Shown here piece by piece: positions 1 to 38,324 of a DNA stretch of 38,324 nucleotides; positions within the stretch are counted from its first letter, which is position 1; the number at the start of each line of letters is the position of its first letter. The position numbers were made by a program, and so were the translations under genes. The notes below the pieces were generated by a model. The model worked only from the letters and a program-made list of their open reading frames with translations, was not told the origin of the DNA and made no database searches. The DNA is from Armatimonadota bacterium (GTDB taxonomy: Bacteria; Armatimonadota; UBA5829; DTJY01): the NCBI GenBank assembly GCA_025358205.1, contig JANYKG010000140.1, forward strand, positions 1 to 38,324. The letters are read 5' to 3'.

Positions 1-1380
1 TACCATTTGTACTATGATTTCCAGGCGAGCAAGGGTGGGGTATCCGGCATCGGCGCGGGGTTTCACAATCTGCCGGCTGGGCAGACTCGGAGGACGTATG
101 CTATCACGTTTGGGGTGTACTCCGGCGGGCTGGATGGGGGAATCCTGGCGCTGAAGGAATACCAGGCCGCCCGGTACAAGGTTGTGCCTGAGCGAGACCA
201 CATTCTGATTGGCAATAGCTGGGGCGATTTCCACACGGAGATCAATGAGGAACTGCTCATCAAGGAGGTCGAGGTCGCGGCGGAGCTTGGAGTCGAGGCG
301 GTGGCGGTTGACGCCGGCTGGACGCGCAACGTGATGGGCGGCGACCCTGACCCGGAGAAGTTCCCGCAGGGCTTTGGTCCGCTCTGCCGGCGCGCGAAGG
401 AACTCGGCGTCAAACTGGAACTATGGATGGTCCCGACCCGGCTGGACGGCGAACTGCTGAAAGAACGCCCGGACTGGGTTGCGCGGACAAACAACCTGGT
501 TGCGTGCGATCTCCAACCTACCTACTTCGGCGTCATGCTCACCGGCATAGACCTCTGCCACCCGGACTGCTTCCAGTGGATGAAGGCGTACTACCTGCGC
601 TGGTACGACATGGGGTTCGAGCGGTTCAAGATGGATACGTTCCAGATGGACGGGTTCGACACGCTCAAGGGCGATTTGTATGACCACTACGAGGCGCTGC
701 GTAAGCTGATGCACGAGCTTGTGACCGAGCGCCCAGGCCTGACGTTTACGCAGGATTCCACGCGCACGAACCGGCCGATTTACGACTACTTCATGGACTA
801 CGGGATCATCTTCCTTGAGAACCGGTATCAGAACCGGCCTGTCGAGCATAACGGGCGGTATCTGCCGTGGAAGACTTTGCGGAACCTGTGGCAGATCGCG
901 CCGTACATCCAGCCGCAGAAGGTGTGCATGGAGCTGTGCAACGATGAGGAGGGCTACACGCCGGAGTATCTGCTCGGCACCGTCATGTTCGCCAATCCGC
1001 TCTTCTGGGAGTCGTTGGCGGCGATATCACCTGAGGCGAAAGAGCGGCTGAAACCGCTCATCGCGTTGTACAAAGAGCATCGAGCGGCGATCTATGCCGG
1101 GCACATTTTCCCGATAGGTGAGATGCCCGACGGCACGACCTGGACCGGTTTTCAGTCGCACGACCCGAAGACCGGCAGCGGGTACATGATCGTCTACCGC
1201 GAGGATAATCCGAGCGAAACATACCGGTTCACGCCGAAGTTTCTCACCGGCTCCGTGCGCTTCGAGAGCGTGACTGACGGCAGCCCAGCATTGAACGTGG
1301 AGCACGCTGAGGACGGCGTGGAAGTGAGCCTGCATGAGATGCGTAACTTCAGGCTTTATCGGTATGTCCCAGTGGGCTAG
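1..1380 (+). CDS. GH36-like alpha-galactosidase family protein, 3' part (5' end outside window)
   Basis: The reading frame is open from the first base, so the gene starts upstream and about 459 C-terminal codons are visible. The TIM-barrel part carries GNSWGDFHTEIN followed by AVDAGW, and then FKMDTFQMDG. In GH36/melibiase enzymes the Asp of the K-x-D motif is the nucleophile; here it is encoded at 634-636. I could not place the acid/base residue with confidence. The last roughly 100 residues look like the C-terminal beta-sandwich. The family hydrolyses terminal alpha-galactosides or related glycosides, and the exact substrate here is unknown. The gene ends 12 bp before a terminator hairpin shared with the convergent efflux operon. 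GH36-like fold is likely; specificity is unsupported. Confidence 0.75.
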   Translation, partial: YHLYYDFQASKGGVSGIGAGFHNLPAGQTRRTYAITFGVYSGGLDGGILALKEYQAARYKVVPERDHILIGNSWGDFHTEINEELLIKEVEVAAELGVEAVAVDAGWTRNVMGGDPDPEKFPQGFGPLCRRAKELGVKLELWMVPTRLDGELLKERPDWVARTNNLVACDLQPTYFGVMLTGIDLCHPDCFQWMKAYYLRWYDMGFERFKMDTFQMDGFDTLKGDLYDHYEALRKLMHELVTERPGLTFTQDSTRTNRPIYDYFMDYGIIFLENRYQNRPVEHNGRYLPWKTLRNLWQIAPYIQPQKVCMELCNDEEGYTPEYLLGTVMFANPLFWESLAAISPEAKERLKPLIALYKEHRAAIYAGHIFPIGEMPDGTTWTGFQSHDPKTGSGYMIVYREDNPSETYRFTPKFLTGSVRFESVTDGSPALNVEHAEDGVEVSLHEMRNFRLYRYVPVG

Positions 1381-1385
1381 GCACG

Positions 1386-1424
1386 AAAAAAGGGCTGACT
1401 TTGCAGCCAGCCCTTCTCTTCAGA
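1386..1424 (-). terminator. Intrinsic terminator between convergent genes
   Basis: A perfect 8-bp stem (1390-1397 with 1408-1415) has a 10-nt loop. Read on the minus strand it runs into six consecutive T residues, a classical intrinsic terminator for the efflux operon ending at 1430. On the plus strand the tail is only CTCTT, so termination of the glycosidase gene is weaker but possible. Confidence 0.85.
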
Positions 1425-1429
1425 ATACT

Positions 1430-2017
1430 CTATTTGCCCTTCGCCAGTTTCTCAAGTGCGGCGAAGAAATCGTTCCACATCTTCAGTCTCGCGGCGGCTC
1501 GGGTGTCGCCTTTCGGAATCTTCGTGTAGAACGGGTTGAAGTCCTTCATCGCGTTCGGATCGAACTTGTGCTGTCCGTTCTGTCCGGCAGGTCGCTGTCC
1601 TTGCGCACCAGGTCCGCCTGCTGCACCGGGTCCGCCCGGTCCACCAGTGCGCGCTCCCGGCGGACGGCCCTGACCGAACTTGGACTTCATCCGGGCCATC
1701 GCGTTCAACTGGCCTGCGGTGAAAACCTTCTTCAGGCTTTTTAGCACATTCTTCGCACCGTCCTGAGTCAGTTTCGGCTTGGTGCGCAGCGGCTTCAGGA
1801 TTCCCAGCAACTGCTTCGCCTGAGCTGATGTCGGCGCATACTTCTTGTCCTTCAACAGATCATTGATGTGTCTGGCCGTGGTCATAAGCTGGAAAGTGTA
1901 CTTGTACTTTTCCCGCATTGCCGCGAACTGCCCGCCGCCTTGCTGTTGAGCCAGCGCCACAACAGCGAAAGTTGCCACAAGCGCCACGGCAATCATGATA
2001 GTCAATCGTCTTTTCAT
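1430..2017 (-). CDS. Small secreted Gly/Pro/Gln-rich protein of an efflux operon
   Basis: This 195-residue protein has a clear N-terminal signal sequence (MKRR, then a hydrophobic run ending near AVVALAQQ). A helical, Lys-rich segment with repeated LL and LKPL patterns follows. Then comes a low-complexity Gly/Pro/Ala/Gln linker at about residues 118-150 and a short Trp-containing C-terminal helix (MWNDFFAALEKLAKGK). No named family is recognised. It lies 18 bp after the MacB permease stop, has its own strong ribosome site (AAAGGAG, 6 nt from ATG), and is the last gene before the terminator, so it is very probably co-transcribed with the exporter. It may be a periplasmic accessory factor or a substrate of the pump; neither is shown by the sequence. 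Confidence 0.8.
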   Translation of the reverse strand: MKRRLTIMIAVALVATFAVVALAQQQGGGQFAAMREKYKYTFQLMTTARHINDLLKDKKYAPTSAQAKQLLGILKPLRTKPKLTQDGAKNVLKSLKKVFTAGQLNAMARMKSKFGQGRPPGARTGGPGGPGAAGGPGAQGQRPAGQNGQHKFDPNAMKDFNPFYTKIPKGDTRAAARLKMWNDFFAALEKLAKGK

Positions 2018-2035
2018 TTGGAACTCCTTTGTATG

Positions 2036-3250
2036 TTATTCGTATCTCAAAGCGTCAATCGGTCGCAGCGCGGATGCTTTTCTGGCCGGGTATATCCCGA
2101 AGAAGATGCCTATGCTTGCGGCAAACCCGAAAGCCATCAACACAGTGGATGCAGATACGGCTACCTGCCAGCCTGCCGTTTGGGATAGAATCTTCGCCAC
2201 GCCGATGCCGAACAGTATGCCGATAATGCCGCCCACCAGCGACAGCACAACCGATTCAATGAGGAATTGGAGCAAGATATCTCTGCTTTTTGCGCCCACG
2301 GCCTTGCGGATGCCTATCTCGCGAGTCCGTTCCGTAACGGACACAAGCATGATGTTCATGATGCCTATGCCGCCTACCAGCAGCGATACGGCAGCGATAC
2401 CCGCCAGCAGCATGGTAAACGTCTGGCTGGTTTGGTCTGCCGTTGCCATAAACTCGGCCTGATTGCGCACCATGAAGTCTGATTCACTCGCCGCACCGAT
2501 CTTATGTCGTTTTCGGAGCAGATCCTCGATTTGGGTCTGAGCTATTGCCATATCGCTCATGCTCTTGGCCTGCGCGCTGATGGACCGCAGATAGTCCACG
2601 CCGAATATGCGGGTCATGGCGGTGGTGATCGGCACGAATATCTGGTCGTCCGGGTCACCAAACCCGCCTGATCCCTTTGCCTTCGTGACGCCTATTATCT
2701 TGCAGTTGATGCCGTTGATGCGCACCACCTTGTTTAATGGCGAGTTCAGACCAAACAGATTCGCGGCGGCGGTCGGACCTATTACGCCCACGCGCCGCAT
2801 GCTTCTAACGTCCACATCCGTAAACCAGCGTCCCTGCTCAACCTGGAAGTTGCGGACAGCCGGGTAGTCCTGGGTTGTACCTAGTATCGTAGAGGAGCTG
2901 TTCATGCGCTTGTATTTGACTTTGGCGTTCTGCCGCAGTTCGGGTGCGACTCTTATGATCTCCGGGCAGTCCTTTGCGATGGCCAGCGCGTCATCATAAG
3001 TGAGCGTTTGGACGGAACCCATGCCGCCCCGCACAGCGCCCGTTCGCGATTGGCCGGACATAACCGCAAGCACGTTCGTACCCATGGACTGGATAAAGCT
3101 CATGGTCTGCTCACGCGCGCCCTGACCTATGGCTATCATGGCTATCACAGCGCCCACGCCGATTATTACGCCCAACATGGTGAGCGCAGAGCGCACCTTG
3201 TTTGCGCCTAAGCCCTCCAGCGCTACTCGTATGCTTTCCGAAAGGTTCAT
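2036..3250 (-). CDS. MacB-type ABC transporter permease (FtsX family)
   Basis: The 404-residue protein has the MacB/FtsX layout. A first membrane segment lies at about residues 20-42 ([25 protein letters not shown]), followed by a large extracytoplasmic MacB_PCD domain. Three membrane segments lie in the last 135 residues, including the family motif [26 protein letters not shown]. Its ATG overlaps the ATPase stop by 4 bp (ATGA), so the two are translationally coupled. In E. coli MacB the ATPase and permease are one chain; here they are separate, as in many LolCDE-like and Yknyz-like systems. With MacA and TolC it should form a tripartite mechanotransmission-type pump. The substrate is unknown. 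Confidence 0.93.
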
Positions 3251-3978
3251 TCTTCATCCTCCGGCGGCAGAGATGCCAGCACCTCGCGTGCGTCTCTCTG
3301 CTTTTCGACACGCTCATCGCTGACGATGCGTCCGTCTCTGAATCGCACGATTCTATCGGTATGCAGGGCCACATCAGGCTCATGGGTGACGATCAGAATG
3401 GTCTTGCCGGCGCGGTTGAGTTCTTGGAAGATCGCCAGTATTTCTTCGCCGGTGCGTGTATCCAGGTTGCCGGTAGGTTCGTCGCCCAGGATGATAGGAG
3501 GGTCATTTACCAGAGAACGCGCGATTGCCACGCGCTGCTGCTGGCCTCCGGAAAGCTCGTTGGGGCGGTGTTCCGCTCGGTCAGCGAGTCCCACCCGTTC
3601 AAGCGCTTTCATAGCCCGCTCCCTGGCGTCTTTCGCTCCGCTGTAAACCATCGGCAATTCCACCTGTCGGATGGCAGCGGTTCTCGATAACAGATTAAAC
3701 GACTGAAAGACGAACCCCATTTTGCGGTTTCTCACTTCCGCCAGTTCATCATCGGTTTGACCGCCCACATCTATTCCGTCAAGCAGGTATGTACCCGAGT
3801 CGGGGATGTCCAGGCAACCAAGAATGTTCATGAACGTGGACTTTCCTGATCCGGACGGCCCCATAATAGCCACGAACTCACCCGCCTCGATCTGCAGACT
3901 CACACCCCGCAGCGCGTGAACCTGAGTATCACCGAGTACGTAAGTCTTATGGACGTATTCGACTTGAATAATGCTCAT
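3247..3978 (-). CDS. MacB/LolD-type ABC transporter ATP-binding protein
   Basis: The 243-residue nucleotide-binding domain is complete: Walker [11 protein letters not shown]-loop in VFQSFNLL, signature [15 protein letters not shown], Walker [13 protein letters not shown] and switch His in VTHEPDVA. The sequence pattern is that of the MacB/LolD/FtsE subgroup of permease-energising ATPases. It starts 3 bp after the MacA stop and overlaps the permease start by 4 bp, so it is the cytoplasmic motor of the adjacent MacB permease. The C-terminal 20 residues are charged and dispensable-looking. Confidence 0.96.
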
Positions 3979-3981
3979 GTG

Positions 3982-5685
3982 TCAGTGCATTCCTCGTCCG
4001 CCGCCCGGCATACCGCCCATCGGCATGCCTCCGCCCGGCCTGCCGCCGCCGGCGCTTCCACCGGGTCCGGTAGGAGGCGTGACAACCGAAGTCACTACTT
4101 CCTCGCCTTCCTTCAGACCGGATACTATTTCAGTGGTTTCGTCGCCTGCAATGCCGACCTCTACCGTGCGCTCAGTCTGTTTGCCGTCCTTCACCACGGT
4201 GACACTGTACTTGCCATCCTGGTCTTTGACGGCCTCGGTGGGTACGGTGAGCACGTTCTCTCTGCGGTCCACGATGAAGTCGCAAGTGGCGTTCATGCCG
4301 GGTTTCAGCCTGGCGTCCGGGTCGGTGATCTCCACTGTAACCGGTATGGTAGTGACGTTTTGCGCTAACACAGTCTGCGGGTCTATTCTGGTGACCACGC
4401 CTGCGAATATTTCGTCTGGGAAGGCGTCAAGAGTGATATCCACGGTTTGCCCGGTGTCAACCTGCGCGATGTCCGTTTCGTCCACCGATGCCAGGACGTA
4501 CATTCTGCTCAGATCACCAAGCTGCACCACGCTGGTACCGGCCCCGGTTCCCGCCATGGATGAGCGCCCGGAGTTGATGATGCTGCCTACCTCCACGTAC
4601 TTCTGCAGTATCACACCCGCGCGCGGCGCGAGGATGGTGGTGTACTTCATTTGCATCTGGGAGTTGTCCAGTTGGGCTTGAGCGCGTACTACCCCGGACT
4701 TGGATGTGCGGATGTCGGCAGCCTTGATTGGAATCTGCCGTGCATTGGATTTCACCGATGCCAGGTTGGCGGCGGCCTGGGCGAGCGCTGCGCGTGCTGC
4801 CACAGCATCCTGTTTCTTCATGTCATCCTGTATCGCGTTTGCTTTGGCGTTATCCAGGGCTGCCTGTGCCTGATCCACTCTTGCTTGAGCCGCCTGCATC
4901 TGAGCATCGAAGTCCTGGCCTACGGTGCTGAGTCTGATCTTTGCAGAATCTGCCTGCGCTTTCGACGTTTCGTAGTCCGACTTGGCGGTATCGTACGCGC
5001 CGGCGGATATGTACCCCTTGTCATAAAGGCTCTGCTGGCGGTCAAAGTTCTTCTTTGCCTTGTCAGCAGACGACATCGCCTGATCGTAACTTGATTTCGC
5101 ATCGGCGGCGCCCATTGGAACGCCGGATTCCTTGAGCTGTCGGAGGTTCTGCTGGGCCATCTTGTAGTTTGCCGATGCCTGCTGAATAGCGGCCTTGGTG
5201 AGTGTGGGTTGTACCTTGGCCTGAGCTTCGGCCTGTTTGAGTCTGGCGGCTGCGGTATCGTATGACTGCTTGGCTTGCTGAAGCTGGGTGACATGCTGCT
5301 CTGATTCCAGCGATAGGCTCTGCTCCGACTGGGAGAGCCGCGCGTTTGCGGCAGATAGGTCCGCTTCGGCCTGGTTGAGCGCCGTGCGGCTGTCGGTGGG
5401 GTCTATCGTTGCGATGAGCTGACCGGCTTTCACGACAGATCCCACATCCACCGCAAGAGTATCCACCACGCCTCCGACGTTTGATTTGAGGTCAATGACG
5501 GTTAGCGCTTGCACCACTCCGCTTGCCGAGACGCTGTTGACCACTGTTCCCTTTTGAGCCTTCGCAGTCTCTATGACGGGTTCATCCGCCTTGTTGGCGC
5601 GAATCTTGGATGCTGCCACCCATGATATGATGAGTACAAGCGCCAGTATGCCGAAGAATATCTTATGCTTGAGAACGATCTTCAT
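3982..5685 (-). CDS. MacA/HlyD-family periplasmic adaptor
   Basis: I place the start at 5685 (MKIVLKHKIFFG), 567 residues. This ATG has AGCGAGG about 8 nt upstream and lies 1 bp after the TolC stop; the longer frame to 5775 would only overlap tolC. There is an N-terminal membrane anchor (about residues 6-26). Barrel-sandwich halves (IDLKSNVGGVVDTLAVDVGSVV early; TILAPRAGVILQKYVEVGS later) flank an unusually long Ala/Gln/Lys-rich coiled-coil hairpin (about residues 90-335). Beta-barrel and membrane-proximal domains follow (PVTVEITDPDARLKPGMNA). The last 30 residues form a Gly/Met/Pro-rich tail ending RGMH. The adaptor links the inner-membrane MacB pair to the TolC-like channel. Confidence 0.94.
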   Translation of the reverse strand: MKIVLKHKIFFGILALVLIISWVAASKIRANKADEPVIETAKAQKGTVVNSVSASGVVQALTVIDLKSNVGGVVDTLAVDVGSVVKAGQLIATIDPTDSRTALNQAEADLSAANARLSQSEQSLSLESEQHVTQLQQAKQSYDTAAARLKQAEAQAKVQPTLTKAAIQQASANYKMAQQNLRQLKESGVPMGAADAKSSYDQAMSSADKAKKNFDRQQSLYDKGYISAGAYDTAKSDYETSKAQADSAKIRLSTVGQDFDAQMQAAQARVDQAQAALDNAKANAIQDDMKKQDAVAARAALAQAAANLASVKSNARQIPIKAADIRTSKSGVVRAQAQLDNSQMQMKYTTILAPRAGVILQKYVEVGSIINSGRSSMAGTGAGTSVVQLGDLSRMYVLASVDETDIAQVDTGQTVDITLDAFPDEIFAGVVTRIDPQTVLAQNVTTIPVTVEITDPDARLKPGMNATCDFIVDRRENVLTVPTEAVKDQDGKYSVTVVKDGKQTERTVEVGIAGDETTEIVSGLKEGEEVVTSVVTPPTGPGGSAGGGRPGGGMPMGGMPGGGRGMH

Positions 5686-5686
5686 T

Positions 5687-6991
5687 CTAGTAACCTCGCT
5701 TTCCCACGGCCTTGTCCAGTGTCGCGCGGGCAACGTAGCAATCGTAAAGTGCCTGAGCATAGGCCGCCTGGGCATCCGCGTATGAGCGCTGGGCCGTGAC
5801 TAGCTCCAGGGTAATAGCCAGTCCTTGCTTGTATTTCTCCCGCATGACTTCCAGGTTCTTCTGTGCCATGTCCAGGTTCGGCTTGCTGGCGACCAACCGC
5901 TCCAATGCGTTTGTCAGGTTCAAGTATGCTTCTTCAACGTCAGCGGATACGTCTTTTCTTGACTGGTCCATGGCCAACGCGGATGATTCAGATTGTGACC
6001 TGGCGCTACGTATACCAGCAGAGACGAAGCCTGAACTGAATATGTTCAGCGTTACGCCAACACCGACAGACCATTCGTTGTCAAAACCGGAGCCGCCTAG
6101 GTTCTGGTCATATGACGCATTGGCGGTGGGAAGGGGAACGGCCTGTTGCTTGGCAAGGGTGAGAGATGCTTTGGCCGAGTCAACCTGAGCCAGTGCGCGG
6201 ATGATCTCAGGGCGATCTTTCAGGGCTGATGCGAGGCTGTCATCCAGCGATGGCACGTCGGCAGACGGTTCAGAGACGTCCTGCAACTGCAGCGCCTTAC
6301 CTCTGTCCAGCCCCATGGTATTTCGTAGCGTGTTTCCTGCGACCCTCACGTCGTTATCGGCCTGTATCTTGTTCAGTTTTGCGTTGGCTAGTTCAACCTC
6401 TACCTGGTAGATGTCCACCTTGGCGCCGTCACCTGCGTCAATTCTGGCCTGCACGAGTTCATACTGGCCTTGAGACTCGGCGACCGCCTGGCTTGCTATA
6501 TCGGCAAGTTTTTGGGTTCGCAGCACATCGAAGTATGCGGAGGTTACGGTCAGTATTCTGGTCTGCTTCGTCAGATCCAGGGCTGCGGCAGTTGCTCGCT
6601 CAGAGGCAGTCGCTTGGCGGACGCTTGCCACTGTTCGGCCCGCGTCATAGAGGGTTTCGGTCACTCCCACCACGCTGCTGGTACCGCTGGAACTCCTGTC
6701 AATGGTCCCCGTGCTTGTCGAAAGGTTTTTTGTTCCGCCGCTTGAGTAGTCGCTGCTGGCTGTGATCTTCGGGAGGTAACCGGATTTTGCGCGGGTGACA
6801 TCGGCTTTGCTCGCGGTCAGGTCCTTCTCTGCGATTAGCACGCTGCTGTGCTGATTGAGCGCGTATTCTATGCAGTCCTTCAGCGTCAACACACGATCCG
6901 GCAGGGTGGTTGTCGCCCCAACGGCATGTCCGCACAGCGGCATAACCATCAACGCGCATATCAGGATACTCAGTATTCTCGTGGCTCTCAT
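5687..6991 (-). CDS. TolC-family outer membrane efflux channel
   Basis: The 434-residue protein begins with a signal peptide (MRATRILSILICALMVMPLCGHAVGA). It then has two OEP repeats of alpha-helical barrel type; typical motifs are TLKDCIEYALNQHSSVLIAEKDL near the N-terminus, and in the second half SVGVGVTLNIFSSGFVSAGIRSA and LNLTNALERLVASK. The length is normal for TolC homologues. AGAGGAG lies 8 nt before ATG. It follows the MarR gene by 36 bp and precedes macA by 1 bp. It is direct evidence that the host has an outer membrane. Confidence 0.94.
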   Translation of the reverse strand: MRATRILSILICALMVMPLCGHAVGATTTLPDRVLTLKDCIEYALNQHSSVLIAEKDLTASKADVTRAKSGYLPKITASSDYSSGGTKNLSTSTGTIDRSSSGTSSVVGVTETLYDAGRTVASVRQATASERATAAALDLTKQTRILTVTSAYFDVLRTQKLADIASQAVAESQGQYELVQARIDAGDGAKVDIYQVEVELANAKLNKIQADNDVRVAGNTLRNTMGLDRGKALQLQDVSEPSADVPSLDDSLASALKDRPEIIRALAQVDSAKASLTLAKQQAVPLPTANASYDQNLGGSGFDNEWSVGVGVTLNIFSSGFVSAGIRSARSQSESSALAMDQSRKDVSADVEEAYLNLTNALERLVASKPNLDMAQKNLEVMREKYKQGLAITLELVTAQRSYADAQAAYAQALYDCYVARATLDKAVGKRGY

Positions 6992-7027
6992 CGAAACGGC
7001 TCCTCTCGCATTGGCATACCCCGTCTG

Positions 7028-7495
7028 CTAGTCTGTCTCCATAACGATATGTCTCAACATCTGCATAGATCGGGTAACTTCCTCTCGCTCGGAAGCTGAT
7101 AATGACTGCAGGCTCTTGGCCAAGTGCTCTTCAGCATGGCGCTTGGCCGAATCATATACAGTTATTCCCTCATTTGACAGTGTCAACACGGAACAACGTC
7201 TATCGTTCTGAGACACTTCCCGGTCCACCAACCCTCGCTTGACCAGACCGTCCATAGTTCTGGAGGCGGTCGGCAGGGCAACGCTCAGGCGTTCGGCAAC
7301 CTCTGACAGGGAAGCGTGGGTCTGTCTGTAGATGAATCCCATGGCACGAAACTGAGGGACGGACAGGCCTGCAGGACGATGACGCCGCATCTCGGCCCGG
7401 ATGACGCGCATGACGGCTGGAACTACCAGTAGGACTTCCCGCGCACACTCATCCACATCGGCGTTGTTATTGCTTTGGCCTGCTAATGGTTGCAT
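7028..7495 (-). CDS. MarR-family transcriptional regulator, first gene of the efflux operon
   Basis: The 155-residue protein has the MarR winged-helix: GLSVPQFRAMGFIYRQ, then THASLSEVAERLSVALPTASRTMDGLVKRGLV with the recognition helix, then the wing DREVSQNDRRCSVLTLSNEG. MarR proteins usually repress their own operon and release DNA on binding a small phenolic or lipophilic ligand. Here the gene is immediately upstream of tolC-macA-macB, so control of the pump is the obvious role. The start ATG sits only about 7 nt after a consensus -10 box, so the message appears leaderless. A 17-bp imperfect palindrome covers that -10 and start codon. Confidence 0.93.
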   Translation of the reverse strand: MQPLAGQSNNNADVDECAREVLLVVPAVMRVIRAEMRRHRPAGLSVPQFRAMGFIYRQTHASLSEVAERLSVALPTASRTMDGLVKRGLVDREVSQNDRRCSVLTLSNEGITVYDSAKRHAEEHLAKSLQSLSASEREEVTRSMQMLRHIVMETD

Positions 7496-7530
7496 ATGCT
7501 AAGTATATGGCGTGTGGAATTGTTTGTCAA
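7493..7530 (-). promoter_or_regulatory. Sigma70-type promoter with overlapping palindromic operator for marR-tolC-macAB
   Basis: On the minus strand there is TTGACA (7525-7530), exactly 17 nt, then TATACT (7502-7507). The normal start site 7 nt further is about 7495, the A of the marR ATG. A 17-bp imperfect palindrome, 7493-7509 (arms CATATGC and GTATATG, one mismatch), covers the -10 box and the start codon; it contains the perfect 8-mer GCATATGC at 7492-7499. This is where an autoregulating MarR dimer would be expected to bind. Operator function is inferred. Confidence 0.8.
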
Positions 7531-7552
7531 GAGGTTTTCTTGAGTCAGGTGA

Positions 7553-8206
7553 TCATGCACTCCACTGACACAGCTTCAAGTCTACCGTTGGGCCTGCTGT
7601 TTCACCCTGGCAGTGCTGTACAAAGTCCCGTACCAGCGCGGCCAGTTCGTCCGCTGTATAGGATTCTTCAGGCATGTTCAGCGGGTGGACCATAAGCTGC
7701 AGGAGTACCTCATCATGCGGCGGGATCGGGGGCTGGCGGTAGTCATAGCCCGTGATCATCCGCGCGCCCATGCGGTCGTAAAACCTCATCCGCTTGATCG
7801 GGTCGCCGTACTCGGGGTGCGACTCGGCGTCCATGCGCTCGACCTCGAACATCATGCACTTGAGGCCGGAGCCGTTTTCTTCCGATATCCGCTTCAGGTC
7901 ATCCAGGGTCGCGTTGTACAGCTTCCCACCAATGCCCAGTCCCCGCGTATCCTGACCCACGCACAGGTACCAAAGATATCCGAAGCCGGGCTGAGCGTGG
8001 TATTTGAAGAGGCTGAGGCCCAGGACTCTGTCACCCTGCCAAGCCATAATCAGGCGGGTTCTCAGCACGTCATCGGTGCCCAGCGAGGCCAGCATGTCGT
8101 CATAACTTCGCAGTTCCGCCGGGTGGAACGATCGCTCATACAGGTCGCGAACCTGCGCGTCGAATTCCTGAGGCACTGCGGACATTTCTTGAATGGTAAT
8201 CTGCAC
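7553..8206 (-). CDS. GNAT-family N-acetyltransferase
   Basis: I choose the GTG at 8206 (217 residues) because GGAGA lies 6 nt upstream. The longer frame to 8272 would translate through a hairpin repeat. The acetyl-CoA binding motif A is visible as LWYLCVGQDTRGLGIGGKLYN (Q-x-x-G-x-G variant), preceded by the beta-strand GDRVLGLSLFKYHA and followed by the FYDRMGARMITGYDY segment typical of the GNAT C-terminal half. The substrate is not identifiable. It is transcribed in the same direction as marR but is separated from its promoter by only about 20 bp and reads into it. The last 25 residues are not conserved-looking. Confidence 0.8.
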   Translation of the reverse strand: MQITIQEMSAVPQEFDAQVRDLYERSFHPAELRSYDDMLASLGTDDVLRTRLIMAWQGDRVLGLSLFKYHAQPGFGYLWYLCVGQDTRGLGIGGKLYNATLDDLKRISEENGSGLKCMMFEVERMDAESHPEYGDPIKRMRFYDRMGARMITGYDYRQPPIPPHDEVLLQLMVHPLNMPEESYTADELAALVRDFVQHCQGETAGPTVDLKLCQWSA

Positions 8207-8220
8207 GTCTATTCTCCATG

Positions 8221-8292
8221 CCTGCATTATGCACTTTTCCGCATAGTGCAGGGCCTTCTGAGCATTATTCACTTTTTTCGTGAATAATGCGG
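8221..8292 (+). repeat. Two-hairpin repeat, copy A
   Basis: Hairpin 1 is 8221-8232 paired with 8241-8252 (11 of 12 bp). The linker is GCCTTCTGA. Hairpin 2 is 8262-8272 with 8280-8290 (11 of 11 bp, loop TTTTTTC), followed by GG. It lies in the divergent gap between the GNAT gene and the phosphoglycerate mutase gene. The same architecture recurs at 12388, 13736 and 36996. Confidence 0.85.
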
Positions 8293-8355
8293 ACTCGTAT
8301 CCGCTACAGTTAGACCACGAGCCTGCTCAGTCCTTCGCAAATTCCGGTTCCCTCC

Positions 8356-8396
8356 CACTTTTCACTGTTGACTGTCCACTGTTCACTTTCCCCATT
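8356..8396. repeat. Heptad-periodic tract (CTGTTGA type)
   Basis: Successive 7-mers CTGTTGA, CTGTCCA, CTGTTCA, CTTTCCC follow one another without interruption. It belongs to the group of 7-bp-period intergenic tracts found throughout this window. No coding function is seen in the 8293-8401 gap. Confidence 0.65.
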
Positions 8397-8401
8397 CGGG
8401 C

Positions 8402-8431
8402 TTGCCAAGGACTCCGAAAATGGGGTATCCT
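8402..8431 (+). promoter_or_regulatory. Possible sigma70-type promoter for the phosphoglycerate mutase gene
   Basis: TTGCCA (8402-8407), 18-nt spacer, TATCCT (8426-8431), ending 38 bp before the ATG at 8470. Each box has a mismatch, so this is a moderate candidate only. Confidence 0.4.
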
Positions 8432-8469
8432 AAACTGGTGTTGGACATAGATCATTACGGAGGACGAGC

Positions 8470-9708
8470 ATGGAAGGACCGAAAGCGATTCTCTTGATAT
8501 GTGACGGCATGGGCGACAGGCCGGTTGCTTCGTTAGGCGGGCGCACCCCCTTGGAGGCTGCGAATACCCCGAACATGGATGCTCTGGCGGCGCAGGGCGT
8601 GTCCGGCCAGATGGACCCGATTGCACCTGGCATACGGGCGGGCAGTGACACTTCTCACCTGTCCATACTCGGCTACGACCCGTACGCGGTTTACACCGGC
8701 AGGGGTCCGTTCGAGGCGGCAGGCATCGGCATGGACGTGCAGAAGGGCGACGTCGCGTTCCGATGCAATTTCTCGACGGTAGACGCCAACCTGGTCATAC
8801 TGGACAGGCGCGCGGGGCGAATCGAAGTCGGGACTGATCAGCTTGCGGCGGCGGTGAACGGCATGAAGATCGAGGACGTGACTGTCTTCTTCAAGGAGTC
8901 CGTTGCTCACCGAGGCGCGCTCGTGCTCCGCGGCCCTGGTTTGGGTGCTGCTGTGACGGACGCCGACCCGCATGAGGTGGGCCTGGGCATCCACGACGCA
9001 CATGCGATTGACGCTTCGGACGCTGCCAGCGCGAAGACCGCCCGCATCGTCAACGTGTTCGTCCGCAAGTCATACGAACTGCTGAAAGATCACCCCGTGA
9101 ACAAGGCTCGCGAGGCCGATGGCAAGGGCGCTGCAAACATCATCCTGCCCAGAGGCGCGGGAGTTGCGCCGCACGTAGATGGCTTCGAGAAGAAGTACGG
9201 ACTGAAGCCTGCGTCGGTAGTGGAAACAGGGCTGATCGCAGGAATCGCGAAGTATCTGGGCATGGACATCATAGAAGTGCCGACCGCGAACGGCGGCCTG
9301 GACTCCGACGTGATGGCGATGGCCGACGCGATGGTGAAGGCGCTTGACGATCACAACTTCATTCTCAGCAACATCAAGGGCGGCGACATTGCAGGTCACG
9401 ACGGTGACGCTGCTGCCAAGGTGAAGTTCGCTGAGCGAGTTGATGCGGTCATCGGCAAGCTGATGAAGAGCGTGGACAAAGAGACGTACATCGTGCTCAC
9501 GGCGGACCACTCGACTCCTATCAGTACGAAAGACCATACCGGTGATCCTGTGGCGATAACCTTCTGGGGGCCGGATGTGCGGGTGGACTCGGTCAAGGCG
9601 TTTGACGAGCGTTCGGTGGTGAGCGGCGGTATTTCCAGGATATCCGGCACAGCGGTGATGCCGATCCTGACCCAGCTCATGAACGTGCAGGAGAAGTTCG
9701 GAGCGTAG
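8470..9708 (+). CDS. apgM: 2,3-bisphosphoglycerate-independent phosphoglycerate mutase, archaeal type
   Basis: The 412-residue protein of the alkaline-phosphatase superfamily interconverts 3- and 2-phosphoglycerate in glycolysis. Visible hallmarks are the metal-binding ICDGMGDRP near the N-terminus, TPLEAANTPNMDALA, the serine motif GSDTSHLSILGYDP with the probable phospho-Ser at residue 59, GRGPFEAAG, KGGDIAGHDGD and TADHSTP. These place it in the ApgM group rather than the longer GpmI group. GGAGGACGAGC precedes ATG, a strong ribosome site. It stands upstream of a GalM-like epimerase, both on the plus strand, separated by a repeat-filled 180 bp. Length is normal for the family. Confidence 0.95.
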   Translation: MEGPKAILLICDGMGDRPVASLGGRTPLEAANTPNMDALAAQGVSGQMDPIAPGIRAGSDTSHLSILGYDPYAVYTGRGPFEAAGIGMDVQKGDVAFRCNFSTVDANLVILDRRAGRIEVGTDQLAAAVNGMKIEDVTVFFKESVAHRGALVLRGPGLGAAVTDADPHEVGLGIHDAHAIDASDAASAKTARIVNVFVRKSYELLKDHPVNKAREADGKGAANIILPRGAGVAPHVDGFEKKYGLKPASVVETGLIAGIAKYLGMDIIEVPTANGGLDSDVMAMADAMVKALDDHNFILSNIKGGDIAGHDGDAAAKVKFAERVDAVIGKLMKSVDKETYIVLTADHSTPISTKDHTGDPVAITFWGPDVRVDSVKAFDERSVVSGGISRISGTAVMPILTQLMNVQEKFGA

Positions 9709-9712
9709 CTGG

Positions 9713-9867
9713 GAAAGCACGAAATTCGAAATCCGAAATTCGAAACAATTCCGAATAACCAATCGGGAAAGCTCCAAACAAGATCACTGGGTTCCGGTGT
9801 TTTGGATGTTTATCTTTTCCGGGTTCACCTTTTGTTTCGAATTTCGTGCTTCGAATTTCGAATTTGA
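9713..9867. repeat. Inverted-repeat element with GAAATTC heptad arms
   Basis: The left arm (9713-9748) has GAAATTC, GAAATCC, GAAATTC, GAAACAA in 7-bp register. The right arm (9832-9867) is its approximate inverse: TTGTTTCGAATTTCG, then further TTCGAATTTCG units. Between the arms lie about 84 bp with no open frame of interest. It fills the gap between apgM and the epimerase gene; nothing else is seen there. Confidence 0.75.
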
Positions 9868-9889
9868 TAGTGAGTAGGAGCAGGTGGCC

Positions 9890-10810
9890 ATGGTAATGGA
9901 TACATATAGACTGAATGACGGTACTTCGTTTTCGATAGCGCCGGGATGGGGGTGCAACATCACGTCCTGGCGGGTGGATGGAGTGGAACTGATGTACTAT
10001 CCCGAGGGGTTCGCGGAGACCGCCGAGCGAATCACGGGGGCAGGCAATCCCATTCTCTTCCCGTCGGTCGGACGAACGTGGGACCGCTCGGTAGCGCCGC
10101 CGATTCGGGGCGATTACAGCGTTTATGGCTCGGACAAGAAGTACTTCATGCCGAACCACGGCACCGTCTTCTTCTGCGACTTCCGCAAGGTCAGCGAGGA
10201 GAAGGGCGAGGACAGGATCACCGCGACATACGAGTTGGTTGTGCCGGAGAAGGTCCGCGAGGAGAACTATCCGTTCGACGTGGGTATGGTGCATAGCTTC
10301 TTGTTGACCCCGACGACCGTCGAACTGAAGGCGACTCTTACGAACAACGGTGATTCGCCCGCGCCGGTGGCATTCGGCTGGCATCCATACTTCCAGATCT
10401 CAAGTGCAGAGCGCGAAGGGGTGGAGGTTCGTGTGCCGTGCGCGAAAGAGGTCGTGCTTGAAGAAGTCACCAACCTTCCGACCGGCGAGTATGTGGACAC
10501 AGACGGCATAATCCCACTGAAGCCCGATGTCTTCTACGACAACGCCTTCGGGTTCACGAACGGCAGTCGGATGTCGCTGATTGACCGCAAGGCCGGGCAT
10601 ACCGTGCATGTGGACTTCGGCGACTGGGCCAAGCTGTTCCTGGTTTACACGCCGGTCGGCACGGATTTTGTATGCATCGAGCCGTGGACCAAGGGCATCG
10701 GGGAGTTCGAGAGCCTGAAGAATGCCGGCTGGGAGAAGACAGATTCGATCCTCGTCCTCCAGCCCGGCGAGAGTGTCACATATGATGCGGTGTTTTCCGT
10801 GGAGAGATGA
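9890..10810 (+). CDS. Aldose 1-epimerase (GalM-like) family protein
   Basis: I use the ATG at 9890 (306 residues) since AGGAG ends 9 nt upstream; an in-frame GTG at 9884 is too close to it. The galactose-mutarotase-like beta-sandwich is recognisable from GNPILFPSVGRTWD, PNHGTVFFCDF, LTNNGDSPAPVAFGWHPYF (catalytic-type His) and DFVCIEPWTKG (general-base-type Glu). Such enzymes interconvert anomers of free sugars or sugar phosphates. The exact sugar cannot be read from sequence. The gene ends at a hairpin made of heptad repeats. Confidence 0.85.
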   Translation: MVMDTYRLNDGTSFSIAPGWGCNITSWRVDGVELMYYPEGFAETAERITGAGNPILFPSVGRTWDRSVAPPIRGDYSVYGSDKKYFMPNHGTVFFCDFRKVSEEKGEDRITATYELVVPEKVREENYPFDVGMVHSFLLTPTTVELKATLTNNGDSPAPVAFGWHPYFQISSAEREGVEVRVPCAKEVVLEEVTNLPTGEYVDTDGIIPLKPDVFYDNAFGFTNGSRMSLIDRKAGHTVHVDFGDWAKLFLVYTPVGTDFVCIEPWTKGIGEFESLKNAGWEKTDSILVLQPGESVTYDAVFSVER

Positions 10811-10927
10811 TGAGTGACGAGTGATGAGTGAGCTATTCGCAGTAGTTCACTCATCACTCAATCACGTATCACGCGTCTTGTGTCAGTCACGGGCATTCCG
10901 AAATCCGAAATCCGCATTCCGAAATGG
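10811..10927. repeat. Heptad hairpin (GTGATGA arms) and GAAATCC tract between convergent genes
   Basis: A perfect 12-bp stem, 10820-10831 with 10847-10858, is built from GTGACGA/GTGATGA units and their inverse; the loop contains CGCAGTAGT. A second tract (10900-10927: GAAATCC, GAAATCC, GCATTCC, GAAATGG) follows. It fills the gap between the ends of the epimerase and DUF4139 genes and could end transcription from both sides. There is no U-tract. Confidence 0.75.
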
Positions 10928-10929
10928 AA

Positions 10930-12297
10930 TCACCACTTCACCCGGTCGGTGTACGTTACCTTCACCTCGCCGTCCTTGGGCACTTCCACCGGGAACTCCA
11001 CGGTTGACGCATCCTTCTTGTCGTACTTCTGCGAACTCTGGGTGATCTTCCAGTCGCCCCAGATGTGCTCAACCACGGTCACCGATACCGGCAGGGCCTT
11101 GTGGTTTCGGATGCTGATCTCGTAGCTGTACTCGTGCTCTCGGTCGCTGATCACCTTGTCTGTCATCTGCTTGCGCTCGCCCACGATGTCAAAAGCATCG
11201 CCCAGGTACAGGCGCAGCTTCTCGTCCTTGGGCGTGTGGTCAATGCTGTCCTCGCCGACGAAATGCTGGTTGGTGTCCGGCTCCTGCTTGTAGACGCGGA
11301 TGATCCCCTTGGGCAGCGGCATCCCCAGGTTGTTCTCCTTGCTGTTCACAATCTCCATCAGGACGTTCACCTTCTTGGGGTCCTTGGCACTGTCGTACAC
11401 GTAGAGTTTCTTCGCGGGGATTTTGTTCGCCGAGAGGAGCGACACCTGCTTCGATTCCTTGTTCTTGACTGTGGTCTTGTCCTTCATCGTGTACAGGTGG
11501 TACTCGAAGAAGCTCTTCTCCGTGAACTGGGATTCTCCCGCTTTCATCATCGGCGCGGGGGGCATCAAGTCATACGATACCCCGCTCTGCGGCTGCACAC
11601 GGTGGACATCGCCTGCCATCAGGTTCAGAGTCGCGTTCTCATAGGTGGTGCCGCTGTTGTTGTCCAGGGTGACCCAGCCGGTGAGATCAACATACTTGTC
11701 CAGCGGGTCAACCACGGCTACATAGTCAGCCTTCCAGCTCATTTCGTTCGCCAGGTAGGAGACCTCCGTCCTCTGAGAGCCGCCCTTGTCGGCCTGAACC
11801 AGCCACATAAGCGTCGGGCGGGAGACCAGCCCGGCGGGAAGCTCCTGCACTTGAATTTCGCCGCTGGGGTTGATCAGAATGCCTTTCGCTGTCTCAATGA
11901 CCGTGCCGTTCTCCGGTGTGCTGAGAAGCGTGCCCTCGATCTCGCTGATTCCGCCGGTATCCAGCACTCTGCGTACGATCACCTTCTTGCCGACCGACTT
12001 GTTCAGAATCGTGTTCGAGTTCACCACATCGTACTGGTAGTTCTGTTCTCGAACCACGACGCCGTTCGGATCGTCCAGCGACTTGAAGTGTACGGTGTCG
12101 GTCTGAATCGTCGCAGCCACATCGGCAACGAGCAGGCGGTTCAGTCCTTGCTCCAGGGTCATCTGCCGCTGCTCTTTCACAAGCGCGAAGTTCTGATTGT
12201 AGATCGTCAGCTCAACCGCGCTCGGTCCGCTAACGGTGCTCGCCCCCAGGCACGGTACGGCAAGAAGCAAGACTGCTAGTAGTGCGAATGTCTTCAT
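10930..12297 (-). CDS. Secreted DUF4139 domain protein
   Basis: The 455-residue protein starts with a signal peptide (MKTFALLAVLLLAVPCLGA). It carries the DUF4139 pattern: an N-terminal beta domain with VELTIYNQNFALVKEQRQMTLEQGLN, a middle part with GTLLSTPENGTVIETAKG, then SWKADYVAVVDPLDKYVDLTGWVTLDNNSGTTYENATLNLMAGDVHRV, and a beta-rich C-terminus ending VPKDGEVKVTYTDRVKW. The molecular function of DUF4139 proteins is not established; they are exported, mostly beta proteins. AGGAGG lies about 7 nt before ATG. It lies downstream of the DUF362 gene on the same strand, but repeats fill the 164 bp between them. Confidence 0.88.
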   Translation of the reverse strand: MKTFALLAVLLLAVPCLGASTVSGPSAVELTIYNQNFALVKEQRQMTLEQGLNRLLVADVAATIQTDTVHFKSLDDPNGVVVREQNYQYDVVNSNTILNKSVGKKVIVRRVLDTGGISEIEGTLLSTPENGTVIETAKGILINPSGEIQVQELPAGLVSRPTLMWLVQADKGGSQRTEVSYLANEMSWKADYVAVVDPLDKYVDLTGWVTLDNNSGTTYENATLNLMAGDVHRVQPQSGVSYDLMPPAPMMKAGESQFTEKSFFEYHLYTMKDKTTVKNKESKQVSLLSANKIPAKKLYVYDSAKDPKKVNVLMEIVNSKENNLGMPLPKGIIRVYKQEPDTNQHFVGEDSIDHTPKDEKLRLYLGDAFDIVGERKQMTDKVISDREHEYSYEISIRNHKALPVSVTVVEHIWGDWKITQSSQKYDKKDASTVEFPVEVPKDGEVKVTYTDRVKW

Positions 12298-12316
12298 ACG
12301 GGTTCCTCCTTGAATT

Positions 12317-12380
12317 CAAGTGACTAGTGGATAAGCTCTACGACGTAGAAGCAGTTCACGTATCACTTATCACTCATCTG
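12317..12380. repeat. Heptad-repeat palindrome (GCAGTTCAC core)
   Basis: Left part GTGACTAGTGGATAAG, a small palindrome TCTACGACGTAGA, then GCAGTTCAC followed by GTATCACTTATCACTCATC in 7-bp steps. The GCAGTTCAC core recurs in the similar elements near 16150 and 20416. It lies in the leader of the DUF4139 gene. Confidence 0.6.
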
Positions 12381-12387
12381 TTTGTTT

Positions 12388-12462
12388 GCTCCGCATTATT
12401 CACGTTATTCGTGAATAATGCTCTGAAAGCCCAGGATTGTTCATTTCATGAATAATCCTGGC
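12388..12462 (-). repeat. Two-hairpin repeat, copy B (inverted)
   Basis: Read on the minus strand: hairpin 1 (12431-12444 with 12448-12461, 13 of 14 bp), linker GCTTTCAGA, hairpin 2 (12393-12404 with 12410-12421, 12 of 12 bp), tail GGAGC. Hairpin 1 begins at the DUF362 stop codon (12462-12464), so the element directly follows the end of that gene. Confidence 0.85.
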
Positions 12463-13694
12463 TAAGCGTTCCCTTTCTTGCGAGATGTTACACGCTTCAG
12501 CGCGTTTCCGACGTGTAGCGCAGTCCGAGAAACGCTCTCAACACCTGCGCGGAGGGCACCCGCCCGCACCTCGATTGCCTCCTCCGGGCATACTTCCTGG
12601 CAGCAGAAGCACCTGATGCAGGTTGAATAGTCAATCCGCAGACGCTCGTTCGGGCCTGAGATGGCGTTTACCGGGCAGGTTTTTGCGCACAGCCTGCAGC
12701 CCTCGCACTTGTCGTGCAGGAATACCGGCTTCTGTACGAGTTGGTTCTTTACGGCGTGGAAGATCGGCTTGGGAATCCGAGAGGCCATGTCACCCTTGCC
12801 GGGCACGAGGAAATCCGATATCAGCGCGGTTTGCGCTTCGCCCAGCACCTCGATTTCCGCCGAGTTGGCGGTACCGACCCCCTGTTCCGTCGCCAGCCTC
12901 AGCATCGGCACGTCCATCGGGTTGTTGCCGCCCAGCATCCACGCCACGGCATCCAGCGCCACCGGGTCTGCCGAAGCCAGTATCAACCCGAAGTTCCGCC
13001 TGCGCCCGGCTGCCGGTCCTTGTCCGTCCATGCCGACAATGCCGTCCATGATTGACAGTCCCGGTTCCACCAGCCTCAGCAGGTCCACCAGCATTTGGGC
13101 GAACATGACGGGATTATCACCGGCCTGAAGATGGAAGTCTATCTTCCGCCGGGCTGTAATGCACCCGAACAGGTTCTTAACCGCGCCGGAGAACAGGGTT
13201 AGCTGATGGGTCTTGAACTTCGGTGCATTCACTATCATATCGGCGCTGGACACGGCATCAGCGATCAGGAAGCTGCGGAAAACGGCTGAGTCAGGCGACT
13301 CCCGTTCGGTCGCGGAGTCATCGAAGCGCACTATGGACGCGCCCACTCGGTGTGCAACGTCCTGCATGCCGGTGATTTCCAGCAGCCGCTGGTAGCCGTG
13401 CGGGGATTCCGATCCGATGGAGGGGCTGTCGCCGATTATGCATCTGCCGCCTGCTGCGATGGTCAGGCTCGCGATTGCCTCCACTACCGCGGGGTGAGTG
13501 GTCACGGCCAGTTCCGGCGGGCGCGCCGAAAGCAGGTTCGGCTTCAGGAGAACGTTCTGCCCTGCCTGAACGAACTGCCCCATGCCGCCCAGCAGGTCAA
13601 CGGCCTCCTTTACTGCGCGCAGAACCTTTGCGGGCTCATAGTCTTCACACTTGATGATAGCAACCCTGGACTTCATAATGGATTGTTCAGTCAT
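12462..13694 (-). CDS. DUF362 protein with C-terminal two-cluster ferredoxin domain
   Basis: The DUF362 domain is seen in NVLLKPNLLSARPPELAVTTHPAVVEAIASL, GGRCIIGDSPS, ADMIVNAPKFKTHQLTLFSGAVKNLFGC and DGIVGMDGQGPAAG. The C-terminus has two [4Fe-4S] motifs, CEGCRLCAKTCP and CIRCFCCQEVCP. The function of the family is not settled; the clusters suggest an electron-transfer or radical/redox partner role in the cytoplasm. The start is uncertain: 13718, 13694 and 13676 are all in frame. GGGAGGG stands 13 nt before 13694, while homologues usually begin near the KSRVAIIKC segment coded from 13676. Confidence 0.85.
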   Translation of the reverse strand: MTEQSIMKSRVAIIKCEDYEPAKVLRAVKEAVDLLGGMGQFVQAGQNVLLKPNLLSARPPELAVTTHPAVVEAIASLTIAAGGRCIIGDSPSIGSESPHGYQRLLEITGMQDVAHRVGASIVRFDDSATERESPDSAVFRSFLIADAVSSADMIVNAPKFKTHQLTLFSGAVKNLFGCITARRKIDFHLQAGDNPVMFAQMLVDLLRLVEPGLSIMDGIVGMDGQGPAAGRRRNFGLILASADPVALDAVAWMLGGNNPMDVPMLRLATEQGVGTANSAEIEVLGEAQTALISDFLVPGKGDMASRIPKPIFHAVKNQLVQKPVFLHDKCEGCRLCAKTCPVNAISGPNERLRIDYSTCIRCFCCQEVCPEEAIEVRAGALRAGVESVSRTALHVGNALKRVTSRKKGNA

Positions 13695-13735
13695 TCGGTT
13701 GACAAATCCCTCCCACATTCGTAAGATAGGCCTGG

Positions 13736-13808
13736 CTTGGATTATGCATGCAACGCATAATCCAAGGCCTTCGGAGCATTGTTCACTCTGTTCGTGAGCA
13801 ATGCGGAG
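13736..13808 (+). repeat. Two-hairpin repeat, copy C
   Basis: Hairpin 1: 13736-13747 with 13755-13766, perfect 12 bp. Linker GCCTTCGGA. Hairpin 2: 13776-13786 with 13794-13804, 11 bp with one G-T pair. Tail GGAG. It lies between the divergent DUF362 and GH4 genes; the remainder of that gap shows no clear promoter. Confidence 0.88.
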
Positions 13809-13839
13809 CGGAAACGTTTACATAGTCAGGTGGTCAAAC

Positions 13840-15111
13840 ATGGACGGATTGAAGGTCTGCGTTATCGGCGCTGGAAGCACTTATACCCCGGAGTTGATAG
13901 AGGGGTTCATCGTTCGAAAGAAGGAGATGCCGGTCAGCCATATCGCGCTGATGGACATTGATCCTGGCAAGCTCAATATTGTCGGCAGCCTCGCGAAACG
14001 CATGGTCGAAAAGGCCGGTATCAACGCCAAGGTGGAGCTGACTACCGACCGGAAGAAAGCGGTCGAGGGCGCGGACTTCGTGCTCAGCCAGATCAGGGTC
14101 GGTGGGCTGCCTGCGCGGATTCGCGATGAGCACATCCCGCTTGATTTCGGCGTCATCGGCCAGGAGACGACAGGACCCGGCGGATTCGCGAAGGCTCTGC
14201 GCACTATCCCCGTGATGCTGGAGATCGCCCGCGACATCGAGAAATTCGCGCCGAACGCGTGGTGGATCAACTTCACCAACCCCAGCGGAATCATCTCCGA
14301 GACGCTTCTGAAGCACTCGCGGACGAATATCATCGGCCTGTGCAACGTGCCGGTCGGCATGACCAAGAGCCTGGCGACCAAGCTAGAGTGCCAGCCGCAG
14401 GATCTGTTCCTCACATACGTTGGCCTGAACCACCTGAGTTGGATAACGAAGGTCTGCATGAAGGGCGATGATGTGACCAAGCAGGCGGTCAAGCTGTCGC
14501 TGAAGGGCCGAGCGAAGGAGGACGCCGAGTGGATGAAGATCAACGGCATCATCCCCAACGGCTATCTGCACTACTATTACGCGCGCGACAAGGTGCTGGA
14601 GGATCAGAAGAAGGCTGAGAAGAGCAGAGGAGAGATCGTCACCGAGGTGGAGGCGAAACTCCTGGCTAAGTACCAGAACCCGAACCTGAGGCGTAAACCG
14701 AAAGAGCTTGAGAAGCGGGGAGGGGCGCACTATTCGACTGCGGCAGTCTCACTTGCCAGCGCGATCTACAACAACAAACGAGAGCTTCACATTGTGAACA
14801 CTCGGAACAACGGGACCATCCCGTGCTTGCCTGCGGATTGCTCGATTGAGACCAATTGCGTGATTGACGGGCGCGGCGCTCATCCGATGACGATTGGGGA
14901 TGTGCCGCTCGAGATTCGCGGACTCCTGCAGGCGGTGAAGACGTATGAGGAACTCGCGGTGGCGGCAGGCGTCTCGGGGTCGAAGAAACTGGCGTTTCAG
15001 GCGCTGATGGCCCATCCGCTTGTGCCTTCTTCCACGGTTGCGAAGGGCCTGCTGGACGCGATACTGGACGCGAATAAGGATTATCTGCCGCAGTTCCGAT
15101 TGAAGAGATAG
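13840..15111 (+). CDS. Glycoside hydrolase family 4 enzyme (6-phospho-glycosidase type)
   Basis: The start at 13840 (423 residues) is chosen because AGGTGG lies 6 nt upstream; the longer frame runs into repeat C. GH4 enzymes use NAD+, a divalent metal and an unusual oxidation-elimination mechanism. Visible are the NAD-binding VIGAGSTYTPELI, the NFTNPSGIISE segment, GLCNVPVGM with the metal-ligand Cys at about residue 168, GLNHLSW with the metal-ligand His at about residue 198, and GYLHYYYARDKVL. GAGSTYTPEL and GLNHLSW fit the 6-phospho-beta-glucosidase branch. No PTS gene is present, and the next gene is a sugar kinase, so the phosphorylated substrate, if any, may be made in the cytoplasm. 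Specificity is inferred. Confidence 0.9.
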   Translation: MDGLKVCVIGAGSTYTPELIEGFIVRKKEMPVSHIALMDIDPGKLNIVGSLAKRMVEKAGINAKVELTTDRKKAVEGADFVLSQIRVGGLPARIRDEHIPLDFGVIGQETTGPGGFAKALRTIPVMLEIARDIEKFAPNAWWINFTNPSGIISETLLKHSRTNIIGLCNVPVGMTKSLATKLECQPQDLFLTYVGLNHLSWITKVCMKGDDVTKQAVKLSLKGRAKEDAEWMKINGIIPNGYLHYYYARDKVLEDQKKAEKSRGEIVTEVEAKLLAKYQNPNLRRKPKELEKRGGAHYSTAAVSLASAIYNNKRELHIVNTRNNGTIPCLPADCSIETNCVIDGRGAHPMTIGDVPLEIRGLLQAVKTYEELAVAAGVSGSKKLAFQALMAHPLVPSSTVAKGLLDAILDANKDYLPQFRLKR

Positions 15112-15123
15112 CTCGGAGGAAGT

Positions 15124-16122
15124 ATGTCTTACGTCATTGGAATAGACGCCGGCGGAACGAAGACTCACGCGCTGGCCGCTCGGCTTGACGGCACTATCGT
15201 CGGGTTCGGAAGTTCGGGTCCCGGGAGCTATGAGATCGTCGGCATTGACCCGGCGAAGGCGAGCATCCTGGATGCGATCACCCAGGCGCTGGAGCAGGGC
15301 GGCGAGTCTGCGGATGAGGTTGAACTCGGGTGCTTCGCCCTCGCCGGCGCGGACTTTGAACCGGAGGATTTCGATCTGCTGATCGAAGCGATGGAAAATT
15401 TACAGGTCTGCAAGAAGGTCATGGTGAAGAACGATGCCATAGCCGGGTTGCGGGCCGGCGTGAGCAAACCTTACGGCATCTGCGTCATCATGGGCACGGG
15501 GTTCAACGGCGCGGGAATCGGCAAGGACGGCACGGAAATTCGCTACTTCTCGCAAGGCCCGCTATTCGGCGATGTCGGCGGCGGCGCGGCAATCGCACGT
15601 GAATCGCTGTTTCATGCCATGCGCGCGTATGACGGACGCGGACCTCAGACCGTGCTCATGCAGATGGCGATGGACCACTGGGGCGCGGCGGACATGGAGC
15701 AGCTTGCTCGGATACTCTATTGGGACAAGTCTGCCGCGAAGAAGATACCCGGCATGTGTCCGAAGGTGTTCGATGCCGCGTATGACGGTGACGCGGTGGC
15801 GATAGGCATTGTGCGCAAGTACGGCCAGGAAGCGGGAATCTCGGCAAACGCGATTATCAAGCGACTCGGGCTGCAGCACGACGAGATCGAGGTGGTTCTC
15901 GCAGGCAGCGTGTTCAAGGGCAAAGGCCCGCTGATGCTGGACGTGGTGAACAGTACGATCCACGAGGTTGCGCCGAAAGCCAAGGCGGTTACCCCGAAGT
16001 ACGAGCCTGTGGTTGGCGCGGTGATCATCGCGTTGGAGAAAATGGGGGTCGTGTTCGAGGGGCAGGTGTCCGCGAATCTTGATGCGTCCGTGCCCGAGGA
16101 GCTAAGACGACGTGATAAGTGA
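15124..16122 (+). CDS. BadF/BadG/BcrA-type ATPase, N-acetylglucosamine-kinase-like sugar kinase
   Basis: The 332-residue protein has the ASKHA fold: phosphate-1 motif GIDAGGTKTHA at the N-terminus, KNDAIAGLRAG, the MGTGFNGAGIG loop, LFGDVGGGAAIARESL, and the C-terminal adenosine motif VVLAGSVFKG. This layout matches the mammalian NAGK-like members of the BcrAD_BadFG family, which phosphorylate amino sugars. Activator ATPases of the family carry an Fe-S cysteine pair that I do not see here. GGAGGAAGT precedes ATG, and the gap to the GH4 stop is 12 bp, so the two genes form an operon. A joint role in breaking down an (amino)sugar glycoside is likely. Confidence 0.85.
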   Translation: MSYVIGIDAGGTKTHALAARLDGTIVGFGSSGPGSYEIVGIDPAKASILDAITQALEQGGESADEVELGCFALAGADFEPEDFDLLIEAMENLQVCKKVMVKNDAIAGLRAGVSKPYGICVIMGTGFNGAGIGKDGTEIRYFSQGPLFGDVGGGAAIARESLFHAMRAYDGRGPQTVLMQMAMDHWGAADMEQLARILYWDKSAAKKIPGMCPKVFDAAYDGDAVAIGIVRKYGQEAGISANAIIKRLGLQHDEIEVVLAGSVFKGKGPLMLDVVNSTIHEVAPKAKAVTPKYEPVVGAVIIALEKMGVVFEGQVSANLDASVPEELRRRDK

Positions 16123-16164
16123 GGAGTGACGAGTGAGCTACTGCCGAATGCAGTTCACTCGTCA
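16111..16164. terminator. Heptad hairpin shared by convergent gene ends
   Basis: A perfect 10-bp stem, 16127-16136 with 16155-16164, is built from GTGACGAGTGA and its inverse; the loop holds CTGCCGAATGCAGT. It starts 5 bp after the kinase stop and includes the metW stop codon (16162-16164). Position and symmetry suggest a two-way terminator, though no U-tract follows. Same repeat class as 10811 and 12317. Confidence 0.6.
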
Positions 16165-16809
16165 GCCTTCTACCATAAAGATCGCAGCGTCGGCGAACAG
16201 ATTTGGCAATATCTTCGCCACGCGGTACTGCCCGTTGCTGAGTGTCCTCATCGGGATCTCTCTCAGAATCCGCAGGTTCGCCGCGCGGCACAGGTCCTCA
16301 AAATCCGGGATGGTGACCAAGCGGATGTTCGGGGTGTCGTACCACTCGTAAGGCAAGCGCGGACTCTTTGGCAATCTGCCGCCGAATGCCAACTGGAACC
16401 TCACACGCCAGAATCCGAAGTTCGGGAAGCTGATGATGCACTTCTTGCCGACCCGCGCCATCTCCTTGACCAAATCCATCGGATGGTGCAGCACCTGGAT
16501 GGTGTTCGTCAGAATCACGTAGTCCACGGATTTGTCCGGGTAGTCGGCCAGTCCCTCGTCCAGGTTACCGTGGTGGACGTTAAACAGCCCCTTCTCTACG
16601 CAGCCCTGAATAGCTTCTTCGGACAGGTCAATGCCCTCGGCGCGAACGTGCTTCAGCACCTTGAGCGCCTTCAGCAGGTCGCCGTCCCCACAGCCAAGGT
16701 CCATCACGCGGCTGCCTTCCTCCACAAGGTCAATGATCACTTTGTGCTCGGGCGCCAGGTTTACGACCGTGCCGTCTTCTTCGAATTTGATCGGTTCCAT
16801 TGCTGTCAT
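16162..16809 (-). CDS. metW: MetW-type methyltransferase-fold protein
   Basis: The 215-residue protein has the SAM-binding fold: VMDLGCGDGDLLKAL, the acidic GIDLSEEAI, then DYVILTNTIQVLHHPMDLVKEMARVGKKCIISFPNFGFWRVR, a stretch diagnostic for MetW. In other bacteria MetW works with MetX in homoserine O-acylation or succinylation. It follows metX by 6 bp on the same strand, the usual metXW arrangement. The start is the ATG at 16809, or the one at 16800 three codons later; AAAGGA lies within the last codons of metX. Confidence 0.93.
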   Translation of the reverse strand: MTAMEPIKFEEDGTVVNLAPEHKVIIDLVEEGSRVMDLGCGDGDLLKALKVLKHVRAEGIDLSEEAIQGCVEKGLFNVHHGNLDEGLADYPDKSVDYVILTNTIQVLHHPMDLVKEMARVGKKCIISFPNFGFWRVRFQLAFGGRLPKSPRLPYEWYDTPNIRLVTIPDFEDLCRAANLRILREIPMRTLSNGQYRVAKILPNLFADAAIFMVEG

Positions 16810-16815
16810 AGGTTG

Positions 16816-17958
16816 CTAGGTTTTCCTTTGTCCGTGCATCAGGAAGTTCGAGATCAGCCTGGTGAGTTGCTCGACCTCCAGCAGGAATGCATCGTGGCCG
16901 TAATCTGAGTGAATCTCAGTGTAGACTGCTTCGGTGTTGTTCTGCCGCAGAGCACTGACGATTTCCTTCGACTGGTACGGCGGAAACAGCCAGTCGGACG
17001 AGAACGAGATGACCAGGAACTTTGCGGTGATACCCTCGAAAGTGTCCTTCAGCGAGTCGTAACCCTGCGCCAGGTCGAAGTAGTCCATCGCCTTGCTGAT
17101 GTAGAGGTAGGAGTTCGCGTCGAACCGCTTGACGAAACTCTCGCCCTTGTAGCGCAGGTAGCTCTCGACCTGGAAGTCGGTCACGAAATCGTAGTCGTAC
17201 TCGATTTTGTCCTGAAGCTTCCGCGCGAACTTCTGGTGCATGGACTTGTCCGAAAGATAGGTGATGTGCCCGATCATCCTGGCGATTGAAAGGCCTCGTT
17301 CCGGGTTTGCCTTGCCGTAGTAGTCGCCGCCCATCCATCCCGGGTCGCCCATGATAGCCGCTCTGCCGACCTCGTCGAACGCGATGGCCTGAGGGGAGAG
17401 CCGCGCTGTGGTAGCGATGGGGATTGCCAAGCGCACCATTTCGGGGTAGCTGATCACCCACTGGAGTACCTGCATGCCGCCCATGGAGCCGCCTATTACG
17501 CACAGAAGTCGGTCTATGCCGAGGTGGTCTATCAGCATCTTCTGGGCTTTCACCATGTCCGGAATAGTGACGACCGGGAACGTGAGGCCGTACTGCTTGC
17601 CGGTCGCGGGGTCAATAGAGCTTGGCCCGGTGGACCCCTTGCAGCCGCCGATTATGTTGGAGCAGATGATGAAATACTTGTTTGTGTCCAGCCCCTTGCC
17701 GGGACCGATCATGTTGTCCCACCAACCGCTGGGCTTCTCCTCGTCCGCGCTGCTGTAACCCGCCGCGTGTGCGTCGCCGGAGAGTGCGTGCAGGACCAGG
17801 ATAGCGTTGTCCTTTGCCGGACTCAGTCCGCCGTACGTTTCATAGGCGAGCGTGATCGGCCCAAGCGTGCGCCCACATTCCAATTCGAGCGGGCTGTCCT
17901 TGGCAAACTCGAAGTATTTGGTTTCTACCAAGCCAACTGATTCTTTGTCATCAATCAT
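16816..17958 (-). CDS. metX: Homoserine O-acetyltransferase
   Basis: The 380-residue alpha/beta-hydrolase transfers an acyl group from CoA to homoserine, the committing step of methionine synthesis. Hallmarks are [30 protein letters not shown], the nucleophile elbow [14 protein letters not shown], catalytic Asp in FSSDWLFPP and catalytic His in [10 protein letters not shown]. Length is typical. The ATG has no good ribosome site: the 40 bp upstream are a heptad tract (CATCGAG, CATCAAG, AAACTAG, GATCGAG, TATCTTC) that runs directly into the start codon. Whether it takes acetyl or succinyl groups cannot be settled from motifs alone. Confidence 0.94.
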
Positions 17959-17996
17959 GAAGATACTCGATCCTAGTTTCTTGATGCTCGATGGGA
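17959..17996 (-). repeat. Heptad tract abutting the metX start codon
   Basis: On the minus strand the 7-mers CATCGAG, CATCAAG, AAACTAG, GATCGAG and TATCTTC are followed immediately by ATG. It replaces the position where a ribosome site would lie. Confidence 0.65.
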
Positions 17997-18009
17997 CTGC
18001 ACCAATGGC

Positions 18010-18387
18010 CTATTTCCTACTCATATGTCCGTTCTCGACCGATCTCAAGAACAGGTTAAGTTTGCGTCCGAGATGGTCAAGAGTCTCATGCAGTTCTTTG
18101 TATATCGCCTCATTTGTCAGCGACTCAGTCTCCAGCAGCGTATCGAGGTGATCGTTAGTCTCATCGCACGAAGCCAGCGCAAACGTCAGATGGCGAAGGA
18201 AATCTTGTTTGTATTCTCGCCTTCCATATCCTTCGACGATGTTAGAGCGGACTGACTTACTCGACCGCCGTATCTGGCTTGCCTCCTCGTACATTTCGAA
18301 CTTGGGCAGTTCCGCGAGCGTCATTCTGTGAATCCGGATGGTAATGTCTCTCGCTAACTGCCAGATTTCCAGATTCTTGTAGCTCAT
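18010..18387 (-). CDS. Four-helix bundle protein (23S rRNA intervening-sequence protein family)
   Basis: The 125-residue, all-helical protein shows the family pattern: [71 protein letters not shown] and a final helix. Members were first seen inside intervening sequences of 23S rRNA genes but are often free-standing, as here. The bundle forms pentamers in known structures, and its cellular role is unclear. GGAGG lies 5 nt before ATG. It is flanked on both sides by heptad tracts and separates metX from the DUF4838 gene. Confidence 0.88.
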
Positions 18388-18397
18388 CTTCGCCTCC

Positions 18398-18436
18398 AGC
18401 CCATCTAGTATCTAGCATCTAGTATCGAGCATCAGG
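18398..18436. repeat. Heptad tract covering the DUF4838 stop codon
   Basis: CATCTAG, TATCTAG, CATCTAG, TATCGAG and CATCAGG follow in strict 7-bp register from 18402. The TGA stop of the DUF4838 gene (minus strand, 18432-18434) lies inside the last unit. Confidence 0.7.
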
Positions 18437-20303
18437 CAGGAAATCGCCCGTCCTGTGTCGAGATGAAGAACATCACGTCGAGAACCGGATGCAGTTCCAT
18501 CTCATGTTCGCGGACGTACTGCTTGGTAAGCTCCCAAGCCTCGTGGGCGCGTGCCTTCTCGCCCAGCGCGCGGGCCGCATACGCATCGGCGAGCAACCTG
18601 CATATCTCCACGCTGTGCCGGAGATAGAACCACGACCTCGCCCAGCACGGGTTCTCCGCCGACAGGTTTCGCTCGATCACCGGAATGAACTCATCGGCAA
18701 CCGACCGCACATTCGCCAGAGCCTCTGCCGACTCCGGTTTCGGCTCAACTCGAAGCGCCGCTGGGTCGAAAAGCCTCGTCATCGTCTCCAGGAACGCCTG
18801 AGCCTTATTCGCATCAGGGCCGAATGCCGCGCGGTAATACTCACTAGTTATGCACTCATACGACAAATTCCTGTTCCACAGAGTCCAGCCCATCGTCATC
18901 ATCGGCAGACCGGTGGGGAAGAACGCCCGCTGCATCTGGCAGCTTACCATGCCGTTGATGCCTATGTCCTTCAGTGCGCGCATGTCTTTGTTCAGTGTTT
19001 CGGCGACCTGGGTATAGCCGGGATCGTTGTAGTGGTCCCAGGTCAGGTGGTAGTCGAAGTCGAAGGTATCGCCCTTGAAATCCTTCTGCCACGCCTTCAG
19101 GAACGCGACGTTCATCGCAACCGACCGCGGGAACTCCAGCTTGTTTCGCACGAACGGCGGAAGCTCCGGCAGATCGCCGATATCCTTATACGACTCACTG
19201 TAACTGCGGGTGATGGGCGCGAACATCAGGATGAACCGCTCCTGGTTTCGTATGGTTTCTCGTTCCGGCGGCCAGAGCAAATCCACGTAGATCAGGAAGA
19301 CGATTCGCGTCTCCAGCCTCTTCGCGGTCAGAATATCGTCCAGTTCGTTCAGCATCATGACCGAGAAATCGGCCGGTCGCGTGTCCTTGCACAGTTCGCA
19401 CTCGCAGTGGTTGTTCGCGCCGTCCGCCAGCCAGAAATGCATTACGTCAATCTCAGGATGTTTGGCCGAGTAGTCCGCGATCTCCTGCACTATGATGCGT
19501 CTGACCTCCGGGTTGCCGTAGCAGAGGTTGGTGTTCAGCGGCACACCGCCCCAGAACTCACGCTTGCCGTTCACCTCGGCAAGGTACTGCCGGGTCTCAT
19601 CGGGGATGTCGTCGTCCACGCGCCGCCAGCCCAGCCCGCCGATGCCGAACGGTTCGCAGGTCCAGCCGTGGCCCACGCCGTGGTAGACCAGCCCGCGCTT
19701 TTTGATCTCGACGACCGCCTGAGCGAGGAACTCACGGGCATCGTCTGTGGTGATGTGGCGGCCTTCGATGAGCGGGTTGTTCGTGTGCGAATACCATCGG
19801 TCAAAGAACTCATGCGCCTCGCGGAACTGCGTGAAATAGCCGTTGAAGCCGACCTTGGGCAGCCAGTCAATCGTGTCGCGGACGTGCTCGTAGGAGACCG
19901 CGCCCTCGATGCAGATGCCCCTGTGCCGGTAGGACGGTGTTTCTTCCAAGTGTACGGGCGGCAGGTCGGCGATCTGCGGTATGAACTCGCCGTCCGCACC
20001 TGGGCGCACCCACCGGCAGCCGAGTTCGGTGAGGTAGCGGTAGGCCCCCAGCAGCACGCTCCGAGGGTTGACGCCCGCGATGATTCCCTGGCCGTCCGCG
20101 ATGTCTACGTAGATCGCATCGTCCATGTGTGCATCGGCTATTGCGGGCTTGGTAATCTGCGGGAAGTCGGACATCAGCCCGATGGAGATGCCGTCGCCGG
20201 CCCCGACAGCGACCTCCGCGTCGGTCATCCGCCCCAGGTACTTCGCCAGTTCCTCCGCCGCAAAGCGTATTGTTCCGTTGTCGCCGATCGGTTGAATGGT
20301 CAT
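18432..20303 (-). CDS. DUF4838 domain protein, possible carbohydrate-active enzyme
   Basis: The 623-residue protein has no signal peptide. It begins with the small alpha/beta domain seen before GH20/GH67-type barrels (IRFAAEELAKYLGRMTDAEV; YRYLTELGCRWVRPG). A DUF4838-type barrel follows: SYRHRGICIEGA, VGFNGYFTQF, YHGVGHGWTCEPFG, HFWLADGANNHCECELCKD (Asp plus a C-x-C-x2-C cluster), IVFLIYVDLLWPP and DYHLTWDHYNDPG. The C-terminal third is helical. The fold resembles alpha-glucuronidase relatives, but no activity is established. The three Cys may bind a metal. The start codon lies 7 nt from a GAGGG that belongs to the adjacent palindromic repeat. It interrupts the methionine genes without an obvious link to them. 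Confidence 0.82.
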   Translation of the reverse strand: MTIQPIGDNGTIRFAAEELAKYLGRMTDAEVAVGAGDGISIGLMSDFPQITKPAIADAHMDDAIYVDIADGQGIIAGVNPRSVLLGAYRYLTELGCRWVRPGADGEFIPQIADLPPVHLEETPSYRHRGICIEGAVSYEHVRDTIDWLPKVGFNGYFTQFREAHEFFDRWYSHTNNPLIEGRHITTDDAREFLAQAVVEIKKRGLVYHGVGHGWTCEPFGIGGLGWRRVDDDIPDETRQYLAEVNGKREFWGGVPLNTNLCYGNPEVRRIIVQEIADYSAKHPEIDVMHFWLADGANNHCECELCKDTRPADFSVMMLNELDDILTAKRLETRIVFLIYVDLLWPPERETIRNQERFILMFAPITRSYSESYKDIGDLPELPPFVRNKLEFPRSVAMNVAFLKAWQKDFKGDTFDFDYHLTWDHYNDPGYTQVAETLNKDMRALKDIGINGMVSCQMQRAFFPTGLPMMTMGWTLWNRNLSYECITSEYYRAAFGPDANKAQAFLETMTRLFDPAALRVEPKPESAEALANVRSVADEFIPVIERNLSAENPCWARSWFYLRHSVEICRLLADAYAARALGEKARAHEAWELTKQYVREHEMELHPVLDVMFFISTQDGRFPA

Positions 20304-20310
20304 GATATTA

Positions 20311-20346
20311 CCCTCACCCCGGCCCTCTCCCTCAAGGGGCGAGGGT
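20311..20346 (+). repeat. CCCTCACCCC-type palindrome, solo copy
   Basis: CCCTCACCCCGGCCCTCTCC is followed by CTCAA and GGGGCGAGGGTG, forming an imperfect hairpin. The same family brackets the DUF559 gene at 22305 and 22739. On the minus strand its edge supplies GAGGG 7 nt before the DUF4838 start codon. Confidence 0.75.
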
Positions 20347-20415
20347 GTAAACTAGCATGTCTCCTCAGCCATGTGAAGGTTTCTCCACTCCAGTGGTTGT
20401 CCAACCTTGCATCGA

Positions 20416-21900
<1,485 letters not shown>

Positions 21901-21906
21901 TCGGAG

Positions 21907-21935
21907 ATTATACTTGATTCGAGGGTTAGCATCAA
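21907..21935 (-). promoter_or_regulatory. Sigma70-type promoter for metY
   Basis: On the minus strand TTGATG (21930-21935), 17-nt spacer, perfect TATAAT (21907-21912). Predicted start near 21900. It is back to back with the hicB promoter, the two -35 boxes being 15 bp apart. Confidence 0.75.
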
Positions 21936-21950
21936 GGAAAAGATCACCGC

Positions 21951-21979
21951 TTGGCATTTCAGGAAATCAGCAGTATAAT
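21951..21979 (+). promoter_or_regulatory. Sigma70-type promoter for the HicB-like gene
   Basis: TTGGCA (21951-21956), 17-nt spacer, perfect TATAAT (21974-21979), predicted start near 21986, 23 nt before the ATG. GGAG at 21997-22000 is the ribosome site. Confidence 0.8.
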
Positions 21980-22008
21980 GGCATCAGTCAGTACGTGGAG
22001 ACAATGCC

Positions 22009-22230
22009 ATGATCAGAGAATACATTGCCGCTGCACTCGCACACGCCAAGTACGAGATGATCCACGATGAAGAACCGTACTACGGCGAGATCGAAGGGCT
22101 GCAGGGCGTCTGGGCCAGCGCCAAGACCCTGGAAGAGTGCCGCAAGAACCTTGCCGATGTTCTGGACGGCTGGATTCTTTTCCGCCTATCGCGAGGTATG
22201 ACCATTCCAGCGGTGAGACAACACACATAG
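22009..22230 (+). CDS. Solitary HicB-like (type II antitoxin family) protein
   Basis: The 73-residue protein has the degraded-RNase-H-like HicB pattern: AKYEMIHDEEPYYGEIEGLQGVWASAKTLEECRKNLADVLDGWILFRL. The extended C-terminal helix and RGMTIPAV resemble the short HicB proteins common in cyanobacteria and related phyla. There is no DNA-binding C-terminal domain and no HicA toxin gene on either side: upstream is the metY promoter, downstream the DUF559 cassette. It may be a remnant of a toxin-antitoxin pair, act with a distant partner, or have been separated from hicA by insertion of the cassette that starts 75 bp downstream. Strong promoter and ribosome site argue that it is expressed. Confidence 0.82.
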   Translation: MIREYIAAALAHAKYEMIHDEEPYYGEIEGLQGVWASAKTLEECRKNLADVLDGWILFRLSRGMTIPAVRQHT

Positions 22231-22304
22231 CAGTCTGTTTGCCTACGGTCACGGAATGCATACGGGTCATGATGATATGCTGATAGTTGAGCGGACGTGA
22301 TTCA

Positions 22305-22341
22305 CTTCTCCCGTTATCGGGAGAAGGGTGAGGGATGAGGG
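22305..22341 (-). repeat. Left palindrome of the DUF559 cassette
   Basis: A perfect 9-bp stem (22305-22313 with 22318-22326, loop TTAT) is followed by GGTGAGGG and ATGAGGG. It is an inverted copy of the element at 22739, sharing the 17-nt core around CTCCCGATAACGGGAG. Its edge also provides the GAGGG ribosome site of the nuclease gene. Confidence 0.85.
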
Positions 22342-22349
22342 TCCCAAAA

Positions 22350-22727
22350 ATGACGCCCAACAAGGATTCGCCCAATCCAAGAGGTGTACCGGCTGTGAGC
22401 AGAGGAAACGCTCGCGGACTGCGCCAAACCCCAACCACTCCTGAACGGCTGCTCTGGAGCTCTCTGCGCGACCGACAACTGGGCGGGTTCAAGTTTCGAC
22501 GCCAGCACCCGGTCGGTCCGTATGTCCTGGATTTCTACTGCCCGGTTGCCAAGCTCGGGATAGAAGTGGACGGCGGTATCCACAACGCGTTGACGGAGTA
22601 CGATGAGGATAGAACAGCTCACGTGGAGAGATACGGATATCGTGTCATCCGCTTCACGAATGAGGAAGTTCTGGACAGACTGGAGTCAGTGCTACGGCGG
22701 ATACTAGACGCGGTTGATGGGCTGTAG
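22350..22727 (+). CDS. DUF559 (Vsr-like PD-(D/E)XK) endonuclease domain protein
   Basis: I place the start at 22350 (125 residues), 8 nt after GAGGG; the ATG at 22335 is also in frame. The DUF559 signature is complete: ARGLRQTPTTPERLLWSSLRDRQLGGFKFRRQHPVGPYVLDFYCPVAKLGIEVDGGIHN, then DRTAHVERYGYRVIRFTNEEVLDRLESVL. The Asp of LDFYC, the Glu of IEVDGG and the His nearby are the likely metal site, as in Vsr mismatch endonucleases. Known members are small single-domain proteins of unproven role. The gene fits almost exactly between two inverted palindromes, with little DNA left over, which suggests they belong together. Confidence 0.9.
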   Translation: MTPNKDSPNPRGVPAVSRGNARGLRQTPTTPERLLWSSLRDRQLGGFKFRRQHPVGPYVLDFYCPVAKLGIEVDGGIHNALTEYDEDRTAHVERYGYRVIRFTNEEVLDRLESVLRRILDAVDGL

Positions 22728-22738
22728 TGCCGGGGAGA

Positions 22739-22775
22739 CCCTCACCCCAACCCTCTCCCGATAACGGGAGAGGGA
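22739..22775 (+). repeat. Right palindrome of the DUF559 cassette
   Basis: CCCTCACCCCAA is followed by a perfect 10-bp stem (22751-22760 with 22765-22774, loop ATAA). It begins 11 bp after the nuclease stop codon and is the inverted counterpart of 22305-22341. Confidence 0.88.
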
Positions 22776-22811
22776 GTAATTCGACCATCAGCCATTTCCG
22801 CCCACGACGGA

Positions 22812-23807
22812 TCAACCATTCCCCTTTGATTCCGCGTATTTCGCAAACTCATCGCAGGCCCACATCTGCCACTCGGGTTCCACGGCCAGTGAGCGAACGT
22901 CTCCATAGTACCCGCAGATGAAGCCGCCGCCATTGCTGCCGAGCTTGTCTATCAGTTCCCGAGCGCGCTCGCGGATGTAAGTTTCGTTCGCGGTCGGCAG
23001 GTCGCGCTGGATGTCCACCGGTGACCAGATCGCGGTCTTTCCGTGGCAGGTCTTGGCCAGGAAATCCAGGTCGGATAGCGTCGGCTGGTCGAGCTGCAGA
23101 ACCTTCACGCCCATGTCCGCAAGGCTCGGGATGATGTCCTTGATGTAGCCGCAGGAGTGCATCCAGATGTCCAGGTTCTTCTCCCGCGCATGGCTGACGA
23201 TCTCGCGGAAGCCCCACTCGAACATCTCGTGCCAGCATTTCGGCGAAACGAGCAGTCGCTCCTGAGTGCCCCAGTCCTCGGCGAACATCAGGCCGTCGCA
23301 GTCCGTGGTCGCCCACTGGTCAATGCAGTCCTTCAGCATGTCCACGACCTTCCGCTGAAGCGCGTTGACCTCGTCCGGGTACAGCAGTACGTCGGCCAGG
23401 AACTCCTCGACCCGGCGCATGTACCGCATGATGGCGAACGGGAAACCGGGCAGGCTGCCGAGGTGGTACAGCTCTGGGTTGTTCGCGAATATCTCTCTCG
23501 CCTTGTCGTAGCGAACAGGCAGAGCCATGCGCGGCATCTGGTAGTTTTCGAGTTCAGCCCAGTCCTTGAGCACGCCCTCGATCACCTCGCCGCGTGAGGT
23601 GTTTGGCAGGCACTTCCAGACGTTGTGCCACTCGTCCTCCCATTGCTTGCAGTCCTCAAACTCCCAGGTCCGCCAGGGTTTCCAGTCCGGGTCACCGGTC
23701 ATGCCTGCGCCGCAGATATCGTGCGGGTAGGGGGCGGGCAGGTTCATGGGGCATCTGTCGGGATTCTCAAAGCTAAGGCATCGCTTCACGCGTTCTCTGC
23801 TGTTCAC
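22812..23807 (-). CDS. UroD/MtaA-superfamily methyltransferase-like protein
   Basis: The 331-residue TIM-barrel protein starts at GTG (AGAGGAG 6 nt upstream). It opens with NSRERVKRCLSFENPDRCPMN, the usual start of uroporphyrinogen-decarboxylase-like proteins outside haem synthesis. DCDGLMFAEDWGTQERLLVSPKCWHEMF, DIWMHSCGYIKDIIPSLADMGVKVLQLDQP and GGFICGYYG follow. The His-x-Cys plus later Cys would form the zinc site that, in MtaA/MtbA-type corrinoid methyltransferases, binds a thiol. True HemE substrate residues are not evident. No corrinoid protein or methyl acceptor gene is nearby, so the substrate is open. It could also act on a methoxy or glycoside-linked compound. Confidence 0.82.
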   Translation of the reverse strand: MNSRERVKRCLSFENPDRCPMNLPAPYPHDICGAGMTGDPDWKPWRTWEFEDCKQWEDEWHNVWKCLPNTSRGEVIEGVLKDWAELENYQMPRMALPVRYDKAREIFANNPELYHLGSLPGFPFAIMRYMRRVEEFLADVLLYPDEVNALQRKVVDMLKDCIDQWATTDCDGLMFAEDWGTQERLLVSPKCWHEMFEWGFREIVSHAREKNLDIWMHSCGYIKDIIPSLADMGVKVLQLDQPTLSDLDFLAKTCHGKTAIWSPVDIQRDLPTANETYIRERARELIDKLGSNGGGFICGYYGDVRSLAVEPEWQMWACDEFAKYAESKGNG

Positions 23808-23876
23808 GTCAATCTCCTCTGAAAGTGGGGTATCAGCGTCCTTTTCGGCGGATGTTCAGCTTATCCCTCCAGTTGT

Positions 23877-23906
23877 TTGTCATATAGTCGCCGAATGAGG
23901 TATAAT
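23877..23906 (+). promoter_or_regulatory. Sigma70-type promoter for the hydrogenase-related operon
   Basis: TTGTCA (23877-23882), 18-nt spacer, perfect TATAAT (23901-23906). Predicted start near 23913, giving a leader of about 170 nt before the first gene. The leader contains an isolated AGGAGG (23943-23948) and repeat derivative E. Confidence 0.7.
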
Positions 23907-23968
23907 AACGCATCGGGTGAACGCCATTCAATTCAACAACCCAGGAGGCTGTTACGACGTCACTCTAG

Positions 23969-24000
23969 CCTGGACTATTCATGGAGTGAATAATGCGGGC
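23969..24000 (+). repeat. Two-hairpin repeat, deletion derivative E
   Basis: CCTGGACTATTCAT matches the left arm of hairpin 1 (compare copy B). GTGAATAATGCGGGC matches the right arm and tail of hairpin 2. The middle, with both inner arms and the linker, is missing. The result is one short hairpin in the operon leader. Confidence 0.65.
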
Positions 24001-24082
24001 TAATCACTAGCGGAACGTACAAGTGGTGACCTATCGTCTCGTAGGGTGGGTCAGCGCTTATGTATTCAGACGGGTGTCATGT

Positions 24083-26071
24083 ATGTCTGTTTCTGAACTA
24101 TTGGGCGGCTCCGGCGTATGGTGCGGGGCCGCTCTCCTATTGTGGTCGGCTGCTTTCTTGGTGGGCGTGTGCCGACGACGGTATTCGGGTCCGATTTTAC
24201 CAACGCTGGTTCTGGCAGGGAACGTATGTCTGTTGCTGGTCGCGTTCGCGGGCGGAACCAGAACCGTCACACTTCCGCTCCCCTGGTTTATTGGCGACGC
24301 GGGCTTCACCTTTGTGATTGACCCGCTGAGCCGTTGGTTCCTCGCCATCATCGGGCTGATCGGCATCCCCGTTACGCTGTTCTCCCCCGGCTATTTGCAA
24401 CACCTTCGTCAGCGCGTATCTCTCGGGTTCGTGTGGGCGGCCCTTGCGCTGCTAATGACCAGCATGGCCGGTGTTGTGCTGTCCGCAAACGCCCTGGTCT
24501 TTCTTGTTGCCTGGGAGGTCATGGCGCTGTCGTCGTTTGCCCTAGTGGCGGCCGATCACGAGCAGCGGGACATCCGGCGCGCGGCGTTCGTCTACCTGGG
24601 CGCGACACGAGCCGGCACGGCGTTCCTGATGACCGGGTTTCTCTGGGTGCATCACCTCACCGGTAGTTGGAGTTTTGCGGATTGGGGTCTTTCGGGCGCG
24701 ACTGCATTGGCGCCTGCGCTGCTCATACTGGTCGGACTGGCCACCAAGGCCGGGTGCTGGCCGTTCCACCTATGGCTGCCGATAGCCCATCCCGCCGCTC
24801 CAGCCCCGGTATCGGCGATCATGAGCGGCGTGATGATCAAGACCGCGATCTACGCGATGGTGCGGCTGTTCATAGTGGGCAACCACATCGCCGTTCCAGC
24901 TATCGGGCCAATTCTGCTGATTCTGGGCGCGATATCCGCATTCTGGGGCGTCATATTCGCTTTGCTGCAGCACGACCTGAAGCGACTTCTGGCCTACCAC
25001 AGCGTCGAGAACATCGGCATCATCCTCATGGGGCTAGGGGTTTCGTTGCTCGGCACACGCTATGGCATTCCTTTCCTGGCTCAGCTCGGTCTGGCGGCAG
25101 CGCTGTTTCATACGCTGAACCACGCTGTTTTCAAGAGCCTGCTCTTCCTGGGAACAGGCGCGATTGACGCACGAACCCACCTGCGCAACGTCGAACAGCT
25201 TGGCGGGCTGATCAGGCGCATGCCGTGGACAGCCGCCGCGTTTATTGTGGGCAGCGCGTCCATCTGCGCATTGCCGCCGTTAAACGGGTTTGCCAGCGAG
25301 TGGCTGCTGTACCAGGGGTTTTTCAACATCGCGAGGAGCGGGCCGACAACCGGCGCGCGATTCGGCGGCCTGCTGCTGATGGGGTGGCTGGCGCTTGTCG
25401 GGGCGTTGGCGATAGCATGTTTTGTGAAGGCTGTTGGCATCGTGTTCCTCGGCGTTCCGAGAAGCCCGCAGGCCGAGAAGGCGCATGAGGCTGGTCCGGG
25501 CATGGTCGGCGCACAGGTGTTGCTGGCTGTGCTCTGCGCTGTTCTCGGGGTAGGCGCGACCAGCGTTCTGATTCCCTTGGGCAAGATCACCGCGCTGATC
25601 GGTGACAGCGGATCGCTTGACGGCGTTTGGACGTTGCCGATTCCGCTTCTTGCCGTTGTGTTGGTTCTCACCATAGGCGCGATTGCCGCGTGGATGCAGC
25701 TACTGGCTCGAACGCGGCCGTCAAGGGTCTTCATCACCTGGGAGTGCGGGTTCGGCGACCTGGGGCCGAGAACGCAGTACACGGCGAGCAGTTTTGCTCA
25801 GCCCATCGCGCGTATTTTTGGGGCGATCTACGGCTATGGAACGCAGATAACTGTTGACGATGGCAAGCGGGGGCACTTCCCGCAGAGCGTGGACGCCGAA
25901 ACGACACACGAGGCGTACCTGGAAACGAAGGTGTACATGCCGTTTCTTCAGGGCGTCCAGCGCGTGGCCAGTGTCTTTCTCATGCGCTTGCAGGCCGGGA
26001 GCGTCCATCAATACTTGTTCTACATGGCCGTGGTGCTGGGATTGTTGATCTGGGTGGGGGTACGCGGATGA
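24083..26071 (+). CDS. HyfB/NuoL-like proton-translocating subunit of hydrogenase-related complex
   Basis: The multi-spanning antiporter-like subunit is about 662 residues. Key residues for proton transfer are present: Glu in LVAWEVMALSSFALV, Lys in VGLATKAGCWPFHLWLPIAHPAAPAPVSAIMSG, and Lys in LLQHDLKRLLAYHSVENIGI. The C-terminus WECGFGDLGPRTQYTASSFAQP and GVQRVASVFLMRLQAGSVHQYLFYM is typical of HyfB/HycC and not of NuoL. The start is uncertain: an in-frame stop at 24008 limits it, GTG 24023 and ATG 24083 are possible, and neither has a good ribosome site. It is the first gene of a six-gene unit and overlaps the next gene by 4 bp. Confidence 0.9.
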   Translation: MSVSELLGGSGVWCGAALLLWSAAFLVGVCRRRYSGPILPTLVLAGNVCLLLVAFAGGTRTVTLPLPWFIGDAGFTFVIDPLSRWFLAIIGLIGIPVTLFSPGYLQHLRQRVSLGFVWAALALLMTSMAGVVLSANALVFLVAWEVMALSSFALVAADHEQRDIRRAAFVYLGATRAGTAFLMTGFLWVHHLTGSWSFADWGLSGATALAPALLILVGLATKAGCWPFHLWLPIAHPAAPAPVSAIMSGVMIKTAIYAMVRLFIVGNHIAVPAIGPILLILGAISAFWGVIFALLQHDLKRLLAYHSVENIGIILMGLGVSLLGTRYGIPFLAQLGLAAALFHTLNHAVFKSLLFLGTGAIDARTHLRNVEQLGGLIRRMPWTAAAFIVGSASICALPPLNGFASEWLLYQGFFNIARSGPTTGARFGGLLLMGWLALVGALAIACFVKAVGIVFLGVPRSPQAEKAHEAGPGMVGAQVLLAVLCAVLGVGATSVLIPLGKITALIGDSGSLDGVWTLPIPLLAVVLVLTIGAIAAWMQLLARTRPSRVFITWECGFGDLGPRTQYTASSFAQPIARIFGAIYGYGTQITVDDGKRGHFPQSVDAETTHEAYLETKVYMPFLQGVQRVASVFLMRLQAGSVHQYLFYMAVVLGLLIWVGVRG

Positions 26072-26994
26072 GCAACACAACGTTTTTCCTGGTAGTTCAG
26101 GCCGTCAACATTCTGCTTGCCCCGCTGCTTCTCGTGGGGATCATCCGCAAGGTGAAGGCGCTCATGCAGAACCGCGTGGGTGCGCCTGTACTCCAGCCGT
26201 TCTACGATCTCGCGAAACTGCTGCGAAAGTCACAGACCGTGAGCAAGAATGCGAGTTGGGTATTCACATGGGCGCCTATTGTCGGGCTGGCGGTCGGGCT
26301 GATCGCTGCAGTTCTGGTTCCGTGGGCCGGTGCGCTTCTGCCTGCAGACTGGGCGGTTGCTACGAATTTCCTCCTGGTGATCTATCTCATGGCGCTCGCG
26401 AAGTTCTTCTCCATGCTTGCCGCGATTGACACCGGTTCCGCGTTCGGCGGACTGGGTGCGAGTCGTGAGGCAACCATCTCGATGTTGGTGGAGCCGACTC
26501 TTATTATCGGTTTGGGTGCGCTGGCATTAGGCACTGGAAGCACCGATCTGCTGACCATCTACTCTGCGCCGATCAACCCGTTCATCGCGGTTCTGGTGGG
26601 CGCGGCGCTGGTCGCGGCGGCGTTGGCTGAGCTTTCTCGAATGCCGGTGGACGATCCGACCACTCACCTGGAACTGACGATGGTACATGAGGCGATGATT
26701 CTCGAATACAGCGGGCGCAGTCTTGCGATCATCGAGTATGCGGTGGCGCTCAGGACGTGCGTCTTCTTCGGACTGGCAGCGCAGACTCTCTTGCACGTAT
26801 GGCCGGGGTACCAGGATATGGCGATGCTCTCGCGCTACCTTGTGAGCCTCGGCACCTTGGCTGTCTTTGGCATAGCGGTGGCGGTAGTAGAAGGCGTGCT
26901 GGTCAAGTTGAGATGGCGGAGCGTACCGAATTTCCTGGCGTTTGCGGCGGTGTTGAGCTTGTTGGCGGCGCTGGTCGCGGCGGCACAGATATGA
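26068..26994 (+). CDS. HyfC/NuoH-like membrane subunit
   Basis: The 308-residue, hydrophobic protein has about eight membrane helices. The NuoH/HycD signature is seen in KVKALMQNRVGAPVLQPFYDLAKLLRK near the N-terminus, then FSMLAAIDTGSAFGGLGASREATISMLVEP, and ELSRMPVDDPTTHLELTMVHEAMILEYSGRSLAIIEY with the conserved acidic residues of the quinone/ion-channel junction region. This subunit joins the membrane arm to the peripheral arm in all complex I and group 4 hydrogenase relatives. ATGA overlap with the preceding gene. Confidence 0.94.
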   Translation: MSNTTFFLVVQAVNILLAPLLLVGIIRKVKALMQNRVGAPVLQPFYDLAKLLRKSQTVSKNASWVFTWAPIVGLAVGLIAAVLVPWAGALLPADWAVATNFLLVIYLMALAKFFSMLAAIDTGSAFGGLGASREATISMLVEPTLIIGLGALALGTGSTDLLTIYSAPINPFIAVLVGAALVAAALAELSRMPVDDPTTHLELTMVHEAMILEYSGRSLAIIEYAVALRTCVFFGLAAQTLLHVWPGYQDMAMLSRYLVSLGTLAVFGIAVAVVEGVLVKLRWRSVPNFLAFAAVLSLLAALVAAAQI

Positions 26995-27016
26995 AGATGA
27001 AAGAAGGCTTTGGGCG

Positions 27017-27661
27017 ATGAACCTATCGCAGACTGATCTATTTGCCGCAGGGGCAGCCGTGGTGGCCGTCTGGATGTGCGGGCTGACACGGGTGAAGACG
27101 CAGCTATGGGGTTTGGTGCTGCAGGCGGCGTTGCTGTCCAGTATCTGCGCTCGGCTTGCCATGGCAGAGCATTACAACCATCTGCTCGTCCTGGCTTCCG
27201 CTATGTTCGTCATCAAAGCTGTCGCCATACCCATCTTTCTCGGGAGGTCGGCTGCAAGCATGGGCATCACTAGCGACCGAGGTGCGAACGTTCACCCAAC
27301 AGTGACGCTCATCATCGGTTGTGGATTGCTCGTGATTGGGTATTTTCTGACGCCGCATTTCGAGGTGCCTGCCATGCTGAACCCCGGGTCCGCCGGTATG
27401 TCGGTCGCGCTCTTGTTCATCGGGATGCTGCTCATGATCACGCGCAGGCTGGCGATAAGTCAGGTGATAGGCTTTCTCACGATGGAAAGCGGAATCTCAC
27501 TCTACAGCCTCACTCAGACGCGCGGGATGCCGCTGCTGCTCGAGATGATAATCGTCTTTGAAGTGCTCATCGGCGTGCTGATCGCGGGACTGGTGATATT
27601 CCGCATCAACCGCAGTTTTGAGCATATTGACGTAACGCACATGAGGGGGTTGCACGATTGA
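27017..27661 (+). CDS. HyfE/NuoK-like membrane subunit
   Basis: The 214-residue protein has six or so membrane helices and matches HyfE. LWGLVLQAALLSSICARLAMAEHYNHLLVLASAMFVIKAVAIPIFLGR is the N-terminal half. The second half, IGMLLMITRRLAISQVIGFLTMESGISLYSLTQTRGMPLLLEMIIVFEVLIG, holds the conserved Glu residues in membrane helices shared with NuoK. It starts 22 bp after hyfC and its TGA overlaps the TTG start of the next gene. Confidence 0.9.
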   Translation: MNLSQTDLFAAGAAVVAVWMCGLTRVKTQLWGLVLQAALLSSICARLAMAEHYNHLLVLASAMFVIKAVAIPIFLGRSAASMGITSDRGANVHPTVTLIIGCGLLVIGYFLTPHFEVPAMLNPGSAGMSVALLFIGMLLMITRRLAISQVIGFLTMESGISLYSLTQTRGMPLLLEMIIVFEVLIGVLIAGLVIFRINRSFEHIDVTHMRGLHD

Positions 27662-29106
27662 ACCCGTTCATACTGATCGCGATTCTACCTCTTGTGATGG
27701 TGTTACTCGGCCTGGTTCCGAGTACCGCGCGCCGTCTGCCGTGGATGAGCGCCGCGCTGATGCTGGTTCAGATTCCGGTTGTCGGCTGGGTATGCTACCC
27801 GATCTTTTCCGGCAGGACGCTCTACTGGGGCGTGCTGGGGATGGACGGCATAGGGGCCGCGTTCACCATTATCACCACCATTGTCTCCGCCGCCGCGATG
27901 GTTCAAGCCGCGCTCGTCATGCCTGCAGAACGCTCGCAAGGGCACAACATAACGGACCGTCGCTTTGGCATGTTCTATACCTTGTCCGGTCTGTTCATGA
28001 TTTCGATGTACGCTGTTCCGCTTGCCAGGCACCTTGGCGTGCTCTGGATTGCTATCGAAGCCACAACGCTGATGTCTGCGCCGCTCATCAACTACCACCA
28101 CAGCCGTGATTCGCTGGAGGCGACGTGGAAGTATCTGCTGCTGTGCAGTGTAGGCATCGCGTTCGCGCTCTTTGGCACGTTGCTGATCTTTGCAGCACAG
28201 CACAACTCCGCAGGTGGTGGGACGATGATGATAAGCGGTTTGATCGCCCACGCGAAGGAAATGGACCCGCGCTTGCTGCGGTTTGGATTCGTCTTCTGCC
28301 TGCTGGGTTATGGGACAAAGGCGGGCATCTTCCCGCTTCACAACTGGCTACCGGATGCCCACAGCGAGGCGCCGTCCACCGCGTCGGCCATGCTCTCGGG
28401 CGCATTGTTGAATTGCGCGCTGGTTGCTATCTGGCGTTTGTCGGGGGTGGTCACGGCGGCAGGGCAGGCGGAGTTGGTCCGCCACCTGCTGGTTCCAGCA
28501 GGGGCGATCACGGTGGTTGCGGCTAGCCTCATGCTGATACGCCAGCACGACCTGAAGCGCATGTTGGCCTATTCCAGCGTGGAGCACGTCGGGCTGCTGA
28601 CACTCGCAATAGGGATCGGTTCGGGGCGGGTGTTCATTCTTCACGCGCTCAACCACAGCATCGTGAAAGTCGCAATGTTCCTGCTCGCGGGTGGGATTCT
28701 GCATTCGTACGGTACCAAGGCGCTGCCGAAGCTGGGCGGTCTGCTCAAGACGATCCCGGTCTGGGGTGTGGCGCTGATGGCGGGAGCATTCGCCGTAGCG
28801 GGCAGTCCGCCGTTTGGCACGTTTATCAGCGAGTGGCTCTTGCTTAGGGACACGTTTGCGGCAGGAGAGACTGCGGCTGCGGTGTCAGTGTTGCTCGGCC
28901 TGACGATTGCCTTCATCGCGATCACGAGGCATATCGGGCGGGTCGTGCTTGGTACGGTGAGAGCGCCGGTAGAGACAACCCCCGTGCGTTCATGGGCGAT
29001 CGTGCCGTCGGCGCTGTTGATCATATCGCTGATTAGCGGGGTTGCACTGGCTCCTCCGGTGATGCGCGTACTGACGATTCTGGTACAGGCAGGAGGCCGG
29101 CGATGA
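27658..29106 (+). CDS. HyfF/NuoN-like proton-translocating subunit
   Basis: The second antiporter-like subunit has 482 residues. The start is a TTG inside the 4-bp overlap TTGA with the previous stop. Pump residues are present: Glu in LWIAIEATTLMSAPLINYHH, Lys in GYGTKAGIFPLHNWLPDAHSEAPSTASAMLSG, Lys in RQHDLKRMLAYSSVEHVGLL, and the later HALNHSIVKVAMFLLAGG. PPFGTFISEWLLLRD is typical of HyfF. Together with HyfB the complex has two proton-channel subunits; no HyfD-like third one is present. Confidence 0.93.
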   Translation: MNPFILIAILPLVMVLLGLVPSTARRLPWMSAALMLVQIPVVGWVCYPIFSGRTLYWGVLGMDGIGAAFTIITTIVSAAAMVQAALVMPAERSQGHNITDRRFGMFYTLSGLFMISMYAVPLARHLGVLWIAIEATTLMSAPLINYHHSRDSLEATWKYLLLCSVGIAFALFGTLLIFAAQHNSAGGGTMMISGLIAHAKEMDPRLLRFGFVFCLLGYGTKAGIFPLHNWLPDAHSEAPSTASAMLSGALLNCALVAIWRLSGVVTAAGQAELVRHLLVPAGAITVVAASLMLIRQHDLKRMLAYSSVEHVGLLTLAIGIGSGRVFILHALNHSIVKVAMFLLAGGILHSYGTKALPKLGGLLKTIPVWGVALMAGAFAVAGSPPFGTFISEWLLLRDTFAAGETAAAVSVLLGLTIAFIAITRHIGRVVLGTVRAPVETTPVRSWAIVPSALLIISLISGVALAPPVMRVLTILVQAGGRR

Positions 29107-30602
29107 TGAATATGTTCAAGCGCGTTGAAGAAACACCATCGGCTTTGGCCCTAACTGTGAAGAACTGGCTGGCGCATCGGGGCAGGCGGTTCGGCCACCT
29201 TACCGCGCGGGCGAACGGCAAAGGGCAATTCGTCATTGAAGCGCTGGCGCTTGATCGGAATACCGGCGGCGGCCTCATCATCACCGCCCCGCTGACTGAA
29301 GGAGAGTTGAAGTATCCTTCGCTGACACCGGAGACCCCGGCTGCCCACTGGGCGGAACGAGCGGTCGGCGATCTCTTCGGAATCCAGGCCACCGGGCACC
29401 CGCGCTGGAAGTCGCTGATACTCCACAGTGACGCCTGGCCGGACGATCCCGCGCCGCTGTCATCGCTGGAGCGTCTGCACAAGGAGCCGTACCCGTTTCT
29501 GGAGGTATCCGGCGAGGGAGTACATGAGATCCCGGTGGGTCCGATACATGCCGGCATCATCGAGCCGGGTCATTTCAGATTCAGTTGCGTCGGGGAGATC
29601 ATCTCGAATCTTGATATTCGGCTGGGCTATCAGCATCGCGGGGTGGAAAAGCGGCTTGCTGAGCTTCCGTGGCAGCAGATGCGCTATCTAGCTGAATCGG
29701 CCGGCAGCGACACCGCAGCCGGTAACGCGCTTGCACATGCGACGGCGATGGAGACCATCCTCGGCATTGAACCGCCGCCGCGCGCTCAGGCATTGCGGAC
29801 GGTTGCGCTTGAACTGGAGCGTTTGGCCAACCATGTCGGCGATCTAGGCGCGCTGTCGGGCGATATCGGTTACAGTGCGTGTGCCGCGTTGTTTCCGCCG
29901 ATGCGGGGAGCTGTCCTGGCACTGGCTCAGTTGCTGACAGGGACGAGGAGACAACGGTACTACATCAAACCGGGAGGAGTGGCGCGCGACTTGGACGACA
30001 CACGGAGAACGGCCCTGGTGCAGGGGCTTGTGGATATCTCGAGACGCCTTGAGGAGCTGATTCCCCTGGTCTTGGAAAACCCTGCAGTCATAGAGCGCAT
30101 GGAGGGTACGGGGCGTTTGAGTCCGACCCTGGCCCGCGACTTCGGAATCGTTGGACCCGCCGCCCGCGCGAGTGGCAGCCACTACGATGCGCGTGAGGTC
30201 TTCGCTCACGGCGTCTATCCGGGCCGTGCGCCCAAGGTCGCCAGCCGCACGACGGGCGATGTGTTGGCAAGGGCGCAGATCAGGGTAGACGAGATTCACG
30301 CAGGTCTGGAATTTCTCACCGAGTTGCTGGACGATCTACCGAAGGGTGCGATCTTCATTGACTGCGATCAGGAGAAGCTGCCGCTGGATGCGGTGGGCGT
30401 GGGGATAGTTGAGGCGTGGCGCGGCGAGCTTATCCACTGGGTCACTACCGACCGCACGGGGGCCATCTCGCGCTACTCCATCAAGGACCCCAGTTTCAAC
30501 AATTGGACAGGGCTGGCCATCGCCGCTCGTGGGAATCTGGTCGCCGATTTCCCCTTGTGCAACAAGAGCTTCAACCTGTCGTACAGCGGAAACGATCTCT
30601 AG
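29103..30602 (+). CDS. HyfG/HycE-like (NuoCD-fused) large subunit lacking all [NiFe] cysteines
   Basis: The 499-residue protein fuses a NuoC-like domain (residues 1 to about 150; HWAERAVGDLFGIQATGHPRW) with a NuoD/hydrogenase large-subunit domain (PVGPIHAGIIEPGHFRF; RLGYQHRGVEKRLAEL; ALELERLANHVGDLGAL). Where HycE has the C-G-x-C motif, this protein reads AESAGSDTAAGNALAHA (about residues 198-212). Where HycE has D-P-C-x-x-C, it ends NLSYSGNDL. No ligand Cys remains, so a [NiFe] centre cannot be built. The frame is intact and well conserved elsewhere, so this is not decay. The ATGA overlap with hyfF couples translation. Best described as an Ehr-type subunit; its chemistry is unknown. Confidence 0.93.
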   Translation: MMNMFKRVEETPSALALTVKNWLAHRGRRFGHLTARANGKGQFVIEALALDRNTGGGLIITAPLTEGELKYPSLTPETPAAHWAERAVGDLFGIQATGHPRWKSLILHSDAWPDDPAPLSSLERLHKEPYPFLEVSGEGVHEIPVGPIHAGIIEPGHFRFSCVGEIISNLDIRLGYQHRGVEKRLAELPWQQMRYLAESAGSDTAAGNALAHATAMETILGIEPPPRAQALRTVALELERLANHVGDLGALSGDIGYSACAALFPPMRGAVLALAQLLTGTRRQRYYIKPGGVARDLDDTRRTALVQGLVDISRRLEELIPLVLENPAVIERMEGTGRLSPTLARDFGIVGPAARASGSHYDAREVFAHGVYPGRAPKVASRTTGDVLARAQIRVDEIHAGLEFLTELLDDLPKGAIFIDCDQEKLPLDAVGVGIVEAWRGELIHWVTTDRTGAISRYSIKDPSFNNWTGLAIAARGNLVADFPLCNKSFNLSYSGNDL

Positions 30603-30615
30603 AGGAAGATATGCC

Positions 30616-31362
30616 ATGAACAATCCGTTGCTCTCCATAATCAAAACAGGCATCATCACTCAGAAGGATTTGTTTCCTGATCTGACTGATGACGCTATCG
30701 GATTGCCTTCACTCACATCCACGCCTTGCAGGAGCGCTGACTGCATGAAGTGCGTTAGCGCATGCCCGACGCGCGCAATCACGGTTGACGATGACCTGGT
30801 GACGCTTGATCGCGGGAGTTGTCTTGGCTGCAATCAGTGTGTGGCGGCCTGTCCATCAGGAACCATAGTAGCGGATCGTTCGACGAAAACAGCGGTTCGG
30901 ACGCGTAAGGAGTTGGTAATCAGCAATCAAGTTAAGCCGGTCACAACATCTGCTCCGACCAAGCTGCCGTTCCAGCGGTCTCTCCACGTGCGCGAGGTGG
31001 CGACGGGCGACAACGCGTGTGATCTGGAGGTGATCGCCTCCACAAACGCTATCTTTGATATCGCGCGATTCGGCATCCACTTTGTCGCATCGCCCAGGTT
31101 TGCGGATGCGCTGCTTCTCACGGGGCCGGTTGGACGAGCTATGCAGGAGCCGCTGCGCCGCTGTTATGACGCGATGGCGGAACCTCGGCTAGTGATCGCA
31201 GCGGGTGTGAGCGCGATCAGCGGGGGCCTGCATGGAGGTGGTTATGCTGAGGCAAACGGCGTGGACAGCATCTTGCCGGTTTCCGCCTACATTCCGGGTG
31301 ATCCGCCTCATCCCTGGAGCATAATCCACGGTCTCATGCTTGCCATGGGGCGCTTGGAATGA
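30616..31362 (+). CDS. Ferredoxin-NuoB/HyfI fusion subunit with incomplete N2 cluster site
   Basis: The start is ATG 30616 (248 residues) with AGAGGAAG 7 nt upstream. Residues 38-80 form a two-[4Fe-4S] ferredoxin: C38-x4-C43-x2-C46-x3-C50-P and C69-x2-C72-x2-C75-x3-C79-P; the first spacing is longer than usual. Residues from about 115 are HycG/NuoB-like: DLEVIASTNAIFDIARFGIHFVASPRFADALLLTGPVGRAMQEPL, ISGGLHGGGY and SILPVSAYIPGDPPHPW. Of the four N2-cluster ligands only C135 remains; the others are D132, S199 and D229. HyfH and HyfI functions are thus combined in one chain, but the proximal cluster is probably absent. Last gene of the complex. Confidence 0.9.
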   Translation: MNNPLLSIIKTGIITQKDLFPDLTDDAIGLPSLTSTPCRSADCMKCVSACPTRAITVDDDLVTLDRGSCLGCNQCVAACPSGTIVADRSTKTAVRTRKELVISNQVKPVTTSAPTKLPFQRSLHVREVATGDNACDLEVIASTNAIFDIARFGIHFVASPRFADALLLTGPVGRAMQEPLRRCYDAMAEPRLVIAAGVSAISGGLHGGGYAEANGVDSILPVSAYIPGDPPHPWSIIHGLMLAMGRLE

Positions 31363-31371
31363 TGGCGAAAA

Positions 31372-31401
31372 TTGACAGATATTCCCTATAAATGATATAC
31401 T
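31372..31401 (+). promoter_or_regulatory. Sigma70-type promoter for the radical SAM-DUF2344-RNase G operon
   Basis: Perfect TTGACA (31372-31377), 18-nt spacer, TATACT (31396-31401). Predicted start near 31408, 170 nt before the coding sequence. The leader has an AGGAGG at 31480-31485. Confidence 0.8.
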
Positions 31402-31488
31402 TCAATGTGAATTTCAGGCTGGCGCTCTCGTTCTGGCTCGTTGAGATCAGATCGGGTACTCGCCGGTCTTTTGTTTGTCAGGAGGACA

Positions 31489-31585
31489 GTGATACGTGAC
31501 GCGTGATACGTGAACCGGATGCGGCGCGACCGTACGGACGGAGTTCACTCATCACTCATCACTCATCGCGTATGACCCATGATTG
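31489..31585. repeat. Heptad palindrome between AGGAGG and the radical SAM start codon
   Basis: Left arm GTGATAC, GTGACGC, GTGATAC, GTGAACC (31489-31516). Spacer of about 27 bp. Right arm TTCACTC, ATCACTC, ATCACTC, ATCGCGT, ATGACCC, ATGATTG (31544-31585), partly complementary to the left arm. The last heptad contains the start codon at 31579. Confidence 0.75.
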
Positions 31586-33420
31586 ACCGGACGTTCGATA
31601 ATATTCTTCCCCGGGTGGTGAAACCCGCGCGGTATACCGGCGGCGAGTACAACGCCGTGTGGAAGGCCCACGACACCGTGGACGTGAGGTTCGCGCTGGC
31701 GTTCCCGGACACCTACGAGATCGGCATGTCGAACCTGGGCGTCAGGATTCTCTACGAAATACTGAACGCCCGCGCCGACACGGTTGCGGAGCGTGTCTTC
31801 GCGCCGTGGGTGGACATGGAAGCCGAGATGCGGACGCACGGTCTCCCGCTTTTCGGGCTTGAAAGCCGCACACCGGTCAGGGATTTCGATATCATCGGGT
31901 TTTCTCTGGGCTATGAACTGAGCTACACGAACGTTCTGAACATGCTTGACCTCGCAGGCATCCAGGTTCTGTCATCCGAGCGCGGCGATGAGTATCCACT
32001 GGTCATCGCGGGCGGCTGTTGCACCGTCAACTCTGAACCGATGGCCGAGTTCATTGACGCGTTTGCGATAGGCGAGGGCGAGGAACTGATTCACGAGATC
32101 ATTGACTCGTTCAAAGCGAATCGGGCGAATGGAAAGCAGTCGCTGCTCAGGGAACTTGCCCGCATACCCGGTGTGTATGTGCCCAGTCTGTACGAGGCAT
32201 CCTACAACAATGACGGCACGGTGAAGGAAGTTCGCCCGACGGAAGCAGACGTCCCGTCGGTAGTGCGCAGGCGTTTGGTGGCTGACTTTAACTTGGCGGA
32301 GTACGCGAAAGCGCCGGTCATGCCGTTCGTGGAGACCGTACACGACCGCATTCCGCTTGAGGTCATGCGAGGTTGTACGCGCGGGTGCAGGTTCTGTCAG
32401 GCAGGCATGATCTACCGACCGGTGCGGGAGCGCTCAGCCGCGAAGCTGATGGAGCAGGCCGAGACTATCCTGCGAAACACGGGCTACGATGAGATGTCGC
32501 TGATGTCGCTTTCGACCCCCGACCACAGCGAGATCGAATGCCTTGTGCGTGATCTGATCGCCAAGTATGAGGGGCGGAAGGTTGGCATATCTCTGCCGTC
32601 CATCCGCGCCGATGCGCAGTGCGTGGGGCTTGCAGCGGAGATTCAGAAGGTCCGCAAATCCGGGCTTACCCTTGCGCCGGAAGCCGGGACCCAGCGCATG
32701 CGGGACGTCATCAACAAGGACGTGACCGAGGAGGACTTGTTGGCGGCAGTAGAGGCGGCGTTCAAGTGCGGGTGGAAGCGTGTGAAGCTCTACTTCATGA
32801 TCGGTCTGCCGAGCGAGACAGACGACGATCTGATCGGGATTGCGCACCTGGCCAGAGACGTGTACCGAGTCGGTCGGCACATGGGGTTCAAGCCCACGGT
32901 GAACGCCAGTGTGGCAAGCTTTGTGCCCAAGCCGCAGACACCGTTCCAATGGCGCGCGCAGGACTCGGTGGAGGAGCTGGAGCGGAAACAGGAAGTGTTG
33001 AGGAAGGCGTTTCGGGAGAAGCACGCCGATCTCAGTTGGCACGACGCGCGTACCAGCAACCTCGAAGGTGTCCTTGCCCGTGGAGATCGTCGGCTTGGGG
33101 CTGCCATCCTTGCTGCGTGGCGTGCGGGGTGTCACTTCGACGCGTGGGATGAGCATTTCGATTACGACAAGTGGATGGACGCACTGGCTGGTGAGGGTCT
33201 TAACCCGGAGTTCTACGCGAACCGGGAGCGGGACTACGCCGAGGTTCTGCCGTGGGACCACATTGACTGTGGCATCAACAAGGCATTCCTGGTGCGTGAG
33301 GATAAGCGCGCGAAGACCGGCGAGGTGACGGGCGGCTGCCTGGAAGGCTGCGAGGGCTGCGGAGCGGATGAACTGCTCGCCGATTCCCTCGGCGCACGAG
33401 GTGTAGTATGCCGAAAGTAG
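31579..33420 (+). CDS. TIGR03960-type radical SAM protein with B12-binding-like domain
   Basis: The 613-residue protein starts with VVKPARYTGGEYNAVWKAHDTVDVRFALAFPDTYEIGMSNLGVRILYEILN, the family's normal N-terminus. A Rossmann-like cobalamin-binding-type region follows (DIIGFSLGYELSYTNVLNML; IAGGCCTVNSEPMAEFIDAFAIGEGEE), then the radical SAM core with MRGCTRGCRFCQAGMIYRPVRERS (C-x3-C-x2-C). The C-terminus has several further Cys (GGCLEGCEGCG). Function is unknown; it nearly always precedes a DUF2344 gene. An in-frame TGA at 31573 forces the start at 31579, which has no ribosome site. It overlaps the next gene by 13 bp. Confidence 0.93.
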   Translation: MIDRTFDNILPRVVKPARYTGGEYNAVWKAHDTVDVRFALAFPDTYEIGMSNLGVRILYEILNARADTVAERVFAPWVDMEAEMRTHGLPLFGLESRTPVRDFDIIGFSLGYELSYTNVLNMLDLAGIQVLSSERGDEYPLVIAGGCCTVNSEPMAEFIDAFAIGEGEELIHEIIDSFKANRANGKQSLLRELARIPGVYVPSLYEASYNNDGTVKEVRPTEADVPSVVRRRLVADFNLAEYAKAPVMPFVETVHDRIPLEVMRGCTRGCRFCQAGMIYRPVRERSAAKLMEQAETILRNTGYDEMSLMSLSTPDHSEIECLVRDLIAKYEGRKVGISLPSIRADAQCVGLAAEIQKVRKSGLTLAPEAGTQRMRDVINKDVTEEDLLAAVEAAFKCGWKRVKLYFMIGLPSETDDDLIGIAHLARDVYRVGRHMGFKPTVNASVASFVPKPQTPFQWRAQDSVEELERKQEVLRKAFREKHADLSWHDARTSNLEGVLARGDRRLGAAILAAWRAGCHFDAWDEHFDYDKWMDALAGEGLNPEFYANRERDYAEVLPWDHIDCGINKAFLVREDKRAKTGEVTGGCLEGCEGCGADELLADSLGARGVVCRK

Positions 33421-34073
33421 CCATCAAGCTGAGCCGTGGAGATGAGGTGAAGTACATCTCGCATCTGGACATGATGAGGTCGTTCGAGTTCGCGCTCAGG
33501 CGTGGGGAGATACCAATTTCGTACTCAGAAGGCTTTAACCCCAGGCCGAAGATGTCGTTTGGTTCGGCGGTCGGCGTTGGCGTGACGAGCGATGATGAGC
33601 GGATAGCGCTGGACTTGTCGGCTGACATGCCGGCGGATGAACTGCGCGACCGACTGAATGCGGCGCTTCCCTTAGGCATAAGGGTGAATGACGCCGTACC
33701 CGTGCAGGAGGGCGTGAAGTCACCGATCGCCTCGCTGAACGCATCCAGGTTTCAGGTCACTGCTCTTGTAGGAGAGAATTGCGACCGGAAAACACTGGAC
33801 GCAGGCGTACAGCACGTCCTTGACTCCCCGGAACTCAAGGTGACGAAGGTAAGCGAGAAAAAGGGTGCCAGGGTAGTGGACATCAGGCCGAACCTGATCA
33901 GCGCGGCGGTTCTGTCCTTCGAGGGCGAAACGGCCGTGATCGAGATCGCGGTCAAGCTGGGAGACGCAGGCGGCGCAAGGCCTCAGGATTTTATGCAGGC
34001 ACTTGGCAACCGCGTGTCGAATATTAACGTAATAAGGATTCATAGGAGTGAGCAGTTTCATTCGGCGGATTGA
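33408..34073 (+). CDS. TIGR03936/DUF2344 radical-SAM-associated protein
   Basis: The 221-residue protein has the DUF2344 start VAIKLSRGDEVKYISHLDMMRSFEFALRRGEIPISYSEGFNPRPKMSFGSAVGVGVTSDDE. It overlaps the radical SAM gene by 13 bp and precedes the RNase G gene by 54 bp, the standard conserved trio. The protein is thought to work with the radical SAM partner; its biochemical role is not known. The remaining sequence is alpha/beta with no cysteine motif. Confidence 0.92.
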   Translation: MPKVAIKLSRGDEVKYISHLDMMRSFEFALRRGEIPISYSEGFNPRPKMSFGSAVGVGVTSDDERIALDLSADMPADELRDRLNAALPLGIRVNDAVPVQEGVKSPIASLNASRFQVTALVGENCDRKTLDAGVQHVLDSPELKVTKVSEKKGARVVDIRPNLISAAVLSFEGETAVIEIAVKLGDAGGARPQDFMQALGNRVSNINVIRIHRSEQFHSAD

Positions 34074-34127
34074 ATTTCCCCGCCAAGAAACGCTCGTTGA
34101 CCTCCTCGAAAGAATAGGTGAGATTGT

Positions 34128-35861
34128 ATGGCAAAAGAAATAATCGTAAACGTGCTGGCGAGGGAAACCCGCGTGGCGCTGGTGGACGGCGGCAAGCTCG
34201 TGGAGCTGCACCTCGAACGTGAGGAACAGGTCGCCGGAAGTATATACAAGTGCAAGGTCGCGAATGTCCTGCCCGGCATGGATGCCGCGTTTGTAGACAT
34301 CGCGCTTGACCGCAACGCGTTCCTCTATGCGGGCGATGTGCTTCCCGAAGCTGATGAAGACGTTCAGGATACTGATCGTGAGCCGGAGCGTGGCAGCAGT
34401 AACATCAAGGATCTGCTGAAAATCGGCCAGGAACTGCTGGTCCAGGTGGTCAAAGCCCCGCGCGGCACGAAGGGCGCGAGGGTGTCTACAAGGATTTCGC
34501 TCCCAGGCCGTTGCCTGGTGCTGATGCCCGAGAGCGACAACGTCGGCATTTCCCGCAAGATAGACGAGAAGCCGGAGCGTGATCGGCTGAAGAAGATCGC
34601 CGAGCAGATTCGGCCAAAGGGGTACGGAATTATCGTCCGCACCGAGGCCGAGGGCAGCACGGATAAGGATCTGAAGGCCGACCTGGAGTTCCTCCTGCGC
34701 ATGTGGGACCAGATACAGAGCAAGGCGAAGACCACGTCCGCGCCGGGGCTGATTCACCAGGACCTCAGCCTGCTCTACCGCACCATCCGCGACTCGTTTG
34801 GCGATGACGTCCGCAAGATGTTCATAGACTCCGAGAACGACTACCGCAAGGCGATAGAAGTTGTGGAGCTGATCTCGCCGAAGATGCGCTCCAAGCTGGT
34901 TCGGTATAAAGAGAACGAGCCGATCTTCGAGCACTTCGGGCTGGAGGGCGAGATTGACCGCCTGCTCCGCCGCAAGGTGTGGATCAAGTCCGGCGGTCAT
35001 GTGACCATTGACCAGACCGAGGCGCTGACGACGATTGATGTGAACACAGGCAAGTTCATCGGCAGCACCAGCCTGTCCGATACCATAGTGAAGACGAATC
35101 TGGAGGCGGCCGCGGAGATCGCCCGGCAGCTTCGTCTGCGGGACATCGGCGGGATTATCATAATTGACTTCATTGATATGTCGAGCGCAAGGGACCGGAA
35201 CCATGTCGTCACCGCGCTGGACAAGGCGCTGAAGAAGGACCGCACGCGCACCAAGATCTCCAACATCAGCCCGCTGGGTCTGGTGGAGATGACCCGTAAG
35301 CGGACCGGCGCGACCATATCTGAGGTGGTGAATCAGGCATGTCCGTACTGCCAGGGTAGAGGAACTATTCTCTCGTCCGAGTCCGTCAGCCTTCAGATCG
35401 AGCGCGAGCTGAAGAAGAAGGTTGTGGATGTGGAAGATGACGAAGCGATTGTCGTCTACGCGCACCCGGATGTGGCCGGCTACCTTATCGGCGGTGGAGG
35501 TCAGACTGCTGATCTCATCGAGAGGCACCTGCATCGCCCGCTCTACATACGCGCGAACTCGGATCTTCACATCGAGAACTACGAGATTGTGACCGGCGAC
35601 ATCCAGGAACTGGAGTCCGAGATGCTTCCGCACAAGAAGGCCAGTCAGGTGGAGTGCGAGGTCGTGCGCAGTTCGTTCGTGAGCCTGCCCAGGTCGGCGG
35701 CGTGGGCGAACGGATACATGATTGACCTGGCGAACGGCGGCAAGTACGTCGGCCAGCAGGTTAAGGCGCGGCTGACGAAGGTGACCCGCTCCTACGCGCA
35801 GGGCGAGGTGATCGGCGCGATCAAGGCCGCGAAGAGCACCAGAAAACTGCCCGCGTCATAG
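34128..35861 (+). CDS. rng: Ribonuclease G/E family endoribonuclease with C-terminal TRAM-like segment
   Basis: The 577-residue protein has an N-terminal S1 domain (GSIYKCKVANVLPGMDAAFVDIALDRNAFLYAGD) and a 5'-sensor/RNase H-like region (KAPRGTKGARVSTRISLPGRCLVLMP). The DNase I-like catalytic part includes GGHVTIDQTEALTTIDVNTGKF with the metal-binding Asp, and IIIIDFIDM with the second. The Zn-link is CPYCQGRG. After about residue 505 comes an extra segment, CEVVRSSFVSLPRSAAW to YVGQQVKARLTKVTRSYAQGEVI, resembling a TRAM RNA-binding domain. It processes or decays RNA in the cytoplasm. It is the third gene of the radical SAM trio and is followed by a terminator hairpin. Confidence 0.95.
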   Translation: MAKEIIVNVLARETRVALVDGGKLVELHLEREEQVAGSIYKCKVANVLPGMDAAFVDIALDRNAFLYAGDVLPEADEDVQDTDREPERGSSNIKDLLKIGQELLVQVVKAPRGTKGARVSTRISLPGRCLVLMPESDNVGISRKIDEKPERDRLKKIAEQIRPKGYGIIVRTEAEGSTDKDLKADLEFLLRMWDQIQSKAKTTSAPGLIHQDLSLLYRTIRDSFGDDVRKMFIDSENDYRKAIEVVELISPKMRSKLVRYKENEPIFEHFGLEGEIDRLLRRKVWIKSGGHVTIDQTEALTTIDVNTGKFIGSTSLSDTIVKTNLEAAAEIARQLRLRDIGGIIIIDFIDMSSARDRNHVVTALDKALKKDRTRTKISNISPLGLVEMTRKRTGATISEVVNQACPYCQGRGTILSSESVSLQIERELKKKVVDVEDDEAIVVYAHPDVAGYLIGGGGQTADLIERHLHRPLYIRANSDLHIENYEIVTGDIQELESEMLPHKKASQVECEVVRSSFVSLPRSAAWANGYMIDLANGGKYVGQQVKARLTKVTRSYAQGEVIGAIKAAKSTRKLPAS

Positions 35862-35872
35862 ACCAACAAACC

Positions 35873-35912
35873 GGCCCGGTGGGATGACTCCTTCGGGCCT
35901 TGTCTTGTTCTC
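35873..35912 (+). terminator. Terminator-like hairpin after rng
   Basis: GGCCCG (35873-35878) pairs with CGGGCC (35894-35899), loop of 15 nt, followed by TTGTCTTGTTCT. It stands 11 bp after the rng stop. The T-run is interrupted, so efficiency is uncertain. Confidence 0.6.
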
Positions 35913-35920
35913 CGAAGCCC

Positions 35921-36031
35921 GCTCGTCTGAGCATGGAGCGCTTGAGCTGGCTCAAGCCTTTCCCACGCAGGCACTTGCTCCTGCGTAGACCACGGAAGCA
36001 AGCTTCCTGCATGAAGGCGGGAGCAAGCTCC
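35921..36031. repeat. Tandem array of five small hairpins
   Basis: In order: GCTC/GAGC (35921-35932); GCTTGAG/CTCAAGC (35940-35957); ACGCAGG/CCTGCGT (35965-35986); GGAAGC-AA-GCTTCC (35994-36007); GGAGC-AA-GCTCC (36020-36031). All stems are perfect. Units 2-5 share GCTTG/CAAGC or CTTGCTC cores. No ORF or RNA gene is recognised here. Confidence 0.75.
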
Positions 36032-36102
36032 AACGCACTCCAAGGCGAGACCTTCACTCCGTCACACTCTCTATAAAGGGGGCGGGAGTAAGGCGGTTTG
36101 GC

Positions 36103-36131
36103 TTGACAAAAAACGGGTGGAACCTTAAGAT
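36103..36131 (+). promoter_or_regulatory. Sigma70-type promoter for the sugar isomerase gene
   Basis: Perfect TTGACA (36103-36108), 17-nt spacer, TAAGAT (36126-36131), predicted start near 36138, 22 nt before the GTG start codon. Confidence 0.75.
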
Positions 36132-36159
36132 ATCAACAGTTCAAAGTAGGGGGGGTCTC

Positions 36160-37005
36160 GTGAAGCTCTCAGTGATTACAGATGAAATATCGGGTGAGTT
36201 TGAGCACGCGCTGGACGTGATGCTTGAGTACGGCGTGAAGGGCGCGGAGCTTAGAGGCCTGTGGGGCACGAACATCGCGGAGCTCTCCGACGAGCAGATG
36301 GAGCGTGCGAAGAAGGCGCTGGACGAGCGCGGGATGATGGTTTCCTGTATAGCATCTCCGCTCTATAAGTGCGATCTTTACGGCGAAACGGGTGACGCGG
36401 CGGGGCAGACGCACGGGGCTACCGCGCGCAATATGGATGAGCAGATAGCTATGCTGGAGCGGTGCGCCCGCATGGCTGATTTCTTCGGCACGAAGTTCAT
36501 CCGCATATTCGCATTCTGGAAACGCGGTGAATTGACCGACAATATAGAATCAGACATCGTGGTCGCGCTACGTGAGGGGGCCGCGAAGGCTGAGTCGTTG
36601 GGCGTGATTTTGGGTCTTGAGAACGAGCATGCGTGTTACATTGGAACCGGCGCGCAGGCCGCTCGCGTAATAAAGGCCGTGGGTTCGCCAGCGCTGAAAG
36701 CGGTGTGGGACCCAGGGAACGCGTTTTGCGCAGGTGAGCTTCCGTACCCCGACGGATATGACGCGGTGAAGGCCGATATGGTACACTTTCATATCAAGGA
36801 TGCTGTTTGCGGTGAAGACGGGAACAAGTTTGTATGCATCGGCGACGGCGTGATAGACTTTTGGGGACAGCTAAGGGCGCTGAAGGCTGACGGGTATGAT
36901 GGGTACATCTCCTTGGAGACGCACTTCAAGCCCGGCGGCGCGGCGGAAGAAGGGTCTCGGCTTTGTCTGGCGGCGCTGAACGAGATGATGGCTAGCCTGC
37001 ATTAA
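36160..37005 (+). CDS. Sugar phosphate isomerase/epimerase family TIM-barrel protein
   Basis: The start is GTG 36160 (281 residues): a G-run AGGGGGGG ends a few bases upstream, and any earlier start would lie in the promoter. The AP-endonuclease-2/xylose-isomerase-like barrel is clear: KLSVITDEISGEFEHALDVMLEYGVKGAELRG, RIFAFW, LGVILGLENEHACYIG with the metal-type Glu, KAVWDPGNAF with Asp, MVHFHIKDAV with His, and YDGYISLETHFKPGG with Glu. Substrates of such proteins are usually cyclic polyols or keto-sugars; this one cannot be specified. The TAA stop lies inside two-hairpin repeat D. Confidence 0.9.
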   Translation: MKLSVITDEISGEFEHALDVMLEYGVKGAELRGLWGTNIAELSDEQMERAKKALDERGMMVSCIASPLYKCDLYGETGDAAGQTHGATARNMDEQIAMLERCARMADFFGTKFIRIFAFWKRGELTDNIESDIVVALREGAAKAESLGVILGLENEHACYIGTGAQAARVIKAVGSPALKAVWDPGNAFCAGELPYPDGYDAVKADMVHFHIKDAVCGEDGNKFVCIGDGVIDFWGQLRALKADGYDGYISLETHFKPGGAAEEGSRLCLAALNEMMASLH

Positions 37006-37068
37006 GCACTGTGTGCATAATGCAGGGCCTTAGAGAGCATTGTTCACGGATATTGTGAACAAATGCGG
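36996..37068 (+). repeat. Two-hairpin repeat, copy D
   Basis: Hairpin 1: 36996-37009 with 37013-37026, 13 of 14 bp, loop TGT; it overlaps the last codons and stop of the isomerase gene. Linker GCCTTAGAGA. Hairpin 2: 37037-37047 with 37055-37066, 11 bp with one bulged A. Tail GG. Confidence 0.88.
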
Positions 37069-37126
37069 CTCAAGTTATAGTTTGCTTGTCCGGTGGGACT
37101 GCCGGATCAATTACTGGAGGATAGAG

Positions 37127-38324
37127 ATGTCACTAGTTGGTATGCGGAAGATGATGCACGGAAAGCTGCACATCTTTATGTGGTGCTTGGCGTTGGTATT
37201 TGCCGTTGGTTGGATTGGGCTGGTTGTTGGAAGCGGCAGATCCGGGCTTAAGGATACTGAGCAATCGGGCGTGGTGGCGATTGTGAATGGTCAGAAGATA
37301 GACCGGACGGACTTTGAGACGCGTGCGGCGGCGGAGATCAAGCGGGTGGAAGACCAGTCTCAACGCACGGTAGGCGCGTTTGAAGAGGCGCAGATGCGCG
37401 GGCAGCTATTCGATAAGATGGTAGACCGGATCATGCGTATGGACGCTGCTAAGGCGGAAGGCGTGCGTGTGCGCGGCGGTGACATTAAGCGCAAGATCAA
37501 CGAAGTGGTGGACTCCCAAATTGCGCAGATTCGCTCCAGGATGTTGCCGGGGTCCACGAATCAGACAGACGCCGCACTGGATGCCGCGCTTCGCAAGAAC
37601 AATATGTCGCTTTCACAGGTGAAGGACCAGGTTCGGGCCAGCATTGACGAGGAAATGGTGCGGGAGCAGCTTACCATGGAAGGCCTGGTCAAGAAGCTGC
37701 AGGACAAGATTGATTCCAGTGATGCGACTGTGCGCGCGAGTTATGATGAAGTTCGTTTCAGCCAGATTACGGTGGATGGTAAGAAGCGCTCAATGGACCA
37801 GGCACGGACGCAGGCGAACGAGATTAGCGCGAAGCTGAAAAAGGGCGATGATTTTGCTGCCATCGCGAAGGAGTCGTCGGACGATCCTTTCAAGGTAAAC
37901 GGTGGAAAACGGGTTGACTACATGCGGAAGACGTACATGGAGAAGGAGCTTGCCGACAAGCTGTTCTCCATGAAAGTCGGCGATGTAAGCGATCCGATTC
38001 AGTTGGCGCAGGCATTTGTGATAGTGAAGCTGGACGATAAGCGTAGTGCGCTACCGGCTGACTACACCGACCCTAAGAAGCAGAAGGAATACAAGGACGC
38101 GTACATTACCCAGCAGCAGTACATGGCGCAGAGTCAGTTCATGTATGATTTGCAGTCCAAGGTTAAGGTAGACGTGAAGGACCCGGAGTTGCAGGCATAC
38201 ATGGCAACGAAGGCGCTGAGCGCGGCGATGGGGCAGGGACCGGCGCAGGCGAAGATGAAGGCTGAGGAAGCGATCAATGATCTGCGCAAGGCGACTCAGC
38301 AGAACACGGGCGATCCGGCGGCGA
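37127..38324 (+). CDS. SurA/PpiC-type peptidyl-prolyl isomerase/chaperone, 5' part (runs off window)
   Basis: The frame is open from ATG 37127 (TGGAGG 6 nt upstream) to the window end, about 399 codons with no stop. After a cytoplasmic N-terminus comes one membrane segment or uncleaved signal (HIFMWCLALVFAVGWIGLVVGSG). A SurA_N-type helical domain follows: VVAIVNGQKIDRTDFETRAA, LFDKMVDRIMRMDAAKAEGVRV, NNMSLSQVKDQVR. The parvulin-like part has EVRFSQITVDG, AKLKKGDDFAAIAKESSDDPFKVNGGKRVDYMRKTYMEKELADKLFSMKVGDVSDPI. Such proteins help fold exported and outer-membrane proteins, which fits the TolC homologue elsewhere. The C-terminal part seen here is Lys/Gln-rich helix. Confidence 0.88.
   Translation, partial: MSLVGMRKMMHGKLHIFMWCLALVFAVGWIGLVVGSGRSGLKDTEQSGVVAIVNGQKIDRTDFETRAAAEIKRVEDQSQRTVGAFEEAQMRGQLFDKMVDRIMRMDAAKAEGVRVRGGDIKRKINEVVDSQIAQIRSRMLPGSTNQTDAALDAALRKNNMSLSQVKDQVRASIDEEMVREQLTMEGLVKKLQDKIDSSDATVRASYDEVRFSQITVDGKKRSMDQARTQANEISAKLKKGDDFAAIAKESSDDPFKVNGGKRVDYMRKTYMEKELADKLFSMKVGDVSDPIQLAQAFVIVKLDDKRSALPADYTDPKKQKEYKDAYITQQQYMAQSQFMYDLQSKVKVDVKDPELQAYMATKALSAAMGQGPAQAKMKAEEAINDLRKATQQNTGDPAA

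What the first reader, a model, noticed from the sequence alone, without database searches (positions are those of the whole stretch)
29103..30602. Hydrogenase-like large subunit with all four [NiFe] ligand cysteines gone
The operon has the formate-hydrogenlyase-like set HyfB-C-E-F-G-(H/I). In HyfG, the N-terminal C-G-x-C motif is replaced by AGSDTAAG and the C-terminal D-P-C-x-x-C by NLSYSG. The frame is intact, 4-bp overlaps with the neighbours are kept, and the membrane subunits keep the pump Lys/Glu residues. So an energy-coupling machine is preserved without hydrogen chemistry. Energy-converting hydrogenase-related (Ehr) complexes are known to lack these cysteines and sit between complex I and group 4 hydrogenases; their reaction is unknown.
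Basis: partly seen in the sequence, partly recalled or inferred. Interest (0 to 1): 0.75.

Follow-up and report, generated by a model that had tools for sequence, protein, structure and literature searches.

The report
Hydrogenase-like ion pump missing redox centres
This Armatimonadota operon encodes a relative of respiratory complex I and membrane hydrogenases whose nickel-iron ligands are all gone and, as newly seen here, whose next iron-sulfur cluster site is gone too, while its membrane ion-pump parts and a two-cluster ferredoxin domain are strictly kept.

Summary
HyfG-like ORF 29103-30602 has Gly201/Thr204 and Ser493/Gly496 where [NiFe] hydrogenases have their four Cys, and ends at -SYSGNDL* with no C-terminal extension. 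The ~97% complete genome has no hypD and no NiFe hydrogenase. All relatives found (13 Armatimonadota sequences, 7 ordinary plasmid Ehr, others) lack the Cys pairs. A tree puts them in one clade (100/100) apart from true group-4 hydrogenases and NuoD, so this is an Ehr-type complex, a known kind.

Ten of 12 clade members have lost the set and two keep 3 of 4; ordinary Ehr keep all four. The ferredoxin's eight Cys and the pump Lys/Glu are invariant, and the 'dead' NuoB domain is the most conserved part. The known electron path is therefore cut twice. Most likely this is an ion-translocating complex driven or gated at the ferredoxin clusters or at a rebuilt non-metal site; function is unproven. 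Side finding: fused relatives in Burkholderiaceae lie directly behind fluoride riboswitches.

The parts
24083..26071 (+). HyfB/NuoL-like antiporter subunit
   Evidence: PF00361; best PDB match FHL HycC 7z0s_C, E 1e-68. Glu136, Lys213, Lys244, His338, Lys342, Glu397 (numbered from codon 24110) are invariant in the clade.
26068..26994 (+). HyfC/NuoH-like subunit (E-channel)
   Evidence: PF00146; 7z0s_D E 7e-28. Glu142, Glu188, Glu202, Glu208, Glu213 are invariant in the clade.
27017..27661 (+). HyfE-like (NuoK-like) membrane subunit
   Evidence: NF008556 and weak PF00420. Glu176 invariant; position 157 is Glu or Asp.
27658..29106 (+). HyfF/NuoN-like antiporter subunit (TTG start)
   Evidence: PF00361, NF005044. 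Glu134, Lys221, Lys337, Glu392 are invariant in the clade.
29103..30602 (+). HyfG/NuoCD-like large subunit without any [NiFe] ligand Cys
   Evidence: Ligand columns are G201, T204, S493, G496. PF00329 and PF00346 match; PF00374 weak. Best PDB match HycE 7z0s_E; Foldseek best 7z0s_E, E 2.6e-29.
30616..31362 (+). Small subunit: NuoI/HycF-like 2x[4Fe-4S] ferredoxin (residues ~30-90) fused to a NuoB/HycG-like domain (~118-245) that has lost the N2/proximal-cluster Cys
   Evidence: Eight Fd Cys (38,43,46,50,69,72,75,79) invariant in 12/12; N2 columns are D132, C135 (Cys in the window only), S199, D229. Residues 7-100 match HycF 7z0s_F; the rest matches HycG.
23877..23906 (+). Promoter-like site TTGTCA-18-TATAAT, ~177 nt upstream of hyfB
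   Evidence: 11 of 12 consensus, though the region holds no more such sites than shuffles. No riboswitch by Rfam in the leader.

Best explanation
An Ehr-type (energy-converting hydrogenase-related) membrane complex of six subunits that keeps a complete antiporter/E-channel membrane arm but has lost, in order, the [NiFe] site and then the N2/proximal cluster. Shown from sequence: loss of all four NiFe ligands, loss of the N2 ligand set, retention of a NuoI/HycF-like two-cluster ferredoxin domain fused to the NuoB domain, and strong constraint on all six subunits. Inferred: electrons can enter and leave only at the ferredoxin clusters. The region that once held N2 and NiFe is now a non-metal coupling element, with new invariant residues T130, H232-P-W234 and H238 and a mostly conserved D132. 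Redox change at the N6b-like cluster, or chemistry at this rebuilt site, drives or gates H+/Na+ movement through the HyfB/HyfF antiporter subunits.
For: NiFe and N2 ligand columns. Fd Cys are 8/8 in all 12 members. The two outside relatives that also lost N2 (Allomeiothermus L024, M. branderi L053) keep exactly four Fd Cys: the CP Cys of motif 1 and the CxxCxxC of motif 2. By the usual NuoI ligand assignment (my knowledge) these form cluster N6b. Pump residues invariant. The NuoB domain has the highest mean pairwise identity, 0.667, against 0.43-0.50 for the membrane subunits. dN 0.09-0.31 with dS near or beyond saturation. The Variovorax relative L052 has PPHP while still holding four N2 Cys, and L041/L042 have PPHPW with three, so the new motif came before the Cys loss. 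NuoD's quinone Tyr and His are not kept: S202 and I153. No hypD, no NiFe hydrogenase in the genome.
Against: No biochemical data. A cluster with other ligands, or a bound cofactor, at the N2 position cannot be excluded from sequence. The structure models do not resolve the cavity (large-subunit residues 128-176 and 467-499 have pLDDT under 50) and are single chains. The window itself retains one Cys (C135) at an N2 column. No electron donor or partner gene was recognised next to the operon.
Confidence: 0.45

Rival explanations
1. Ordinary Ehr-like ferredoxin:acceptor oxidoreductase: electrons still reach a substrate in the large-subunit cavity, with N2 replaced by a cluster with non-Cys ligands or by another cofactor.
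For: The Fd clusters are kept, so electron input looks needed. L041/L042 have three Cys, which could hold a cluster with one non-Cys ligand, and the first-ligand Cys is replaced by Asp in the other ten. The NuoB domain is highly conserved.
Against: The replacing residues at ligands 2-4 vary freely (A/S/T/C; S/G/A/Q; D/H/S/N/G), unlike a conserved new ligand set.
Confidence: 0.22
2. Complex I-like quinone reductase using the former NiFe cavity as a quinone site.
For: Overall complex I/Ehr architecture; quinone has been proposed as the acceptor for other Ehr (PMC6349859). E-channel residues kept.
Against: Positions of the quinone-binding Tyr and His of NuoD are S202 and I153. N2, the known donor to quinone, has no ligand set.
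Confidence: 0.13
3. Redox-independent cation/H+ antiporter: the cytosolic module is only a scaffold or regulatory cap, and the Fe-S domain is structural or a sensor.
For: Membrane arm residues invariant. Redox ligands were lost repeatedly: the tree needs 4 changes of the N2-lost label, and L024/L053 keep only one Fd cluster set. Fluoride-riboswitch-linked relatives sit near CrcB and CLC-type ion transporters.
Against: Full retention of eight Fd Cys in 12/12 Armatimonadota members is more than a scaffold needs.
Confidence: 0.15
4. Decaying remnant operon or assembly error.
For: Patchy distribution: 12 of 291 Armatimonadota genomes carry the clade.
Against: Cassette intact wherever the contig allows, in genomes of several families. 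All six subunits similarly constrained. The same genome's own complex I NuoB has its normal Cys (L050).
Confidence: 0.05

Closest known systems
Ehr (energy-converting hydrogenase-related) complexes, including plasmid-borne Ehr of Rhizobium, Paraburkholderia, Azospirillum and Rhodococcus, and by literature M. tuberculosis Rv0081-Rv0087
   Same: NuoCD-like large subunit without NiFe Cys, C-terminal NKSFx-SYSG-DL, same B-C-E-F membrane set; literature calls the function unknown (PMC6728331). An ArsR-type regulator gene precedes the operon in several clade members, as Rv0081 (ArsR/SmtB, PMC4928086) does in M. tuberculosis.
   Different: Ordinary Ehr keep all four N2 Cys and have a short NuoB without ferredoxin. 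The window clade has a fused ferredoxin and no N2 ligand set. M. tuberculosis sequences were not aligned here.
E. coli formate hydrogenlyase (7z0s/7z0t) and MBH (6cfw)
   Same: Best or near-best solved-structure matches for the large, small, HyfB-like, HyfC-like and HyfF-like subunits.
   Different: No NiFe ligands, no N2 ligand set, no formate dehydrogenase or HycB recognised next to the operon, HycF and HycG fused.
Respiratory complex I (NuoCD, NuoB, NuoI, NuoH, NuoL/N)
   Same: Homologous core subunits and conserved antiporter and E-channel charges.
   Different: No N2 ligand set, no quinone Tyr/His, no NuoEFG in the operon; the genome has a separate complex I-type NuoD/NuoB (L050).
Fluoride-riboswitch-linked 'formate hydrogen lyase' loci (Caballeronia L051, B. 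cenocepacia L054, M. branderi L053)
   Same: Fused ferredoxin-NuoB small subunit, NiFe Cys pairs absent; L053 also lost the N2 Cys.
   Different: They carry RF01734 upstream of the operon. The window and the clade loci scanned have none beside the operon.

Membership tests
Ehr complex | Group-4-hydrogenase-like large subunit lacking the NiFe-ligand Cys | tested here: met
   G201, T204, S493, G496 at the four columns
Ehr complex | Membrane arm with antiporter-like, NuoH-like and HyfE-like subunits | tested here: met
Ehr complex | Phylogenetic placement apart from true hydrogenases and NuoD, with other Cys-less complexes | tested here: met
   Clade 100/100 with plasmid Ehr. The published Marreiros 2013 reference set was not available.
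Ehr complex | NuoB-like small subunit with a full N2 ligand set (present in all 7 ordinary Ehr examined; whether the published definition requires it could not be read) | tested here: not met
   Ligand set lost in 10 of 12 clade members including the window; 3 of 4 kept in L041/L042
Group 4 [NiFe] hydrogenase / formate hydrogenlyase | CxxC and DPCxxC NiFe ligands | tested here: not met
Group 4 [NiFe] hydrogenase / formate hydrogenlyase | Hyp maturation machinery in the genome | tested here: not met
   hypD (PF01924) absent from G000, 97% complete; other hyp genes not searched
Respiratory complex I | N2 cluster ligands and NuoD quinone Tyr/His | tested here: not met
Ion-translocating energy-converting complex | H+/Na+ transport coupled to a reaction | not testable with these tools
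   Only conservation of pump residues shown

The most novel reading that the evidence does not exclude
A complex I/hydrogenase-type pump in which both the catalytic metal site and its obligatory electron donor cluster have been lost, so that coupling no longer runs from N2 to a cavity: the active or gating site has moved to the ferredoxin/N2-site region (new T130, PPHPW and H238 residues), or the machine has become a redox-gated antiporter.
Probability: 0.4. Interest if true: 0.85.

Novelty: new variant of a known kind. Interest (0 to 1): 0.62.

Why it matters
How electron transfer in the cytosolic arm drives ion pumping far away in complex I is a long-standing question, usually framed around N2 and the quinone (or NiFe) cavity. 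A conserved natural complex that keeps the pump and the ferredoxin clusters but lacks N2 and NiFe ligands tests directly which part is needed for coupling. It also narrows what the widespread, functionally unknown Ehr complexes can be doing, since some evolve without a complete electron path. The fluoride-riboswitch link suggests one physiological setting, ion stress, for part of the family, and that the 'formate hydrogen lyase' label there is wrong.

Tried and rejected
Fluoride riboswitch upstream of the window operon: none, nor beside the operons of the clade loci scanned; the genome's own RF01734 copy lies on another contig. Structured leader RNA: fold not unusual, z -0.81. Idea that L024 has no Fe-S at all: withdrawn, because four Cys of one cluster set remain. 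Claim of two independent N2 losses inside the Armatimonadota: the tree prefers it (99/99) but one loss is not rejected (AU p 0.095), so I do not rely on it. Marreiros 2013 not held. HyfE had no PDB match by sequence.

Full report
Observation. The ORF at 29103-30602 (+) is intact and encodes 499 aa. It matches Complex1_30kDa, Complex1_49kDa and, weakly, NiFeSe_Hases; its closest solved relative is HycE of E. coli formate hydrogenlyase. Aligned with true group-4 hydrogenases from the same phylum, the four NiFe-ligand Cys are G201, T204, S493 and G496. The protein ends at -SYSGNDL*, without the tail the hydrogenases have.

Not an artefact and not a matured hydrogenase. In 291 Armatimonadota genomes 13 have a strong match, and 12 of these form the window's clade; with locus L022 the tree holds 13 clade sequences. 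The six-gene cassette is present in the same order in the loci where the contig allows. None has the Cys. HypD is absent from the window's genome, which is 97% complete, and from G001, G052 and G061, though present in G029, G033 and G041. No other NiFe-hydrogenase large subunit is found in the window's genome. It also has no COX1-type oxidase.

Placement. In a tree of 35 large subunits the Cys-less proteins form one clade (100/100) apart from the phylum's group-4 hydrogenases and from NuoD; the window clade within it is 100/100. Plasmid homologues from Rhizobium, Paraburkholderia, Azospirillum, Methylovirgula, Methylocalor and Rhodococcus share the operon and the C-terminal NKSFx-SYSG-DL motif. 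Literature calls such complexes Ehr, function unknown (PMC6349859, PMC10284858, PMC6728331, PMC4378227, PMC10432482), and includes M. tuberculosis Rv0081-Rv0087 among them (PMC6728331).

The last gene (30616-31362) is a fusion. Residues 7-100 match HycF, the NuoI-like two-cluster subunit, and residues 118-248 match HycG/NuoB (Foldseek best 7z0t_G). Its eight ferredoxin Cys are invariant in all 12 available clade members. The NuoB domain has lost the proximal/N2 ligands: CNGC...C...C has become DNAC...S...D in the window, whose one Cys (C135) is not shared by relatives. Ten of 12 members have lost the set, and L041/L042 keep three. All seven ordinary Ehr, the phylum's hydrogenases and the window genome's own complex I keep the Cys.

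Evolution of the loss. Fused relatives outside the phylum are informative. Variovorax, Caballeronia and B. cenocepacia are fused and keep N2. M. branderi and Allomeiothermus silvanus lost N2 and keep four ferredoxin Cys that, by the usual NuoI assignment (my knowledge), form cluster N6b. The N2-lost state needs four changes on the concatenated tree. One loss within the Armatimonadota is not rejected (AU p 0.095), and L024, L052 and L053 are long branches, so I claim at least two losses. The new motif PGxPPHPW is invariant in the clade; its PPHP part occurs in Variovorax with N2 intact, so it probably came before the Cys loss.

Constraint. The antiporter Glu/Lys of HyfB and HyfF and the Glu set of HyfC are invariant. 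Mean pairwise identity within the clade is 0.43-0.50 for membrane subunits, 0.50 for the large subunit and the ferredoxin domain, and 0.667 for the NuoB domain that lost its cluster ligands. dN is 0.09-0.31 with dS near or beyond saturation. This is not decay.

Mechanism. By the known layout, electrons pass NuoI-type clusters, then N2, then quinone or NiFe. With N2 and NiFe both gone, that route has no intermediate over a distance too long for fast tunnelling (inference from the known structures). The quinone Tyr and His of NuoD are also absent (S202, I153). I therefore favour coupling or gating at the ferredoxin clusters or at a rebuilt non-metal site in NuoB (0.45). Rivals are a replacement cluster or cofactor (0.22), a redox-independent antiporter (0.15), quinone reduction (0.13) and decay (0.05). 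The predicted models confirm the folds but not the cavity.

Side finding. Fused Ehr operons of Caballeronia and B. cenocepacia lie directly behind fluoride riboswitches, and that of M. branderi follows one with a NUDIX gene between. Their large subunits have no NiFe Cys pairs. Reviews call the riboswitch-associated enzyme formate hydrogen lyase and one infers a shift to fermentation (PMC11139923, PMC8004769); in these three cases it is an Ehr complex. The window operon has no such riboswitch.

Noticed in passing
L054:3987-4057 (+) and L051:3983-4053 (+): Fluoride riboswitches (RF01734) directly upstream of Ehr operons in B. cenocepacia and Caballeronia plasmids. The 'formate hydrogen lyase' linked to fluoride riboswitches lacks NiFe Cys in these cases, so it is an Ehr complex.
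   Followed up: partly
L053:3606-3679 and 4221-11660: Mycobacterium branderi plasmid: fluoride riboswitch, NUDIX, Ehr operon with N2 ligands lost, then enolase and DUF190 genes.
   Followed up: partly
L024:11278-12147: Allomeiothermus silvanus plasmid Ehr small subunit lost N2 and one ferredoxin cluster but kept the four Cys of the other.
   Followed up: partly
L041-L048 and L024, gene just upstream of hyfB: ArsR-type regulator gene conserved before the operon in most clade members, as Rv0081 in M. tuberculosis; the window has none and starts with a divergent URO-D-like gene.
   Followed up: partly
L052:2382-9666 and 13078 onward: Variovorax plasmid carries two Ehr operons side by side, one fused-ferredoxin type with N2 kept and one ordinary type.
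   Followed up: no
window 23973-24002: Short hairpin in the hyfB leader; similar short palindromes recur on contig C92 of the same genome (REP-like), but only one other close match to the full 30-mer exists.
   Followed up: partly
L057 (G000:C82:22834-22901): The window's own genome has a fluoride riboswitch elsewhere, with no obvious crcB just downstream.
   Followed up: no

Follow-up and report, generated by a model that had tools for sequence, protein, structure and literature searches.

The window, a stretch of 38,324 nucleotides from an Armatimonadota bacterium (positions 1 to 38,324 of contig JANYKG010000140.1, assembly GCA_025358205.1), contains a six-gene operon on the + strand at 24023-31362. 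The genes mostly overlap, lie in the order A-B-C-D-L-S and were assigned from their open reading frames and from Pfam and NCBIfam matches:

24023..26071, + strand: EhrA, a HyfB-like antiporter-type membrane subunit (NCBIfam hydrogenase 4 subunit B, E 1e-169)
26068..26994, + strand: EhrB, a HyfC (NuoH-like) membrane anchor with E-channel residues (Pfam NADHdh, E 1e-35)
27017..27661, + strand: EhrC, a HyfE-like (NuoK-related) membrane subunit (NCBIfam hydrogenase 4 membrane subunit, E 1e-15)
27658..29106, + strand: EhrD, a HyfF-like antiporter-type membrane subunit (NCBIfam hydrogenase 4 subunit F, E 2e-100)
29103..30602, + strand: EhrL, a fused NuoC/NuoD-type (HycE-like) large subunit without NiFe ligands
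30616..31362, + strand: EhrS, a ferredoxin domain (residues ~30-90) fused to a NuoB/HycG domain (~112-248); last gene of the operon

The operon encodes an Ehr complex (energy-converting/Ech hydrogenase-related), which belongs to the complex I superfamily. It combines two antiporter-type subunits with HyfC, HyfE, L and S in the order A-B-C-D-L-S, and its large subunit is homologous to that of group 4 hydrogenases and carries no NiFe CxxC motifs. No family model specific for Ehr was among the known family models matched. Ehr complexes were reportedly named in Geobacter by Coppi in 2005 and are said to have been surveyed by Marreiros in 2013. The ehrABCDLS genes are described as encoding a group 4 hydrogenase relative that lacks NiFe ligands and has no assigned function (PMC10284858, PMC10432482, PMC6349859, PMC6688271, PMC7894505), with pH homeostasis suggested as one role (PMC6688271). 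When 84,980 species genomes were searched using an alignment of the closest orthologues, hundreds of relatives were recovered, and the best 80 were retained. Nearly all complete loci among these have the order A-B-C-D-L-S, a side group (L036, L045, L070, L101 and L108) places A after S, and all full loci of the clade that includes the window contain the same six genes.

The small subunit is a fusion of a 2[4Fe-4S] ferredoxin with a NuoB/HycG-type domain, the latter matching Pfam Oxidored_q6 well over the cut-off. Its reading frame begins with ATG at 30616, ends with a stop at 31362 and encodes 248 amino acids. An earlier note on this DNA had read the four ligand positions of the N2 (proximal) [4Fe-4S] cluster as D132, C135, S199 and D229, and this readout was reproduced from the translated frame, from the motif positions (GDNAC beginning at residue 131, VSAISGG at 198 and IPGDPP at 226) and from phmmer alignments to HycG (7z0s_G, E 1.6e-27), MbhJ and NuoB, in which the four residues fall on or beside the ligand columns. 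Placing D132 against HycG requires a one-residue gap just upstream. A cysteine occupies the same column in the close orthologues L150 and L151, which supports D132 as the first ligand position and rules out the reading, suggested by L019, that D132 merely precedes a deleted ligand. The relevant features of EhrS, with their states in the 13-member window clade, are as follows:

30727..30852, + strand: eight ferredoxin cysteines (C38, C43, C46, C50, C69, C72, C75 and C79), invariant in 13/13
31009..31020, + strand: former ligands 1 and 2 (D132-N-A-C135); position 132 is D in 11/13 and C in 2/13, position 135 is T, S or A in 12/13
31210..31212, + strand: former ligand 3 (S199); S in 6, Q in 3, A in 2 and C in 2
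31300..31302, + strand: former ligand 4 (D229); D in 4, N in 3, H in 2, C in 2, S in 1 and G in 1

As judged from these residues, a Cys4 proximal cluster cannot form in the window EhrS, and both ferredoxin clusters are predicted to be able to form. The ligands in question are common in Ehr relatives and lie outside the published definition of Ehr as read. Conservation of Asp/Ser/Asp across orthologues, which the earlier note had put forward as a check, is not borne out: only D132 is nearly kept, and close orthologues variously carry Ala, Gly, Gln, Asn, Thr or His at the other positions, so these residues were rejected as conserved substitute ligands. Within the clade, C135 is found in the window sequence only. 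Nor do other cysteines appear to rebuild the site, since no NuoB-domain cysteine is conserved throughout the clade, and the one candidate, C183, is Thr in 3/13 members. A second, intact NuoB serving the operon was also considered and rejected; the sole other Oxidored_q6 protein of the genome is of the complex I type and is encoded on another contig.

The loss is shared with other genomes of the same phylum and is thus not an artefact of one assembly. All four N2 cysteines are kept in 73 of the 93 small subunits compared. The window clade, which consists of members of the window's own phylum and one unplaced MAG, departs from this pattern: 11 of its 13 members have at most one ligand cysteine, and the remaining two, L150 and L151, have three, with only the second ligand replaced, by Thr. 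The persistence of three cysteines in these two members indicates that loss was stepwise. A single origin of the ten near-total losers was rejected on a tree of five subunits from which the ligand columns had been left out (AU p 0.0024), implying that near-total loss occurred at least twice inside the clade, unless cysteines were regained. Orthologues with a full cysteine set, which the earlier note had regarded as evidence against its reading, do exist at ~35-45% identity; what they demonstrate is a derived loss, and they do not speak against the loss itself.

Across all Ehr complexes, the tree requires at least 7 changes of ligand state, all forced by well supported branches. The other lineages without the ligand set are L049, L073, L097, L101/L108 and L104/L110. 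Most of these are single metagenome assemblies, each with several in-frame substitutions, and L108 is a cultured strain, Aciditerrimonas ferrireducens. L101, L104, L108 and L110 also lack some ferredoxin cysteines, so the pattern of the window clade is not the only one. NiFe ligands are absent from nearly all Ehr complexes, most of which keep four N2 cysteines, and this distribution indicates that the NiFe site was lost first and the N2 centre later, as separate events. The earlier note was thus correct that both sites are absent in the window, although not that they were lost together. Other combinations of sites were observed. A Chloroflexi MAG (L097; small subunit 10046-10885, large subunit 8500-9981) retains intact CGAC and CYSC motifs with D, C, E and D at the proximal ligand positions, an apparent hydrogenase without a proximal cluster. 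The reverse pattern, with four N2 cysteines kept and most first-cluster ferredoxin ligands gone, occurs in L019/L152 (G095), and an Acidobacteriota/Verrucomicrobiota branch (L046, L053, L067, L071, L072, L079, L082, L090 and L100) likewise keeps N2 and lacks most ligands of ferredoxin cluster 1.

The protein around the vacated site appears to have been maintained. An AlphaFold2 model of EhrS (pLDDT 90.9) matches HycG (7z0s_G; Foldseek rmsd 1.3 over 131 columns; VIA Z 15.9) and that of EhrL (pLDDT 89.0) matches HycE (7z0s_E) with a query-normalised TM of 0.91, which predicts an intact fold around the empty site. For EhrS, dN is ~0.27 and dS is at least 1.3 or saturated, values similar to those of its operon mates, and dN is well below dS in all six genes. 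Several NuoB-domain residues are fixed specifically in the clade (T130, D136, N144, A175, P179 and H238), with W234 also invariant in A1. In the membrane arm, conservation within the clade extends to EhrA E165, K242, K273, K371 and E426 (11/11 rows), EhrB R133, E142, E188, R191, H200, E202, H207 and E208 (12/12), EhrC E176 (12/12; E157 is E or D) and EhrD E134, K221, R260, K337 and E392 (12/12). Taken together, the sequence comparisons indicate that the EhrS fold, the large-subunit cavity and the membrane-arm charge path are kept under purifying selection.

In EhrL, all four NiFe cysteines are absent, and AGSDT and LSYSGND replace CGIC and CYSC. Most Ehr large subunits instead carry AGDTTxGH and CNKSFNLSYCGHDL, a conserved motif pair hinting at an unassigned active site. 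The cavity residues H149, E154, H157, R179 (of HRGVE), D203, N487-K488-S489-F490, Y494 and D498 are present in 12/12 clade members. The clade has N208 and mostly S495, as opposed to H and C in its relatives, and these changes extend to the three-cysteine members, which places them before the cysteines were fully lost. A rule tying N2 loss to such cavity changes was discarded, because GDT..H and SYCG persist in L049 and L073 although N2 is gone, so there is no tight link between the two.

Ehr complexes as such are already known, as is Pyrococcus MBS as a case of a three-cysteine proximal cluster. The window complex shares with other Ehr complexes its six subunits, their order, the fused ferredoxin-NuoB subunit and the absence of NiFe ligands (PMC6688271, PMC10284858, PMC7894505), but these mostly have four N2 cysteines, whereas members of the window clade have none, one or three. 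The closest solved folds, HycG and HycE, belong to E. coli formate hydrogenlyase (FHL)/hydrogenase-4, a group 4a NiFe enzyme; unlike the window complex, FHL has the NiFe site, the proximal cluster and separate HycF, HycB and FdhF subunits. Besides the missing NiFe cysteines, HypD was not found in the window genome (G000; 4.08 Mb, 97% complete), and respiratory complex I, with its N2 cluster beside a quinone site bearing a His/Tyr pair, differs both in its N2 ligands and in the quinone-site His loop of NuoD, HPSTHG, which aligns with HAGIIEP. The Mrp Na+/H+ antiporter exchanges ions through NuoL/N-type subunits and has no redox centre. It lacks ferredoxin, NuoB and NuoCD subunits, and the window complex is not a member of that family. 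In Pyrococcus MBS/MBX, a complex I relative, the proximal cluster is altered to three cysteines and the NiFe cysteines are partly lost (PMC7684303). L150 and L151 resemble MBS/MBX in their three proximal cysteines; MBS, however, retains a catalytic cluster, and the window EhrS lacks the ligand set.

The absence of the four-cysteine cluster would break normal electron delivery to the large subunit, and with this wire cut an ordinary ferredoxin-driven pump could not run. The individual relay steps of E. coli FHL are each under 14 Å (PMC9474812), so skipping one would leave a long gap; by analogy with homologous structures, on which this distance argument rests, the gap between the ferredoxin clusters and the cavity is probably too long. 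The contention of the earlier note that electrons have no ordinary path to the large subunit is thereby supported, as a normal [4Fe-4S] cluster cannot be bound and Asp/Ser/Asp provides no replacement site. In Yarrowia, complex I without N2 is natively assembled and has no quinone reductase activity (PMC8042128). Our favoured, still tentative, reading is that the complex is a redox-decoupled ion translocator. Electrons would enter the ferredoxin domain and be unable to tunnel to the EhrL cavity, and ion pumping would no longer be driven by redox chemistry there. The complex would then probably work as an Mrp-like H+/cation exchanger or a controlled conduit for ions, and its ferredoxin domain may be a redox-sensing or structural gate and not a wire. 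An ion device of this kind is consistent with the invariance of the membrane charge path and of the cavity. The eight invariant ferredoxin cysteines argue that redox input is still used for something and that electron traffic still matters, and the strong conservation of the cavity could mean that it is still doing chemistry.

Those ferredoxin cysteines would also suit a complex that is still a redox enzyme, with electrons leaving at or near the ferredoxin domain, either to an unlinked docking partner or to a small substrate or carrier reduced in the vacated N2 pocket by the nearer ferredoxin cluster, and with ion pumping coupled there. The pocket can become a substrate site, as the three-cysteine proximal cluster of MBS is itself catalytic (PMC7684303), the residues fixed in the clade's NuoB domain are compatible with a remodelled site, and the genome encodes pyruvate:ferredoxin-type oxidoreductases. 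We nevertheless consider this somewhat unlikely, given that no partner gene is linked to any clade locus examined and that the EhrL cavity would have less reason to be so conserved. Retention of a metal centre at the N2 site on other ligands (Asp, Asn, His or Ser with one Cys), or occupation of the site by another cofactor, is improbable, even though five lineages have Asp at ligand 1 (the window clade, L073, L097, L101/L108 and L104/L110), acidic residues recur at ligand 3 and the neighbouring HRGVE arginine R179 is kept in 12/12. Positions 135, 199 and 229 change freely, even to Ala, Gly and Gln (D/A/A/G in L143 and D/T/A/S in L145), C183 does not persist clade-wide and no other NuoB-domain cysteine does, and the retained Asp and Arg may merely pair by charge. 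The piecemeal loss of redox centres in several Ehr lineages might instead indicate a complex that is decaying or that assembles only as a structural relic. This is very improbable: even in distant families of the phylum the frames are open and the gene order is intact, dN is low relative to dS in all six genes, the charge path and cavity are nearly invariant, and nine clade loci share an ArsR-type regulator upstream. Conservation of both pump and cavity favours the ion translocator over electron exit, a non-cysteine centre and decay alike.

The main unsolved problem of complex I is how redox chemistry at N2 and the quinone cavity drives a membrane arm so far away. Complexes found in nature that keep the cavity and the charge path and have lost the last cluster several times independently provide a natural experiment on which coupling elements depend on electrons, and they set limits on what Ehr complexes, which are widespread and unassigned, might do. 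It is possible, at slightly lower confidence than the favoured reading of the window complex, that they form a class of complex I relatives that repeatedly discarded the proximal cluster and kept pump and cavity, with translocation driven or gated by something other than electrons delivered to the cavity. The open papers searched contained no description of N2-less Ehr complexes or of repeated loss of the whole ligand set, a search that did not extend to the 2013 Ehr survey, so that prior notice is possible.

The window genome encodes complex I and several pyruvate:ferredoxin-type oxidoreductases, and a haem-copper oxidase was not found in it; this gene content, together with the missing HypD, suggests an anaerobe that produces reduced ferredoxin but has no means of maturing a NiFe site. 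A haem-copper oxidase is present in most other clade members, and HypD in many of them; the loss is therefore not confined to a single lifestyle. In one further genome (G169; 2.3 Mb, 92% complete), which has a haem-copper oxidase, the Ehr large subunit is the sole Complex1_49kDa protein and an ordinary complex I was not found. Clustering of neighbouring genes revealed no linked redox enzyme within 4 kb of the clade loci examined, only regulators, which would fit a stress or ion role without proving one. In nine clade loci (L033, L143-L146 and L148-L151) the gene immediately preceding the operon encodes an ArsR-family regulator, and an HTH_17-PTS_EIIA_2 fusion, neither gene having been found beside the window's own operon, directly precedes ehrA in ~30 other Ehr loci, often with overlapping or abutting ends (e.g., L061:1035-1739 and L086:2686-3354).
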